Shown in pieces: positions 1-64,000 of a DNA stretch of 64,000 nt. Position 1 is the first letter of the stretch; the number at the start of each line of letters is the position of its first letter. The position numbers and the translations under genes were made by a program. The stretch spans positions 1 through 64,000 of the forward strand of contig NZ_CADIJW010000030.1 in assembly GCF_902859745.1 (NCBI RefSeq). Direction: 5' to 3'. The stretch comes from Achromobacter dolens. GTDB lineage: Bacteria; Pseudomonadota; Gammaproteobacteria; Burkholderiales; Burkholderiaceae_B. Under the pieces are notes generated by a model, which saw only the letters and a list, made by a program, of their open reading frames with translations, was not told the origin of the DNA and made no database searches.

Positions 1-464
1 AGGCTCAGGTTCGGGCTGGGCGGCGCGATGGTGCGCGGCGGCTCGGCCGGCTGGGCCGCGTGCGGCGTCATCAGCGGGTCGGCCGACGCGGCCGGCGCGG
101 CGTGCGGGTCCGCGGGGGCGGTGGTTTCGGCGCCGGCCGTCAGCGCGGGCTTGCCGCTGGCTTCCCGGGCGACTTCGTCGAGCTCGGCGCGGAATTGCTG
201 CACCGGCTCCTGCAGCGCGTTGTGCGTATCGTTCAGCGACTGGTGCACATCCTGTGCCGCGGTCTCCATTTCGCTCTTGAATTTGCGCAGCTCGTCCAGC
301 TCGATCTCGCGCTGGATATCGGATTTCACGTCATTGACGTAACGCTGCGCGCGGCCCAGCAGGTGGCCGACCGTGCGGGCGACCTTGGGCAGGCGTTCGG
401 GGCCGATGACGATCAGCGCGACGACGCCGATCACCATCAGTTCAGTGAGGCTGACATCAAACAT
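1..464 (-). CDS. tatB: Sec-independent translocase protein TatB (3' end outside window)
   Basis: TatB helps TatC recognise twin-arginine signal peptides so that folded proteins cross the inner membrane. The visible 154 codons begin MFDVSLTEL, followed by one hydrophobic segment (about residues 5-20), the conserved GPERLP hinge (21-26) and an amphipathic helix, then a charged coiled region and a Pro/Ala-rich tail. The reading frame is open to base 1, so the C-terminus is missing. It lies 71 bases after tatA on the same strand; tatC presumably follows outside the window. The start at 464 is the only ATG that gives the canonical TatB N-terminus. Confidence 0.93.
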   Translation of the reverse strand, partial: MFDVSLTELMVIGVVALIVIGPERLPKVARTVGHLLGRAQRYVNDVKSDIQREIELDELRKFKSEMETAAQDVHQSLNDTHNALQEPVQQFRAELDEVAREASGKPALTAGAETTAPADPHAAPAASADPLMTPHAAQPAEPPRTIAPPSPNLS

Positions 465-535
465 TCGACGGCCGCTCGGGAATTGAGGCTATGAGGGCCG
501 GCCGGTGCAGGCCGGGCCCGGGGACGCGCAGGCGC

Positions 536-763
536 TCAGGAGTTGGACTTTTCCTTGGCCTGCACGTCGATGGTGTCGCCGGCCACGCGCTGCTGGGCGA
601 TGGGTTCGGCCGGCTTGTCGCTGTTGGCGTCCTTCATGCCTTCCTTGAAGCCCTTGACGGCGCCGCCCAGGTCCGAGCCGATGTTGCGCAGTTTCTTGGT
701 GCCGAAGATCAGCGCCACAATGACCAGAACGACCAGCCAATGCCAAATGCTAAAGCTACCCAT
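536..763 (-). CDS. tatA: Sec-independent translocase protein TatA
   Basis: TatA forms the size-adjustable pore of the twin-arginine translocase in the inner membrane. The 75-residue protein starts MGSFSIWHW, has a single transmembrane helix (about 5-19), the FG hinge (20-21) and the amphipathic helix beginning [13 protein letters not shown], which is diagnostic for TatA/E. The tail is short and polar. It sits 14 bases downstream of hinT and just before tatB. The tat genes therefore form the distal end of the histidine gene run, which suggests co-transcription. Confidence 0.95.
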
Positions 764-777
764 GATGGTTCTCCGTA

Positions 778-1146
778 TTACGCAGTGGGGGCCATGCGCC
801 CTTTCCAGGGTCGCTGACCGCCGATGATGTGGAAATGCAGATGCGGGACTTCCTGGCCGCCTTCGACGCCAGAATTGATCATGATGCGAAACCCGCCATC
901 AGGGCCCGGGGTGCAACCGTTTTCAGCGGCAAGCCGCGGCGCCAATGCCATCATTCTACCCAACCAACCTGCGTCCTCGGCCGTAATATCCTGCATGGAT
1001 GTGACATGACGTCGAGGGATCAGCAATAAATGCACCGGCGCGGCCGGGTTGATATCGTGGAATGCAACAAAGTCCTCGTCCTCGTAGACCTTCTTGGACG
1101 GGATCTCGCCGGCGGCGATCTTGCAGAAAATACAGTTGGCGCTCAT
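778..1146 (-). CDS. hinT: HIT-family purine nucleoside phosphoramidase (HinT-like)
   Basis: This is a cytoplasmic HIT-superfamily hydrolase of 122 residues. The histidine triad H102-x-H104-x-H106 (in [10 protein letters not shown]) is intact; the central histidine is the nucleophile in this family, which cleaves AMP-lysine or adenosine phosphoramidate-like substrates. The N-terminal CIFC (residues 5-8) resembles the zinc or cysteine motif of many bacterial HinT proteins. It is placed 15 bases after hisE and 14 bases before tatA, so it is probably read with them. Its in vivo substrate is not evident from sequence. Confidence 0.92.
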
Positions 1147-1161
1147 TTTTCCGGTTCCGTG

Positions 1162-1512
1162 TCAGTCCTGGGGACGGCTGGCCTTTTCGGCCAGGCCCGA
1201 CAGCCCTTCGCGGCGGGCCAGTTCGGCCAGCACGTCGTCGGGGCGCAGGTTGAAGTGCGTCAGCGCCACCAGGCAATGAAACCACAGGTCGGCGGTTTCG
1301 CTGACGATGCGTTCGGGCACGCCGTCCTTGGCGGCCATGACCAGCTCGGTGGCTTCCTCGCCGATCTTCTTGAGGAAGGCGTCGGGGCCCTTGGACAGCA
1401 GCTTGGCCGCGTACGAGGCCTTGGGGTCGCCGCCATTCTCGGGGCGGCGGGTCTCCAGCGTGTCGGCGATGCGGGCCAGGACGTCGTGGGCGGTCAGGGG
1501 CGAGTTGGTCAT
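1162..1512 (-). CDS. hisE: Phosphoribosyl-ATP pyrophosphatase HisE
   Basis: HisE removes pyrophosphate from phosphoribosyl-ATP, step 2 of histidine synthesis. The 116-residue protein shows the MazG-like all-alpha fold signature: [12 protein letters not shown] with E52, E53 and E56, and a second acidic pair E72/D75 that binds metal. The start codon overlaps the hisI stop in an ATGA (1509-1512), indicating translational coupling. In many bacteria hisI and hisE are fused; here they are separate genes. The MTNSPL start is the first ATG in frame after hisI. Confidence 0.95.
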
Positions 1513-1913
1513 TTGTAGATCAGTTCGGGGTCTTTCAGCACCGGGTCCACGGTAACCCAGGCGGCCTGGTCGGTCTGCCCTTCCAGGCGGCGGTAGAAGC
1601 AACTGGCTCGGCCCGTGTGGCAGGCGATGCCGCCTTCCTGGTGCACCTTGAGCAGCACCACGTCGCCATCGCAGTCCAGGCGCAGCTCGTGCACCTGCTG
1701 CACGTGGCCGGATTCCTCGCCCTTGCGCCACAGGCGCTGGCGCGAGCGCGACCAGTACACCGCGCGGCCGGTGGCGGCGGTCTCGGCCAGCGATTCGCGG
1801 TTCATCCAGGCCACCATCATGATTTGGCCGTTGTCGGCGTCCTGCGCGATGGCGGGGATCAGGCCGTTCTCGTCGAAGACGACGTCGGCCATCCAACTGG
1901 GTTCGTTGCTCAT
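1509..1913 (-). CDS. hisI: Phosphoribosyl-AMP cyclohydrolase HisI
   Basis: HisI opens the purine ring of phosphoribosyl-AMP, step 3 of histidine synthesis. The 134-residue protein carries the metal site DCDGD (D80-D84) and the three conserved zinc-binding cysteines (C81, C98, C105). It starts 2 bases after the hisF stop and ends in an ATGA overlap with hisE. Another ATG two codons upstream (1919) would add Met-Thr; I chose MSNEPS because it does not overlap hisF. Confidence 0.94.
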
Positions 1914-1915
1914 CG

Positions 1916-2734
1916 TCATATCCTTACTTCGATGCCCTGCTCGGCCATGAAGCGCTTGCATTCCCCGACCGTGTGCTGGCCGAAGTGGAAGATGCTGGCG
2001 GCCAGCACGGCGCTGGCGCGGCCGGTGGTGACGCCGTCGGCCAGGTGCTGCAGGGTGCCGACGCCGCCCGAGGCGATGACCGGCACCGGCACGGCATCCG
2101 ACACGGTGCGGGTCAGTTCCAGGTCGAAGCCGGATTTGGTGCCGTCGCGGTCCATGCTGGTCAGCAGGATCTCGCCGGCGCCGTAGGCGGCCATGCGGCG
2201 GGCCCAGGCCACGGCGTCCAGGCCGGTGGCCTTGCGGCCACCGTGGGTGAAGACTTCCCAGCGCGGTGCTTCGCCCGCGGCCGAGACCCGGCGCGCGTCG
2301 ATCGCCACCACCACGCATTGCGAGCCGTGGTAGTCGGAGGCCGCGCGCACCAGTTCCGGATTGGCCACGGCGGCGCTGTTGATGCTGATCTTGTCGGCGC
2401 CGGCGTTCAGCAGGCGCTGGATGTCGGACACCTGGCGCACGCCGCCGCCCACCGTCAGGGGGATGAAGACCTGCGAGGCGACCTGCTCGATGATGGGCAG
2501 GATCAGGTCGCGGCCATCGCTGGTGGCGGTGATGTCCAGGAAGGTGAGCTCGTCGGCGCCCTGCTCGTTGTAGCGGCGGGCGATCTCGACGGGGTCGCCG
2601 GCGTCGGCCAGGTTGACGAAGTTCACGCCCTTGACGACCCGGCCGGCGGTGACGTCAAGGCAGGGAATGATGCGGCGGGTCAGCGCGCTCTGGGCGGGCG
2701 CGCCCGCCCCGGAGGTACTGCTGGAGGTGGTCAT
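1916..2734 (-). CDS. hisF: Imidazole glycerol phosphate synthase cyclase subunit HisF
   Basis: HisF is the (beta/alpha)8 cyclase that uses ammonia from HisH to make imidazole glycerol phosphate and AICAR. The catalytic aspartates are visible as D27 (in IPCLDV) and D146 (in VVAIDAR), with phosphate-binding glycines in TVGGGVR and ASGGVG. The 272-residue length includes a Ser/Ala-rich N-terminal extension of about 17 residues before the usual [11 protein letters not shown] start. The chosen ATG overlaps the hisA stop as ATGA (2731-2734), which supports it. Confidence 0.95.
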
Positions 2735-3471
2735 TTGGCCAATTCGTCGGCGCGGGCCTGCGCCGCCTGGAAGTTGAGCGTGCCTTCGTAGATGCTGCGG
2801 CCCAGGATGGCGCCTTCGACGCCCTCTTCCTCGACGGCGCACAGCGCCTCGATGTCCTGGATGCCGGCGATGCCGCCCGAGGCGAACACGGGAATGCGCA
2901 CGTGCTGCGCCAGGCGCACGGTGGCCTCGACGTTCACGCCCGACAGCATGCCGTCGCGGCCGATGTCGGTATAGATGATGGCTTCGCAGCCGTAGTCCTC
3001 GAACTTCTTGGCCAGGTCGAGCACGTCGTGGCGGGTCAGCTTGCTCCAGCCGTCGGTGGCGATCTTGCCGTCGCGGGCGTCCAGGCCAACAATGATCTGG
3101 CCGGGGAAGGCGCCGCAGGCATCCTGCAGGAAGCCCGGGTTCTTGACCGCGGCGGTGCCGATGATCACGTAGGAGATGCCGGCGTCGAGGTAGCGTTCGA
3201 TAGTGTCGAGATCGCGGATGCCGCCGCCGATCTGGACGGGGATGTCGTCGCCGACGGCGTCCAGGATGGCCTTGATGGGCGCTTCGTTCTTCGGTTTGCC
3301 GGCGACGGCGCCGTTCAGGTCGACCAGATGCAGGCGGCGGGCGCCCTGGTCGAGCCATTGCGAGGCCATGGAGGCGGGGTCTTCGGAGAACACCGTTGCA
3401 TCGTCCAGGTCGCCCTGGCGCAGACGCACGCAGCGTCCGTCTTTGAGATCGATGGCGGGGATCAGCAGCAT
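2731..3471 (-). CDS. hisA: ProFAR isomerase HisA
   Basis: HisA interconverts the aminoaldose and aminoketose forms of the phosphoribosyl carboxamide intermediate, step 4 of the pathway. The 246-residue (beta/alpha)8 barrel has the catalytic pair D8 (in IPAIDLKDG) and D131 (in VGLDARDG), and paired phosphate-binding loops IGGGIRD and ASGGIAG. It is translationally coupled to hisF by an ATGA overlap. The 57 bases between hisH and hisA hold no other gene. Confidence 0.96.
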
Positions 3472-3528
3472 GGTGGGCAGCGGGAAAATATGGGGTTGAA
3501 CGGGCTGGCGCGCGTCGGCCGGGTGGGC

Positions 3529-4227
3529 TTACGGCTGCCAGTCTACAAAATTGCGATACAGGCGCAAACCGTGCTCGGCGCTCTTCTCGGGGTGGAACTG
3601 CACCGCGAAAATGTTAGCTGCCGCCACCGCGCAGGTAAAGGCGACGCCGTAATCGGTTTCACCAACAGTCAGGCTCGTATCGGCTGGGTCGGCGTAATAA
3701 CTATGGACGAAATAGAAATGCGTGTCGTCCGGAATGCCGTCCCAGATAGGGTGAGAGCGCGTCTGGCGCACTTTGTTCCATCCCATGTGCGGGACTTTCA
3801 GGCGCTCGGGGCGGACATCGACCGGGCCGGCCGTGCCGGTGTCGGCCTCGCAGGCCGCGTCGTCGGCCGCGACCGGGTCGGCGAAGCGCGGACCGGCAAA
3901 GCGGCGCACCACGCCGGGGAACAGGCCCAGGCACGGGGTGGCGCCCTCTTCGCTGGAATCGAACAGCATCTGTTCGCCCACGCAGACGCCCAGCAGCGGC
4001 TTGCTGCGGGCGGCCTTGACGACCGCTTCGCGCAGGCCGGATTCGTTCAGGGTGCGCATGCAGTCGGCCATGGCGCCCTGGCCCGGGAACACCACGCGGT
4101 CGGCCGCGTCGATTTCATGGGGCTGGTTGCAGATGCGGATGTCCGCGTCCGGGGCGGCGTACTTGAGCGCGCGCGCGACGGAGTGGAAGTTGCCCATTCC
4201 GTAGTCGACGATGGCGATAGTGGTCAC
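3529..4227 (-). CDS. hisH: Imidazole glycerol phosphate synthase glutaminase subunit HisH
   Basis: HisH hydrolyses glutamine and channels ammonia to HisF. It is a class I glutamine amidotransferase with the triad C82 (GVCVGEQM), H212 and E214 (FHPEKS). At 232 residues it is longer than typical HisH (about 196-213). The extra length is an Ala/Asp/Pro-rich insertion at about residues 113-138, between the oxyanion half and the LKVPHMGWN motif. The glutaminase core is intact, so the insertion probably forms a surface loop. Confidence 0.95.
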
Positions 4228-4264
4228 TTCGGTTTACCTGATGCGTGGCGGGAGGTCGCGCAGC

Positions 4265-4852
4265 TTACAGCACGCCCTTGGTCGAGGGGACGACGTCGCC
4301 CATGCGCGGGTCGACTTCGATGGCCATGCGCAGCGCGCGGCCACAGGCCTTGAAGACCGTTTCGCATTGGTGGTGGGCGTTGGTGCCGCGCAGGTTGTCG
4401 ATGTGCAGCGTGATCAGCGCGTGGTTGACCAGGCCCTGGAAGAATTCGCGCGTCAGGTCGACGTCGAAGGCGCCGATGTGCGAACGGGTGAACGGGATGT
4501 GGTATTCCAGGCCGGGACGGCCCGAGAAATCGACCACCACGCGCGACAGCGCCTCGTCCAGCGGCACGTAGGCGTGGCCGTAGCGGCGCAGGCCGGCCTT
4601 GGTGCCGACCGCCTTGGCGATGGCCATGCCCAGCGTGATGCCCACGTCTTCCACCGTGTGATGCGCATCGATGTGCAGGTCGCCCTCGGCTTTGATGTCG
4701 AGGTCGATCAGGCCGTGGCGCGCGATCTGGTCCAGCATGTGGTCCAGGAAGGGCACGCCCGTGTCGATCGTCTGCTTGCCGGTGCCATCCAGATTGATGG
4801 CCACGCGGATGCGGGTTTCGTTGGTGTTGCGGGTGATCTCTGCGGTACGCAT
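4265..4852 (-). CDS. hisB: Imidazoleglycerol-phosphate dehydratase HisB
   Basis: HisB dehydrates imidazole glycerol phosphate to imidazole acetol phosphate using manganese. The 195-residue protein has the two metal-binding repeats, including HHTVED (64-69) and the duplicated histidine motif in the second half (NHALITLHI region), plus [13 protein letters not shown]. It is the monofunctional form, without the N-terminal histidinol phosphatase domain found in enteric HisB. No histidinol phosphatase is encoded in the window, so that step must be supplied elsewhere. Confidence 0.96.
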
Positions 4853-4864
4853 GTCAGGACTCGA

Positions 4865-5956
4865 TTAGGCACTCAGGATGTCTTGCAGTGCCGATAGCAA
4901 AGCGGCGTTCTCGTCCGGGGAACCTACCGAGATGCGGAGGCAGCCGGCCAGGAGCGGATGGGCGTTGGAGAAGTTTCGAACCAATATTTTGCGCTGTTTC
5001 AGGGCAAGATGCACGGCGTTGCCGTCCAGCTTGCCGGAAAAGCGCGCGAGTATGAAGTTGGCCGCGGAAGGGAATACCCTGACGCCGGGCAGCGCCGCCA
5101 GCGCCGCCGCCAGCGGTTCACGGTCGGCGCGCAGGCGGGCCGCCTGCTCGTCCAGCACCGCTTTGTGGCGCAGCACCGTCAGCAGCGCGGCCTGGGTCAG
5201 CACGTCCAGGTTGTAGGGCGGGCGCACTTTGTCCAGTTCGGCAACCCAGTCCGGGTGGCCGGCCAGGTAGCCGAAACGCAGGCCCGCCAAGCCGATCTTG
5301 GACACCGTGCGCATCACCACCACGTTGGGCGCGTCCAGCAGGCGCGGCATCCAACTGCGGTCGGTGAACGGCTGGTAGGCCTCGTCCACCACCACCAGGC
5401 CGGGGGCGGCGGCGATGATGGCGGCCATGTCGGCGTCCGACCAGGCGCCGCCGGTGGGATTGTTGGGCACGGCCAGGAACACCACCTTGGGCTGGTGTTC
5501 GCGGATCGCGGCCAGCATGGCGGGAAGATCAAGGGACAGATCTTCGGCGAGCGGCACGCCGACGAAGCGGGCGTGGTCGAAGCGCGCCGCCATGTCGAAA
5601 TAGACGAACGACGGCCACGGCGCCAGCACCACCTCGCCCGGGTTGCAGCAGGCCTGCACCACGATGTGGATCAGCTCGTCCGAACCATTGCCGAACAGCA
5701 CGCCCGCGCCGGCGGGCACGCCGAAGGCCGCCTTCACGGCCTGGCGCAGTTCGGACAGGTCGGCGGCCGGGTAGCGGTTCAGCGGCGTATCGCGCAGCAC
5801 CCGGGCGAGGTCGTCGCGCACCGCCTCGGGCAGTTCGTAGGGCGATTCCATCGCATCCAGTTTGATGCAGCCTTCGGCGTGCGCCACCGGATACGCGGTC
5901 AGTTTGCGGATATCGGGCCGGATGGTGCCGGCGATGCGGCCGGCGACCTCGCTCAT
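4865..5956 (-). CDS. hisC: Histidinol-phosphate aminotransferase HisC
   Basis: HisC is a fold-type I PLP aminotransferase converting imidazole acetol phosphate to histidinol phosphate. The 363-residue protein has the PLP lysine K220 ([14 protein letters not shown]), the aspartate/tyrosine pair of VVDEAYQPF, and NPTGG for carboxylate recognition. It starts inside the end of hisD (overlap 5953-5956, ATGA) and is followed by hisB after 12 bases. Homologous aminotransferases exist, but position inside the his run fixes the assignment. Confidence 0.95.
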
Positions 5957-7257
5957 GGCTGGTCGATCCGGTACTGGGCGCTGGCGGCGTGGGCCTGCAG
6001 GCCTTCGCCCAGCGCCAGTTCGGCGGCGATACGGCCGAGCGTCTGGGCGCCCTGGTGCGAGACCTGGATCAGGCTGGAGCGCTTCTGGAAGTCATAGACG
6101 CCCAGCGGCGACGAGAAACGCGCCGTGCGCGAGGTCGGCAGCACGTGGTTGGGGCCGGCGCAGTAGTCGCCCAGGGCTTCCGAGCTGAAGCGGCCCATGA
6201 AGATGGCGCCGGCGTGGCGGATCCTGGCGGTCCAGATTTCCGGTTGCTCGGTGGAGATCTCCAGGTGTTCCGGGGCGATGTCGTTGGCGATGCGGCAGGC
6301 TTCGTCCAGGTCGCGCACCTGGATCAGCGCGCCGCGGTTGGCCAGGCTGGTACGCAGGATGTCGGCGCGCGGCATGGTCGGCAGCAGGCGCGCGATGGCG
6401 GCCTCGACCTCGGCGATGAAGGCGGCGTCCGGGCACAGCAGGATGGATTGGGCCAGTTCGTCGTGTTCGGCCTGCGAGAACAGGTCCATGGCGATCCAGT
6501 CGGCCGGCGTCTTGCCGTCGCAGATCACCAGGATTTCGCTGGGGCCGGCGATCATGTCGATGCCGACCACGCCGAACACGCGGCGCTTGGCGGCGGCCAC
6601 GTAGGCGTTGCCCGGGCCGACGATCTTGTCCACGGCCGGCACGGTGGCGGTGCCGTAGGCCAGCGCGCCCACGGCCTGCGCGCCGCCGATGGCGAACACG
6701 CGGTCGACGCCGCTGATGGCGGCTGCGGCCAGCACGATGGGGTTGCGCGTGCCGTCCGGCGTGGGCGTGACCATGACCAATTCCTGCACGCCGGCGACCT
6801 TGGCCGGGATGGCGTTCATCAGCACGGACGACGGATACGCGGCCTTGCCGCCCGGCACGTACAGGCCGACGCGGTCCAGCGGCGTGACCTGCTGGCCCAG
6901 CACCGTGCCGTCGGCTTCTGTGTAGGTCCAGGTCTCGGCGCGCTGGCGTTCGTGGTAGCGGCGCACGCGCTCGGCGGCGGCCTGCAGCGCGTCGCGCTGG
7001 GCGGCCGGCAGCGCGGCCAGGGCGGCGTGCCAGTCGGCCTTGGGGATTTCGAGCGTGTCCGCGGACGCGTGCGGCATGCGGTCGAAGCGCTGGGTGTATT
7101 CCACCAGCGCGGCGTCGCCGCGGGCGCGCACGTCGGCCAGGATGCCGGCGGCGGCGCGGTCGATGGACTCGTCCTCGGTGGCTTCGAAGGCCAGCAGCTT
7201 GGACAGGGCGGATGCGAATCCGGGATCGCGGGAGTCGAGACGATTGATCAGGGCCAT
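5953..7257 (-). CDS. hisD: Histidinol dehydrogenase HisD
   Basis: HisD performs the last two steps, oxidising histidinol to histidine with NAD+ and zinc. The 434-residue protein contains the signature GPSEILVI, the catalytic EHLE region (APEHLEIST) and the C-terminal HAGAIFMG to GPNHVLPT block that supplies zinc and substrate ligands. It lies 45 bases after hisG and overlaps hisC by 4 bases. Length is normal for the family. Confidence 0.96.
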
Positions 7258-7302
7258 GGCGTTCAGGCGGGTGGCGGCCGCCGCGCGGGGCGGCGGCCTG
7301 GG

Positions 7303-9502
<2,200 letters not shown>

Positions 9503-9507
9503 GGACG

Positions 9508-10320
9508 TCAGTTCCTGAGTTTGTAGCCGCTGGCCAGGAGCCGCAGCGCATAGATCGAAAGCGCGAGGAACACCCCCGTCACCACCGCCAGGCTGCGCCA
9601 GGGGGAGACGTCCGACACCGAGAAGAATCCGTAGCGGAAGCCGTCGATGGTGTAGAAGATGGGGTTCCAGTGGGACACGCCCTGCCAGAAGGCCGGGAGC
9701 GTATGGATGGAATAGAACACGCCGGACAGGAAGGTGGCCGGCATGATGAGGAAGTTCTGGAACGCCGCCAACTGGTCGAATTTCTCGGACCACAGGCCGG
9801 CGATGAGGCCCAGCACGCCCATGATGCCGCAGGCCAGCACCGCGAACACCAGCAGCCACAGCGGGTTGGACGGCACCAGCGAGACGAAGAACAGCGCCAC
9901 CACCCACACGCACAGGCCCACGGCCAGGCCGCGCACCACGGCCGCCAGCACGTAGGCGGCGAAAATGTCGCGGTGCGACAGCGGCGGCAGCAGCATGAAC
10001 ACCAGGTTGCCGGTGATGCGGCTCTGGATCAGCGACGACGACGGGTTGGCGAAGGCGTTCTGCAGCATGCTCATCATCATGAGCCCGGGGATCAGGAACG
10101 CGGTGTACGGCACGCTGCCGTAGACCATGACGCGTCCTTCCAGCACGTGGGCGAACACCAGCAGGTACAGCAGCGCGGTGATGACGGGCGCGGCGATGGT
10201 CTGGAAGCTGACCTTCCAGAAGCGCAGCAATTCCTTGCGCAGCAGGGTCGGAAAGCCCGAGCCCGCGTCCAGGCGGGGCTGCACCAGCGGCTGGCTGGCA
10301 TTGGCGGCGGGCTGCGTCAT
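9508..10320 (-). CDS. ABC-2 type transporter permease (YadH-like)
   Basis: A 270-residue integral membrane protein with about six transmembrane segments and the ABC-2 signature around NPIFYTIDGFRYGFF. The N-terminal LRKELLRFWK amphipathic stretch and LIPGLMMMSMLQNAF motif are typical of YadH/NodJ-like export permeases. It is paired with the ATPase gene through an ATGA overlap (10317-10320). The substrate is unknown. Position between mla and murA suggests an envelope role, which is inference only. Confidence 0.9.
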   Translation of the reverse strand: MTQPAANASQPLVQPRLDAGSGFPTLLRKELLRFWKVSFQTIAAPVITALLYLLVFAHVLEGRVMVYGSVPYTAFLIPGLMMMSMLQNAFANPSSSLIQSRITGNLVFMLLPPLSHRDIFAAYVLAAVVRGLAVGLCVWVVALFFVSLVPSNPLWLLVFAVLACGIMGVLGLIAGLWSEKFDQLAAFQNFLIMPATFLSGVFYSIHTLPAFWQGVSHWNPIFYTIDGFRYGFFSVSDVSPWRSLAVVTGVFLALSIYALRLLASGYKLRN

Positions 10321-11114
10321 TGCGGAATCTCTTCGGGTTGCGGGGCGTCGTCCTGGTGCATGATGCGCACGAAGGCGTCCTCGAGGTCGACGCCGCCGAC
10401 GCGGGCCAGCAGCGCCTGGGTGGTGTCCAAAGCCACGATGTGGCCGCCCTTGAGCATGGCGATGCGGCCGCACAGGGCTTCCGCTTCTTCCAGGTAGTGG
10501 GTGGTCAGCATGATGGTGTGGCCGGCCTTGTTCAGGCGCGAGATGAATTCCCACAGGGTGCGGCGCAGGTCGACGTCGACGCCCGCGGTGGGCTCGTCCA
10601 GCACGATCACGGGCGGGCGGTGCACCAGCGCCTGCGCCACCAGCACGCGGCGCTTCATGCCGCCGGACAGCGCGCGCATGTTCGAGTTGGCCTTGTCGGC
10701 CAGCCCCAGGTTGAACAGGATCTCGTCGATCCAGTCGTCATTCTTGCGCAGGCCGAAATAGCCTGACTGGATGCGCAGCGTCTCGCGCACCGTGAAGAAC
10801 GGGTCATAGACCAGTTCCTGGGGCACGACGCCCAGCGCCCGCCGTGCCGACTTGTAGTCGGCCACGACGTCGTAGCCACAGACGGTGGCGCGGCCGGCGG
10901 TGGCATGCGCCAGCCCGGCCAGGATGGAGATCAGGGTGGTCTTGCCGGCGCCGTTGGGCCCGAGCAGGCCGAAGAACTCGCCGTGCTCGATGTTCAGGCT
11001 GACATTGTCGAGGGCCTGGAAGCCGGCGCCAGGCGCGCGCCCGGTGAGCTTGCCCCAGCCGCTGCGGCGCGGCGAGTAGATTTTGGAGACGTTCTCAAGA
11101 CTGACGGCAGACAT
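10317..11114 (-). CDS. ABC transporter ATP-binding protein (YadG-like)
   Basis: The ATPase partner of the neighbouring ABC-2 permease, 265 residues. Walker A is GPNGAGKTT (52-60), the ABC signature is LSGGMKRR, and Walker B is VIVLDEPTAGVD. The family contains multidrug, polysaccharide and YadGH-type exporters. I chose the ATG start MSAVSLENV; a TTG eight codons upstream is possible. A TATAAT box lies about 40 bases upstream, consistent with a new transcription unit here rather than read-through from mlaC. Confidence 0.9.
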   Translation of the reverse strand: MSAVSLENVSKIYSPRRSGWGKLTGRAPGAGFQALDNVSLNIEHGEFFGLLGPNGAGKTTLISILAGLAHATAGRATVCGYDVVADYKSARRALGVVPQELVYDPFFTVRETLRIQSGYFGLRKNDDWIDEILFNLGLADKANSNMRALSGGMKRRVLVAQALVHRPPVIVLDEPTAGVDVDLRRTLWEFISRLNKAGHTIMLTTHYLEEAEALCGRIAMLKGGHIVALDTTQALLARVGGVDLEDAFVRIMHQDDAPQPEEIPQ

Positions 11115-11152
11115 GACGGCGGCGAGGGTGCCCGGCAAAGAGCGAATTGATC

Positions 11153-11158
11153 ATTATA
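11153..11158 (-). promoter_or_regulatory. Candidate -10 box for the yadGH-bolA-murA-his unit
   Basis: A perfect TATAAT on the minus strand, about 40 bases before the ABC ATPase start. No convincing -35 is seen 16-18 bases upstream; that stretch is GC-rich. It could serve the whole downstream run to tatB, because no obvious terminator follows inside it. Confidence 0.4.
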
Positions 11159-11237
11159 TAAGCGCCCCGCTACGCGAGGCGCCGATAGCCCCGGCGGCCG
11201 TGGGGGCGTGGCGCAATGGTCCGTCCCCAAAATGACA

Positions 11238-11268
11238 GGCCCGGCGGACCGCAGGGGCGCGCCGGGCC
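11238..11268 (-). terminator. Possible terminator after mlaC
   Basis: A 9-bp perfect inverted repeat (GGCCCGGCG / CGCCGGGCC, 13-base loop) lies 21 bases downstream of the mlaC stop on the transcribed strand. It is followed only by TGTCATTTTGG, a poor U-tract, so termination may be partial. Confidence 0.45.
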
Positions 11269-11289
11269 GGGACAAGCCGGACGGGATCG

Positions 11290-11919
11290 TTACTGGTTGC
11301 GCTGGTTCAGCGCCTGGATCAGGCCGTCGATGCCATTCTGGTTGATCTGCTGGGCGAACTGGTTGCGGTAGTTCTCGATCAGCCAGATGCCTTCGACGTT
11401 CATGTCGTAGATCTTCCAGCCCTGGGGCGTCTTTTCCAGGCGGTAGTCGACGCCGACCGGCTGGCCGTTGGGCTGGCTGATGAGCGTGCGCACGACCGCG
11501 TCGTCGGCCTTGGGGTCGCCGCGGAACGGCAGGGCCGTAATGGTGGTGCCCGACGTGACGCGCGTCAGCGCGCCGCTGTAGGTGCGCACCAGGGTGCCGC
11601 GGAAGGCGTCGGCCAGGGCGGTCCGCTGCTGTTCGGTGGCCTGGCGCCAGTAGCGCCCGGCGGCCAGCCGCGTCGTCTTCTGGAAGTTGACGTAAGGCAG
11701 GATGTGCTCGTTCACGACCTGGTTGATGCGGGCCGTGTTGCCGGCCTTGACGGCGCCGTCGGCCTTCAGGACGTCCAGCGCCTCATTGGCGGCCGCCAGC
11801 ACGAAATCGTTGGGCGCGCCGTTGGCGTTGGGTTGCGCCTGCACGGCGGGCGTTGCCGCGAGCCCCAGCAGGCCGGCAAAGGCCAGGCGTTGGAGCAGGG
11901 GAAAAAAAGAAAACCGCAT
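11290..11919 (-). CDS. mlaC: MlaC periplasmic phospholipid-binding protein
   Basis: MlaC shuttles phospholipids between the outer-membrane MlaA complex and the inner-membrane MlaFED machine. The 209-residue protein has a signal peptide ending near AVQA/QPN (about residue 28). The family core follows, with LPYVNFQKTTRLAAGRYW, the TLVRTYSGAL segment and the late WKIYDMNVEGIWLI motif. It is the last gene of the mla run; after it there is a 175-base non-coding gap, and no STAS-domain mlaB gene is seen. Confidence 0.93.
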   Translation of the reverse strand: MRFSFFPLLQRLAFAGLLGLAATPAVQAQPNANGAPNDFVLAAANEALDVLKADGAVKAGNTARINQVVNEHILPYVNFQKTTRLAAGRYWRQATEQQRTALADAFRGTLVRTYSGALTRVTSGTTITALPFRGDPKADDAVVRTLISQPNGQPVGVDYRLEKTPQGWKIYDMNVEGIWLIENYRNQFAQQINQNGIDGLIQALNQRNQ

Positions 11920-11957
11920 GGAAACTCCTTGCTGTACTGAAAACGCAATCCGACAGC

Positions 11958-12761
11958 TTACTTGGTTGCGGGGTTGGCGACCGGCGCGGCCGCGCCCTTG
12001 GCCTTGGCGGCGTCGTCCTCGTCGTCCTCGTAGTTGGGCAGGCTGGATTCGTCATCGACGCGCTGGCCGTTGACCATCGCGGCGCGGCGCTGCAGGTAGG
12101 CGTCGCGCACGAAGCTGTACGGGTCGAGCGCCACGCGGTCGATGGTGTCGGTGGCGTTGAGCAGGCTGGCGCGCGTGTCGACCACTTCCAGGCCCCACAG
12201 CGAATTGCGCAGGGCCACGTTGTCGATGGCGCTCACGCCCATGTAGCCGCGCATGCGGCCCTGCCAGTCGCCGACCAGGCCGACGCCATCACGCACGCTC
12301 GCCGAGCCGAAGAACGGCAGCACCAGGTACGGCCCCTGGCTGAAGCCCCAGACGCCCAGCGTGGTGCCGAAGTCGTTCGGGATCTTGCGCGCGCCGTTGG
12401 CCGAGGCGACGTCGAAGCAGCCGCCCACGCCCATGGTGGTGTTGAACAGGAAGCGGCCGAGCGTGTTGACGAAGTCGTGGCCGCGACCCTGCAGGAAGCT
12501 GTTGGTGCCCGACCAGAGATCGCCGACGTTGCTGAAGATGTTGTGGACGCAACTGCGCACGGGTTCCGGCGTGACGTAGGTGTAGGCCTGCGCCACCGGC
12601 TTGAAGACCGCGCGGTCGACCGTGTCGTTGAACTTGTACACGCCGCGGTTGAAGCCTTCCCAGGGATCGCGCGGATCCGGGTGCTGCGGCGCGGCGCAGC
12701 CCGCCATCAGTGCGCCGGCGGCGGCGACGGTGGCAATGCGGGAAAGAGCTTTCGTGTTCAT
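11958..12761 (-). CDS. mlaA: MlaA/VacJ outer-membrane lipoprotein
   Basis: MlaA is the outer-membrane lipoprotein that extracts misplaced phospholipids from the outer leaflet. The lipobox LMAG-C places the lipidated cysteine at residue 22. The family motif DPWEGFNRGVYKFND begins about 10 residues later, followed by the GRFLFNTTMGVGG and GPYLVLPFFGSASVRD blocks. The 267-residue protein has an acidic then Ala/Lys-rich low-complexity tail from about 240. Unlike in E. coli, mlaA is inside the mla operon, between mlaD and mlaC. Confidence 0.94.
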   Translation of the reverse strand: MNTKALSRIATVAAAGALMAGCAAPQHPDPRDPWEGFNRGVYKFNDTVDRAVFKPVAQAYTYVTPEPVRSCVHNIFSNVGDLWSGTNSFLQGRGHDFVNTLGRFLFNTTMGVGGCFDVASANGARKIPNDFGTTLGVWGFSQGPYLVLPFFGSASVRDGVGLVGDWQGRMRGYMGVSAIDNVALRNSLWGLEVVDTRASLLNATDTIDRVALDPYSFVRDAYLQRRAAMVNGQRVDDESSLPNYEDDEDDAAKAKGAAAPVANPATK

Positions 12762-12852
12762 GATCAGGGCATCCCTATCAGCAGATTTCTATTTTTATTG
12801 CAGCGTGCGGCGCGTCAAGCTTCGGGTTGTTGCCGGGCGTGACGGGTCCTCT

Positions 12853-13353
12853 TCAATTCGGGGCTTTCGCGTCGGGCGCGCCAGCCGCGTTCGTGCCTTC
12901 CTTCTCGGCCGAGCCGTACAGGAACTTGCTGATGAGCTGTTCCAGCACCACGGCGCTTTGGGTATAGCGGATTTTGCCACCCTCGGCCAGATTGTCGTCT
13001 TCGCTGCCCGGCGTCAGGCCCAGGTACTGCTCGCCGAGCAGGCCCGAGGTGAGAATGGCCGCGGAAGAGTCCTTGGGGAACTGGTAGGCGGTTTCCAGGT
13101 TCATCGCGACGACCGCCTGGAAGGTCTTGTCGTCGAAGGAGATCTTGGAGATCCGGCCCACCACGACCCCGGCGCTTTTCACGGGCGCGCGCACTTTGAG
13201 GCCGCCTACGTTATCGAAATTGGCCGTCAGCGTATAGGTGGGGGCAAAAGAAAAGGTGCTCAAGTTGCCGGCGCGCAACGCCAGGAACGCCAGCGCGGCC
13301 GCGCCCAGCAAGACGAACAGGCCTACCCAGAAATCGGTTTTTTCGCGAGACAT
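12853..13353 (-). CDS. mlaD: MlaD MCE-domain lipid transport protein
   Basis: MlaD is the inner-membrane-anchored MCE protein whose hexameric ring carries lipid between MlaC and MlaFE. The 166-residue form starts MSREKTDFWVG, has one N-terminal transmembrane helix (about 9-26) and a single MCE domain containing FDNVGGLKVRAPVKSAGVVVG. Another ATG at 13377 would overlap mlaE by 11 bases; the MSREK start matches the usual family N-terminus. The C-terminal tail is Ala/Gly-rich. Confidence 0.93.
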   Translation of the reverse strand: MSREKTDFWVGLFVLLGAAALAFLALRAGNLSTFSFAPTYTLTANFDNVGGLKVRAPVKSAGVVVGRISKISFDDKTFQAVVAMNLETAYQFPKDSSAAILTSGLLGEQYLGLTPGSEDDNLAEGGKIRYTQSAVVLEQLISKFLYGSAEKEGTNAAGAPDAKAPN

Positions 13354-13366
13354 GATCGATCCGTAA

Positions 13367-14155
13367 TCAGTTTCCAAACATCAAGGCGGTCAGCAGGAAG
13401 TCCAGCCCCAGCACCGCCAGCGAGCCCACCACCACCGTGCGGGTGGTGGCGCGGGCGACGCCTTCGGGGGTGGGCTTGGCCTGCCAGCCTTCGTAAAGCG
13501 CCACCAGCGTCACCGTGACGCCGAAGACCAGGCTTTTGATGACGCCGTTCAGGACGTCGTTCCAGACATCGACGCCGCCCTGCATCTGCGACCAGAAGGC
13601 GCCGGCATCGACCCCGATCATCAGCACGCCGACCACCCAGCCGCCCAGGATGCCCACCATGGAGAACACGGCGGCCAGGATCGGCATGGCGATGATGCCG
13701 CCCCACAGGCGCGGCACCAGCACGCGGCGCATCGGGTCGACGGCCATGACTTCCATGGCCGACAGTTGTTCGCCCGCCTTCATCAGGCCGATCTCGGCGG
13801 TCAGCGAGGTGCCGGCACGGCCGGCGAACAGCAGCGCGGTCACGACCGGCCCCAGTTCGCGCACCAGCGACAGCGCCACCAGCAGGCCAAGCGATTCCTC
13901 GGCGCCGTAGCGGTTCAGCGTGTAATAGCCCTGCAGGCCCAGCACGAAGCCCACGAACATGCCGGACACGGCGATGATCAGCAGCGAAAAGTTGCCGATG
14001 AAATGAATTTGCTGCGACACCAACCGCGGCCGCGACAGCGCGATGCCGCTGCGGGCCAGCATGGCGCCGAAGAAACGGGTGAAGTAGCCGATGCCGGCGA
14101 TGCGGGTGCGCACCCAGCCGCCCAGCGCGCTCACGGCGTTGTTGGATCCGCTCAT
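13367..14155 (-). CDS. mlaE: MlaE lipid ABC transporter permease
   Basis: MlaE is the inner-membrane permease of the Mla phospholipid transporter (TRAP/YrbE family). The 262-residue protein has about five to six hydrophobic segments and the family block [27 protein letters not shown] followed by [16 protein letters not shown], which contacts the ATPase. Start and mlaF stop overlap as ATGA (14152-14155). The start at MSGSNN is chosen on that overlap. Confidence 0.94.
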
Positions 14156-14988
14156 GCCTTGCGCCCTTGTTGTTGCGACAGCCACTTCTGGAAAGCCGGC
14201 GTTTCGGGATACTGGAACGCGACCGGGCCGTCGGGCTCGCCTTTGAGGAATTGCTGCACGTAGGGGTCCTGCGATGCCGAGAGGCTCTCGGGCGTGCCGG
14301 CGGCCTTGAGTTGGCCCTGGCCCACGAGATAGACCTGGTCGGCAATCGCGAACGATTCGTGCACGTCGTGGGTGATCAGCACCGAGGCGCATCCCAGGCG
14401 GTCGGCCAGGCTGCGGATCAGGCGGGCGGTGATACCCAGTGAAATCGGATCGAGGCCGGCGAAGGGTTCGTCGTACAGGATCAGTTCGGGTTCCAGCACG
14501 ACCGCGCGGGCCAGCGCCACCCGGCGCGACATGCCGCCGGAGATCTCGGCCACCTTCAGGTGGGCGGCGGCGCGCAGGCCGACGGCGTCGAGCTTGTCGA
14601 GCACGCGCGCCGTGATTTCGGATTCGGCCAGCGTGGTGTGTTCGCGCAGCGGGAAGGCGACGTTCTCGAACACGTTCAGGTCGGTGAACAGCGCGCCCTG
14701 CTGGAACAGCACGCCCATGCGCTTGCGCAGCGACTGCAGTTCGGCGGGGGTGGCGCGGGCGATGTCCTGGCCGAACGCCAGCACGGTGCCTTGTTGCGCA
14801 GTGAGCTGGCCGGTGGCGGCCCGCAGCAACGTGGTCTTGCCTGAACCCGAGCCGCCCATGATGGCGACCACCTGGCCCGAACGCGCTTCCATGGAAATGT
14901 CGCGCAAGACGGTGAAATCACCGTAGCCTAGCGCCACACCTTGCAGGCGCAGGGCGAATTCCGGGGTGCTGCGGGTTTGATCGGGCAT
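14152..14988 (-). CDS. mlaF: MlaF lipid ABC transporter ATPase
   Basis: MlaF hydrolyses ATP to drive MlaFED lipid transport. The 278-residue protein contains Walker [13 protein letters not shown]-loop [10 protein letters not shown], signature SGGMSRR and Walker [14 protein letters not shown]. The C-terminal 30 residues extend beyond the ABC core; in E. coli the MlaF tail docks onto the partner subunit and interacts with MlaB. It is the first gene of the mla operon. The ATG at 14988 is preferred over TTG codons just upstream. Confidence 0.94.
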
Positions 14989-15269
14989 GGGCAACAAAAG
15001 GGTGTTTCGGTGGCGAATGCCCTGCCGCCACGTTCGTGCCTGGGCGGATCATCCGGCCGGCGCGAGCGAGACGGGCTGCGTCGGGAAGCGCCCTGTTACT
15101 CATATGCCGGGGACGAGGGAAGACCCGTCGCACCCGGCGGCGAGGGGCCATTGTAGCCCGACGAACTGTCATCGCAGTGCGTTAGGGTTGTCTATGGAAC
15201 AGTGTTTTCGGCATTGGGAACAATCGGCGGGGCCTGTCGGCCCCCCGGAATCCCTTGCGCCGGCCCCGT

Positions 15270-16337
15270 TCAGGCCCGGCCGCGGCCGCGCGCCGCGGCG
15301 GTTTCGCGGGCCAGCCGCGCCACCAGCGCGGCCGTGCTTTCGCGCCGCGCCAGCGGCGCGCCCTGGCCGGCCCACAAAGACAGGACGGCGACGTTGCCGG
15401 CCTGGCCGCCGGCGGTGCGCATGGGGCGGGTCAGCGCGTTCTGCAGCGGGTAAGGCAGGATATCGTCTGAAAGTTGATCGGCGTCGCGCATGAACGAATT
15501 CGCGATGCCGCGCGCCGGGCGTCCGGAAAAGGCCCGGGTCACCCGCGACTGTTCGGAACGCGAGGCCGGCAGCACCGCCTTGTAGGCATCGCCGATGCCG
15601 GCTTCGTCCGTGGTCAGGAAGGCCGTCCCCATTTGTGCGACATCCGCGCCCAGGGCCAGCGCCGCGGCGATGCCGCGGCCGTCCATGATGCCGCCGGAGG
15701 CGATCACCGGGATCGATACCGCGTCGGCCACCTGGGGCACCAGGGCCATGGTGCCGACCAGCGAATGCTCGAAATCGTCCAGGAAGGTGCCGCGATGCCC
15801 GCCCGCCTCCGCTCCCTGCGCCACGACGGCATCGACGCCATCCTGCTCCAGGACCACCGCTTCGCGCACGGTGGTGGCGGTGCCGATCGTCAGGATGCCC
15901 AGTTCGCGGCAGCGCGCCAGCACGTCCGCGGGCAGGCGGCCGAAGGTGAAGCTCAGGACCGCCGGTTTCACGCGCAGCACGGCCTCGATCTGGCCGGGCA
16001 GCGGGTCGGCCTGCGGGCCGGGCGCGACGGGCGCCGGCAGGCCCAGTTGGGCGTGGTAGCGCGCCAGCAGCGCCAGCATGCGGCTGGCGTCGCCCTGGTA
16101 CGGTTGCTCCGGCACCGCCGCGAACAGGTTGATGCCGAACGCCCGGTCGGTGCGCGCGCGGATCCCGGCGGCCGCCGTCTCGATCTGATCGGGCGACAGG
16201 TAGGCCGCGCCCAGCGAACCCAGGACACCCGCCTTGGAAGCCTCCGACACTAGTTCCACCGTCGTCGCGCCGCCCGCCATGGGCGCCTGGATGATGGGGT
16301 GGTCAAGCTTGAGCAGATCGGATAGGCGGGATGTCAT
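15270..16337 (-). CDS. Nitronate monooxygenase-family flavoprotein
   Basis: A 355-residue FMN-dependent (beta/alpha)8 enzyme of the nitronate monooxygenase / 2-nitropropane dioxygenase family. Signatures are the N-terminal HPIIQAPMAGGATT, the phosphate-binding GAEAGGHRG with its conserved histidine, and VIASGGIMDGRGIAAALALGAD. Members oxidise propionate 3-nitronate or related nitronates; FabK-type enoyl reductases are distant relatives. It is third in a probable operon after an MFS carrier and a Bug-type binding protein (20-base gap). The exact substrate cannot be read from sequence. Confidence 0.82.
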   Translation of the reverse strand: MTSRLSDLLKLDHPIIQAPMAGGATTVELVSEASKAGVLGSLGAAYLSPDQIETAAAGIRARTDRAFGINLFAAVPEQPYQGDASRMLALLARYHAQLGLPAPVAPGPQADPLPGQIEAVLRVKPAVLSFTFGRLPADVLARCRELGILTIGTATTVREAVVLEQDGVDAVVAQGAEAGGHRGTFLDDFEHSLVGTMALVPQVADAVSIPVIASGGIMDGRGIAAALALGADVAQMGTAFLTTDEAGIGDAYKAVLPASRSEQSRVTRAFSGRPARGIANSFMRDADQLSDDILPYPLQNALTRPMRTAGGQAGNVAVLSLWAGQGAPLARRESTAALVARLARETAAARGRGRA

Positions 16338-16357
16338 GGGGAAACCTCCTGGTTGGC

Positions 16358-17335
16358 TTATTGCAGCTGGATGTTTCCAGCCTGGATGACGTGCGCCCAC
16401 TTGTCCGTTTCGCTCTTGATGAACGCGCCGAATTCCTCGGGCGTGCCGCCGCCGGCCTGGCTGCCGGTGTCGGCGATGGCCTTCTGCACGTCGGGTTCCT
16501 TCAGGATGCGGTTGAACTCGGCATTGAGCTTGGCAATGATGGGCGCGGGGGTTCCGGCGGGGGCGACGATGCCCTGCCAGTTGTACGACTCGAAGCCCGG
16601 CAGGCCGGATTCGGCCATGGTGGGCACGTCCGGCAGCACCGCCAGGCGCTTGGCCGAGGTCACCGCGATCGGGTGGATCTTCTGGCCCTGGATGGCCGGC
16701 AGCGCCGAGTAGCCCATCTCGAACATCATCGAGATATGGCCGCCCATCAGGTCGGTCGCGGCCAGGCTGCCGCCCTTGTAGGGCACGTGCACGATGTCGA
16801 TCTTGGCTTGCTCGCGGAACATCTCGCCGGACAGGTGATGGGCGCCGCCCACGCCGGACGAACCGAACGACAGCTTGCCCGGCTGCTTTTTGGCCATGGC
16901 GATCAGGTCGGCCAGGGTCTTGACCGGCAGCTCATTGTTCACGCTCAGCACCAGGGGGCTGTTCTCGATCAGGATGACGGGCGCCAGATCCTTCTGCGGG
17001 TTGTACGGCATGTCCTTCATCAGCGACGGGTTGACCGCCATCGGCGCCAGGTTGCCGGTGCCGATGGTGTAGCCGTCGGGCGCCGCCTTGGCGATCAGGT
17101 TGGTGCCGACCACGCCGCCCGCGCCCGCCTTGTTCTCGACCACGATCGGCTGGCCCAGCGATTCGCCCAGCTTGCGCGCCAGCAGGCGCACACGGGTATC
17201 GGCAAAGCCGCCCGGGGCGTAGGGCACGATCATGGTGATGGGCTTGGCGGGCCAGTCGGCGGCCTGGGCGTGGGCGGTGCCGCTCAGGGCGGCGAAGGTG
17301 GCCAGGGCGGCGACCAGGGGGCGTAGCGATTTCAT
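16358..17335 (-). CDS. Bug-type tripartite tricarboxylate transporter binding protein
   Basis: A 325-residue periplasmic solute-binding protein of the Bug/TctC family, which is greatly expanded in Bordetella and relatives. A signal peptide ends near GTAHA/QAADW. The mature start WPAKPITMIVPYAPGGFADTRVRLLA and the VVENKAGAGGVVGTNLIAKAAPDGYT block are diagnostic. No TctA/TctB membrane genes are nearby, so it either borrows a distant transporter or acts as a sensor. The ligand is unknown. It lies 21 bases after the MFS gene. Confidence 0.9.
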   Translation of the reverse strand: MKSLRPLVAALATFAALSGTAHAQAADWPAKPITMIVPYAPGGFADTRVRLLARKLGESLGQPIVVENKAGAGGVVGTNLIAKAAPDGYTIGTGNLAPMAVNPSLMKDMPYNPQKDLAPVILIENSPLVLSVNNELPVKTLADLIAMAKKQPGKLSFGSSGVGGAHHLSGEMFREQAKIDIVHVPYKGGSLAATDLMGGHISMMFEMGYSALPAIQGQKIHPIAVTSAKRLAVLPDVPTMAESGLPGFESYNWQGIVAPAGTPAPIIAKLNAEFNRILKEPDVQKAIADTGSQAGGGTPEEFGAFIKSETDKWAHVIQAGNIQLQ

Positions 17336-17356
17336 GCTGGGTGACTCCTCTTTCTC

Positions 17357-18577
17357 TTAATGTGATGGTTCCCGGGAACCGATCGCATTATGCCCAGCGT
17401 TGCCGCCCGTGGTGCTGATTTTCCCCAAGCGCCAGGCCGACAGCGCCAGCAATGCCGCGCCTGCCGCCAGCACTTGCGGCAGCGTGGCGCCCCAGCGCGC
17501 GGCGGCGGAGGCCAGCAGCGGCCCCACGATCTGGCCGGCGGCGAAGGCCGAGGTCATGACGGCCGCGGCCCGTGGCGCGGCGCTGCCGGCCAGTCGTTGC
17601 GCCACCAGCATGCCCGATTGCGTGATGACCATGAAGGTGCCGCCCACCAGCAGCGCGGCGACGATGATCGCGGCGATGTCGTGCCATAGCGCCGCCGCCA
17701 GCATGCCCAGCGCCATCAACGCCTGCGCCCCGCGCCACACCGTCTTGTCCTCGCGGGCTTGCGCCACGCGCGGCGCCACCAGGCAGGAGAGCGCGGCGGC
17801 CAGGCCGAACAATGGCCAGGCCCAGCCGAACACGGCGGGATCGGGAATGATCTCGCGCGCCATGGCGGGCAGGAAGGTGGCGGGAATGATGTAGCCGGCG
17901 CCGAACACGCCGTAATGCAGCGCCAGGCGGCCGATACCCGGCGGCAGGCGCCCGGGCGCGGGCGCGGCGGCCAGGTGGCGGGCCGGCCCGGGGCGCTTCA
18001 GCCCGGGCCAGGCCAGGACCGACAGCAGCAGCGCCAGCGCGCCCAGCGCGATCCAGTTTGCATTGGCGCCGACGCCGGCGGCCATCAATCCCAGACAGGC
18101 CAGGCCGGTCAGCGCGATGCCCGCGCCGACGCCGGCGTAGGTGATGGCCGACACGGCTGGCGCGCGCGGGTCGCCCGGGGCGACCGCGCGCGACGCGGCC
18201 ACGCAGATGAAGGCGCTGGCGCTGCCATAGCCCGCCGCCAGCCGCAGCAGGCTCCAGGCCAGGACGCCGTGGAACGCCGGCATGGCCAGCGTCAGCACGG
18301 CCACGGCCAGCAGGCTGATCGCCAGCATGGCGCGCGGATGGCGCGGCGGCCGCACCGCCGCCGCCAGTGCGCCCAGCAGGTAACCCGCGTAATTGGCCGA
18401 CGCCAGCCAACTGCCCTGAGCCAGCGACAAGCCGGCCTCCTGCGCCATCAACGGCCAGACCGGCGTGAAGGCGAAGCGGCCGATGCCCATGGCGGCGGCC
18501 AGCGCCAGCGCGGCCGGCAAGGCCAGGCGGATGGCGCCGCGCGGGGACGCGGGATCGGGGTGGGCGGCTATTGACAT
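17357..18577 (-). CDS. YbfB/YjiJ-family MFS transporter
   Basis: A 12-transmembrane major facilitator of 406 residues. The N-terminal ALAAAMGIGRFAFTPVWPLM stretch is the hallmark of the YbfB/YjiJ family of unknown substrate. It is first in the MFS - Bug - NMO unit and is divergent from a LysR gene only 65 bases away, so that regulator probably controls the unit. The start MSIAAHP is chosen; three codons upstream MGAMS is also possible. Confidence 0.85.
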   Translation of the reverse strand: MSIAAHPDPASPRGAIRLALPAALALAAAMGIGRFAFTPVWPLMAQEAGLSLAQGSWLASANYAGYLLGALAAAVRPPRHPRAMLAISLLAVAVLTLAMPAFHGVLAWSLLRLAAGYGSASAFICVAASRAVAPGDPRAPAVSAITYAGVGAGIALTGLACLGLMAAGVGANANWIALGALALLLSVLAWPGLKRPGPARHLAAAPAPGRLPPGIGRLALHYGVFGAGYIIPATFLPAMAREIIPDPAVFGWAWPLFGLAAALSCLVAPRVAQAREDKTVWRGAQALMALGMLAAALWHDIAAIIVAALLVGGTFMVITQSGMLVAQRLAGSAAPRAAAVMTSAFAAGQIVGPLLASAAARWGATLPQVLAAGAALLALSAWRLGKISTTGGNAGHNAIGSREPSH

Positions 18578-18623
18578 GGCTCCCACTCTACGGCTGTACT
18601 AATATCTTGAATAGTGAATTATT

Positions 18624-18639
18624 AAGAACATGAGTTCTT
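18624..18639. promoter_or_regulatory. Palindromic operator between MFS and LysR genes
   Basis: AAGAACATGAGTTCTT is a perfect 6-bp inverted repeat with a 4-base spacer, in the AT-rich 65-base gap between two divergent genes. It ends 3 bases before the LysR start codon, so binding there would repress the regulator's own translation start or transcription. A LysR-type site is the obvious inference. Confidence 0.45.
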
Positions 18640-18642
18640 GAA

Positions 18643-19515
18643 ATGAGAAATTTGGATCTCGACGCGCTGCAGATCTTCAAGGCGGTGGCCGACCACGGGG
18701 GCGTGGCGCGCGCCGCGGCCCACCTGAACCGGGTGCAGTCGAACGTCTCGACCCGCCTCAAGCAGCTTGAAGCGACGCTGGAGGCGCCGCTGTTTCGCCG
18801 CCAGAACCGGCGCCTGGTGCTGTCGGAACAGGGGCGCGTGCTGCTGTCCTACGCCGACCGCATGCTGCGCCTGTCGGCCGAGGCCCAGGCGGCCGTGCGC
18901 GACGGCGCGCCGCAGGGCCTGCTGCGCATCGGCACCATGGAAAGCACGGCCGCGGCGCGCCTGCCCCCTATCCTCGCGACGTATCACGCGGCCTGGCCGA
19001 AGGTGCGGATCGAACTGGTTACGGGCACGTCGGGCGCGTTGGCGGCCATGGTGCGCAACTACGAGATCGAGGCCGCCTTCGTGGCGCAGCCCTTCGACGC
19101 GCAGGGCCTGGCGCAGCAACCGGCTTTCGAGGAAGAATTGGCGCTGATCTCGCCGCTGGCCTGGCCCGAGATCCATGGCCCCAAGGATGTCGGCGATCGC
19201 AGTGTCATCGCGTTCGCGGCGGGCTGTTCGTATCGACGCATCCTGGAATCGTGGTTCGGCCAGGAAGGCGTGGCGCCGGGCAAGGTGATGGAATTCGCGT
19301 CGTACCACGCCATCGTCGCGTGCGTGGCGGCAGGCTCGGGCGTGGCGATCGTGCCGCGCTCGGTGCTGGCGCTGCTGGGCGCGGAGCCGTCGCTGCGCGT
19401 GACGCCGCTGGCTGGCAGGCACGGCCGCGCGCAGACGCGATTGATCTGGCGCGCGGACGACGAAACGCCTGCATTGCAGGCGTTGCGGCAGCTACTGGCG
19501 CAGCGGCGCCAGTAG
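18643..19515 (+). CDS. LysR-family transcriptional regulator
   Basis: A 290-residue LysR regulator. The N-terminal winged helix-turn-helix spans about residues 4-62 (LDALQIFKAVADHGGVARAA, then RVQSNVSTRLKQLE). The effector domain follows with GLLRIGTMESTAAARLPP and an intact C-terminal lobe. It is divergently transcribed from the MFS - Bug - NMO unit across a 65-base gap, which predicts that it regulates that unit. No clear Shine-Dalgarno precedes the ATG; the upstream bases form a palindrome instead. Confidence 0.92.
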   Translation: MRNLDLDALQIFKAVADHGGVARAAAHLNRVQSNVSTRLKQLEATLEAPLFRRQNRRLVLSEQGRVLLSYADRMLRLSAEAQAAVRDGAPQGLLRIGTMESTAAARLPPILATYHAAWPKVRIELVTGTSGALAAMVRNYEIEAAFVAQPFDAQGLAQQPAFEEELALISPLAWPEIHGPKDVGDRSVIAFAAGCSYRRILESWFGQEGVAPGKVMEFASYHAIVACVAAGSGVAIVPRSVLALLGAEPSLRVTPLAGRHGRAQTRLIWRADDETPALQALRQLLAQRRQ

Positions 19516-19532
19516 CCGATGGGACGTGGGTA

Positions 19533-20174
19533 TCAGAAGCGGTAGCCGACGCCCAGCGTGGCGACCCACGGGTTGATGCGGGCGGTGCCGATGTGTTCGC
19601 CGTTGAGCTTCACCTTGGACTTGATGTCGATGTAGCGGATGTCGGCGTTCATGAACCAGCGTTCGCTGATCTTGATGTCCGCGCCCAGTTGCGCGGCCAC
19701 GCCCCAGGAATCGCCCATCTTCAGGTCGGAACCCTTGAGCGCGCCCTCGGCCTTGGTGTCGAAGAACTTGGTGTAGTTGACGCCGACGCCGATGTAGGGT
19801 TGCACCATGCTGTCGGGCAGGATGTGCCATTGCAGGCTGAGGGTCGGCGGCAATTGCTTGCTGGAACCGATCTTGCCCAGGCCGCTGCCGCGCACGTCAT
19901 GCTGGAACGGCCAGGCGCCCAGCAGTTCGATGCCGATGTTGCGCGTGGCCATGTAGGCCAGCGTGAAGCTGGGGCGCACGTTGTTGTTGGCGTCGAGCTT
20001 GACGGTGCCATCGAGCACCGTGCCGTTGTTGGACGCGGGGCGTACCTGGGTCGCGCCGACCCGGAACAGGATGTCGCCGGCTTCGTGGGCATGGGCGGGG
20101 GCGGCAAGCATCAGGGGGGCGCCGCAGGCAGTGGCCAGGGCAAGGGCGCGCAGGCGCCGAGACATCGCGAACAT
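19533..20174 (-). CDS. ompW: OmpW-family outer-membrane protein
   Basis: A 213-residue eight-stranded beta-barrel of the OmpW family. A signal peptide ends at APAHA/HEAGD (about residue 29). The mature protein starts GDILFRVGATQVRP, has alternating amphipathic strands with PTLSLQWHI and QPYIGVGVNYTKFF, and ends in the aromatic GVGYRF required by the BAM machinery. OmpW proteins form narrow hydrophobic channels. It stands alone, convergent with the LysR gene (17 bases between the stops). Confidence 0.93.
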   Translation of the reverse strand: MFAMSRRLRALALATACGAPLMLAAPAHAHEAGDILFRVGATQVRPASNNGTVLDGTVKLDANNNVRPSFTLAYMATRNIGIELLGAWPFQHDVRGSGLGKIGSSKQLPPTLSLQWHILPDSMVQPYIGVGVNYTKFFDTKAEGALKGSDLKMGDSWGVAAQLGADIKISERWFMNADIRYIDIKSKVKLNGEHIGTARINPWVATLGVGYRF

Positions 20175-20303
20175 TTTCCTCTCTCCGTGTATTGCGTGAA
20201 TGCAGGCATTCAGGTTCGCAGAGGCGGGAAAAGCGGGCCTTGACGTGTATCAAGCGGCAACGCGGCGCGTGGTAGCGGCGCCACAAATACGTACGAATCG
20301 GAC

Positions 20304-21221
20304 TCAACGCAAGTTGTCGGTGCCACGCGGCACGGCATACGCGTGGCGGAAATAGTCGCGCACCGCGCGCATCGGGCCGGTGATGTCCGCGCCCTTGCGC
20401 CACGCCAGCCCCACGTTCATCGGCGGGATCGGATCCTTCAACTGGATGGTCTCGATGCGCCGGCCTTCCAGCGACCACGGCCGATAGACCATGTCCGACA
20501 GCACCGCCACGCCGCCGCCATTGGCCACCATGCTGCGCACCGCTTCCACCGAAGAGGTGCGCAGGCGCACGTCGGGGCGGAACGGCGTCTCGCTCCAGTA
20601 CCGCAGTGCGGTGTGCGCGGCCTCGTCGACGGTCAGCATGATGAACGGTTCATGCGCCACGTCTTCCAGCGTGACAGTGTCGCGCGCCAGCAGCGGATGG
20701 CGCGCCGGCACCCACAGCCGCCGCGGCGAGCCGAAGAAATGCTCGACGGCCAGTTCCGGGTTCACCACGTTCGAGGTCAGCAGCACCGCCATGTCGTAGC
20801 GGTGTGCGATCAAGCCTTCCTCGATGGCGTTGCGGTTCAGTTCGTGAAGTTGGATGTCCAGGTTGGGATAGAGCTGCGACAGGCGCTGCAGGTGGTACGG
20901 CAGGAAGTAGCCGATCACGGTATAGGACGCAGCCAGCAGCAACCTCCCGCTCTCGCGACCGTCGGCGCTGGGCATGCGCAGCGCCTCGTCGACCGACGAC
21001 AGGATGTTGTAGGCGTGGTTGAGGAAGCCGCGCCCGGTCTCGGTCAACGCCACGCCGCTGGCACTGCGCTGGAACAGCGGCGAGCCCACGATCTCCTCGA
21101 GTTCGCGGATGGCGGTGGTGACGGCGGATTGCGAGATCGCCAACTGGATCGCCGCCTGCGAGATCTGCCCGAGTTCGGCGGCCGCGACGAAATACTTGAG
21201 CTGCCGGAGGGTAAGCGACAT
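20304..21221 (-). CDS. LysR-family regulator divergent from the pxp module
   Basis: A 305-residue LysR regulator with the helix-turn-helix at about residues 4-62 (LRQLKYFVAAAELGQISQAA, SQSAVTTAIRELE). It also has a CysB/NodD-like effector domain, with a GYFLPYHLQRL segment and a well-preserved second lobe. It is divergent from pxpA with 258 bases between them. That gap contains several palindromes suited to LysR binding, so it is the likely activator of the pxp/biotin/permease genes. The inducer is unknown. Confidence 0.92.
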   Translation of the reverse strand: MSLTLRQLKYFVAAAELGQISQAAIQLAISQSAVTTAIRELEEIVGSPLFQRSASGVALTETGRGFLNHAYNILSSVDEALRMPSADGRESGRLLLAASYTVIGYFLPYHLQRLSQLYPNLDIQLHELNRNAIEEGLIAHRYDMAVLLTSNVVNPELAVEHFFGSPRRLWVPARHPLLARDTVTLEDVAHEPFIMLTVDEAAHTALRYWSETPFRPDVRLRTSSVEAVRSMVANGGGVAVLSDMVYRPWSLEGRRIETIQLKDPIPPMNVGLAWRKGADITGPMRAVRDYFRHAYAVPRGTDNLR

Positions 21222-21230
21222 GGCGGCAAT

Positions 21231-21245
21231 ATCTGATTAATAGAT
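21231..21245. promoter_or_regulatory. LysR-type ATCT-N7-AGAT palindrome
   Basis: ATCTGATTAATAGAT lies 10 bases before the LysR start codon. It has the T-N11-A dyad layout of LysR-family sites and is placed where autorepression would occur. Confidence 0.4.
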
Positions 21246-21296
21246 AGTCAGCCACCAGAATATCTGTTTATCCGCGCCATGGGGGTGCGCCGAATC

Positions 21297-21312
21297 TCAG
21301 GGAAATCCCTGA
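21297..21312. promoter_or_regulatory. Perfect palindrome TCAGGG-AAAT-CCCTGA
   Basis: A 16-base dyad with 6-bp perfect arms in the middle of the LysR-pxpA gap. A second CCCTG/CAGGG inverted pair follows at 21336-21362. The repeated CCCTGA half-site points to a dimeric regulator; the divergent LysR protein is the natural candidate. Confidence 0.45.
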
Positions 21313-21335
21313 AATTTCATAGGAATCCGGTAATC

Positions 21336-21362
21336 GCCCTGATTTGGTGCGTAATGCAGGGC
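21336..21362. promoter_or_regulatory. Second GCCCTG / CAGGGC inverted repeat upstream of pxpA
   Basis: The arms GCCCTG (21336-21341) and CAGGGC (21357-21362) share the half-site of the palindrome at 21297. They sit just upstream of a weak promoter-like TTGATC (21383) to TATCCC (21405) pair with a 16-base spacer that could drive pxpA. Confidence 0.35.
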
Positions 21363-21479
21363 ATCAAAAATTCAGATAACCGTTGATCCGAAAAAAGAAC
21401 TTTTTATCCCTCGGGCGCTTCGCTACTGTGCAGGCATTGCGCGGGCCACCGGCCCGCAGATGGAAGGAGATCCTGTTTC

Positions 21480-22250
21480 ATGAGCAAGGCGACGATAGAC
21501 CTGAACTCCGACATGGGCGAGGGATTTGGTTCCTGGAAGATCGGCGATGACGTCGACGACGCCATCATGCCGCTGATCAGCTCGGCCAACATCGCCACGG
21601 GCTTTCACGCCGGCGATCCCAACATCATGAACCGCACCGTGGTGATGGCGCGCGAGCATGGCATCGGCATCGGCGCGCATCCCGGCTTTCGCGACCTGGT
21701 CGGCTTCGGCCGCCGCGATCTGAACGAGAACGCCGAGGGCCTGGTCAACGACATCGTCTACCAGGTCGGCGCGCTGCGCGAATTTGCCCGCCTCTATGGC
21801 CTGCGGCTGCAGCACGTCAAGCCGCATGGCGCGCTCTACATGCGCGCCGCGCGCGACGAAACCCTGTCGCGCCGCCTGGTGCAGACGCTGCGCGACCTGG
21901 AGCCCACGCTGATGCTGTATTGCATGGAGAACTCGCTGACCTGCAAGGTGGCGCGCGAGCTGGGCCTGCCGGTGGTGCGCGAGTTCTACGCGGACCGCGA
22001 CTACGACGCCAGCGGCTCGATCGTGTTCACGCGCTACACCCAGGCGCTCGATCCGGAGCAGGTGGCCGACAAGGTGCTGCGCGCGTGCACCGACGGCAAG
22101 GTGCGCACCGTGGATGGCCGCGACATTCCGATCGGCTTCGACTCTGTCTGCATCCACAGCGACACCCCCGGCGCGCTGGCGCTGGTGCAGGCCACCCGCG
22201 CCCGCCTGGAGGCGCACGGCATCCGCATCGCGCCGCCGCGGCTGTCCTGA
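21480..22250 (+). CDS. pxpA: 5-oxoprolinase subunit A (PxpA, LamB/YcsF family)
   Basis: PxpA belongs to the LamB/YcsF family, which with PxpB and PxpC forms an ATP-dependent 5-oxoprolinase in bacteria. The 256-residue protein opens with [13 protein letters not shown] and has the metal-site motifs GFHAGDP, GAHPGF and KPHGALY. The usual NIACGFHAGD is [10 protein letters not shown] here, a cysteine-to-threonine change. A good Shine-Dalgarno (AAGGAG) precedes the ATG. It leads a six-gene run containing biotin carboxylase parts, so the true substrate may be a lactam or related cyclic amide rather than 5-oxoproline. Confidence 0.9.
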
Positions 22251-22289
22251 TCCGCCCATCATTCCCATACATTCCAAGGAGAAAACCCC

Positions 22290-22532
22290 ATGTCGCAGCA
22301 AGAAATCCAGAGCCCCCTGCCCGGCACCTTCTACCGCCGTCCCAGTCCCGACGCCGCGCCGTTCGTCGAGGTGGGCGCCGCCATCCAGCCCGGCGACGTG
22401 GTCGGCATCGTCGAGGTGATGAAGCAGTTCAACCAGATCGAGGCCGAGATCGGCGGCGTGGTCGCCGAGATCCTGGTGGCCGACGGCGACCCGGTCGAAC
22501 CCGGCCAGGCGCTGCTGCGGATCGAGGGCTGA
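22290..22532 (+). CDS. Stand-alone biotin carrier protein (BCCP-like)
   Basis: An 80-residue biotinyl domain with no extra N-terminal region. The biotin-accepting lysine is K45 in EVMKQFN, differing from the EAMKM motif of acetyl-CoA carboxylase. Two half-barrel repeats surround it (PGDVVGIVEV and GDPVEPGQALLRIEG). Biotin protein ligase would have to be supplied from elsewhere. It sits 39 bases after pxpA and 3 bases before a biotin carboxylase gene, so the two proteins should form a carboxylase half-reaction pair. Confidence 0.9.
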   Translation: MSQQEIQSPLPGTFYRRPSPDAAPFVEVGAAIQPGDVVGIVEVMKQFNQIEAEIGGVVAEILVADGDPVEPGQALLRIEG

Positions 22533-22535
22533 GGC

Positions 22536-23924
22536 ATGGGCGTGCATTCCTTCTACCGGCCGCGCCGCATCCATACCCTGCTGGTCGCCAACCGCGGCGA
22601 GATCGCGCTGCGGGTCATTCGCGCCGCGCGCGAGCTGGGCATGCGCACAGTGGCGGTCTATAGCGACGCCGACCGCGACGCGCTGGCGGTGCGCCTGGCC
22701 GACGCGGCGGTGCACATCGGACCGGCGCACGCCACGCGCAGCTATCTCAACGCCGAGGCCCTGCTGGCGGCGGCGCGCGAGAGCGGCGCCGACGCGATCC
22801 ACCCGGGCTACGGCTTCCTGGCCGAGAACGCCGACTTCTCGCAGGCCGTGACCGACGCCGGCCTGGTGTTCGTTGGTCCCGATGCGCGCACCATCCGCAG
22901 CATGGGCGACAAGGCTGCCGCGCGCGCCTGCGCCAAGGCGGCGGGCGTGCCGACGGTGCCGGGCAGCGAGGGCGTGGTGGGCTCGCTGGACGAGGCCCTG
23001 AGCCATGCGGCGCAGATCGGCTATCCCCTGATGATCAAAGCCAGTGCCGGCGGCGGCGGCCGCGGCATCCGCGTGGCCGCCGACGAGGCGCAACTGCGCG
23101 AAGCCATTCCCCTGGCCCAGGCCGAGGCGCGCGCCGCGTTTGGCGATGGTGGCGTTTACCTGGAGCGCTACCTGCCGCGCGCCCGTCATATCGAGGTGCA
23201 GGTGCTGGGCGACGGCGAGCGCGCGGTGCACCTGTTCGAGCGCGAATGCTCGCTGCAGCGCCGCCGCCAGAAGGTGTTCGAGGAAGCGCCGTCGCCGGCG
23301 CTGAGCCCCGCGCTGCGCCAGGCGCTGTGCGAATCGGCGCTGCGCCTGACCGAATCGGTGGGCTATCGTGGCGCCGGCACGCTGGAATACCTGTACGACG
23401 AGACCCGCGGCGAGTTCTACTTCATCGAGATGAACACGCGCATCCAGGTCGAGCATCCCATCACCGAGGCCATCACCGGCATCGACCTGGTGCGCGAGAT
23501 GCTGCGCATCGCCGATGGCGAGCCGCTGCGTTTCAAGCAAGCGGACATCGTCATGCGCGGCGCCGCCATCGAATGCCGCCTGAACGCCGAAGACCCGGCG
23601 CGCAACTTCGCGCCGGGCCCCGGCACCGTGTCGCACGTGCGCTGGCCGGCCGGTCCGGGCGTGCGCATTGACTCGATGGTGTATGCCGGCAGCGTGGTGC
23701 CGCCCTATTACGATTCGCTGCTGGCCAAGTTGATCGTGTGGGACGAGGACCGCGACGCCGCGCTGGCTCGCATGGCGCGCGCGCTGGACGAAACCGAATT
23801 CGAAGGCGTGCCGTCGACGCTGTCCCTGCATCGCGCCCTGGTGGCCGACGCGGGCGTGCTGGCGGGCGACTATCACACCAACTATCTGGAAAGCTGGATG
23901 CAGCAGCGGGAGGGGACCCAATGA
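22536..23924 (+). CDS. Biotin carboxylase subunit (AccC-like)
   Basis: A 462-residue ATP-grasp biotin carboxylase that makes carboxybiotin from bicarbonate and ATP. Visible motifs are the N-terminal TLLVANRGEIALRVIRAA, the nucleotide lid MIKASAGGGGRGIRV, the adenine/bicarbonate block FIEMNTRIQVEHPITE and AIECRLNAEDP. It is probably not the housekeeping AccC, because it is embedded between pxpA and pxpB and coupled to pxpB by an ATGA overlap (23921-23924). It most likely serves the adjacent small biotin carrier. Confidence 0.92.
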   Translation: MGVHSFYRPRRIHTLLVANRGEIALRVIRAARELGMRTVAVYSDADRDALAVRLADAAVHIGPAHATRSYLNAEALLAAARESGADAIHPGYGFLAENADFSQAVTDAGLVFVGPDARTIRSMGDKAAARACAKAAGVPTVPGSEGVVGSLDEALSHAAQIGYPLMIKASAGGGGRGIRVAADEAQLREAIPLAQAEARAAFGDGGVYLERYLPRARHIEVQVLGDGERAVHLFERECSLQRRRQKVFEEAPSPALSPALRQALCESALRLTESVGYRGAGTLEYLYDETRGEFYFIEMNTRIQVEHPITEAITGIDLVREMLRIADGEPLRFKQADIVMRGAAIECRLNAEDPARNFAPGPGTVSHVRWPAGPGVRIDSMVYAGSVVPPYYDSLLAKLIVWDEDRDAALARMARALDETEFEGVPSTLSLHRALVADAGVLAGDYHTNYLESWMQQREGTQ

Positions 23925-24796
23925 CGGTGCGCTACACCCATGGCGGCGATGAGTTCATCTTCGCCGAGATCAGCGAATCGATGTCGCTGGCCGCGTTCTT
24001 CAAGGGCATGGCGATCACGCGCGCGCTGCGCGAACGCGCCGTGCCCGGCGTCACCGAGATCTGCCCGGCCAACGCCTCGTACCAGATCCGCTACGACCCC
24101 GAGCAGGTCGCGCCCGAGGCCATGCTGGCCATCCTGCGCGATATCGAGGCCACCATCGACCTGGACAACCTGCGGCTCGACACCCGCGTCATCCAGGTGC
24201 CGGTGCTCTACAACGACCCCTGGACCCACGAGACGCTGATGCGCTTTCGCGAGCGCCACCAGGACCCCGACTCGACCGACCTGGAATACGCGGCGCGCAT
24301 CAACGGCTTTGCCGATACCGATGCATTCATCGCCGCGCATTCCAGCGCGCCGTGGTTCGTGTCGATGGTCGGCTTCGTGGCCGGGCTGCCGTTCATGTTC
24401 CAGATGGTCGAACGCGAACGCCAGTTGGAAGTGCCCAAGTACCTGCGGCCGCGCACCGACACGCCCAAGCACACGGTGGGACATGGCGGTTGCTTCGCCT
24501 GCATCTATTCCGTGCGCGGCGCGGGCGGCTACCAGATGTTCGGCGTGACGCCGGCGCCGATCTTCGAGCCCGCGCAGCGCCAGGCGCACCTGCGCGACTC
24601 GATGGTGTTCTTCCGTCCCGGGGACATCGTCAAGTTCAAGCCGATCAGCCGCGGCGAGTACGACGCCGCGGTGGCGCGGGTCGAGGCCGGCACCTTCCAG
24701 CTCGACATCCGTCCCGTGTCGTTCTCGCTGTCCGAATTCATGGCGGCGCCCGAACAGTACAACGCCCGCCTTCTGGAGACGCTCCATGTCGCATGA
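23921..24796 (+). CDS. pxpB: 5-oxoprolinase subunit B / AHS1 domain protein (PxpB-like)
   Basis: A 291-residue member of the KipI/AHS1 family, longer than E. coli PxpB (218 residues). The C-terminal half has the family core, with GFVAGLPFM, GHGGCFACIYSVRGAGGYQMFG and RPGDIVKFKPI. The N-terminal 90 residues hold the small alpha/beta domain. AHS1 and AHS2 domains also form the carboxyltransferase part of urea carboxylase, which fits the neighbouring biotin carboxylase and carrier. The end overlaps pxpC by 11 bases. Confidence 0.88.
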   Translation: MTVRYTHGGDEFIFAEISESMSLAAFFKGMAITRALRERAVPGVTEICPANASYQIRYDPEQVAPEAMLAILRDIEATIDLDNLRLDTRVIQVPVLYNDPWTHETLMRFRERHQDPDSTDLEYAARINGFADTDAFIAAHSSAPWFVSMVGFVAGLPFMFQMVERERQLEVPKYLRPRTDTPKHTVGHGGCFACIYSVRGAGGYQMFGVTPAPIFEPAQRQAHLRDSMVFFRPGDIVKFKPISRGEYDAAVARVEAGTFQLDIRPVSFSLSEFMAAPEQYNARLLETLHVA

Positions 24797-25775
24797 CGAA
24801 CCGCTCATCGAAGTGATCAAGCCCGGGCTGGCGACGTCGGTCCAGGATCGTGGCCGCCAGGGCTACTACCACCTGGGCATTCCACCCTCGGGCGCGCTGG
24901 ACCAGTACGCGCTGGCCGCCGCCAACCTGCTGGTGGGCAACCCCGAGGACGCGGCGGTGCTGGAATGCACGCTGATGGGGCCCGAACTGCGCTTCACCCG
25001 CGCGGCGGTGATCGCCGTCACCGGCGCCACCATGACGCCCAAGATCGATGGCCAGGCACAGGCCTGCAACACCGCGCTGGCGGTGCCGGCCGGCGCCAGG
25101 CTGTCATTCGATTTCGTGCAGGCCGGCGCGCGCGCCTGCCTGGCGATCGCCGGCGGCATCGACGTGCCCGAGGTGCTGGGTAGCCGCTCGACCTACACGC
25201 TGGGCGCCATCGGCGGCTTCGAGGGCCGCCGCCTGCAGGCCGGCGACCGCTTGCGCGTGGGCGCGCCGCGCCCCGGGACGCGGGTCGGCCGCGCGCTGCC
25301 GGCGGCGCTCGCCAGCGAGTGTCCGAAGGAACAGGTGCTGCGCGTGGTGCCGGGCCTGTACGACCATCGCCTGATGCCGGAATCGGCCGCATCGTTCTAC
25401 GAAGACGCCTGGAGCGTGACCTCCGAGGCGGACCGCATCGGCTACCGCTACAAGAAGGGCCGCGCGCTGAAGTTCCAGCCGCGCGAACAGCCGTTCGGCG
25501 CCGGCGCCGATCCGTCCAACATCGTCGACGCCTGCTATCCCATTGGTTCGATCCAGGTGCCGGCGGGGGTGGAACCCATCATCCTGCATCGCGATGCCGT
25601 GTCCGGCGGCGGCTACGCCATGATCGGCACCGTGATCAGCGCGGACCTCGACAAGGTCGGCCAGATGCAGCCCAACCAGCAGGCCCGCTTCGAGCGGGTC
25701 ACGCTGGAGACGGCCTTGCAGGCCCGCAAGGACTACCGCGCCCGCCTCGAGCGGCTGCGCGCCGCCCTGGGCTGA
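24786..25775 (+). CDS. pxpC: 5-oxoprolinase subunit C / AHS2 domain protein (PxpC-like)
   Basis: A 329-residue KipA/AHS2 family protein. Key blocks are the N-terminal IKPGLATSVQDRGRQGYYHLGIPPSGALD, the middle LAIAGGIDVPEVLGSRSTYTLGAIGGFEGR, and the late SEADRIGYR followed by GSIQVPAGVEPIIL. With PxpB it forms either the 5-oxoprolinase ATPase/kinase module or, as suggested by the biotin genes here, a carboxyltransferase. It overlaps pxpB by 11 bases, indicating stoichiometric production. Confidence 0.9.
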   Translation: MSHDEPLIEVIKPGLATSVQDRGRQGYYHLGIPPSGALDQYALAAANLLVGNPEDAAVLECTLMGPELRFTRAAVIAVTGATMTPKIDGQAQACNTALAVPAGARLSFDFVQAGARACLAIAGGIDVPEVLGSRSTYTLGAIGGFEGRRLQAGDRLRVGAPRPGTRVGRALPAALASECPKEQVLRVVPGLYDHRLMPESAASFYEDAWSVTSEADRIGYRYKKGRALKFQPREQPFGAGADPSNIVDACYPIGSIQVPAGVEPIILHRDAVSGGGYAMIGTVISADLDKVGQMQPNQQARFERVTLETALQARKDYRARLERLRAALG

Positions 25776-25811
25776 TCTCCGCCCCGCTTTCCCGTTGATT
25801 GCCGCTTTCCT

Positions 25812-25851
25812 TCCGGCCCGTTCCGACGGGCCGGACGGGCGCGCTCGCGCC
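25812..25851. other. Tandem GC-rich hairpins between pxpC and the permease gene
   Basis: A 10-bp perfect stem (TCCGGCCCGT / ACGGGCCGGA, loop TCCG, 25812-25835) is followed 2 bases later by a 6-bp perfect stem (GGCGCG / CGCGCC, 25838-25851). No T-tract follows. The pair could stabilise the upstream message or attenuate expression of the permease. Confidence 0.4.
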
Positions 25852-25928
25852 TGTGCATTTGAGTTTCACACGCTGCACGCCGTACCCGTCCGCATTCCGC
25901 GGTTCTTCAGCACGTCAGGAGAGCCTCC

Positions 25929-27266
25929 ATGGCCAACCTTGCTTCCAGCTCCTCGTCCTCCGACCGGGACACTTCCCTAGCCACCGTGGCCGATGCCGAC
26001 CGCATGGGCCGATTCCCGCTCACCATGGCCTGGTGGGCCGTGTGCAGCGCCATCTTCTACATCGTGGTCGGCGCCACGCTGGCGCTCAACTACGGCGCCC
26101 GCAACGCCATCATCGGCATGGTGCTGTCGGTGATTTCCTATGGCCTGATCAACGCCGTGATCTCGCGTTACGCCATCCGCACCGGCCAGTCGGTGGCGCT
26201 GTTCTCTCGCAGCGTGTTCGGCACCTCGGGCGCGGCGCTGGCCACCCTGATCTTCTTTGCCACCGCCATCTATTACGCCGTGTTCGAGGGCTCGGTGATG
26301 GCGGTCGCCGCGCACCACATGTTCCCGGCCGTGCCCTACTGGGCCTTCGCGCTGCTGGTGGTCGTCTACAGCGTGCTGCTGATCTTCGGCAGCGTGCAGC
26401 GCTGGCTCGACAAGTTCAACGGCGTGCTGCTGCCCTTCTACCTGGGCGGCCTGCTGCTGGCAGTGGCGCTGGCCACGCGCGAGTACGGCTACAGCGACGC
26501 CTGGCTGGCATTCGGCCCGGCCGGAGGGCCGGTGGCGGGCGGCTGGTGGGACGCCTACGTGTACTACATGGGCGTGTGGATCCTGATGATGTTCACCTTC
26601 GACTACGCGCGCTTCGGCCGCCGCGAAGACGCGCGCTACCACGGCCGCTACAACTTCGGCATGCCGTTCTACCTGGTGACCTTCCTGCTAAACGGCGTGG
26701 CCGGCATCTACCTGGTCGCCATCATTCCCGGCGATGGCGCCCTGAGCGAAGTGTCGGTGGTGCTGGCGCTGCTCAAGCTGATGGGGCTGGGCGGCCTGTT
26801 CTTCGTCTGGGTGACGCAGACCCGCATCAATACCGCCAACTACTACCTGGCCACCATCAACATGCAGGCCTTCTTCGCGCGCTTCGGCCGAGCGCGCCTG
26901 TCCAAGGCCGCCTGGGCGGTGATCGTGGGCGCGGTGTCATACGCGCTGATGCTGTTCGACGTGTTCGCCTATCTGCTGCAGGCGCTGGCCTACCAGGGCA
27001 TCTTCGTGGTGGCGTGGGTCGCCGTGGCGCTGGTGCACATCCTGGCGGTGGACGAAGCCGCGCCGACGCCAGGCGGGGGCAGCGCCTACAACCGCCGCGG
27101 CCTCGGCGCCTGGTTCGCGGGCGCGGCCAGCGGCCTGGTGCTGATGCACCTGAACGGCGTTGCGGCGACCTTCGCGGCGCCGGCCAGCTTTGTGGTGGCG
27201 GGCGCGGTGTACTGGCTGGGGCAGGCGGCGGTCTCGGGGCCGCGCATGCAGCGCGGCGGCGCCTAG
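25929..27266 (+). CDS. NCS1-family nucleobase/hydantoin-type permease
   Basis: A 445-residue inner-membrane permease with about 12 hydrophobic helices of the purine/cytosine permease (NCS1) family. The first helix region FPLTMAWWAVCSAIFYIVVGATLALNYG and the QTRINTANYYLATINMQAFFARF block are typical. NCS1 carriers move nucleobases, allantoin, hydantoins and related cyclic amides by cation coupling. It is last in the pxp/biotin run (153-base gap containing hairpins), so it probably imports the substrate of those enzymes. Confidence 0.85.
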   Translation: MANLASSSSSSDRDTSLATVADADRMGRFPLTMAWWAVCSAIFYIVVGATLALNYGARNAIIGMVLSVISYGLINAVISRYAIRTGQSVALFSRSVFGTSGAALATLIFFATAIYYAVFEGSVMAVAAHHMFPAVPYWAFALLVVVYSVLLIFGSVQRWLDKFNGVLLPFYLGGLLLAVALATREYGYSDAWLAFGPAGGPVAGGWWDAYVYYMGVWILMMFTFDYARFGRREDARYHGRYNFGMPFYLVTFLLNGVAGIYLVAIIPGDGALSEVSVVLALLKLMGLGGLFFVWVTQTRINTANYYLATINMQAFFARFGRARLSKAAWAVIVGAVSYALMLFDVFAYLLQALAYQGIFVVAWVAVALVHILAVDEAAPTPGGGSAYNRRGLGAWFAGAASGLVLMHLNGVAATFAAPASFVVAGAVYWLGQAAVSGPRMQRGGA

Positions 27267-27300
27267 TCGCGCGGCGTCCCTCGCTGGTCGGGGCGCCGGC

Positions 27301-27828
27301 TCAGGCCAGCGCGGCCAGGAACACGAGCGCGCCCAGCGCCAGCATGAGGAAGGGGCTGATGCGCGTGTAGACCAGCGCCAGCGTGGAGACCGCGGCCACG
27401 CCCCAGGCCCAGGCGCCGCCTTCGGCGGCCCGCAGTACCGTGCACGACGAGGCCAGGATCATGCCGGCGGCCACCGGCACCAGGCCCGCCTCGATGGCGC
27501 GGACGCAGGTGGCCTGGCGGTAGCGCGCCCAGACCCGCGCCAGCGCGTAGATCAACAGCGAGCAGGGCAGGAAGATCGCGATCGACGCGGCAATCGCGCC
27601 CAGCCACCCGCCCACCTGCCAGCCGATCAGCGTCACCAGCAGCGACGCCGGGCCCGGCGTGATGCGGGACAGCGCAAAGTAATCCAGGAACTGCGATTCG
27701 CTGATCCAGCCATAGCTGTCCACCGCCTGGCGGTGGATGTCGGGCAGGATGCTCTGGCCGCCTCCGACCGTCAGGAACGACAGCGGCGTGAACACCGAGA
27801 ACAGGTCGTGCAGCGTGGCCAGGTTCAT
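27301..27828 (-). CDS. Chromate transporter, C-terminal-half protein (ChrA family)
   Basis: A 175-residue short-chain CHR protein with five to six hydrophobic segments. It has the family motif FLTVGGGQSILPDIHRQAV near the N-terminus, followed by LSRITPGPASLLVTLIGW. Short CHR proteins work as pairs with opposite topology, and the partner gene overlaps upstream as ATGA (27825-27828). The likely role is chromate or oxyanion transport; the substrate is not proven by sequence. It converges with the permease gene, with 34 bases between stops. Confidence 0.85.
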   Translation of the reverse strand: MNLATLHDLFSVFTPLSFLTVGGGQSILPDIHRQAVDSYGWISESQFLDYFALSRITPGPASLLVTLIGWQVGGWLGAIAASIAIFLPCSLLIYALARVWARYRQATCVRAIEAGLVPVAAGMILASSCTVLRAAEGGAWAWGVAAVSTLALVYTRISPFLMLALGALVFLAALA

Positions 27829-28403
27829 GGTTGCCGCTCCCGGCGCCGCAGCCGCGCGTAGGCGATGCCGATCGACAGGGGCGCCATCGCGCCCACCACC
27901 CACAGCAGCGGCAGGCGCAGCAGGAAGATGGCGGCGAAGGTCGCGCCCATGACGGCGGCCGGCACCCAGCCCTGCAGCGCGCGCCGGGCGGCGCGCAGGC
28001 CGGTCTGCAGCGACACCCCGACCGCCGCCGCCGCCACGCCCGCCATGGCCACGTGCAGGCCCTGCGACTGCGCCATGCTGGCGAACAGCGCGGCCGCGCC
28101 GATGGCCACCAGCATCGGCGGCACGGTGATGCCCAGGCCGCCCAGCAGCGCGCCGGCGCCGCCGCGCAGGCGAAAGCCGATCCAGATGGCCAGGTTCACC
28201 ACGTTCACGCCCGGGAACGACTGCGCCAGCGCCAGGCCGCTGAGGAAATCGGCTTCGGACAGCCAGCGCCGCTGCTGCACGAATTCGCGCATCATCCAGC
28301 CGCTCAGGCCGCCGCCGAAACTGGTCAGGCCGACCTTGGCGAAGGCCAGGAAAATCTGCGGCAGTGTCGGCGGGGCGGCAACGGCGGGGTCAGCGGAGGA
28401 CAT
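27825..28403 (-). CDS. Chromate transporter, N-terminal-half protein (ChrA family)
   Basis: The 192-residue partner of the short-chain chromate transporter pair. The CHR signature FAKVGLTSFGGGLSGWM is followed by LALAQSFPGVNVVNLAIWIGFRLRG, and about five membrane segments follow. It ends in a basic RLRRRERQP tail. The start MSSADP follows the 143-base non-coding gap after gltD. Bi-component ChrA transporters like this are common in Betaproteobacteria. Confidence 0.85.
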   Translation of the reverse strand: MSSADPAVAAPPTLPQIFLAFAKVGLTSFGGGLSGWMMREFVQQRRWLSEADFLSGLALAQSFPGVNVVNLAIWIGFRLRGGAGALLGGLGITVPPMLVAIGAAALFASMAQSQGLHVAMAGVAAAAVGVSLQTGLRAARRALQGWVPAAVMGATFAAIFLLRLPLLWVVGAMAPLSIGIAYARLRRRERQP

Positions 28404-28546
28404 GGCGGGCGGCGCGATGGGGTCAATGACCGCATCTTACGCAATGCGAAATGTCGGCTGGCTGAAAGAATTTCGCCGCCGGGCACGACGTGCCGGGCGG
28501 CGAAAGCGGGGGCCGGGTCGGTGACCGGCGCGGCAGCGCGGCGCGC

Positions 28547-30013
28547 TCAGCGCGGCAAGTCGCTCGACCCCATCAGGTAGGCGTCCACCGAGCGCGCGCA
28601 CTGGCGGCCTTCGCGGATGGCCCAGACCACCAGCGACTGGCCGCGACGCATGTCGCCGGCGGTGAAGACCTTTTCCACGTTGGTGCGGTAGTCGTCGGTG
28701 TTGGCGCGCACGTTGCCGCGCGCGTCGCGGTCGACGCCGAAGGCATCCAGCACGGCCTGCACGGGCGACACGAAGCCCATGGCAAGCAGCACCAGGTCGG
28801 CCTTGATCTCGAATTCCGAGCCTTCGACCTCGCGCATCTTCATCTGGCCGGTCGATTCATCCTTGAACCACTCGACGCGGGCGCCGACCAGCTTCTCGAC
28901 CTTGCCGTTGCTGCCCTTGAGCAGCTTGGTGGTCACCGACCAGTCGCGTTCGCAGCCTTCCTCGTGCGAGGACGAGGTGCGCATCTTCAGCGGCCAGTAG
29001 GGCCAGGTCATGGCCTTGTTCTCGGACTCGGGCGGCTGCGGCAGCAGTTCGAACTGGGTGACCGAGGCGGCGCCATGGCGGTTGCTGGTGCCGACGCAGT
29101 CGGAACCGGTGTCGCCGCCGCCGATCACCACCACGTGCTTGCCCTTGGCCAGCGTCTGGTTGGTGAGGCGGTCGCCCGCCACGGCCTTGTTCTGCTGGCG
29201 CAGGAAGTCCATGGCGAAATAGACGCCCGACAGCTCGCGGCCCGGCACCGGCAGGTCGCGCGGGGTTTCCGAACCGCCGCTCATCACCACGGCGTCGAAT
29301 TCGGCCAGCAGCGAGTCCGGGGTGCGCACGGTCAGGCCGTCGGCCACCGGGTCGGTCGGCTTGCCGACGTAGGTCGAGGGCGCGAATTCCACGCCTTCGG
29401 CTTCCATCTGCGAGATGCGGCGGTCGATCTGGTGCTTTTCCAGCTTGAAGTCGGGGATGCCGTAGCGCAGCAGGCCGCCGATGCGGTCGCTCTTCTCGAA
29501 CAGCGTCACCGAGTGGCCGGCGCGCGCCAGTTGCTGCGCGCAGGCCAGGCCGGCGGGGCCGGAGCCCACCACGGCGACCTTCTTGCCGGTCTTGCGCGCC
29601 GGCACTTGCGGCGTCACCCAGCCCTCGGCCCAGCCCTTGTCGATGATGGCGTGCTCGATGGACTTGATGCCCACGGCGTCGCTGTTGATGTTCAAGGTAC
29701 AGGCAGCCTCGCACGGCGCCGGGCAGATGCGGCCGGTGAATTCCGGGAAGTTGTTGGTGGAGTGCAGCACGTCCAGCGCGCGGCGCCAGTCCTGCTTGTA
29801 CACCAGGTCATTCCAGTCGGGGATGATGTTGTTGACCGGGCAGCCGTTGTTGCAGAACGGGATGCCGCAGTCCATGCAGCGCGCCGCCTGCTGCTTGGCC
29901 TGGTCGTCGGTCAGGTGCAGCACGAATTCGCGCCAGTTCTTCAGCCGCTTCTGCGGGGCCTCGGAGGCCTCCTGCAGGCGCTGGTATTCCATAAAGCCGG
30001 TAATCTTTCCCAT
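28547..30013 (-). CDS. gltD: Glutamate synthase small subunit GltD
   Basis: GltD passes electrons from NADPH through FAD and iron-sulfur clusters to GltB. The 488-residue protein has the N-terminal cysteine clusters [20 protein letters not shown] and CPAPCEAAC, an FAD-binding [14 protein letters not shown] and the NADPH-binding [14 protein letters not shown]. It begins 8 bases after gltB, so the two are co-translated. The MGKITGF start gives the canonical length. Confidence 0.96.
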
Positions 30014-30021
30014 GGTATCCC

Positions 30022-33000
30022 TCACGCAGCCAGTTGTTGCGGGTTGGCTGCACGCCACATTTCACCCAATGCGCGGCGGTAGTCCGTCGGCATGACCTTT
30101 ACGAATTTGCCGCGCGAGGCTTCCCAGTCGCCCAGGATTTCGCGGGCGCGGAAGCTGCCGGTGTAGCGGAAGTGGTCTTCCACCAGGCGGCGCAGGATGG
30201 CTTCATCCGTCTCGCGCTCGCCGCCGCGCTGCGCGCTGTGCCAGACGTCGATGTTGTTCTGGGCCTGCTGTTCCGCGTGCGGCAGCACGGCTTCCAGTTC
30301 GACCATCGACAGGTTGGCGCGCTGCTTGAGCGTGCGTTCCGGATCCCACACGTACGCCACGCCGCCCGACATGCCGGCGGCGAAGTTGCGGCCGGTGGCG
30401 CCCAGCACTACCACGGTGCCGCCCGTCATGTATTCGCAGCCGTGGTCGCCGGTGCCTTCCACGACCGTGGCGGCGCCCGAGTTGCGCACCGCGAAGCGTT
30501 CGCCGGCCACGCCGTTGAAGAAGGCCTCGCCCGCCAGCGCGCCGTACAGGACGGTGTTGCCGGCAATGATGTGGTCGGGGCCGAAGCCGCGGAAGTCATT
30601 GGGCGAGCGCACGATGATGCGGCCGCCCGACAGGCCCTTGCCGACGTAGTCGTTGCCTTCGCCCACCAGGTCCATGGTGATGCCATGGGCCAGGAACGCG
30701 CCGAAACTCTGGCCGGCGGTGCCGTTGCACTGGATGTGGATGGTGTCGTCCGGCAGGCCGTCGTGGCCGTAGCGCGCGGCCACGGCGCCCGACAGCATGG
30801 CGCCGATGGTGCGGTTGCGGTTGCGCACCGGCACGATGAACGAGACCTTCTCACCGCGCTCCAGCGCCGGCTTGCTGCGCTCGATCAACTGGTGGTCCAG
30901 CGCGCCGGCCAGGCCATGATCCTGTTCTTCGGTCTGGCGCACTTCGGCATCGGACTGCGTCTGGTGGAACACGCGGGTGAAGTCCAGGCCCTGCGCCTTC
31001 CAGTGCTCGACGCCCGAGCGCATGTCCAGCAGGTCGGCGCGGCCGATCAGGTCGTCGAACTTGCGGATGCCCAACTGGGCCATGATCTCGCGCACTTCCT
31101 CGGCGATGAAGAAGAAGAAGTTGACGACGTGCTCGGGCTTGCCCTGGAACTTCTTGCGCAGCACCGGATCCTGCGTGGCCACGCCCACCGGGCAGGTGTT
31201 CAGGTGGCACTTGCGCATCATGATGCAGCCTTCGACGACTAGCGGCGCCGTGGCGAAACCGAATTCGTCGGCGCCCAGCAGCGCGCCGATGACGACGTCG
31301 CGGCCGGTCTTCATCTGGCCGTCGGCCTGCACGCGGATGCGGCTGCGCAGGCGGTTCAGCACCAGCGTCTGCTGGGTTTCGGCCAGGCCCAGTTCCCAGG
31401 GCGTGCCGACGTGCTTGATGGACGAGACCGGCGAGGCGCCCGTGCCGCCGTCATGGCCGGCGATCACGACGTGGTCGGCCTTGGCCTTGGCCACGCCCGC
31501 GGCCACCGTGCCGACGCCGACTTCCGACACCAGCTTGACCGAGATCGAGGCCTTGGCGTTGACGTTCTTCAGGTCGTGGATCAGTTGCGCCAGGTCTTCG
31601 ATCGAGTAGATGTCGTGGTGCGGCGGCGGCGAGATCAGGCCCACGCCCGGCACCGAGTAGCGCAGCTTGGCGATGTACTCCGAGACCTTGTGGCCCGGCA
31701 ACTGGCCGCCTTCGCCGGGCTTGGCGCCCTGCGCCATCTTGATCTGGATCTGGTCGGCCGACGACAGGTACTCGGCGGTGACGCCGAAGCGGCCGGAGGC
31801 CACCTGCTTGATCTTCGAGCGCAGCGAGTCGCCCTTCTTGAGCGCGACGTCGGCTTCGATGCGTTCGGAGCCGAGCACCGAGGCCAGCGTGTCGCCGTCC
31901 TTGATGGTGCTGCGGCCTTCGCGCATTTCGGCGCGGTAGCGCAGTTCGTCTTCGCCGCCTTCGCCGGTGTTGGACTTGCCGCCGATGCGGTTCATGGCCA
32001 CGGCCAGCACCGAGTGGGCCTCGGTCGAGATCGAGCCCAGCGACATGGCGCCGGTGGCGAAGCGCTTGACGATGTCCTTGGCCGGCTCGACGTCATCGAG
32101 CGGGATGGCGCGCGACGGATCGAAGCGGAACTCGAACAGGCCGCGCAGCGTCATGTGGCGGCGGCTCTGGTCGTTGATGATCTGCGCGTACTCCTTGTAC
32201 GTGCGGTAGTTGTTGGCGCGCGAGGCGTGCTGCAGCTTGGCGATGGAATCCGGCGTCCACATGTGCTCTTCGCCGCGCACGCGGTAGGCGTACTCGCCGC
32301 CCGCTTCGAGGTCGTTCGCCAGGACCGGGTCGCTGCCGAAGGCGGCGCGGTGCTGGCGCAGCGCTTCCTCGGCCACCTGGAAGATGCCGATGCCTTCGAT
32401 GTTGGAGGCGGTGCCGGTGAAGTACTTGTTCACCAGGCTGCTCTGCAGGCCGACCGCTTCGAAGATCTGGGCGCCGGTGTAGGACATGTAGGTGGAGATG
32501 CCCATCTTGGACATCACCTTGTTCAGACCCTTGCCGATTGCCTTGATGAAGTTCTTGACGGCCTTTTCCGGGTCGCTCATCTTGCCCAGCGATTCCAGCG
32601 CCAGGTAGGGGTGGATGGCTTCGGCGCCATAGCCGCCCAGCAGCGCGAAGTGGTGCACTTCGCGGGCCGAGCCGGTTTCCACCACCAGGCCGGTGTTGGT
32701 GCGCAGGCCGGCTCGGATCAGGTGCTGGTGCACCGCCGAGGTGGCCAGCAGGGCGGGGATGGCCACGCGCTCGCTGTCGACCAGGCGGTCCGATACGATC
32801 AGGATGTTGTAGCCGCTTTGCACCGCGTCCACGGCGCGCGCGCACAGCGCGGCCACGCGGGCTTCGATGCCCTCGGGGCCCCAGGCGGCCGGGTAGGTGA
32901 TGTCCAGCTCGAAGCTGCGGAATTTCTTGCCCGTCACCTGCTCGATGTCGCGGATCTGCGCCATGGCGGCGAAGTCCAGCACCGGCTGCGACACTTCCAG

Positions 33001-34761
33001 GCGCAGCGGCGGGTTGACGTTGTTGATGTCCAGCAGGTTGGGCTTGGGGCCGATGAACGACACCAGCGACATCACCATCTGCTCGCGGATCGGGTCGATC
33101 GGCGGGTTGGTGACCTGGGCGAACAACTGGCGGAAATAGTTGTAGAACGGCTTGGCGCGGTCGGACAGCACGGCCAGCGGGGCGTCGTTGCCCATCGAGC
33201 CGATCACTTCCTCGCCGGTCGAGGCCATGGGTTCGAGGATGAACTTGTAGTCTTCCTGGGTCCAGCCGAAGGCCTGCTGGCGATCCAGCAGCGACACCGA
33301 CGATTGCGTGGCGACGGCGGCCTGGCGCGGGGCCGGCAGCGATTCCAGCTTGATCTGCAGGCGTTCGATCCACTGGCGGTACGGACGGCTGTTGGCCAGT
33401 TGCAGCTTGATCTCGGCGTCGTCGATGATGCGGCCCTGTTCCAGGTCGATCAGGAACATCTTGCCCGGCTGCAGGCGCCACTTCTTGACGATGCGGTTCT
33501 CGGGGATCGACAGGGTGCCGGCTTCCGAGGCCAGGATGACCATGTCGTCGTCGGTCACCAGGTAGCGCGCCGGGCGCAGGCCGTTGCGGTCGAGCGTGGC
33601 GCCGATCTGGCGGCCGTCGGTGAACGCGACCGCGGCGGGGCCGTCCCACGGCTCCATCATGGCGGCGTGGTATTCGTAGAAGGCGCGCCGGCTTTCGTCC
33701 ATCTGCGTGTGCTGTTCCCAGGCTTCCGGGATCATCATCATCATGGCGTGGGCCAGCGAGTAGCCCGAGTTCACCAGCAGTTCCAGGCAGTTGTCGAACG
33801 TGGCGGTGTCCGACTGGCCTTCATAGACGATGGGGTACAGCTTCTTCAGGTCGTCGCCCAGCACGGCCGACTGCATCATGCCTTCGCGGGCGCGCAGCCA
33901 GTTGAAGTTGCCCTTGACCGTGTTGATTTCGCCGTTGTGGGCGATCATGCGGTACGGGTGGGCCAGCGGCCAGGCCGGGAAGGTGTTGGTCGAGAAGCGT
34001 TGGTGCACCAGCGCCAGCGCCGACACGGTGCGCGGATCGGCCAGGTCGCGGTAGTAGCGGCCGACCTGGTCGGCCAGCAGCAGGCCCTTGTAGACCACGG
34101 TGCGCACCGAGGCCGAGGGCACGAAGTATTCCTTGCCGTGCGCCAGGTGCATGTTCTGAATGGCGTGGCTGGCGGTCTTGCGGATCACGTACAGCTTGCG
34201 TTCGAGCGCGTCGGGCACCATCACATCGGCGCCGCGGCCGATGAACAACTGGCGGATCACGGGTTCGCAGTCGCGCACGGTGGGCGACATCGGCATGTCG
34301 ACGTCCACGGGCACGTTGCGCCAGCCCAGCACGACCTGGCCCTCGGCGCGCACCGAGCGCTCCAGTTCCTGTTCGCAGGCCAGGCGCGAGGCGGTTTCCT
34401 TGGGCAGGAACACCATGGCCACGCCGTATTCGCCGGGCGGCGGCAGGGTGATGCCGTGCTGGGCGAACTCGTCGCGATAAAGCGTGTCCGGGATCTGGAT
34501 CAGGATGCCGGCGCCGTCGCCCATCAGCTTGTCCGCGCCCACCGCGCCGCGGTGATCGAGGTTTTCCAGGATCTTCAGGCCCTGCTGGATGATGGCGTGG
34601 CTTTTCTTGCCCTTGATGTGCGCCACGAAGCCCACGCCACAGGCGTCATGCTCGTTATTGGGGTTGTACAGGCCCTGGGCCGGCGGCAGGCCGATGCGGC
34701 TGGCATCGATCGGGGTCGCCTTGGGGGTGGGACAGGATTCGTTCGGGGTGATTTGGGGCAT
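30022..34761 (-). CDS. gltB: Glutamate synthase large subunit GltB
   Basis: GltB uses glutamine and 2-oxoglutarate to make two glutamates. At 1579 residues it is full length. The class II glutaminase nucleophile is C41 ([11 protein letters not shown]), exposed after removal of a 40-residue propeptide. The FMN-binding GOGAT domain includes [14 protein letters not shown] and [21 protein letters not shown]. The 3Fe-4S cysteines appear as [17 protein letters not shown] near residue 1185, and the C-terminal GXGXG helix domain is intact. A promoter is proposed at 34811-34839. Confidence 0.97.
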
Positions 34762-34810
34762 GGCGCGCTCCGCAGTAAGACTGCGTTCTAATGTTGCAGT
34801 GCAGGAACGG

Positions 34811-34839
34811 ACAATACCCCCGTAGGCAGTAGGGTGCAA
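34811..34839 (-). promoter_or_regulatory. Putative sigma-70 promoter of gltBD
   Basis: On the minus strand TTGCAC (34839-34834) and TATTGT (34816-34811) are separated by 17 bases, about 50 bases before the gltB ATG. The -35 hexamer lies inside one arm of a long inverted repeat (see 34832-34880), which implies control at this promoter. Confidence 0.45.
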
Positions 34840-34880
34840 TAGAAACATAAGGGGTGCGACCCTAATTTATTCATTGCACC
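34832..34880. promoter_or_regulatory. Concentric palindromes upstream of gltB
   Basis: Outer arms GGTGCAAT (34833-34840) and ATTGCACC (34873-34880) are perfect inverted copies centred at 34856.5. An inner GGGT-GCG-ACCC (34852-34862) has the same centre. The proximal outer arm covers the proposed -35. This looks like an operator for a multimeric regulator; nothing identifies the protein. The rest of 34762-35105 holds no coding region. Confidence 0.4.
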
Positions 34881-34910
34881 GTCATAGAGCATTAATATGG
34901 GGACATAACA

Positions 34911-34963
34911 AGGCCCGCACCAATCAAGGCTTGCGGCGACGGTGCGCCGACCCGCACGGGCCT
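34911..34963. other. Large imperfect stem-loop in the gltB-RAYT gap
   Basis: AGGCCCG (34911-34917) pairs with CGGGCCT (34957-34963), and an inner GCACC / GGTGC pair lies within. It is non-coding and follows the RAYT-like gene on the same strand. It might be a relic of a REP-type palindrome, or only a structured spacer. Confidence 0.3.
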
Positions 34964-35105
34964 CAAGGGGGTGAATCCCTCGATTTCGCCATATTTTGTC
35001 CCCAATTATTGTGATGCTTTTTGGCGAATTCGGAGGCCGGTCGGCGCCTCTCGGCTGGCGTGCGAACGCACGCGATCCTGCCGCCTCGGAGATTGCGGCG
35101 GTATG

Positions 35106-35125
35106 AAAAAAGCGCCCGAAGGCGC
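35106..35125 (-). terminator. Rho-independent terminator of the RAYT-like gene
   Basis: On the minus strand GCGCC-TTCG-GGCGC is followed directly by six T residues, just after the stop at 35130. The stable UUCG tetraloop and U-run make this a clear intrinsic terminator. Confidence 0.8.
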
Positions 35126-35129
35126 CTGG

Positions 35130-35921
35130 TCAGGAGGATGATCCGCTTCCGGAGGTTCCGTTGGATGGCGGTGACGCCGGCGTCGCGGCCCCCCCGGCAT
35201 CGCTGCCGGACTCGGCGGCGGCCGGCGCGGCCGGCTTTTTGCGCGGCCGTCCGCGTTGGCCCGGGGCCACGCGGCGGCTGGCGGTATGGGCCAGGCTGGC
35301 GATGAAGCTCGGGCCGCCCAGCGCCCACTGGCCAGAAACAGCCTGTTCGATGCGCTGGCTTTCCTCGCGCGACAGGCCGTCCTGCAGGCGCTTGCGGTAG
35401 TTGGCCTGGCGGTCGAAGGGCGTGTTGCCGCAGGCCCAGTAGTCGGCATGGTCGGACTGCCACTGCGCCGGCGCGGCCGTGGTATTGCCGGTATGGCTGG
35501 AGGCCGAGGACCAAGGCCAGGAATCGGGATCCTGCGACGCGCCGCTGCGCACCGGATAGGTTTCCAGCCAGACCAGCGCGGGCAGAACCCAGGCGCCGGG
35601 CTCGAGCAGGGCGGATCGATAGCGGCCCGCGAACACCCGACCGCCGCGCAGGCGCGCCGCCAGGTTGCGGCCCAGCGTCTGCATCAGGCGCGGCAGGCCT
35701 TCCTCGTCGGCGGGGGTGGCCAGCAGCAGGATGCGGTCGTTGGCGAGCAGCCAGCCATGCACCGACACGCGGTGGCGCTGGGCCGATTCGCCCAGCCACG
35801 TGGCAAGCTGATTGAGGATATCGGCCGGGGCGGGCTGCGATGCCGCCGCCAGCGGCTGAATGAAATTGGCCTGCACCAGTTGGGGCAGCCCAGGGGCGTA
35901 CAGACGGGGCAGACGGGCCAT
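35130..35921 (-). CDS. Degenerate RAYT / IS200-like (Y1) transposase homologue
   Basis: A 263-residue protein with the frame of REP-associated tyrosine transposases. The markers are the N-terminal MARLPRLYAPGLPQLV, VFAGRYRSALLE, YPVRSG (122-127), DSWPWSS (133-139) and a late RGRPRKK (223-229). The catalytic residues are gone: the NHxHLL metal motif is N61-D-R-I-L-L, and the nucleophilic tyrosine before NPVR-A is W118. It has its own promoter and terminator and no frameshift, so it looks domesticated rather than decayed. It has a Ser/Ala/Gly-rich tail from 230. A DNA- or RNA-binding role is possible but unproven. Confidence 0.75.
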   Translation of the reverse strand: MARLPRLYAPGLPQLVQANFIQPLAAASQPAPADILNQLATWLGESAQRHRVSVHGWLLANDRILLLATPADEEGLPRLMQTLGRNLAARLRGGRVFAGRYRSALLEPGAWVLPALVWLETYPVRSGASQDPDSWPWSSASSHTGNTTAAPAQWQSDHADYWACGNTPFDRQANYRKRLQDGLSREESQRIEQAVSGQWALGGPSFIASLAHTASRRVAPGQRGRPRKKPAAPAAAESGSDAGGAATPASPPSNGTSGSGSSS

Positions 35922-35972
35922 AGTGTCAGGGCTTGCGCTTCCAGAAGAACGGGTTGTCTTCTCTCACGTATA

Positions 35973-36001
35973 TAAATAGTGCCACGGTGAACGCTGGTCA
36001 A
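35973..36001 (-). promoter_or_regulatory. Sigma-70 promoter of the RAYT-like gene
   Basis: TTGACC (36001-35996) and TATTTA (35978-35973) are separated by exactly 17 bases on the minus strand. The predicted leader to the ATG at 35921 is about 45 bases. This is among the best-matched promoters in the window. Confidence 0.6.
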
Positions 36002-36152
36002 GCCCCGCGATCACAATATGGGCGCGGAATCGCTACTTTTTGTGGAAAGGACTCCGATTCGGGCAGGTTAACATTCGGCGACGGATCCTCGTACCGTGGA
36101 TATACCCTAATTCCGACCGAATTTTCTTCAGCCTCAGACCCGGAGACCTCCC

Positions 36153-37016
36153 ATGCCCGCCTCCCTGGAACTCATTTCCCAGCATCGTTGTTTCGGGGGT
36201 TCGCAGCGCTATTACCGCCATGAGTCGGCCGAGATCGGCCTGCCGATGCGGTTTTCGGTGTTCGTCCCGCCGCAGGCCGAGCACGGCCCGGTGCCGGTGC
36301 TGTTCTACCTGGCCGGCCTGACCTGCACCGAGGAAACCTTCATGATCAAGGCGGGCGCCCAGCGCCTGGCCGCCGAACTGGGCGTGATGCTGGTGGCGCC
36401 CGACACCAGTCCGCGCGGCGCCAACGTGCCGGGCGAAGACGAGAGCTGGGACCTGGGCACCGGCGCTGGGTTCTACCTGGACGCGACCACCACGGCCTGG
36501 CGCGCCCACTACCGCATGGATAGCTACGTGACCCGCGAGCTGCATGGCATCGTCACCACCGCCCTGCCCGGCGACGCCGCGCGCGTCGGCATCTTCGGCC
36601 ATTCGATGGGCGGTCACGGCGCGCTGGTGCTGGCGCTGCGTCACCCGGGCAAGTTCCGGTCGGTCTCGGCGTTCGCCCCGATCGCCGCGCCCAGCCAGTG
36701 CCCGTGGGGCCAGAAGGCGTTCGGCGCCTACCTGGGCGAGAACCGTGACGACTGGGCCGCCTACGACGCCTCGGCCCTGATGCGCGGCTTGCGCCAGCCA
36801 TTCCCCGGCGGCATCCTGGTCGACCAGGGCACCGCCGACCAGTTCCTGGCCGAGCAGTTGTATCCCGAGGTATTCGAGGCCGCCTGCGCCAGCGCCGGCC
36901 AGCCCCTGGTGCTGCGCCGCCAGGACGGCTACGACCATGGCTATTACTTCATCTCGACCTTCATCGAGGATCACATCCGGTTTCACGTCGAGCGGCTTGG
37001 AAAGCCGGTCGCCTGA
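36153..37016 (+). CDS. fghA: S-formylglutathione hydrolase
   Basis: This alpha/beta-hydrolase (esterase D family) completes glutathione-dependent formaldehyde detoxification by hydrolysing S-formylglutathione. The 287-residue protein has the nucleophile S151 in GHSMGGHGAL, the acid D229 in DQGTADQF and H262 in YDHGYYFI. The LAGLTCTEETFM and SPRGANVPGEDESWD blocks are characteristic of the family. Its usual partner, glutathione-dependent alcohol dehydrogenase, is not beside it here. The 231 bases upstream are non-coding and contain the promoter of the divergent RAYT gene. Confidence 0.94.
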   Translation: MPASLELISQHRCFGGSQRYYRHESAEIGLPMRFSVFVPPQAEHGPVPVLFYLAGLTCTEETFMIKAGAQRLAAELGVMLVAPDTSPRGANVPGEDESWDLGTGAGFYLDATTTAWRAHYRMDSYVTRELHGIVTTALPGDAARVGIFGHSMGGHGALVLALRHPGKFRSVSAFAPIAAPSQCPWGQKAFGAYLGENRDDWAAYDASALMRGLRQPFPGGILVDQGTADQFLAEQLYPEVFEAACASAGQPLVLRRQDGYDHGYYFISTFIEDHIRFHVERLGKPVA

Positions 37017-37112
37017 CCCCTCGCTTCTATACTGGGCGGCCTGCCGTGGCAGGCCCGCGGCGGCTCCCGCCCGGCCCCTGGCCGCGGCGCCCTTTGCATA
37101 GGATCGGCTGAT

Positions 37113-37802
37113 TTGATCAACGGAATCGCTCCCTTCGTCTGGATTCTGCTGGCCGCGGTGGTCGTCTTCCTGCCGGGCCTGGCGATGCTGCTGGGCAAGG
37201 GCGGCCCGCGCGACGAGCGCGGCCGGCGCACCTTCCAGTTCCGCCCCGTGCGGCGCGTGTTCGGCCTGTTGCTGCTGTTGCTGGGCGGCGTGTCGGGGCT
37301 GCTGGCGCTGTCGCTGGTCCAGTTCTTCAAGCTGACCACCGACGAACCGGTGGCCCGGATCGAGGTCCGCCAGCAGGCGGAAGGCCAGTTCCAGGTCAGC
37401 GCCGCCGCGCCGGGCGTGGGCGCCAAGCAATATGTGCTGTATGGCGACCAATGGCAGATCGACGCCCGCGTGGTGCGCTGGCGCCTGCCGGCCCTGATGG
37501 CGGGCGTGTCGCCGCTGTATCGCCTGGAGCGCCTGTCCGGCCGCTACAGCGACGCCGCGCGCGAGGCCTCGGCGACGCGTTCGGTGCATGCGCTGGACGA
37601 CTGGCCGGCGCCGGACCTGGGGTCGCTCAAACAGAGCTTCCCGAACTGGTTTCCCTTCGTCGATGTCCAATTTGGCAGCGCGGCCTACATGCCGCTGTTC
37701 GATGGCGCGAAATACCAGGTCTATATGGATCCCCGCGGCGCGTTGTTCGTACGCCCGGATGGCGAGGCCACCGCGGCGGGACTGAAGCGGCTGGGGTGGT
37801 AG
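37113..37802 (+). CDS. Unrecognised two-helix membrane protein
   Basis: A 229-residue protein I do not recognise. It has two N-terminal hydrophobic segments (about 7-25 and 47-67) separated by a short basic loop. A soluble domain of about 150 residues follows, with aromatic-rich strands such as KQYVLYGDQWQIDARVVRWR and a late NWFPFVDVQFGSAAYMPL. The start appears to be TTG. The soluble part should face the periplasm if the short basic loop between the helices is cytoplasmic. It lies 96 bases after fghA and is followed by rpoH; no functional link is evident. Confidence 0.75.
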   Translation: MINGIAPFVWILLAAVVVFLPGLAMLLGKGGPRDERGRRTFQFRPVRRVFGLLLLLLGGVSGLLALSLVQFFKLTTDEPVARIEVRQQAEGQFQVSAAAPGVGAKQYVLYGDQWQIDARVVRWRLPALMAGVSPLYRLERLSGRYSDAAREASATRSVHALDDWPAPDLGSLKQSFPNWFPFVDVQFGSAAYMPLFDGAKYQVYMDPRGALFVRPDGEATAAGLKRLGW

Positions 37803-37923
37803 CCAACGCGTCCGGAGCCGTGCGATGGCCTGCCCGGCAAGGCGGATGGCCCTGCGGGCAGGTCGGAATTTAAAATGGGGTCGCATCGCGTGGAGGAAAC
37901 TTTGACGCGTCGCAATAGTCGAA

Positions 37924-37950
37924 TTAGCACTCCCTTTACTAGAGTGCTAA
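37924..37950. promoter_or_regulatory. CIRCE operator (HrcA site) upstream of rpoH
   Basis: TTAGCACTC, nine bases, GAGTGCTAA: an exact match to the CIRCE consensus bound by the heat-shock repressor HrcA. It lies 46 bases before the rpoH start. A TTGACG at 37902-37907 with a weak TAGCAC at 37925 (17-base spacer) could be the promoter, with CIRCE covering the -10, a repressing position. HrcA control of the sigma factor would tie the two heat-shock regulons together. Confidence 0.92.
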
Positions 37951-37996
37951 CATCGAATCCATGTCTTTACCCCTTCGCTTTCCGGAGACCGCCGCA

Positions 37997-38881
<885 letters not shown>

Positions 38882-38902
38882 TTTCCCGCCGCATCCATGC
38901 CC

Positions 38903-38926
38903 AGGGCCGCGATTCGCGGCCCTTTC
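38903..38926 (+). terminator. Rho-independent terminator of rpoH
   Basis: AGGGCCGCG-ATT-CGCGGCCCT, a 9-bp perfect stem 21 bases after the rpoH stop, followed by TTTCCATTT. The T-tract is interrupted but adequate. Confidence 0.7.
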
Positions 38927-39098
38927 CATTTGCCCCGCCGACCGCCCAGACCCAGGGAAGGGGCCGTGGCGGCCATTGTCGCGTCGCACCAATAAATTGA
39001 TACAAATTCGCCGCGAAATAACCGCCGATTTCAGAAACTTAATGCAGTGCGCCCCGCCTAACTTCACGTAGACCGCAAACTTTGGTTGGCAGTCTTGT

Positions 39099-39180
39099 CA
39101 TCCGTCTCGGCTTCTCCTCTTTCCCCTCCCCTATGAGACGGATGCTTGCGGGGCACCACGCATATGGTGCCCCGTTTTTT
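39099..39180 (+). ncRNA. Candidate small RNA with CU-rich anti-Shine-Dalgarno hairpin loop
   Basis: A 10-bp perfect stem (CATCCGTCTC 39099-39108 / GAGACGGATG 39135-39144) displays a 26-base loop made almost only of C and T, including TTCTCCTC and CCCCTCCCC. Four bases later a second 10-bp perfect stem ends in six T residues. There is no open reading frame. This two-hairpin layout, with a loop complementary to AGGAG/GGGG ribosome-binding sites, is typical of trans-acting bacterial sRNAs. The 5' end is unknown; transcription may begin anywhere from about 39000. It lies between rpoH and cpdA on the rpoH strand. Confidence 0.65.
39149..39180 (+). terminator. Strong Rho-independent terminator of the candidate sRNA
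   Basis: CGGGGCACCA-CGCATA-TGGTGCCCCG, a 10-bp perfect stem, then TTTTTTATT. It is oriented on the plus strand, 225 bases past the rpoH terminator, so it must serve a separate transcript. The opposite strand has no T-run after the stem. Confidence 0.9.
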
Positions 39181-39208
39181 ATTGCGCGCGCCAAACGCGT
39201 CGGGCCGT

Positions 39209-40048
39209 TCAGGCCGCCTGCGCGCTGGCCGGACCGGGCTGCGTTGCATGCCACAGGGCGTCCTGCACGCGCCGCACGCCGGTGGCCATCGAGCCATCCT
39301 GGTAGAGCTTGATCCAGCGATACCCGGGGGCGAGGTTGTCGACCACATGCTTGCCGTCGCGGATGCTGAACTGGAAGCAGGTGGAGGGCGTGGCCAGCAT
39401 GCGCAGGTTGTGGCGGCGGCGGTCGAACTCATGGTGCACGTGGCCCCACAGCAGCACACGCACCTGCGGCCAGCGCGCCAACAGCTTGAACAGCGCCTGC
39501 GGGTTGTCGATCATCATCGAATCATGCCAGTGGCTGTCGATCTGCATCGGGTTGTGGTGCATGGCCAGCAGCGTGTGTCGTCCGGGCGCCTCGGCCAGCG
39601 CCGCTTCCAGCAGATCGAGCTGGCTGTCGGGCAGGTGGCCGGCGTTCGAGCCGGGCACGGTGGTGTCCAGCGAAACCACGCGCCAGGCGCCCACGTCCGT
39701 CACGGGCACCGACCATTCGGGCAGTTCATGGCGCATCGCCACAGGCAGGTCGTGGTTGCCCGGCAGGCAACGGATCCGGGCGCCCTCCAGCGCCGGCGCG
39801 GCGCCCAGGATGGCGGCCAGGCGCTGGTAGGCGGCGGGCTCGCCGTCCTGGGACAGGTCGCCCGTGGCCAGCAGCAGGTCGGGGTGCTTGCCGTCGGCCT
39901 CGATCTGGCGCAGCACGGCGCGCAGGCTGGCATCGGTGTTGACGCCGAGCATCGCGGTGCCCGGTTCGCCGAACAGGTGGCAATCGGTCAACTGGACGAG
40001 CATGGCTGGGGCGTCGGTGCGCCGGGCCAGGGTATGGACGCGTGCCAA
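39209..40048 (-). CDS. CpdA-like metallophosphodiesterase
   Basis: A calcineurin-like phosphodiesterase of about 279 residues, resembling class III cAMP phosphodiesterase CpdA. The metal motifs are all present in order: LTDCHLFG (D-x-H), GDLSQDG, GNHD, the histidine in AMHHNP and GHVHHE. A TTG start at 40048 has a GGAG 7 bases upstream; the ATG at 40003 (MLVQLTD) is the alternative and gives 264 residues. It is divergent from an antiporter gene with a cyclic-nucleotide-binding-like domain, an intriguing pairing. Confidence 0.88.
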   Translation of the reverse strand: MARVHTLARRTDAPAMLVQLTDCHLFGEPGTAMLGVNTDASLRAVLRQIEADGKHPDLLLATGDLSQDGEPAAYQRLAAILGAAPALEGARIRCLPGNHDLPVAMRHELPEWSVPVTDVGAWRVVSLDTTVPGSNAGHLPDSQLDLLEAALAEAPGRHTLLAMHHNPMQIDSHWHDSMMIDNPQALFKLLARWPQVRVLLWGHVHHEFDRRRHNLRMLATPSTCFQFSIRDGKHVVDNLAPGYRWIKLYQDGSMATGVRRVQDALWHATQPGPASAQAA

Positions 40049-40237
40049 GTGCGGCTCCTGCGAAGTTTCTGCACGGGCTCCTACCTTACCTAAAAAACAT
40101 GTCCTGGCGCGTATCGCCCCACCCGATCGGGGTAACGAAACGTGCGCCGGAAATAGCCGTTCGCCGGAATCGACTGGAAAACCCGCTATTCTTGTGGAAC
40201 TTCTCACAAGCTTCATGATCGGGACGCGGCGTTATCC

Positions 40238-43084
40238 ATGGATGTAGGTTTTCTCGTATTCGGCCTGGCCGGGCTGTTGACCCTGGTGTGCTTCATGCCG
40301 CCGCTGGCTGGCCGCCTCAAGCTGCCCTACTCGGTGCTGCTGGCAATCGTCGGCTGCCTGCTGGGCATCATCGTGCACGTCCATGGCTGGGCGCCGAGCT
40401 GGATCGGCGACTTCCTGGATTCGCTGGAGCGGTTCGAGATTTCCTCCGAGACCTTCCTGATGGTGTTCCTGCCGGTGCTGCTGTTCGAAACCGCGCTGTC
40501 CATGAACGTACGGCGGCTGATGGACGACATCGGCCCGATCCTGATGATGGCGATCGTCGCCGTGGTGGTGTGCACGGTGGTGGTGGGCGTGACGCTGGAC
40601 GCGATCTCGCCCTATGGCCTGGTGGTCTGCCTGCTGCTGGGGGCCATCGTGGCGACCACCGACCCGGTGGCGGTGGTGGGCATCTTCCGCGAAGTGGGCG
40701 CGCCCAAGCGCCTGACCACGCTGGTCGAAGGCGAAAGCCTGTTCAACGACGCCGCGTCGATCGCCCTGTACTCGGTGCTGCTGGCCGTGCTGGGCGGCCA
40801 TGGCGAGTTGACCGCCAGCGGCATCTTCAATGACTTCATTGTGCACTTCATCGGCGGCGGCATCGCCGGTTTCGCCATGGGGCGGCTGGCCTGTTTCCTG
40901 TTCGCCTGGCTGCGCGGCTTTCCCACGGCCGAGATCACGCTGACGCTGACGCTGGCCTACCTGTCCTTCTTCATTTCCGAGCACTACCTGAACGTGTCGG
41001 GCGTGGTCGCCACGGTGATCGCCGGCCTGGTGGTGGGGTCGACCGGCCGCACCCGCATGTCGCCGACCACCTTCGAATACCTGTCGAGCGCCTGGGAACA
41101 ATTCGGCTTCTGGGCCAACTCCCTCATCTTCCTGTTCGCGGCCATGCTGATTCCCAAGCTGATGGCGGCCGCCGACTGGCAGGAACTGGTGCTGGTGGCG
41201 GTGGTGTTCGTGGCGACGCTGGTGGCGCGGGCCATCGTGGTGTTCGGGCTGCTGCCGTTGCTGGGGCTGACCAAGCTGGGCACCAAGGTCAGCAATCCCT
41301 ACAAGGTGGTGATGCTGTGGGGCGGCCTGCGCGGCGCGGTGTCGCTGGCCCTGGCCCTGGCCGTGACCGAGCAGACCGGCGTGCCCGAGGAGGCGCGCCA
41401 GTTCATCGCCGTGGCCACCACCGGTTTCGTGCTGTTGACGCTGTTCGTCAACGGCATCAGCCTGCGGCCGCTGATCCGCATGCTGGGGCTGAACCAGTTG
41501 TCGCCGGTCGAGCGCACCATCCGCAACCAGGCGCTGGCGGTGGCGCTGGAGGACCTGCAGGGCAAGACCGAAGAAGTGGCCAAGACCGAGCACATCGGCA
41601 GCGAGGTGCGCGACCGTATCCGCGCGGTGTTCGACGCCAGCCTGACCAGCGTGCACGATGGCCAGGTCAGCCAGATGAGCGACGAGCAGCGGGTGGCCGT
41701 CGGGCTGGCGATCGTGGCGCAGCGCGAGGAGGAAATGTTCTTCGACATCCTCAAGGCGCAGATCGTCGACTGGCGCATGGCGGAAACGCTGCTGGCGCGG
41801 GCCGAACGGCTGGAGGACGCGATCCGCATGGGCGGGGTGCCGGGCTTCGAGCGCGCCATCATTGCCGACGTGCGCTATTCCACCGGCTTCCGGCTGGCCT
41901 TGCGGCTGCACTACCTGTTCGGTTTCCAGGGCTGGCTGGCGCGCGAACTGGGCCAGCGTTTCGCCAACCTGATGAGCAAGCGATCGGTGGCCCAGCGCCT
42001 GATCGTGTTCGCGCGCGAGCAGATCACGCCGCTGCTGGGCGAAACCGCCACGCAGCGCATCGTGTCGCTGCACCAGCGCCGCCTGGACCTGATCGAAAAC
42101 GCGATGCAGGCGCTGAACCTGCAATATCCGTCGTACGCGCAGTGGCTGCAGGAGAGCTACCTCGGCCGGGTGGCGCGCGAGCTGGAACGGATCCGCTATC
42201 GCGACATGCTGGAGCAGTTCCTGATCAGCGGCGAGGTCTACGCCGACCTGATGGCGCAGTTGAAGAGCCGCTGGGCGCACATCGACACGCATCCGCCGCT
42301 GGACATCGAAATGAGCGCGGCCGACCTGATCAAGCGCGTGCCGCTGTTCGAGGGGCTGTCGGCCGATTCGTTGCGCGCCATCAGCAAGCTGCTCAAGCCG
42401 CGCCTGTCGTTGCCCGACCAGCGCGTGCTGACCAAGGGGCGGCATGGCGAAGAGATGTGCTTCGTGGCGTCGGGCGCGGTGGCGGTGCACCTGCCGGACA
42501 ACACCATGATCGAACTGGGCAGCGGCGAGTTCTTCGGCGAACTCGGCCTGCTGGGCGAACAGCAGATCGCGCCCGAGGTGACCTCGCTGGGCTACAGCAA
42601 GCTGCTGATGCTGTCGTCGCGCGATTTCCACGCCCTGCTTGCCCGCGACGAAAACCTGCGCGAACGCATCCAGGTGGTGGCCAAGCAGCGCCTGCGGGCG
42701 ATCGAGGTCTGGAAGCAGTTCTCGCAGGCCAACGCGACGCCCGCGCCCGCTCCCGCGCCGGCGTCGGCGCCTTCGCCCTCACAGGCGGCGGAAGCGGCCG
42801 AGGCCGCGGGGGTGCAGAGCGGCCTCGATACGCGGGCGGTGCAGGCGTTGAGGGCGGCCGAGCCGGGCGCAGCGGTGGCGCTGCCGGCAGTGGGAAGCGG
42901 GTCGGAGCCGCAGCAACAACGTCCGCGGCAGGTCGAGACACGGCCTGTCGAGGCGCATCCCGCGCAGCCGCTACAGGTCGAGACGCACGCCGCGCCGTTG
43001 CAACAAGTGGAGACGCGCCAGGCCGACGCGCACAAGGCCGATGCGCGCGAGACGGATGCGGCGCCGGGAGGCGCCAGCGCCTGA
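40238..43084 (+). CDS. CPA1 Na+/H+ antiporter with C-terminal CNBD-like domain and disordered tail
   Basis: A 948-residue protein. Residues 1-410 form a CPA1 antiporter with TTDPVAVV (D142) and the ion-site GESLFNDAAS (N170-D171). About 410-700 is a helical cytosolic linker. About 700-820 is a cyclic-nucleotide-binding fold (VPLFEGLSADSL to ARDENLRERIQVV) with GEFFGELGLL. The arginine that grips the cyclic phosphate in CRP is replaced (APEVTS), so nucleotide binding is doubtful. From 821 the tail is Ala/Pro/Gln-rich with repeated QVET units. The layout recalls plant SOS1 exchangers. Confidence 0.88.
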   Translation: MDVGFLVFGLAGLLTLVCFMPPLAGRLKLPYSVLLAIVGCLLGIIVHVHGWAPSWIGDFLDSLERFEISSETFLMVFLPVLLFETALSMNVRRLMDDIGPILMMAIVAVVVCTVVVGVTLDAISPYGLVVCLLLGAIVATTDPVAVVGIFREVGAPKRLTTLVEGESLFNDAASIALYSVLLAVLGGHGELTASGIFNDFIVHFIGGGIAGFAMGRLACFLFAWLRGFPTAEITLTLTLAYLSFFISEHYLNVSGVVATVIAGLVVGSTGRTRMSPTTFEYLSSAWEQFGFWANSLIFLFAAMLIPKLMAAADWQELVLVAVVFVATLVARAIVVFGLLPLLGLTKLGTKVSNPYKVVMLWGGLRGAVSLALALAVTEQTGVPEEARQFIAVATTGFVLLTLFVNGISLRPLIRMLGLNQLSPVERTIRNQALAVALEDLQGKTEEVAKTEHIGSEVRDRIRAVFDASLTSVHDGQVSQMSDEQRVAVGLAIVAQREEEMFFDILKAQIVDWRMAETLLARAERLEDAIRMGGVPGFERAIIADVRYSTGFRLALRLHYLFGFQGWLARELGQRFANLMSKRSVAQRLIVFAREQITPLLGETATQRIVSLHQRRLDLIENAMQALNLQYPSYAQWLQESYLGRVARELERIRYRDMLEQFLISGEVYADLMAQLKSRWAHIDTHPPLDIEMSAADLIKRVPLFEGLSADSLRAISKLLKPRLSLPDQRVLTKGRHGEEMCFVASGAVAVHLPDNTMIELGSGEFFGELGLLGEQQIAPEVTSLGYSKLLMLSSRDFHALLARDENLRERIQVVAKQRLRAIEVWKQFSQANATPAPAPAPASAPSPSQAAEAAEAAGVQSGLDTRAVQALRAAEPGAAVALPAVGSGSEPQQQRPRQVETRPVEAHPAQPLQVETHAAPLQQVETRQADAHKADARETDAAPGGASA

Positions 43085-43183
43085 TGCGGGCAGGTGCGCG
43101 CCGGCAGGCCGGCGCGGTCGTGCCGCGCGCTGTCTGAGCCCCGCGCCGCTGGGCGCATCGGCCCGCCGCGCGGGAGCGCCGGT

Positions 43184-43990
43184 TCAGATTTCGCCGGCCG
43201 CCCGGCGCTGCATGATGTCTTCGATGATCACCAGCGCCGCTTCGAGCGTGAACTCTCCGTCGGCCACGCGCCGCACCACGGTGTCGACGTCGGCGGCCGC
43301 GATTTCCATCACTTCGCCATCGCGGTTGGCGGGCCGCGCGTCCGCCGCCAGCACGCAGGTGCTGGTCAGCACGTCCTCGACCTGGTAGCCCTCGGGCAGG
43401 CGGCGGTGGATGCGCAGGATGGTGCGCAGCGGCGAGCGCTGCGCCAGGTCCGGCGCGTCCAGGCCGGCTTCCTCGCCGCATTCGCGCACCAGTGCAACGT
43501 CCAGGTCTTCGCCGCGGCCGGCCAGGCCGCCCACCAGGGTGTCCCACATGCCGGGGTCGGTGGATTTGCTGAGCGCGCGCCGGGCGATCCAGATGCGGCC
43601 ATCGGGCGTCCAGGCGTTCAGGTGGACGGCCTTGGTCAACAGGCCCAGCGGCCGCATCGCCGCGCGTTCGATGACGCCGAGCGCGGTGTCGCCATCCAGC
43701 ACGTCGAGTAATTCATCGCGCCAACCGCGCAGGCAGTTGGCTTGGCGCAACAGTTGCGCGACCTGTTCGAGCGCCGCGTCGAGGGCCGGGCCGGGCGACA
43801 GCCTCGCGCCGATGTGCAAGGCGTCGGCATCGGACTCGATATGGGCGGCGCCCCGCAAGGCATCGCAGGCGGCATGCGTGGCCCAGCCGCAGCGGCGCCC
43901 CGCTATATAGAGCGCGTGCGCGCCAACCGGGGCAGGCTCCTGGGCCCGTGCGCTCAGGGCGGCATACAGATCGGACAACTGTTTGGGCAT
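43184..43990 (-). CDS. NUDIX hydrolase with DUF4743-like N-terminal domain
   Basis: A 268-residue protein. The Nudix box is at 155-177 (G-L-A-G-R-G-E then RE-C-G-EE-A-G-L) with all metal-binding glutamates. The N-terminal 115 residues match the DUF4743 region that precedes Nudix domains in thiamine-pyrophosphokinase-related fungal and bacterial proteins; this is recognition by pattern only. Substrate is unknown, probably a nucleoside diphosphate derivative. It converges with the antiporter gene, and its start faces the coxB promoter region. Confidence 0.88.
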   Translation of the reverse strand: MPKQLSDLYAALSARAQEPAPVGAHALYIAGRRCGWATHAACDALRGAAHIESDADALHIGARLSPGPALDAALEQVAQLLRQANCLRGWRDELLDVLDGDTALGVIERAAMRPLGLLTKAVHLNAWTPDGRIWIARRALSKSTDPGMWDTLVGGLAGRGEDLDVALVRECGEEAGLDAPDLAQRSPLRTILRIHRRLPEGYQVEDVLTSTCVLAADARPANRDGEVMEIAAADVDTVVRRVADGEFTLEAALVIIEDIMQRRAAGEI

Positions 43991-44102
43991 CGTGAGGCGG
44001 TGTTAATAAGACTGTCCGCGATTTTATGCCACCCCTGTTTACCCTGGGTCGTGAACGAACGCGCGCAGATGGGGGCGGGCGGTATGAATTCAAGAGCACA
44101 AA

Positions 44103-44131
44103 CTTACATCCATTTGCGCGTCCGCTATAAT
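44103..44131 (+). promoter_or_regulatory. Sigma-70 promoter of the cytochrome oxidase genes
   Basis: CTTACA (44103-44108), a 17-base spacer and a perfect TATAAT (44126-44131). Transcription would start near 44138 and leave a leader of about 145 bases before ctaC, with a G-rich then C-rich stretch able to form a hairpin. No coding region is seen in 43991-44284. Confidence 0.65.
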
Positions 44132-44284
44132 CCGCCAGTTTCTTTGTGATTTCGAGTGGGAACGCGGGGGCCGCTCTATCTCCCCCTGCCTAACCCTGCC
44201 ATCTAATAATTGCGCGTAGTCCTGTTGCAGTGACATCCGTGCCAACAGGCGACAAGGGCCCTCGCGCCGTGTTTCGAGGTAAGC

Positions 44285-45442
44285 ATGAAGAAGTGGAGAG
44301 GGATACTGGGCGCTTGTGCGCTGCTGATTGGCAGCGCGGCCATTGCCCAGGTGCAAGACATGCCCGGCGGCCCGAAGGTCAATCAGCTGAACCTGCATGA
44401 GGGCGTTACGCAGATCACGCGTGATGTCATGTGGTTGCACTGGCTACTGCTCACGATCTGTATTGTGATTTTCGTGGGCGTCTTCGGAGTGATGTTCTAC
44501 TCCATCTGGGCGCACCGGAAATCCCGCGGACACAAGGCCGCGACCTTCCACGAACACCTCGGCGTGGAAGTGGCCTGGACGGTCATCCCCTTCATCATCG
44601 TCATCGCCATGGCGCTGCCGGCCACCAAGACGGTCGTCGCCATGAAAGACACTTCCAGCGCCGACCTGACCATCAAGGTCACCGGCTACCAGTGGAAGTG
44701 GGGCTACGAATACCTCGACGGCCCCGCCGCTGGCGTCAAGTTCCTCGCCACCCTGTCCACGCCGCGCGCCCAGATCGAAGGCCGCGAGCCCAAGGGCCAG
44801 TTCTACCTGATGGAAACGGACAACCACATGGTGGTGCCCGTGGACAAGAAGGTGCGCGTCGTCCTGACCGCCGCCGACGTCATCCACTCCTGGATGATCC
44901 CGGACTTCGGCGTCAAGCAGGACGCGATCCCCGGTTTCCTGCGCGACGCCTGGTTCCGCGCCGAAAAGCCCGGTATCTACCGTGGCCAGTGCGCCGAACT
45001 GTGCGGCAAGGACCACGCCTTCATGCCCATCGTCGTGGAAGTCCTGGCGCAAGCGGACTACGATAAGTGGGTTGAGGACCAAAAGAAGAAGATGGCGGCA
45101 AACGCCGACGATCCCAATAAAGAGTGGACGGAAGCCGAACTGGTTGCCCGTGGCGAGAAGGTCTTCGCCGCCAATTGCGTGGCCTGTCACCAGGCCAACG
45201 GCAAGGGCATCCCGGGCAGCTTCCCCGCCCTCGATGGAGACAAGGTTGTGCTGGGCCCCAAAGCCGCCCAGATCAACACCGTGCTGAAGGGCAAGCCCGG
45301 CACCGCCATGGCGGCGTTCGGTCCCCAGCTCAATGATGTCGAGATCGCCGCGGTCATCAGCTATACGCGCCATGCCTGGAGCAACGCCGGCAAGGGGCAG
45401 GACCCGACAGTGATGCCGAAGGACGTGGCGGCCGCGCGTTGA
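44285..45442 (+). CDS. ctaC: Cytochrome c oxidase subunit II with fused cytochrome c domain
   Basis: Subunit II receives electrons at its CuA centre. The 385-residue protein has a signal peptide (cleavage near AAIA/QVQD) and two transmembrane helices (about 50-72 and 96-113). The CuA ligands are H201, C236, C240, H244 and M247. The C-terminal extension is a c-type cytochrome with C298-x-x-C301-H302, making this a caa3-type oxidase. Gene order ctaC-ctaD follows. The role is terminal electron transfer to oxygen in the inner membrane. Confidence 0.96.
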   Translation: MKKWRGILGACALLIGSAAIAQVQDMPGGPKVNQLNLHEGVTQITRDVMWLHWLLLTICIVIFVGVFGVMFYSIWAHRKSRGHKAATFHEHLGVEVAWTVIPFIIVIAMALPATKTVVAMKDTSSADLTIKVTGYQWKWGYEYLDGPAAGVKFLATLSTPRAQIEGREPKGQFYLMETDNHMVVPVDKKVRVVLTAADVIHSWMIPDFGVKQDAIPGFLRDAWFRAEKPGIYRGQCAELCGKDHAFMPIVVEVLAQADYDKWVEDQKKKMAANADDPNKEWTEAELVARGEKVFAANCVACHQANGKGIPGSFPALDGDKVVLGPKAAQINTVLKGKPGTAMAAFGPQLNDVEIAAVISYTRHAWSNAGKGQDPTVMPKDVAAAR

Positions 45443-45493
45443 TCGCGCCCGCTTCCCAACGCAGAGCTGGTTCCGTTTAGTCAGAGATACCCT

Positions 45494-45518
45494 GCCGGTT
45501 CCGTGGAACGGAGCCGGC
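45494..45518 (+). other. Stem-loop between ctaC and ctaD
   Basis: GCCGGTTCCG / CGGAGCCGGC form a 10-bp stem with one G-U pair and a 5-base loop, 22 bases before ctaD. No T-run follows, so it is more likely a processing or mRNA-stability element than a terminator. Confidence 0.4.
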
Positions 45519-45540
45519 ACTCAGCAGGAAGGAGTCCATC

Positions 45541-47148
45541 ATGAGCAGCGTCACTGTAGACCACGTGTCGCCGGGCCACGGCCACGGTCACGATGACCAC
45601 CACCACGCCACCCCCACCGGCTGGCGCCGCTGGCTTTTCGCCACCAACCACAAAGACATCGGGACGATGTATCTCATCTTCTCGTTCGTCATGCTGCTCG
45701 AAGGCGGCACGCTGGCGCTGCTGCTGCGTACCGAGCTGTTCGAGCCGGGCCTGCAGTTCTTCCGCCCCGAACTGTTCAACCAGTTCACCACCATGCACGG
45801 CCTGATCATGGTGTTCGGCGCCATCATGCCGGCGTTCGTGGGCTTCGCGAACTGGATGATCCCGATGCAGATCGGCGCGTCCGACATGGCGTTCGCCCGC
45901 ATGAACAACTTCAGCTTCTGGCTGCTGCCGGTGGCCGCGATCATGCTGACGGCCTCGTTCTTCGTGCCGGGCGGCGCCACCGCCGCCGGCTGGACGCTGT
46001 ACGCGCCGCTGTCGCTGCAGATGGGCCCGGGCATGGACCTGGCCATCTTCGCCATGCACATCATGGGCGCGTCCTCCATCATGGGCGCCATCAACATCAT
46101 CGTGACCGTGCTGAACATGCGCGCGCCGGGCATGACGCTGATGAAGATGCCGCTGTTCTGCTGGACCTGGCTGATCACCGCGTTCCTGCTGCTGGCCGTG
46201 ATGCCGGTGCTGGCCGCCGCCATCACCATGGTGCTGACCGACCGCCACTTCGGCACCGGCTTCTTCAACGCCGCCGCCGGCGGCGACCCGGTGCTGTACC
46301 AGCACGTGTTCTGGTTCTTCGGGCATCCCGAGGTCTACATCATGATCCTGCCGGCGTTCGGTATCGTGTCGGCCATCGTGCCCGCGTTCGCCCGCAAGAA
46401 GCTGTTCGGCTACGCCTCGATGGTGTATGCCACCGCCTCGATCGCCGTGCTGTCGTTCATCGTGTGGGCCCACCACATGTTCACGACGGGCATGCCGGTG
46501 ACCGGCCAGCTCTACTTCATGTACGCCACCATGCTCATCTCCATCCCGACCGGGGTGAAGGTGTTCAACTGGGTCGCCACCATGTGGCGCGGCTCGATGA
46601 CGTTCGAGACGCCGATGCTGTTCTCGATCGGCTTCATCTTCGTGTTCACCATGGGCGGCTTCACCGGCCTGATCCTCTCGGTGGCGCCGATCGACATCCA
46701 GGTGCACGACACGTATTACGTGGTGGCCCACTTCCACTATGTGCTGGTGGCCGGCTCGCTGTTCGCGCTGTTCGCCGGCACCTACTACTGGCTGCCCAAG
46801 TGGACCGGCCGCATGTACAGCGAAAAGCTGGGCAAGCTGCACTTCTGGTCGACGCTGATCTCGTTCAACGTGACCTTCTTTCCGATGCACTTCCTGGGCC
46901 TGGCCGGCATGCCGCGCCGTTACGCCGACTACGCCGCGCAGTTCACGACGTTCCACCAGATCGCCACCATCGGCGCGTTCTGGTTCGGCCTGTCGCAACT
47001 GATCTTCCTGTGGGCGGTGCTGCGCTGCTACATGGGCAAGGGCGAGAAGGCCACCGCCAAGCCGTGGGAAGGCGCCGAAGGCCTGGAATGGACGGTGCCG
47101 TCGCCCGCGCCGTTCCACACCTTCGAGACGCCGCCCGAAGTCAAGTGA
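45541..47148 (+). CDS. ctaD: Cytochrome c oxidase subunit I
   Basis: The catalytic subunit of the aa3-type oxidase, 535 residues with 12 transmembrane helices. Heme a and a3/CuB ligands are visible: H in [23 protein letters not shown] with the cross-linked His-Tyr pair, the paired WAHHMF histidines, and HFHYVL near the end. The N-terminus carries a His/Gly-rich stretch (about 12-22). A good Shine-Dalgarno (GGAAGGAG) precedes the ATG. It ends four codons after PPPEVK-like TPPEVK. Confidence 0.97.
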
Positions 47149-47177
47149 GCGCCGATCCGAAACCCGCAACAGGCAGC

Positions 47178-47312
47178 ATGGCCATGACCCCCGAGCAGCG
47201 CCGACGCAACAAGATCGCAGGACTGGTTCTGCTGGTATTCGTCATCGCCGTGTTCGCCTGGACCGTGTTCCGCGGTTCGGCGCTGCTGGCGGGCAAAGCC
47301 ATCGGCGGCTAG
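47178..47312 (+). CDS. Cytochrome oxidase small assembly protein
   Basis: A 44-residue single-helix membrane protein: a basic TPEQRRRNKIAG start, then a hydrophobic segment (about residues 15-32) and a short Gly/Ala tail. Proteins of this shape follow ctaD in many Burkholderiales and are called cytochrome oxidase small assembly proteins. The start is uncertain: a GTG at 47145 overlaps the ctaD stop and an ATG exists at 47184. It is followed 6 bases later by the DUF2970 gene. Confidence 0.75.
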   Translation: MAMTPEQRRRNKIAGLVLLVFVIAVFAWTVFRGSALLAGKAIGG

Positions 47313-47318
47313 CGAACC

Positions 47319-47543
47319 ATGAGCGACGACCTGCGTGAATCCGCCCAGCGCAAGCTGAGTTTTCTTCAGACGATGAAGGCGGTGGCGTGGGGGTTTTTCG
47401 GCGTCCGCAAGGGCGCGGGCTACCGCGAGGACAGCGCCAGGCTCAATCCCGTGCACGTGATCGTGGCGGGACTGTTGGCGGCGGCGATCTTCGTGACCGT
47501 GCTGGTGTTAATTGTGCGTTGGGCGGTTTCCAGCCTGACTTGA
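47319..47543 (+). CDS. DUF2970 small membrane protein
   Basis: A 74-residue protein with one C-terminal hydrophobic helix (about 46-69). The N-terminal block SFLQTMKAVAWGFFGVRKGAGYRED is the DUF2970 signature found within cytochrome oxidase loci of Betaproteobacteria. Its function is unknown; position between ctaD and ctaE suggests an assembly or stability role. It is usually preceded by ctaG (Cox11-type copper chaperone) in relatives as I recall, but that gene is absent here. Confidence 0.85.
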   Translation: MSDDLRESAQRKLSFLQTMKAVAWGFFGVRKGAGYREDSARLNPVHVIVAGLLAAAIFVTVLVLIVRWAVSSLT

Positions 47544-47581
47544 ATCACTTAATTCTATAAATCAGTACCAGGGAGAAAGCC

Positions 47582-48457
47582 ATGAGTGCAAGCCACTCGG
47601 TTCAAGGTAAAGAGGCACCCTATTACTACGTGCCCGCCGATTCGGGTCATCCCGTGCGCACGGCGGTGGCGCTGCTGCTCATGGGCCTGGGCGCCGCCGG
47701 CTGGATCAACGGCGTGAGCTGGGCCAAGTGGTCGGTGCTGGTCGGCTTCATCGCGCTGATCGTGGTGCTGTACTACTGGTTCGGCGACGCCATCCAGGAA
47801 TCCGAGGCCGGCATGAACAGCAAGCGCATCGACGGGTCGTACCGTTGGGGCATGAGCTGGTTCATCTTCTCGGAAGTGATGTTCTTCGCGGCGTTCTTCG
47901 GCGCCCTGTGGTACGTGCGCACCATCACCACGCCGTGGCTGGGCGACATGGACCACCGCCTGATGCTGTGGCCCGACTTCCAGGCGGTGTGGCCCAACTT
48001 CGGTCCGGCCGGCGTGGTCGAGCACTTCCAGACCGTGGGCCCCTTCTGGCTGCCGACGATCAACACCGCGCTGCTGCTGAGCTCGGGCGTGACGCTGACC
48101 ATCGCCCACCACGCGCTGCGCGAGAACCATCGCGGCAAGACCATGTTCTGGCTGGCCGCCACGGTCATCCTGGGTTTCATCTTCGTGGCCTGCCAGGCCG
48201 CCGAATACCACCATGCGTACACCGAGCTGAACCTGAAGTTCAATTCGGGCGCCTACGGTTCGCTGTTCTATATGCTGACGGGCTTTCACGGCTTCCACGT
48301 GATCCTGGGCGCCACGATGCTGACGGTCATCCTGATCCGCCTGATGCGCGGCCATTTCCGGCCCGATCACCACTTCGGCTTCGAAGGCGCCGCCTGGTAC
48401 TGGCACTTCGTGGACGTGGTGTGGCTGGGCCTGTACCTGTTCGTCTACTGGTTCTGA
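47582..48457 (+). CDS. ctaE: Cytochrome c oxidase subunit III
   Basis: A 291-residue subunit III with seven transmembrane helices. Typical blocks are SWFIFSEVMFFAAFFGALWY, TLTIAHHALRENHRG, GYGSLFYMLTGFHGFHV-like AYGSLFYMLTGFHGFHVI and the C-terminal WYWHFVDVVWLGLYLFVYW. The subunit stabilises the oxidase and supports proton uptake. It starts 38 bases after the DUF2970 gene. A GC-rich hairpin without T-run (48464-48482) follows the stop. Confidence 0.96.
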   Translation: MSASHSVQGKEAPYYYVPADSGHPVRTAVALLLMGLGAAGWINGVSWAKWSVLVGFIALIVVLYYWFGDAIQESEAGMNSKRIDGSYRWGMSWFIFSEVMFFAAFFGALWYVRTITTPWLGDMDHRLMLWPDFQAVWPNFGPAGVVEHFQTVGPFWLPTINTALLLSSGVTLTIAHHALRENHRGKTMFWLAATVILGFIFVACQAAEYHHAYTELNLKFNSGAYGSLFYMLTGFHGFHVILGATMLTVILIRLMRGHFRPDHHFGFEGAAWYWHFVDVVWLGLYLFVYWF

Positions 48458-48610
48458 GGCGCGGGCCCGGCGCTGCCGGGCCGGCGGCTGGACGGGGCGA
48501 GGCTGGCGGGCCGCCGGGAAACCGGCGCCGCCGGCCTCGCCCTTCGCTCGATGGCGGTCCGTGTTCCAATAGGCGGCTGGACGCGCGCCGGGAACCGGCG
48601 GCCAGCGGGG

Positions 48611-48811
48611 CTATCTAAGCCCGGTGCTTTCGATCCAGCCCATGTGGTGGGCGAACAGCACGAACAGGAACAGCGCCACCGACAGGCCGATGCGCACCGT
48701 CAGCGCGTTGACCGTGCGGTTGGTGCTGCCTTTGTCCCGCATCAGGTAGACCAGGGCGGATGCCAGACTGGCCAGGATACCGATGAAGGCCAGTACGACG
48801 AAAACGCGCAT
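48611..48811 (-). CDS. Twin-transmembrane protein (DUF2909)
   Basis: A 66-residue protein with two hydrophobic helices (about 3-22 and 42-60) joined by a short basic loop YLMRDKGSTNRTVNALTVRI. This is the DUF2909 twin-transmembrane family found beside SURF1 in Betaproteobacteria. It is on the opposite strand to the oxidase genes, sharing a 36-base divergent gap with SURF1. Function unknown. Confidence 0.85.
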   Translation of the reverse strand: MRVFVVLAFIGILASLASALVYLMRDKGSTNRTVNALTVRIGLSVALFLFVLFAHHMGWIESTGLR

Positions 48812-48847
48812 GATGGTCTCCGGACAAAATCGATTGATTCAATACAG

Positions 48848-49645
48848 ATGGCCCGACCGCATTCAACCCGCTACACGGTAGCCGCTTTGCTCCTGCTGGG
48901 GATCGCCGTGGTGATCCTGGCCTCGCTGGGCCAATGGCAACTGCGGCGGGCCGACGAGCGACGCGACATTCTGGCGGCTATCGAGGCCGGCCGCAAGCAA
49001 GCGCCGCTGGTGCTGGCGCCGTCGACCGCGCCGGCCGACCTGAAGCCGTGGCGCGTGGCGCAGGCCAGCGGCACCTGGCTGCCTGAATTCAGTGTACTGC
49101 TGGACAACCGCAACCACGATGGCAAGCCGGGCTACTGGCTGGCCACGCCGCTGCTGCTGGATGCGGAAAAGCGCACGGCGGTGCTGGTGCTGCGCGGCTG
49201 GCTGCCGCGGGTGATCCAGGGCCAGGGCGCCCCGGTGCTGCCCGTCGCGCCTGAAGGCGTACAGACCATCAAGGGCGAGCTGTCGCCGCGCGTGCCGCGC
49301 ATGTTCGAGCTGTGGTCGCTGGGCGGCCAGGACGCCTCCAGCCTGCCTGCCACGCTGCCGGCCGCCGGTGGCGTCGTGCCGCAGGTGCAGAACCTGCCGC
49401 TGGAGGCCTACGCAAAGGCCACCGGACTGACCCTGCTGCCCACGGTGGTGAGCCAGTTCGGCCTGGGCGAGGACGACGGGCTGGTGCACGACTGGCCGCA
49501 GCCGTCGGTGAATTTCCAGCAGAACACGGTGTACGCCGTCGAGTGGTTTTCCTTCGCCTTGTTTGCCGCCATCGCCTGGCTGGTGGTGCTGGGGGGCGCC
49601 ATCAAGCGCATGCGCCAGCGCGCGGCCGACGATCCGGCGGCCTGA
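48848..49645 (+). CDS. SURF1-family cytochrome oxidase assembly protein
   Basis: SURF1 proteins help insert heme a into subunit I. The 265-residue protein has the family topology: an N-terminal helix (about 9-27) ending in LASLGQWQLRRADER, a periplasmic domain with LLDNRNHDGKPGYWLATPL and VLRGWLP, and a C-terminal helix. The late VNFQQNTVYAVEWFSFALF motif is highly diagnostic. Start ATG at 48848 lies in the gap to the divergent DUF2909 gene. Confidence 0.92.
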   Translation: MARPHSTRYTVAALLLLGIAVVILASLGQWQLRRADERRDILAAIEAGRKQAPLVLAPSTAPADLKPWRVAQASGTWLPEFSVLLDNRNHDGKPGYWLATPLLLDAEKRTAVLVLRGWLPRVIQGQGAPVLPVAPEGVQTIKGELSPRVPRMFELWSLGGQDASSLPATLPAAGGVVPQVQNLPLEAYAKATGLTLLPTVVSQFGLGEDDGLVHDWPQPSVNFQQNTVYAVEWFSFALFAAIAWLVVLGGAIKRMRQRAADDPAA

Positions 49646-49669
49646 CCGCCTCTCCCGACAATAGAATCC

Positions 49670-50305
49670 ATGACCCACGTGGCTCGCGACATGACTGCTT
49701 CCAAACCCGCCCGGCGCTCGCTGACGCCGATGGTGCTGGTGTTCCTGTGCACGCTGGCGCCTATCGTGGCGGCCTTCGTGGTCTACATGAACCCGCAATG
49801 GTGGCCGGCGGACGCCAGCAACTACGGCCAACTGGTGGAGCCGCAGCGGCCCGTGCCGGCGCCAGGGGCGCTCAAGCTGACCACGCTGGACGGCAAGCCG
49901 TTCGACCTGCAGAGCCTGAAGGGCAAGTGGCTGCTGGTCGCGGCCGACGGTGCAGCCTGCCCGGAAAGTTGCGCCCGCAAGCTCTACATCACCCGCAATA
50001 CCCACGCCAGCCAGGGCAAGAACGTCGATCGCCTGGCGCGCGTCTGGTTCATCACCGACGATGGCCCGGTGCCGGACAAGGTGTTGGAGGCCTACCAGGG
50101 CACGATCATGCTGCGCGCCGATCCGGACCAGTTGGCGCGCTTCCTGCTGGCGCGCGATGCCGCGGCCGGACAGCCCGGCCTGGCGCAGCCGATCTGGGTG
50201 ATCGACCCCCTGGGCAACCTGATGATGCAGTATCCCGCCGATGCCGACGGCGTGAAGGTGCGCAAGGACATCAGCAAGCTGGTCTATAACTCGCGCATCG
50301 GTTGA
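49670..50305 (+). CDS. Membrane-anchored SCO/thioredoxin-like protein of the oxidase locus
   Basis: A 211-residue protein with one N-terminal helix (about 20-40) and a thioredoxin-fold domain starting at LTTLDGKPFDLQSLKGKWLLVAAD. Two cysteines spaced CPESC (C-x3-C) sit where Sco proteins carry CPDVC, so copper or disulfide chemistry is plausible. A conserved histidine equivalent to that of Sco is not apparent. It lies between SURF1 and ctaA. An ATG at 49691 is an alternative start. Likely an oxidase biogenesis factor by context. Confidence 0.75.
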   Translation: MTHVARDMTASKPARRSLTPMVLVFLCTLAPIVAAFVVYMNPQWWPADASNYGQLVEPQRPVPAPGALKLTTLDGKPFDLQSLKGKWLLVAADGAACPESCARKLYITRNTHASQGKNVDRLARVWFITDDGPVPDKVLEAYQGTIMLRADPDQLARFLLARDAAAGQPGLAQPIWVIDPLGNLMMQYPADADGVKVRKDISKLVYNSRIG

Positions 50306-50326
50306 ATCGGTATTTAGTTGATTTCC

Positions 50327-51361
50327 ATGGAACGCATCAAAGCGCGGTATCGCAAACTCGTCTTCTTCACCTGGTTCCTGACGCTGGACCTGATCATGTT
50401 CGGCGCCTTCGTGCGCCTGACGGACTCGGGCCTGGGCTGCCCGGACTGGCCCGGCTGCTACGGCAGCGTCACGCCGCTGGGGGCGATGGGCGATATCCAC
50501 GAGGCCTCGCAGGCCATGCCGTTCGGGCCGGTGACGCTGTCCAAGGCCTGGATCGAGATGATCCATCGCTATGTCGGCTCGATTCTGGGCATGTTGATCA
50601 TCGGCATCGTCTACATGGCCTGGCGCTACCGCCGCGAACTGGGCCGCTCGCCGGCCCTGGCGGTGACGACGCTGGTGGCGGTGTGCGTGCAGGGTGCGTT
50701 CGGCGCCTGGACCGTGACCCACAAGCTCATGCCCGCCGTGGTCACGGCGCACCTGGTGTTCGGCCTGTCGGTGCTGGCGCTGATGACCTGGCTGTCGGCG
50801 CGTGAACGCCCGCACCATGCGGTGGCCGCCGCGGCGCGGCGCTTCAAACCGTGGGTGGTCGGCGGCTTCATCCTGCTGCTGATCCAGGTGACGCTGGGCG
50901 GCTGGGTCAGCACCAACTACGCGGCGCTGGCCTGCATGGATTTCCCCATGTGCCACGGCAAGTGGGTGCCGGACATGGACTTCCATGGCGGCTATTCCAT
51001 CATCCGCGGGCTGGGCGAACTGCCGTCCGGCGAAATGATCTCGCAGCCGGCGCTGACGGCGATCCACTGGGTGCACCGCAATTTCGCCTTCGTCGTGTTT
51101 GCCTACCTGGGCGTGCTGGCCTGGCGCCTGCGGGCCGACCGCGGCCTGCGGGGACCGGCCACGCTCATGCTGGCGCTGCTGGGCGCGCAGTTGCTGACCG
51201 GCCTGACGACGATCTTCTTCCAGTGGCCTTTGTTGATCGCGGTGTTGCACAATGGTGGAGCCGCCGGCCTGACGCTGGCCGCGGTGGTCCTGATGGTGCG
51301 CCTGTCCACCGCGGGCGGGGCGCCGGCCGGGGGCTACGGCCCCAATTCGGTGCGCGTTTAA
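50327..51361 (+). CDS. ctaA: Heme A synthase CtaA (COX15 family)
   Basis: CtaA oxidises the C8 methyl of heme O to the formyl of heme A. The 344-residue protein has eight transmembrane helices in two similar four-helix halves. Conserved features are [34 protein letters not shown] with a heme histidine, HLVFGL, and [11 protein letters not shown] in the second half. A cysteine pair occurs in the loop CMDFPMCHG. It is followed by ctaB after 10 bases. Confidence 0.94.
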
Positions 51362-51371
51362 AATAGGGTGC

Positions 51372-52265
51372 ATGATGACCAGTCTTGCCGCTCCCCAATC
51401 CGGATTGCTCCGCCAGTATTTCGTTCTCACCAAGCCGCGCGTCACCCAATTGGCGGTGTTCTGCGCGGTGATCGGCATGTTCCTGGCCGTGCCGGGCGTG
51501 CCGGACATGCGCCGCGTGCTGTTCGGCACGCTCGGCATCTGGCTGCTGGCGGCCGCCGCCTTCGCCATCAACTGCCTGATCGAGCAGGAAGTCGACGCCC
51601 GCATGCTGCGCACAGCGCGGCGCGCCACCGCGCGCGGCACCATTTCCGCGTTCCAGGTGCTGAGCCTGTCCGGCCTGCTGGGCGGCGCCGGCATGTTCGT
51701 GCTGTACACGCTGGTCAACCCCCTGACCATGTGGCTGACCTTCGCCACCTTCGTCGGCTACGCCGTCATCTACACCATCATCCTGAAGCCGCGCACGCCG
51801 CAGAACATCGTCATCGGCGGCCTGTCGGGCGCCATGCCGCCGGCGCTGGGCTGGGCGGCGGTGGCCGATTCCGTGCCGGCCGAGGCCTGGCTGCTGGTGC
51901 TGATCATCTTCATCTGGACGCCGCCGCATTTCTGGGCGCTGGCCCTGTATCGCAACCATGACTACGTCAAGGCCGGCCTGCCGATGCTGCCGGTGACGCA
52001 TGGCCAGCAGTTCACGCGCCTGCAGATCCTGCTCTACAGCATCGCGCTGGTCGCCACCACGCTGCTGCCCACCGCGATCCGCATGAGCGGCGCGCTGTAC
52101 CTGGCGTCGGCGCTGGTGCTGGGCGGCATGTTCGTGTCGTACGCCTGGCGGCTGTACCGCAACTACAGCGACGAGCTGGCGCGCAGCATGTTCCGTTTTT
52201 CCATTCTCTACCTGGCGCTGCTGTTCGGCGCCCTGCTGGTGGACCACTGGGTCGCGCTGATCTGA
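51372..52265 (+). CDS. ctaB: Protoheme IX farnesyltransferase CtaB (heme O synthase)
   Basis: CtaB attaches a farnesyl group to protoheme to give heme O, the precursor of heme A. The 297-residue UbiA-family protein has about eight to nine helices with the prenyl-diphosphate site [18 protein letters not shown] and the second aspartate-rich region in [15 protein letters not shown]. The early [19 protein letters not shown] and central [17 protein letters not shown] are typical. It lies just after ctaA and 18 bases before the Sco gene. Confidence 0.95.
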
Positions 52266-52283
52266 CCCCCTGGAGATAAGTCG

Positions 52284-52889
52284 ATGTCCGTATTTTCCGC
52301 CAGCCGGCGCCTGGCCCTGCGCCTGGCCACGGCCGCCGCTTTCACCGTCGCCCTGGCCGCCTGCGGCGACAACGCTCCGCAGTTCAAGGGCAGCGACATC
52401 AGCGGCACCCAACTGGGCCGCGGCCTGGAGCTGTCGGACTACAACGGCAAGACGCGCACGCTGCAGGACTTCGCCGGCAAGGCGGTGGTGGTGTTCTTCG
52501 GCTTCACGCAGTGCCCGGATGTCTGCCCGACCTCGCTGGCCGAGCTGACGGAGGTCATGAAAAAGCTGGGCCCGGACGCCGAGCGCGTCCAGGTGCTGTT
52601 GATCACGGTGGATCCCGAGCGCGACACGCCGGAAGTGCTCAAGCAATACGTAACCGCGTTCGACCCGCGTTTTCTGGGTTTGACCGGCACGCCCGACCAG
52701 GTGAAGAAGGCGGCGGCCTCGTTCAAGGCCTATTACGCCAAGGCGCCGACCAAGGACGGCAACTACACCATGGACCACACCGCGGCTTTCTACCTGCTGG
52801 ACGGCAAGGGCGAATCGCGCGTGCTGGCCAACAACAACATCGGGGTCGACGCCCTGGTGCACGATATCCAGGCCCTGCTCAAGGGCTGA
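52284..52889 (+). CDS. Sco-family copper chaperone lipoprotein
   Basis: Sco proteins deliver copper to the CuA site of subunit II. The 201-residue protein has a lipobox LAA-C27, the copper-binding C77-PDV-C81 (GFTQCPDVCPTSL) and H165 in MDHTAAFYLL, so all three ligands are present. It closes the oxidase biogenesis block. As ctaG is missing nearby, this is the only clear copper chaperone in the locus. Confidence 0.94.
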   Translation: MSVFSASRRLALRLATAAAFTVALAACGDNAPQFKGSDISGTQLGRGLELSDYNGKTRTLQDFAGKAVVVFFGFTQCPDVCPTSLAELTEVMKKLGPDAERVQVLLITVDPERDTPEVLKQYVTAFDPRFLGLTGTPDQVKKAAASFKAYYAKAPTKDGNYTMDHTAAFYLLDGKGESRVLANNNIGVDALVHDIQALLKG

Positions 52890-52974
52890 TCCGGGACGCG
52901 CTTGCCTGGTCCGCCCTCAGGCGGTCCGCGGCGCACCGGCTGCTTATCCCAGGCCTGGCGCGTGCCGGCCGGCT

Positions 52975-53196
52975 TTACACGCCGCCCGCCGCCGTCCAGC
53001 CGGACAGCGCGGCACGGGCCTGGTCGCTGAGTTCGGCGGCGGGGATTTCGCGGCGGTGCGACATGATCATCAGGGCATAGGGGGCGGCCAGCGCGGCGGC
53101 TTCGGGGCACAGGCGTGATTCGTCGCCGGTCGACGGCGACACATTGCGCCAATAGTTGATGGCCGCTTCGATCTGAGGCAAGGTGATGGCATTCAT
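52975..53196 (-). CDS. DUF3717 small protein
   Basis: A 73-residue soluble protein starting MNAITLPQIEAAINYWRNVSPS, the signature of DUF3717, a Burkholderiales family of unknown function. It is helical and acidic with no membrane segment. It converges with the Sco gene (85-base gap) and faces the glycine-zipper gene across a 131-base divergent gap. Confidence 0.85.
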   Translation of the reverse strand: MNAITLPQIEAAINYWRNVSPSTGDESRLCPEAAALAAPYALMIMSHRREIPAAELSDQARAALSGWTAAGGV

Positions 53197-53327
53197 GGTC
53201 CTATTGTCCACGAATGCCGCGGGCTGTGCACCCGCCCTGGCGCAGCAATGAAGCGTCACCATCGCAACATGCCGAAACCGCATCCGGGTGCTATACCACT
53301 GCCGGTTAGTAACGATGGAGCATCGTC

Positions 53328-53981
53328 ATGAATTACCCCGTCCCAACCGAATCTTCCCGCCGCGGCCTGCATCCGCTGGTCGCGGCCGCCGCCATCGCGG
53401 TGATCGTCATGTGCTCGGTCGGTGTCGCCGCCGTGATGGGCTGGCTGCCGACGCCATCGGCCACGCCGCACGCCGAGGACCCGGCGCTCGCGCAGGCCGG
53501 ACCCGAGGCCGCCAACCTGGCTCCGGCGCAGCCCGCGCCCGCCCAGCCGCAAGCCCCGGGCGCACGACCACAGGCCCAGGCCCAGGGCCGTCCCGCGCCG
53601 GCGCCCGCTCCCGCGCCGGCGGCACAGGCCTGCCGCACCTGCGGCGTGGTGGAAACCATTCGCCAGGTGCAGGTGCCGGTCAAGGACAATAGCGACCACC
53701 TGGTCGGCACGATCGCCGGCGGCGTCGCCGGGGGCGTGGTCGGCAACCAGTTCGGCGGCGGCAACGGCAAGACGGCGCTGACCGTGCTGGGCGCGGTGGG
53801 CGGCGCTTTGGCAGGCCGTGAAGTTGAGCGTAATATCAGGCAGCAACAAACGGTGACGCACTATGAGCTCACGGTTCGCATGAACGACGGCAGCACGCGG
53901 CAGTTCCGCAGCGCGCAACCGTTCGCGTTTGCGTCCGGCGACCATGTGCGCGTGGAGAATAATCAGCTGCTGCCGGGGTGA
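53328..53981 (+). CDS. Glycine-zipper 2TM envelope protein
   Basis: A 217-residue protein with an N-terminal membrane anchor (about 17-40) and a Pro/Ala/Gln-rich linker (50-100). A glycine-zipper segment follows, with HLVGTIAGGVAGGVVGNQFGGGNGKTALTVLGAVGGALAGREVE, as in SlyB/RcnB-type 2TM proteins. A paired cysteine CRTC precedes the zipper, and a C-terminal beta segment (YELTVRMNDGSTRQF) closes it. Probably periplasmic or outer-membrane associated; exact role unknown. Confidence 0.82.
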   Translation: MNYPVPTESSRRGLHPLVAAAAIAVIVMCSVGVAAVMGWLPTPSATPHAEDPALAQAGPEAANLAPAQPAPAQPQAPGARPQAQAQGRPAPAPAPAPAAQACRTCGVVETIRQVQVPVKDNSDHLVGTIAGGVAGGVVGNQFGGGNGKTALTVLGAVGGALAGREVERNIRQQQTVTHYELTVRMNDGSTRQFRSAQPFAFASGDHVRVENNQLLPG

Positions 53982-54024
53982 CCAGTCAGGCCGGCGGCGC
54001 TTTGCGATCTATGGGAAGACAGGA

Positions 54025-54828
54025 ATGAGCGACCAACACAGCAACCCGTTCGTCCTGCCCGGCATGGGCCAGAATTCCGACCTGTCGGGCAATCCGCTGC
54101 TGGCCAGCATGGAAATGATGCGCCAGGCCTGGGCCGGCCTGACCGGGCCGGGCGGGCTGGCGAGCAGCCTGCCGATGGCGCCGCCCATGAACCTGGAAGA
54201 CCTGGACCGCCGTATCACCGAACTGCGCTCGGTCGAAAACTGGCTGCGCATGAACCTGTCGATGCTGTCCAGCACGATCCAGGGCATGGAAGTGCAGCGC
54301 TCCACCATCAGCACGTTGCGCGCCTTTGTCGACTCGGCCGCCAATCTGGACCTGGGCGCGGTGCGCGAAAGCGGCGCGGCGTCGCCGCTGGAAGTGGTGC
54401 TGGGCCTGAAACCCGCGCCGGTCGCCAGGAACACGTCGAAAGGCGCGTCGCAAGATGCCGCCGACGCCGCGAAGGCCGAGGCCAAGGCGTCCGAGGCCGA
54501 GGGCGGCGCGGCTGGCGCCCAGCCCGGCATGAGCGAGCAGATGGGCGCGGCGGCGCAATCGGCCTCCAAGGCCTGGTGGGATCTGCTGCAACAGCAGTTC
54601 AACCAGATCGCGGCGGCCACGGCCGCATCGATGCCGGGCAGCCAGCCGGCGCCCGAGGCCGACAAGTCCAAGGCCAAGCCGGGCGGCCCGCAAGCCGCGG
54701 CCGCCCCGGCGGCCAAGGCCGCCAAGACGGTCGCCAAGCCCGCTCGCAAGGCCGCGCGCAAGCCGGCGGCCAAGACGGCCACCAAGTCGGCCACCAAGAA
54801 CAACGGGCCTGCCGACGGCAAGCCCTGA
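54025..54828 (+). CDS. PhaM-like polyhydroxyalkanoate granule-associated protein
   Basis: A 267-residue protein. The N-terminal 110 residues match PhaM of Betaproteobacteria: NPFVLPGMG, an MMRQAWAGL helix, and a coiled region with DLDRRITELRSVENWLRMNLSMLSSTIQGMEVQR. The C-terminal third is Ala/Lys/Pro-rich with KPARKAARKPAAK-like repeats resembling histone H1. In Ralstonia PhaM binds both PHA synthase and DNA and distributes granules at division. No other PHA gene lies in this window. Confidence 0.82.
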   Translation: MSDQHSNPFVLPGMGQNSDLSGNPLLASMEMMRQAWAGLTGPGGLASSLPMAPPMNLEDLDRRITELRSVENWLRMNLSMLSSTIQGMEVQRSTISTLRAFVDSAANLDLGAVRESGAASPLEVVLGLKPAPVARNTSKGASQDAADAAKAEAKASEAEGGAAGAQPGMSEQMGAAAQSASKAWWDLLQQQFNQIAAATAASMPGSQPAPEADKSKAKPGGPQAAAAPAAKAAKTVAKPARKAARKPAAKTATKSATKNNGPADGKP

Positions 54829-54891
54829 TTTTTTCAATCCCGTCCCGGACCGCCGGATGGCGGTAGCGGGCGCATTCAAATACCGGAACCT

Positions 54892-56265
54892 ATGCTTAAT
54901 GTAGTGATTCTCGCCGCCGGACTCGGCAAGCGCATGCAGTCCGACCTGCCCAAGGTGCTGCATACCCTGGCCGGCAAACCGATGCTGGCACACGTGCTGG
55001 ACAGCGCCCGCCAGCTCGAGCCGGCCCGCGTCATCGTGGTGGTCGGCCATGGCGCCGACCGCGTCAAGCAGGCTTTCGCGGGCCAGGACGATCTGCAATT
55101 CGCGTTGCAGCAGCCGCAGCAAGGCACCGGCCACGCGGTCCAGCAGGCCGTGCCGCTGCTGCGCGAAGGCGACGGCGAGGACGACGTGACGCTGGTGCTG
55201 TACGGCGACGTGCCGCTGGTGCAACCCGAGACGTTGCGCCGCCTGCTGCAGGCGCGTGGCGCCGGCGCCGCGGTGCTGACGGAAGTGCTGGCCGATTCCA
55301 CCGGTTATGGACGAATCGTGCGCGACGCCGGCGGCAATGTCTGCCGTATCGTCGAGCACAAGGATGCCTCCGAAGCCGAGCGCGCCATCAAGGAAGTGAA
55401 CACCGGCATCCTGGCCGCGCCGACTGCCCGGCTCAAGGACTGGCTCTCGCGCATCGACAACAACAATGCCCAGGGCGAGTACTACCTGACCGACGTGGTC
55501 GGCCTGGCCGTGGTCGATGGTGTGCCGGTGGGCGCGGCCCAGCCGGGCGCCTCGTGGGAGACGCTGGGCGTGAACAGCCGCGTGCAGCAGGCCGAACTGG
55601 AGCGCCGCTGGCAGGCCGAGCAGGCGCGTCGCCAGCTCGAGGCAGGCGTGACGCTGGCCGACCCCGCGCGTTTCGATGTGCGCGGCACGCTGACTTGCGG
55701 TCGTGATGTCTTCATCGACGTGGGCTGCGTGTTCGAGGGCCGCGTGACGCTGGCCGACGGGGTGCGCGTCGGCCCGCATTGCGTGCTGCGCGATGTGAGC
55801 ATCGGCGCGGGCACGCAGATCGAGGCTTTCAGCCATCTGCAGCAGGCCCAGGTGGGCGGCGACGCGCGCATCGGCCCGTATGCGCGCCTGCGTCCGGGCG
55901 CCGAGCTGGGCGACCGCACCCATGTGGGCAACTTCGTCGAGATCAAGAAGAGCGTGCTGGGCGCCGACAGCAAGGCCAACCACCTCGCCTACATCGGCGA
56001 TGCCGATATCGGCGCGCGCGTGAACGTGGGGGCGGGCACCATCACCTGCAACTACGACGGCGTCAACAAGCACCGCACCGTCATCGAGGACGACGCCTTC
56101 ATCGGCTCGGATACGCAACTGGTGGCCCCGGTGCGCGTGGGCCGCGGCGCGACGCTGGGCGCTGGCACCACGCTGACCCGCGATGCGCCGGCCGAGAAAC
56201 TGACGGTGTCGCGCGTCAAGCAGCTCACCATCGACGGTTGGCAACGGCCGGTCAAGAAGTCGTGA
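54892..56265 (+). CDS. glmU: Bifunctional GlmU (uridyltransferase / glucosamine-1-P acetyltransferase)
   Basis: GlmU makes UDP-GlcNAc in two steps. The 457-residue protein has the N-terminal nucleotidyltransferase loop [20 protein letters not shown] and YGDVPLV. The C-terminal left-handed beta-helix has hexapeptide repeats, including [17 protein letters not shown] and the catalytic-region [33 protein letters not shown]. It overlaps the next gene at GTGA. Its pathway partner glmS lies 4.6 kb downstream. Confidence 0.97.
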
Positions 56266-57662
56266 CGCCGCCGGCGTCGCAAACCCCGGCCGGCGGCGCC
56301 AAGCCCGCCGCGCCGGACGGCCTGCCGGTCCCGCGCCGCTACTGGGCCGCGGCGACCGTCATGACAGGCATCAGCCTGTCAGTGCTGGACACCACCATCG
56401 CCAACGTCGCCCTGCCGACCATCGCGGCCGACCTGAACGCGTCACCGGCGCAGGCGGTGTGGGTGGTCAATGCCTACAACCTGGCGGTGGTGATGATGCT
56501 GCTGCCGCTGTCGGCGCTGGCCGAGCGCATCGGCTTTCGCCGCATGTTCACTTTCGGCTTGGTGCTGTTCACGCTGGCCTCGCTGGGCTGCGCGCTGGCC
56601 GGCTCGCTGGTGCAACTGACGGCGGCGCGGGTATTCCAGGGCGTGGGTGCCGCAACGCTGATGTGCCTGTTCGGCGGCCTGGTGCGCAATATCTATCCGC
56701 TCAAGATGCTGGGCCGCGGAATCAGCCTGAACGCCACCACGGTGGCGGTGATGTCGGTGCTGGGGCCGACCATCGGCTCGGCGATCCTGTCGGTGGCGCC
56801 TTGGCCGTGGATCTTCGCGGTCAATCTGCCGATCTGCGTGCTGGCCATGTTCGGCCTGCGCCATCTGCCTGAGGTGCCGCGCAACGACGTCAAGCTGGAC
56901 TGGATCAGCGCCCTGCTCTGCATGGCAACGCTGGGCGTGTTCATCTCCGGCATCGACATGATGGGCCAGGACCTGCTGCGCGGCATCGGCCTGGTGGCGA
57001 TCGCGGCCGTGGCCGGCCTGGTGCTGGTGCGCCGCGCCAGCCGCCAGCCCGCGCCGCTGGTGCCGGTCGACCTGCTGCGCATCCGGCCGCTGGCATTCGC
57101 GGTGGGCGCGTCGGCCTGCACCTTCGCGGCGCAGATGGCGTCGTATGTGTCGCTGCCGTTCTATTTCCAGCAGGTGCTGGGCCGGCCTTATCTCGAGGTC
57201 GGCCTGCTGATGGGCGCCTGGCCGGTGGGCACGGCGCTGATCGCGCCGGTGGCGGGCCGCCTGTCGGACCGTTACTCCGCCGCCACCCTGAGCGGCGTCG
57301 GCGCGGCCACCATGGTGGCGGGCATGCTGTGGCTGGCGGCGCTGCCGGCGGCCGTGGGCAACGTGCCGATCATTGCCGGCATGTTCGTGGCCGGCGTGGG
57401 CTTCGGCTTCTTCCAGACGCCCAACAACCGCGCCATGCTGTCGGCCGCGCCGCGCGCCCGCAGCGGCGCGGCAGGCGGCCTGCAAGCCACCACCCGGGTG
57501 TTCGGGCAGAGCTTCGGCACCGCGCTGGTGGCGATCGCCTTCAGCGTCAGCGCAGCGCACGGCCCCGGGCTGGCGCTGGTGCTGGGCACGATCTGCGCCG
57601 GCCTGGCGGTTGTCGTGAACACCGTGCGGTTCAGCAAGCTGCGGGCGCCGTCGGAACCATAG
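56262..57662 (+). CDS. MFS drug/solute exporter (DHA2-like)
   Basis: A 466-residue major facilitator with about 12-14 helices. The motif [20 protein letters not shown] in helix 1 is typical of the EmrB/QacA (DHA2) group, and [11 protein letters not shown] is the loop 2-3 motif A. The start is GTG, overlapping the glmU stop (GTGA), so translation is coupled to glmU. The N-terminus has about 25 Pro/Ala-rich residues before helix 1. The substrate is unknown. Confidence 0.85.
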
Positions 57663-57725
57663 CGGCCGGGGCGGAGGCGGCGCGGGACCGCCGGCCGCCG
57701 CCAAACCCGTGGGCCGCACGGCTTC

Positions 57726-57731
57726 TATAAT
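57726..57731 (+). promoter_or_regulatory. Candidate -10 box upstream of ugd
   Basis: A perfect TATAAT 63 bases before the ugd start. The region 17 bases upstream (AAACCC) is a poor -35, so an activator or alternative factor may be needed. Confidence 0.35.
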
Positions 57732-57794
57732 GGCGGCCGGCGCGGTGACGGTTCGTCCCGGCGCGACGATTACCTATTTTTAAGGCGTTCAGGC

Positions 57795-59113
<1,319 letters not shown>

Positions 59114-59117
<4 letters not shown>

Positions 59118-60175
59118 AGATCCTGCAGCTCAACTTCGAAAAGGGTTGGCGCGGGGGCGAACGCCAGACGCTGTACTGCATGCGCGCGTTTCGCAACGCC
59201 GGCCACCAGGTCGAAGTGCTGTGCCGCGAAGGCGGCCCGCTGGCCGAGCGCGTGCGCCAGGAGGGCTTCGTGGCGCACACCGTCCGCAACGTGCCGGCGC
59301 AACTGGCGTTCCTGGCGCGCGCGGGCAGCGGCTACGACATCATCCACGCCCAGACCGCCAACACCATCACCTGGGCGGTGCTGACCAAGTGGCTGCACCG
59401 GCGCCCGGTGGCGTTTTCGCGCCGCACCTCGTTCGTGGTCAAGCCCAACGAGGAATGGAAGACCGGCTTCAAGTGGCGCCACACCGACCTGTTCGTGGCG
59501 ATCAGCGACATGGCCGCGAGCGAGCCGCGGCGCCTGGGGCTGGACCCGGTCATCATCCGCAGCGCGGTCGAGCCGCACCAGATCAACCAGGAGAACGTCG
59601 CCGCGCTGGTGCGCGAGTTCGATCTGGAAGGCAAGAAGGTCATGGCCACGTCGGCCGCGCTGATCCGCGACAAGGACCCGGTGACGCTGGTGCGCGCGGT
59701 GGCCGAACTGGCCAGGACGCGGCGCGATTTCGTCTTCCTGCATTTCGGCGCCGGCGGCGACCGCGAACAGCAGGCGCGCGACGAGGCGCGCGCGCTGGGC
59801 GTCGAGGACGTCTACCGTTTCGCGGGCTTTCGCAAGGGCGTAGAGGATTTCTACAGCATCCTCGACGTGTTCGTCATGAGTTCCGAGGAAGAGGCGCTGG
59901 GCAGCAGCGTGCTGGACGCCTTCCTGCAGCGGGTGCCGGTGGTGTCCACTGACGCTGGCGGCTTGAAGGAAAGCCTGGCCGACGGGCGCGGCGTGCTGTG
60001 CGCGGTGGCCGATTTCCATGCCATGGCCCAGGGCATGGCGCGTTGCCTGGATGATGCCGCGTTCCGCCAGGAGATCACCGAGCGCGCGTATCAGTACGTG
60101 CGCGACGAGCACGACGTGCAGAAGATGGGCAATCGCTATCTGGCGCAGTTCGAGCGGCTGCTGGCGGCGCGCTAG
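59114..60175 (+). CDS. GT4-family glycosyltransferase
   Basis: A 353-residue GT-B glycosyltransferase. The N-terminal domain begins [26 protein letters not shown], where the GGE-Q loop is typical of GT4 enzymes. The C-terminal nucleotide-sugar site includes the [25 protein letters not shown] acceptor block, where the usual E-x7-E is [10 protein letters not shown]. Donor and acceptor are not determined. Coupled to ugd, it may use UDP-glucuronate or another sugar in lipopolysaccharide or exopolysaccharide assembly. Confidence 0.88.
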
Positions 60176-60202
60176 CGGCGTCGCGGCCCGACCGCCCGGC
60201 TC

Positions 60203-60691
60203 CTATCCGCGCGGATCGATACGGGTCTCGAACTTGGCGCGGTGCACCGAGAAGAACGTGCGCACGTTGCGCACGTTGGCGTGCGCGGTGAAGGCGCGGT
60301 GCGCCAGCGCGTGATAGGCCGGCATGTCCTTGACCTGCGCGATCACCACGAAGTCCGGCCCCGGCGACACGCGGTAGCACTGCAGCACCGCCGGTTCCGC
60401 CAACATGATCTGTTCGAAGGCGTCCAGGCTTTCGGCCGCCTGCACGTCCAGCGTGATCTCGACGATGGCCGTCAGCGTGCTGCCCAGCTTCCCGGCCGCC
60501 AGGATGGCCACCTGGCGCGCGATCACGCCTTCTTCCACCAGGCGCCGCACCCGCCGCAGGCAGGTCGGCGGCGAGGCGTGCACGCGCGCGGCCAGCTCCT
60601 GGTTGGTCAGCGAGTTGTCGTCTTGCAACTGTTCCAGGATGCGCAGGTCCAGATCGTCCAATTCCGGCAGGGTCATCGGCTGGTTTTGCAT
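60203..60691 (-). CDS. Lrp/AsnC-family transcriptional regulator
   Basis: A 162-residue Lrp/AsnC protein with an N-terminal helix-turn-helix (LDDLDLRILEQLQDDNSLTNQELA, SPPTCLRRVRRLVEEGVI) and a C-terminal RAM effector domain (VLQCYRVSPGPDFVVIAQV). It is divergent from glmS across an AT-rich 151-base gap containing palindromes, so it may control itself and glmS. The ligand, usually an amino acid, is unknown. Confidence 0.93.
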   Translation of the reverse strand: MQNQPMTLPELDDLDLRILEQLQDDNSLTNQELAARVHASPPTCLRRVRRLVEEGVIARQVAILAAGKLGSTLTAIVEITLDVQAAESLDAFEQIMLAEPAVLQCYRVSPGPDFVVIAQVKDMPAYHALAHRAFTAHANVRNVRTFFSVHRAKFETRIDPRG

Positions 60692-60791
60692 GATTAATTC
60701 ATGAATGGATTATTTATGAAATATTATTTAATCACAAATATGTAAGTGAATAAACTGTCAAATATGACCAGATAAAGAAATCAAATTTCTT
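60692..60791. promoter_or_regulatory. AT-rich divergent control region with palindromes (lrp-glmS)
   Basis: About 100 bases of strikingly AT-rich sequence in a GC-rich genome. It contains TTCATGAA (60698-60705), a GATTAA / TTAATC pair (60692-60697 and 60728-60733) and a perfect 7-bp dyad AAGAAAT-CAA-ATTTCTT (60775-60791). These features suit Lrp-type wrapping and operator binding. Confidence 0.5.
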
Positions 60792-60842
60792 GTCGGGACG
60801 CGCACAATGCGTTCCGTACTCGAACTTTCAGGAGTCTCTCCT

Positions 60843-62675
<1,833 letters not shown>

Positions 62676-62692
62676 TATCGCGGCGAGGACGC

Positions 62693-62718
62693 GGGGCCGC
62701 CGCCGTGGCGGCCCCTTT
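62693..62718 (+). terminator. Rho-independent terminator of glmS
   Basis: GGGGCCGCC-GCCGT-GGCGGCCCC is a 9-bp perfect stem, 17 bases past the glmS stop, followed by TTTCC. It shares the GGCCC-TTTCCATT ending with the rpoH terminator. Confidence 0.75.
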
Positions 62719-62757
62719 CCATTGCCGGTCGGCGCCGACCCGAGCCGGCCCCGGCGG

Positions 62758-63369
62758 CTAGTCGATAATCGGGACGTGCGCGGCGGCAGTTTTCGGCAAG
62801 TCGCCGCTCAACCTCGGATCTCTCTGCACTTCCACCCGGATTGCGTACGGTGTGAAGCCCGCTTTCATGTAGAAGCGCAGTGCCGAAGGATGGTCGTAGG
62901 TGCAGGTGTGGACCCACATCCGGGTGATGGGCCGCGCCCAGGCCAGTTCCACTGCCTTGCTCATCAGCGCGCGGCCCACGCCCCGGCCCGTGCAGTCCGC
63001 GGTGAGCCCCAGGAACGCCAACTCGCATTCCCCTTCCGTGCGGAAGTCCAACTCCAGAATGCCAACGTCCCCAAGTCCGTTCCGGACAATGTGGATGTCG
63101 ACGTCGGGGTGCGCGAGGATGGCGGCCAACTCGCCGTCCTCCATGAAAAGGCGCGAAAACCACAGCCAGTCGGCCCCGACCTTGCGGAACAGCGCGCGGT
63201 AGGCATCCAGGCCGATTTCGGCAACCGGGGCCAGCTCGAAACCTTGGGGCAAGGAAGCGCCGGGCAAGTCGGGCCTGGACAGCATTTCGAGGTCGGTGAC
63301 GACACTGGCAATGTGTCCGCGGGGGATGGCGGTGTAGCCGATGGGGATGGGCGAAGAGGCGGCGGTCAT
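62758..63369 (-). CDS. GNAT-family N-acetyltransferase
   Basis: A 203-residue GCN5-related acetyltransferase. The acetyl-CoA pyrophosphate loop is LTADCTGRGVGRALM (Q/RxxGxG/A form), and the C-terminal TCTYDHPSALRFYMKAGFTPY is the typical motif B with the catalytic-region tyrosine. Acceptor is unknown. It converges with glmS after the terminator. A start nine codons upstream (63396) exists; I chose MTAASSP. The GNAT fold is clear, the specific activity is not. Confidence 0.85.
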   Translation of the reverse strand: MTAASSPIPIGYTAIPRGHIASVVTDLEMLSRPDLPGASLPQGFELAPVAEIGLDAYRALFRKVGADWLWFSRLFMEDGELAAILAHPDVDIHIVRNGLGDVGILELDFRTEGECELAFLGLTADCTGRGVGRALMSKAVELAWARPITRMWVHTCTYDHPSALRFYMKAGFTPYAIRVEVQRDPRLSGDLPKTAAAHVPIID

Positions 63370-63434
63370 AGTCTGCTCGTTCAGTAACGGCAGCACTATG
63401 CCCTCGGGCGCGCGGCCCTGTCTTGAACGCTATT

Positions 63435-64000
63435 TCAGCCGTCGCGCCATTGGCCGGGCGGGACGCCGACGACGGCCCGGAACCTGCGCGTCAGGTGGGA
63501 CTGGTCGGCAAATCCCAGGTCCAGCGCCACCGCCGCAATGTTCTCGCCTTGGGCGATTCTCTTGCGCGCTTCGGCAACCCGTTGGTTCCAGCGCCACGCC
63601 AGCGGGGGCATGCCATAGACCCTGGAAAAGGCCCGAACGAGCTGCACGGGCGTCATCCCCGCCGATGCCGCCAGGTCCGTCAGCGTCGGCAAGGCAGGGT
63701 CGTCGCGCAGGCGGTCGGCGATGCCGCCGATGGACGCCGGCACGTGCCTGGATGTCGCGGGTCCGCCCGATCCCGCCATCTGCAACAGTTCGTCGAAAAC
63801 GTGGACCAGCCCTTCCTGCGCCACGCTCTCGGGCGTGTTCCGGTTCAGCGCTGACAGGATGGCGCCGCGCAGCCTGGCTGCAATGCCTGGCGCTTGCAGC
63901 AGGGGCTTGTCGAAAACGGTTTCCGGGTTGATGCCGAGCAGGACCGGGAGGGCGGCCGGGTCCACATACATGCTCGCGAATTGCCACGACTCACTGATGA
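63435..64000 (-). CDS. AraC-family transcriptional regulator (5' end outside window)
   Basis: The visible 188 codons cover the end of an AraC-type sensor domain and the whole DNA-binding region. Two helix-turn-helix motifs are clear: LTDLAASAGMTPVQLVRAFSRVYG with PPLAWRWNQRVAEARKRI, and IAAVALDLGFADQSHLTRRFRAVVGVPPGQWR. The frame is open to base 64000, so the N-terminus, probably a cupin-type sensor, lies outside. It is 65 bases upstream of the GNAT gene on the same strand and may regulate it. Confidence 0.88.
   Translation of the reverse strand, partial: ISESWQFASMYVDPAALPVLLGINPETVFDKPLLQAPGIAARLRGAILSALNRNTPESVAQEGLVHVFDELLQMAGSGGPATSRHVPASIGGIADRLRDDPALPTLTDLAASAGMTPVQLVRAFSRVYGMPPLAWRWNQRVAEARKRIAQGENIAAVALDLGFADQSHLTRRFRAVVGVPPGQWRDG

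Follow-up and report, generated by a model that had tools for sequence, protein, structure and literature searches.

A pxpABC-type gene cluster with its own biotin carboxylase and biotin carrier in Achromobacter dolens: a candidate biotin-dependent lactamase

The window analysed here is a 64,000-nucleotide stretch of Achromobacter dolens (contig NZ_CADIJW010000030.1, positions 1 to 64,000). It contains a LysR-type regulator gene divergent from pxpA, which is followed by genes for a biotin carboxyl carrier protein (BCCP), a biotin carboxylase (BC), PxpB, PxpC and a permease (Table 1). The original prediction described this order, and every gene lies where it had been placed; the lysine at position 45 of BCCP (codon AAG, within EVMKQF), where biotinylation would be expected, the ATGA overlap between the BC and pxpB genes (23921-23924) and the 11-base overlap between pxpB and pxpC (24786-24796) were likewise read back from the sequence. 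The Pfam matches of the five proteins from PxpA to PxpC are all above the gathering cut-offs and include BC, BCCP, CT_A_B and CT_C_D; the four parts of a urea carboxylase are thus encoded, as had been proposed, as separate proteins beside PxpA. Among the seven cluster proteins, Pfam found neither an AccA/AccD carboxyltransferase nor a hydantoinase A/B family domain, and inspection by eye of the frames at 17-31 kb revealed no allophanate hydrolase, family models having been run on the seven cluster proteins only.

Table 1. Features of the cluster, with positions in the window.
Feature	Coordinates	Strand	Length	Remarks
LysR-family regulator	20304-21221	-	305 aa	Pfam HTH_1 and LysR_substrate; divergent from pxpA
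Shared LysR-pxpA control region	21222-21479	.		TATCTG/CAGATA elements; weak
PxpA / LamB_YcsF hydrolase subunit	21480-22250	+	256 aa	PF03746 306 bits; NF003814 306.4 bits (cut-off 226)
Stand-alone BCCP	22290-22532	+	80 aa	PF00364 (Biotin_lipoyl) 63 bits; NF005457 PRK07051 130.7 bits (cut-off 87)
Biotin carboxylase (BC)	22536-23924	+	462 aa	Three biotin-carboxylase Pfam domains; NF009471 PRK12833 830.9 bits (cut-off 686)
PxpB/AHS1-like carboxyltransferase subunit	23921-24796	+	291 aa	CT_C_D 134 bits; carries K173
PxpC/AHS2-like carboxyltransferase subunit	24786-25775	+	329 aa	CT_A_B 308 bits; TIGR00724 277.7 bits (cut-off 230.2)
NCS1-like permease, proposed lactam importer	25929-27266	+	445 aa	Label rests on family members

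In the majority of the 80 best related loci, the LysR gene adjoins pxpA. Within the 258 bases between these genes in the window, we identified five overlapping hexamer matches to TATCTG/CAGATA; these elements are inconsistent among relatives, and 14 of 73 LysR-pxpA regions have none. The permease had been described as an NCS1 carrier. The window protein itself gave no Pfam, NCBIfam or PDB sequence match, and the label is kept through its orthologues, seven of 12 of which match PF02133 (NCS1; best E-value 1.3e-6), the window member being a non-matching one of the 12. An hhalign profile match to two NCS1 proteins from the same genome was weak (probability 22, E-value 0.001, 90 N-terminal columns). 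Permeases of the window type occur in 28 of the 80 loci. The carrier had also been taken as support for a cyclic amide substrate, an argument that we do not retain, since the label is borderline and the transporters differ between loci, so that the transporter says little about the substrate.

The PxpB protein scores 117.5 bits with the urea_carbox profile and 75.8 bits, short of the 145.55 cut-off, with the PxpB model TIGR00370, and its best PDB match by sequence is a urea carboxylase. It is 28% identical to the ordinary PxpB of the genome and 31% identical to the genome's urea-carboxylase-like domain, while PxpA is 44.6% identical to the ordinary PxpA. PxpC reaches 220.9 bits with NF045499 (PxpC_5OPro), below the cut-off of 500, and the single-chain urea carboxylase model TIGR02712 (cut-off 1303.85) is not passed by BC (554.6 bits), PxpC (249.5), PxpB (117.5) or BCCP (29.8). 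Residue K173 of PxpB aligns with K1605 of the Kluyveromyces lactis urea amidolyase (KlUA), reported to be most likely the essential general base, with a severely inhibiting K1605A mutation (PMC5770610). A lysine occupies this position in all 92 cluster-type or split-carboxylase rows, in the urea-carboxylase-like protein of the genome, and in 35 of 35 loci from L159 to L193, which are partly the same loci as the 92 rows; the two remaining AHS1 proteins of the genome and all 17 ordinary PxpB controls have an arginine instead. The alignment supports the view that the catalytic lysine known from urea carboxylase is retained in the split carboxyltransferase. PDB entry 9yx5 lists an arginine-type AHS1/AHS2 beside AccA3, so that forms that use biotin and forms that do without it may not be distinguishable by lysine versus arginine.

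Sequence and context support a cluster machine distinct from three other systems of the genome: a separate accB-accC pair, a protein resembling urea carboxylase, and an ordinary pxpBCA. The cluster BC is 53% identical to the AccC of the genome, and BCCP is 53% identical to AccB over 73 residues; however, the cluster BCs form a clade of 50 rows apart from AccC (support 100/100), the cluster of the window has no AccA/AccD carboxyltransferase, and the BCCP motif is mostly EVMKQF, whereas AccB has EAMK(M/L). The motifs RRxQKxxEEAP and FxEMNxRxQVEH are present in 53 of 53 BCs of the 80 loci, and EVMK in all 50 BCCPs found there.

Among the 80 best related loci, BC occurs together with pxpB-pxpC in 53, comprising all 41 loci outside Pseudomonas and 12 of the 39 within it. 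BCCP lies beside BC in 50 of these 53, and the other three (L069, L079 and L082) are cut off by a contig end at or within BC. The BC frame appears broken in locus L123. Both BC and BCCP are present in the 16 plasmid regions opened, which were chosen by hand, and the five parts stay together in altered order on one actinobacterial (Rubrobacter) and two haloarchaeal (Haladaptatus) plasmids. Because BC is found in 53 of the 80 loci and the five parts remain together despite their changed order, the association of BC/BCCP with pxpABC is, on gene content, not due to chance, and a tie across Pseudomonadota, Actinomycetota and Halobacteria is supported. Searches of an open-access library listed no account of the five-gene system.

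Speaking against a strict need for BC and BCCP, 27 of the 80 loci, all from Pseudomonas, have neither gene. In 12 of 12 BC-less genomes tested, there is no dedicated BC elsewhere, none exceeding 54% identity; each has a BC 53-54% identical to that of the window, and an AccB-like BCCP lies beside it. The median dN/dS of PxpA, PxpB and PxpC in 15 of the 27 loci (0.095, 0.053 and 0.093, respectively) indicates purifying selection, and K173 is kept in all 27, so that a dedicated BC/BCCP pair is not always needed. The BC-bearing locus L102 nests among the BC-less loci.

New in this analysis is the presence, in a minority of loci, of neighbouring genes for GABA transaminase (gabT), often with succinate-semialdehyde dehydrogenase (gabD), and for biotin synthesis. 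gabT was found in eight of the 80 loci, in six lineages, against an expectation of about 0.26 in 80 based on how many GabT copies 12 of the genomes carry. Four of these eight transaminases were run against TIGR00700 (GABA transaminase) and all four pass, as do seven of seven linked transaminases tested in all. Additionally, gabT and gabD occur together in three of the 16 plasmid regions and at the distant locus L159. Biotin-synthesis genes lie near nine of the 80 loci and in one plasmid region, in four arrangements. Neither gabT nor biotin-synthesis genes occur in the 17 control loci, a result that is weak alone because the controls are so few and all come from the window's order.

The window's own locus has no gab or bio neighbour. 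gabT is missing near 72 of the 80 loci and, by annotation, in 13 of the 16 plasmid regions; it is also missing in two of three distant contexts and in 19 of 19 order or family contexts (at least 45% identity; some stretches short). The bio genes are missing from 71 loci, 15 plasmid regions and 22 of 22 other contexts. The haloarchaeal aminotransferases did not reach an E-value of 1e-110 with any GABA-transaminase model and passed none of the listed cut-offs. Molybdenum-hydroxylase genes adjoin the cluster in Diaphorobacter and Rubrobacter, and Pararhizobium has a gene for N-carbamoylsarcosine amidohydrolase some 5 kb upstream of pxpA. Inspection by eye of 25 of the 73 recurrent neighbour families revealed no hydantoinase, dihydropyrimidinase or allophanate hydrolase. 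Because gabT/gabD neighbours recur, we narrowed the substrate to an omega-lactam; the recurring catabolic neighbours point to a plain omega-lactam yielding GABA (or 5-aminovalerate), rather than to a hydantoin or pyrimidine. The idea of a ring nitrogen activated by carboxybiotin and opened by PxpA thus keeps its split machine, supported by sequence and context, with its substrate moved away from hydantoins.

In the mechanism that we propose, BC would carboxylate the biotin attached to K45 of BCCP, consuming ATP and bicarbonate. The PxpB-PxpC carboxyltransferase, in which K173 of PxpB is the putative general base, would then transfer the carboxyl group onto the nitrogen in the ring of an omega-lactam, for which 2-pyrrolidinone (gamma-butyrolactam) is the most likely candidate. 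The N-carboxylactam, an activated, imide-like amide, would be hydrolysed by PxpA, and the resulting carbamate would lose CO2 to give GABA, or 5-aminovalerate if the substrate were 2-piperidinone. Several lineages have gabT and gabD next to the cluster, and there the two enzymes would convert GABA to succinate; the permease would import the lactam. We infer all the chemical steps, the substrate and the import role. The probability of this reading, in which carboxybiotin N-carboxylates 2-pyrrolidinone and PxpA opens it to GABA, is in our estimate roughly 0.45. The wider view, that the cluster encodes a biotin-dependent enzyme of five subunits that opens lactams, together with an importer and a regulator, stands at about even odds; taken separately, biotin-dependent carboxyl transfer by PxpBC is likely, and a lactam nitrogen is the somewhat favoured acceptor.

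Two of the alternatives, another ring size and the borrowing of AccBC, overlap with the preferred reading, and the odds therefore do not sum to one. The same chemistry on another ring, either 2-piperidinone (giving 5-aminovalerate) or a substituted lactam, seems unlikely to us. GabT/GabD homologues in Pseudomonas act on 5-aminovalerate and glutarate semialdehyde too, and the molybdenum hydroxylases could convert a cyclic imine or N-heterocycle into a lactam; all seven linked transaminases examined pass the GABA model, but such models do not settle the substrate. Somewhat less doubtful is that PxpBC-type carboxyltransferases generally borrow carboxybiotin from housekeeping AccBC, the cluster just carrying its own copy and the BC-less Pseudomonas representing the borrowing state. 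The conserved K173 and purifying selection of BC-less PxpB, the BC with an AccB-like BCCP beside it in all 12 genomes tested, and the joint AHS1, AHS2 and AccA3 chains of 9yx5, for which we found no publication, would fit such borrowing; nevertheless, ordinary PxpB carries arginine at the base position. In Corynebacterium glutamicum, pxpA/pxpT mRNA has been reported to fall under biotin excess (cg1141 0.5, cg1142 0.4; PMC3398298), although this drop could follow 5-oxoproline levels instead.

The urea-carboxylase-like protein already in the genome, the recurrent gabT/gabD neighbours, which suit a lactam of an omega-amino acid, and the 25 neighbour families inspected make it distinctly unlikely that the cluster is a biotin-dependent carboxylase of a cyclic or linear urea, hydantoin, dihydropyrimidine or guanidine compound whose product PxpA hydrolyses, even though urea carboxylase gives the best PDB match and best-scoring profile of PxpB, an NCS1-like permease would suit nucleobases, allantoin or hydantoins, and the Diaphorobacter, Rubrobacter and Pararhizobium neighbours are in its favour. 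We consider least probable an ordinary 5-oxoprolinase, in which PxpABC uses ATP to open 5-oxoproline to glutamate and BC/BCCP are carried along as an extra acetyl-CoA carboxylase pair, the name that NCBIfam gives them. PxpA passes a 5-oxoprolinase subunit model, the 27 Pseudomonas loci persist without BC/BCCP, and growth of C. glutamicum on 5-oxoproline is reported to require ordinary pxpABC (PMC13274462). However, the genome already has another pxpBCA and accBC, neither PxpB nor PxpC reaches its 5-oxoprolinase cut-off, K173 replaces the arginine of all 17 ordinary controls, BC/BCCP remain with pxpABC through rearrangement, and gabT/gabD neighbours are unexpected for a glutamate product.

If the lactamase reading holds, gene names would be corrected, as records now say acetyl-CoA carboxylase, allophanate hydrolase and 5-oxoprolinase subunit, and biotin use by ordinary PxpABC could be tested directly too. 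To our knowledge, known biotin carboxylases form C-C bonds or N-carboxylate urea-type compounds; here, carboxybiotin would loosen an amide for hydrolysis and not for carbon fixation, an added role for biotin that would explain the resemblance of PxpB/PxpC to the carboxyltransferase of urea carboxylase. Nylon-4 and nylon-5 have gamma- and delta-lactams as their monomers, and an enzyme acting on the stable gamma-lactam would provide a degradation route for nylon-type lactams.

The caprolactamase CapAB and the valerolactamase OplBA are reported to open stable lactams in an ATP-dependent, bicarbonate-requiring manner (PMC8453981, PMC11033972), as proposed for the cluster; unlike its proteins, they belong to the hydantoinase/oxoprolinase family and have no biotin carboxylase. 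With gamma-butyrolactam, OplBA is reported to give no more than trace activity, and the authors of that study were unaware of any previous enzymatic method for cleaving gamma-butyro- or delta-valerolactam under mild conditions (PMC11033972). Lombard and Moreira (2011) described AHS1/AHS2-like split carboxyltransferase halves, often adjacent, of a function unknown to them (PMC3199775); the accessible part of that article contains no reference to PxpA, with no occurrence of LamB/YcsF, and no mention of a dedicated BC/BCCP beside the pair. The PxpABC 5-oxoprolinase (YbgJKL, KipI/KipA/YcsF) likewise groups the PxpA, PxpB and PxpC families in a single cluster, whereas the cluster of the window adds BC and BCCP, has lysine for arginine in PxpB, and has a PxpB and a PxpC that fail TIGR00370 and NF045499, respectively. 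Urea carboxylase, as the corresponding part of urea amidolyase (PDB 3va7, 5i8i), has the same four parts, BC, BCCP, CT_A_B and CT_C_D, and the general-base lysine kept in the cluster PxpB, but it is one chain of about 1200 residues, of which the genome has a similar one too, whereas in the cluster the four parts are separate proteins joined to a PxpA hydrolase.

The frames, coordinates and overlaps of the cluster at 20304..27266, as re-read in the window sequence, agree with the original prediction of a split urea-carboxylase-like machine beside PxpA, which is right: its parts are recognized by Pfam (LamB_YcsF, Biotin_lipoyl, biotin carboxylase, CT_C_D and CT_A_B), and their association is kept through rearrangement. 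The window PxpB scored 117.5 bits with the urea carboxylase model and 75.8 bits with the PxpB model, under the cut-off of the latter, and the window PxpC also scored below the cut-off of the NCBIfam model of 5-oxoprolinase PxpC. In the K. lactis urea amidolyase, according to the available part of PMC5770610, K1605 most probably acts as the general base essential for carboxyl transfer; the K1605A change is severely inhibitory. K173 of the window PxpB aligns with this residue. Lysine occupies the position in all 92 cluster-type or split-carboxylase rows, in the urea-carboxylase-like protein of the own genome and in 35/35 of L159-L193, loci that partly overlap the 92 rows. Arginine was found in the PxpB of 17/17 controls, which are pxpBC loci of the window's order (16 with pxpA in the stretch) taken as ordinary by sequence likeness, in both remaining AHS1 (PxpB-family) proteins of the own genome and, by alignment, in 2phc, KipI (2zp2), YbgJ (5dud) and the AHS1 of 9yx5 and 3mml. 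The general chemistry first put forward, in which carboxybiotin would activate the substrate and PxpA would open the ring, is the best-supported reading of these sequences. To it we add the predicted catalytic lysine, a linkage to biotin synthesis in some lineages and, as an important exception, the Pseudomonas loci.

Comparison with Pfam, NCBIfam and PDB sequences gave no match for the window permease itself, and 7 of 12 members of its family matched PF02133 (NCS1). Transporter type differs among loci (NCS1-like, TorT-type ABC or Ugp-type ABC), and the TorT-type binding protein of one locus, L065, and its relatives may be a candidate lactam-binding protein. PxpA is less than 50% identical to that of the window in 4 of the 77 PxpA proteins from 80 loci. 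TATCTG/CAGATA elements, present as a candidate LysR operator, were set aside because they are inconsistent among relatives. Other features of these loci are collected in the table.

Features of the window and of related loci
Location	Coordinates	Strand	Feature	Basis
Window	27301-28403	minus	Two short frames resembling a split chromate-type transporter pair	By eye
Window	28547-34848		gltB/gltD-like frames, adjoining the chromate-type pair	By eye
L014 (own genome, G000:C54)	~7400-13950		PxpABC-like set, pxpA separated from AHS1/AHS2 by a spermidine/putrescine-type ABC transporter	
L065	10916-11974		Substrate-binding protein beside a sugar-type ABC transporter; also in relatives	Passes TorT (TMAO system) models
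L123 (Pseudomonas)	7632-8900		Biotin carboxylase frame, apparently interrupted (two frames, of 360 and 77 residues)	
L160 (genome G091)	7627-11104		Four-gene split carboxylase BC-AHS1-AHS2-BCCP	
L161 (genome G213)	8332-11817		Four-gene split carboxylase BC-AHS1-AHS2-BCCP	
L167 (Haladaptatus)	385-2154		TCP-1/cpn60-type chaperonin-like protein near the cluster	Annotation
L187 (genome of the window's order)	3486-4991		TCP-1/cpn60-type chaperonin-like protein near the cluster	PF00118

The own genome (6.3 Mb, 114 contigs) carries four CT_A_B genes, that of the cluster included. The second lies inside a 1259-residue frame that also has biotin carboxylase (BC) and CT_C_D homology and is urea-carboxylase-like; the third belongs to an ordinary pxpB-pxpC-pxpA set; and the fourth sits in an AHS1/AHS2 pair accompanied by pxpA and, as judged by eye, a spermidine-type ABC transporter. 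The neighbours of the L014 set are a GntR-like regulator and a hydroxyacid-dehydrogenase-like frame (by eye), and its AHS1 has Arg where the window PxpB has K173. A separate accB-accC is also present. With these copies, the cell has other candidates besides the cluster for 5-oxoprolinase, for urea carboxylase and for acetyl-CoA carboxylase.

A PxpB profile scan of species genomes returned at least 565 stretches with a PxpB relative, possibly including urea carboxylases, and the best 80 were read. BC was present in 53 of these and the biotin carboxyl carrier protein (BCCP) in 50; in the three BC loci lacking BCCP, the contig stops at or within BC. Among the same best 80, BC was found in 41/41 loci outside Pseudomonas versus 12/39 within it. 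The cluster form occurs in 18/268 genomes of the window's family (E 1e-32, its own included) and in 14/399 of its order (1e-36), which makes it an accessory gene set. Matching plasmid records numbered 90 at 1e-30, and 16/16 regions picked by hand from them had BC and BCCP, although in many of these BC was already apparent when they were picked. In Haladaptatus, BC is inverted and BCCP is placed 3' of pxpC, while the Rubrobacter order is BC (opposite strand), pxpB, pxpC, pxpA, BCCP. That the five genes stay together despite rearrangement is strong evidence for joint function, and a chance neighbourhood is rejected in view of this recurrence with altered gene order. In the stretches of L160 and L161 no PxpA was found; both retain the lysine, and their BC is urea-carboxylase-like.

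The window BC and BCCP match the NCBIfam models PRK12833 and PRK07051, both of which bear the name acetyl-CoA carboxylase. A housekeeping acetyl-CoA carboxylase is rejected in view of the separate accBC and of the BC tree (89 sequences), in which a single clade (100/100), apart from AccC, takes in 50 of the 56 cluster BCs. A plain urea carboxylase is likewise rejected, given the other copy in the genome and PxpA in the cluster. The BC of the distant L159-L161 groups with the urea-carboxylase-like BC of the own genome, and those of Rubrobacter and two Haladaptatus have no firm placement; there may have been more than one recruitment of BC.

A GABA transaminase gene (gabT) lies in 8 of the best 80 of at least 565 loci, from Variovorax (3), Rhodoferax, Acidovorax, Hydromonas, one Pseudomonas and one delta-proteobacterial MAG. 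Succinate-semialdehyde dehydrogenase (gabD) accompanies five of the eight, L081 ends in a partial frame of that family, and all four transaminases checked passed TIGR00700. Both genes also occur in 3/16 plasmid regions: directly 3' of pxpC in Agrobacterium sp. T29, after an ABC transporter and a regulator in Aestuarium, and upstream on the opposite strand in Ruegeria TM1040. Both are present, too, in L159, a distant locus with a PxpB identity of only 35%. No gabT was found beside the window cluster, in 19 order and family contexts or in the 17 controls, several stretches among controls and relatives ending at contig ends. Twelve genomes carry 14 GabT at ≥56% identity, a copy number at which chance alone would place one in about 0.26 of 80 windows. 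The observed number is eight, spread over six lineages; the Poisson probability of at least six is 4e-7 with loci taken as independent, which is only roughly so. In four of five gab-linked genomes examined, the cluster-side copy is the sole close GabT. A GABA reading of haloarchaeal aminotransferases was not supported by family-model scores. Because the gab neighbours exceed chance, the product is probably GABA, which points to 2-pyrrolidinone; the cyclic-amide substrate first proposed is thus narrowed to an omega-lactam, probably this one.

Biotin-synthesis genes lie upstream in five Burkholderia loci (bioADFB), downstream in three Pseudomonas loci (bioB-bioF-bioH-bioC-bioD) and one Glaciimonas locus (bioB), and 3' of pxpC on an Acidiphilium plasmid (bioB); family models confirmed a BioB and a BioF, one of each, the other names being by eye or from the record. 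None was found in the 17 controls or in 22 further cluster contexts. Gab or bio genes are near 17/53 BC-bearing versus 0/27 BC-less loci (Fisher 4e-4), an association confounded by kinship because all BC-less loci are Pseudomonas.

These 27 Pseudomonas loci (e.g. L092, L104 and L118) keep LysR-pxpA-pxpB-pxpC without BC, BCCP or permease. Median dN/dS values for PxpA, PxpB and PxpC were 0.095, 0.053 and 0.093 in BC-less loci (n=15) and 0.145, 0.111 and 0.113 in BC-bearing Pseudomonas (n=10); the three proteins of the measured BC-less loci are under purifying selection. A quick PxpBC tree gave at least four changes in BC presence, two forced by well-supported branches. The BC-bearing L102 (P. 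mandelii) sits inside a group of BC-less loci, and the seemingly broken BC frame of L123 is perhaps an early stage in losing BC or a sequencing fault. A dedicated BC hidden elsewhere was rejected, none being found in the 12 of 27 BC-less genomes checked. Either the BC-less forms are served by the housekeeping AccB-AccC, or they function without biotin. Borrowing is made plausible by PDB entry 9yx5, which contains AHS1, AHS2 and AccA3 (biotin carboxylase and carrier) chains, so a housekeeping biotin carboxylase may be a binding partner of ordinary PxpBC-type proteins; our open-access literature search found no paper on this entry. In C. glutamicum, the available part of PMC3398298 (Table 1) lists pxpA and pxpT mRNA (cg1141/cg1142) as lower in biotin excess and cg1142 mRNA as higher in biotin limitation, a response that may track 5-oxoproline levels instead of biotin.

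No published description of the five-gene cluster was found among the matches listed for the open-access literature. Lombard and Moreira noted split urea-carboxylase halves as unstudied, as far as the available part of PMC3199775 goes. Ordinary pxpABC supports growth on 5-oxoproline in C. glutamicum, according to the part of PMC13274462 available. CapAB and OplBA, as described in the accessible parts of PMC8453981 and PMC11033972, use ATP and bicarbonate for lactam opening, but their protein family differs from that of the cluster.
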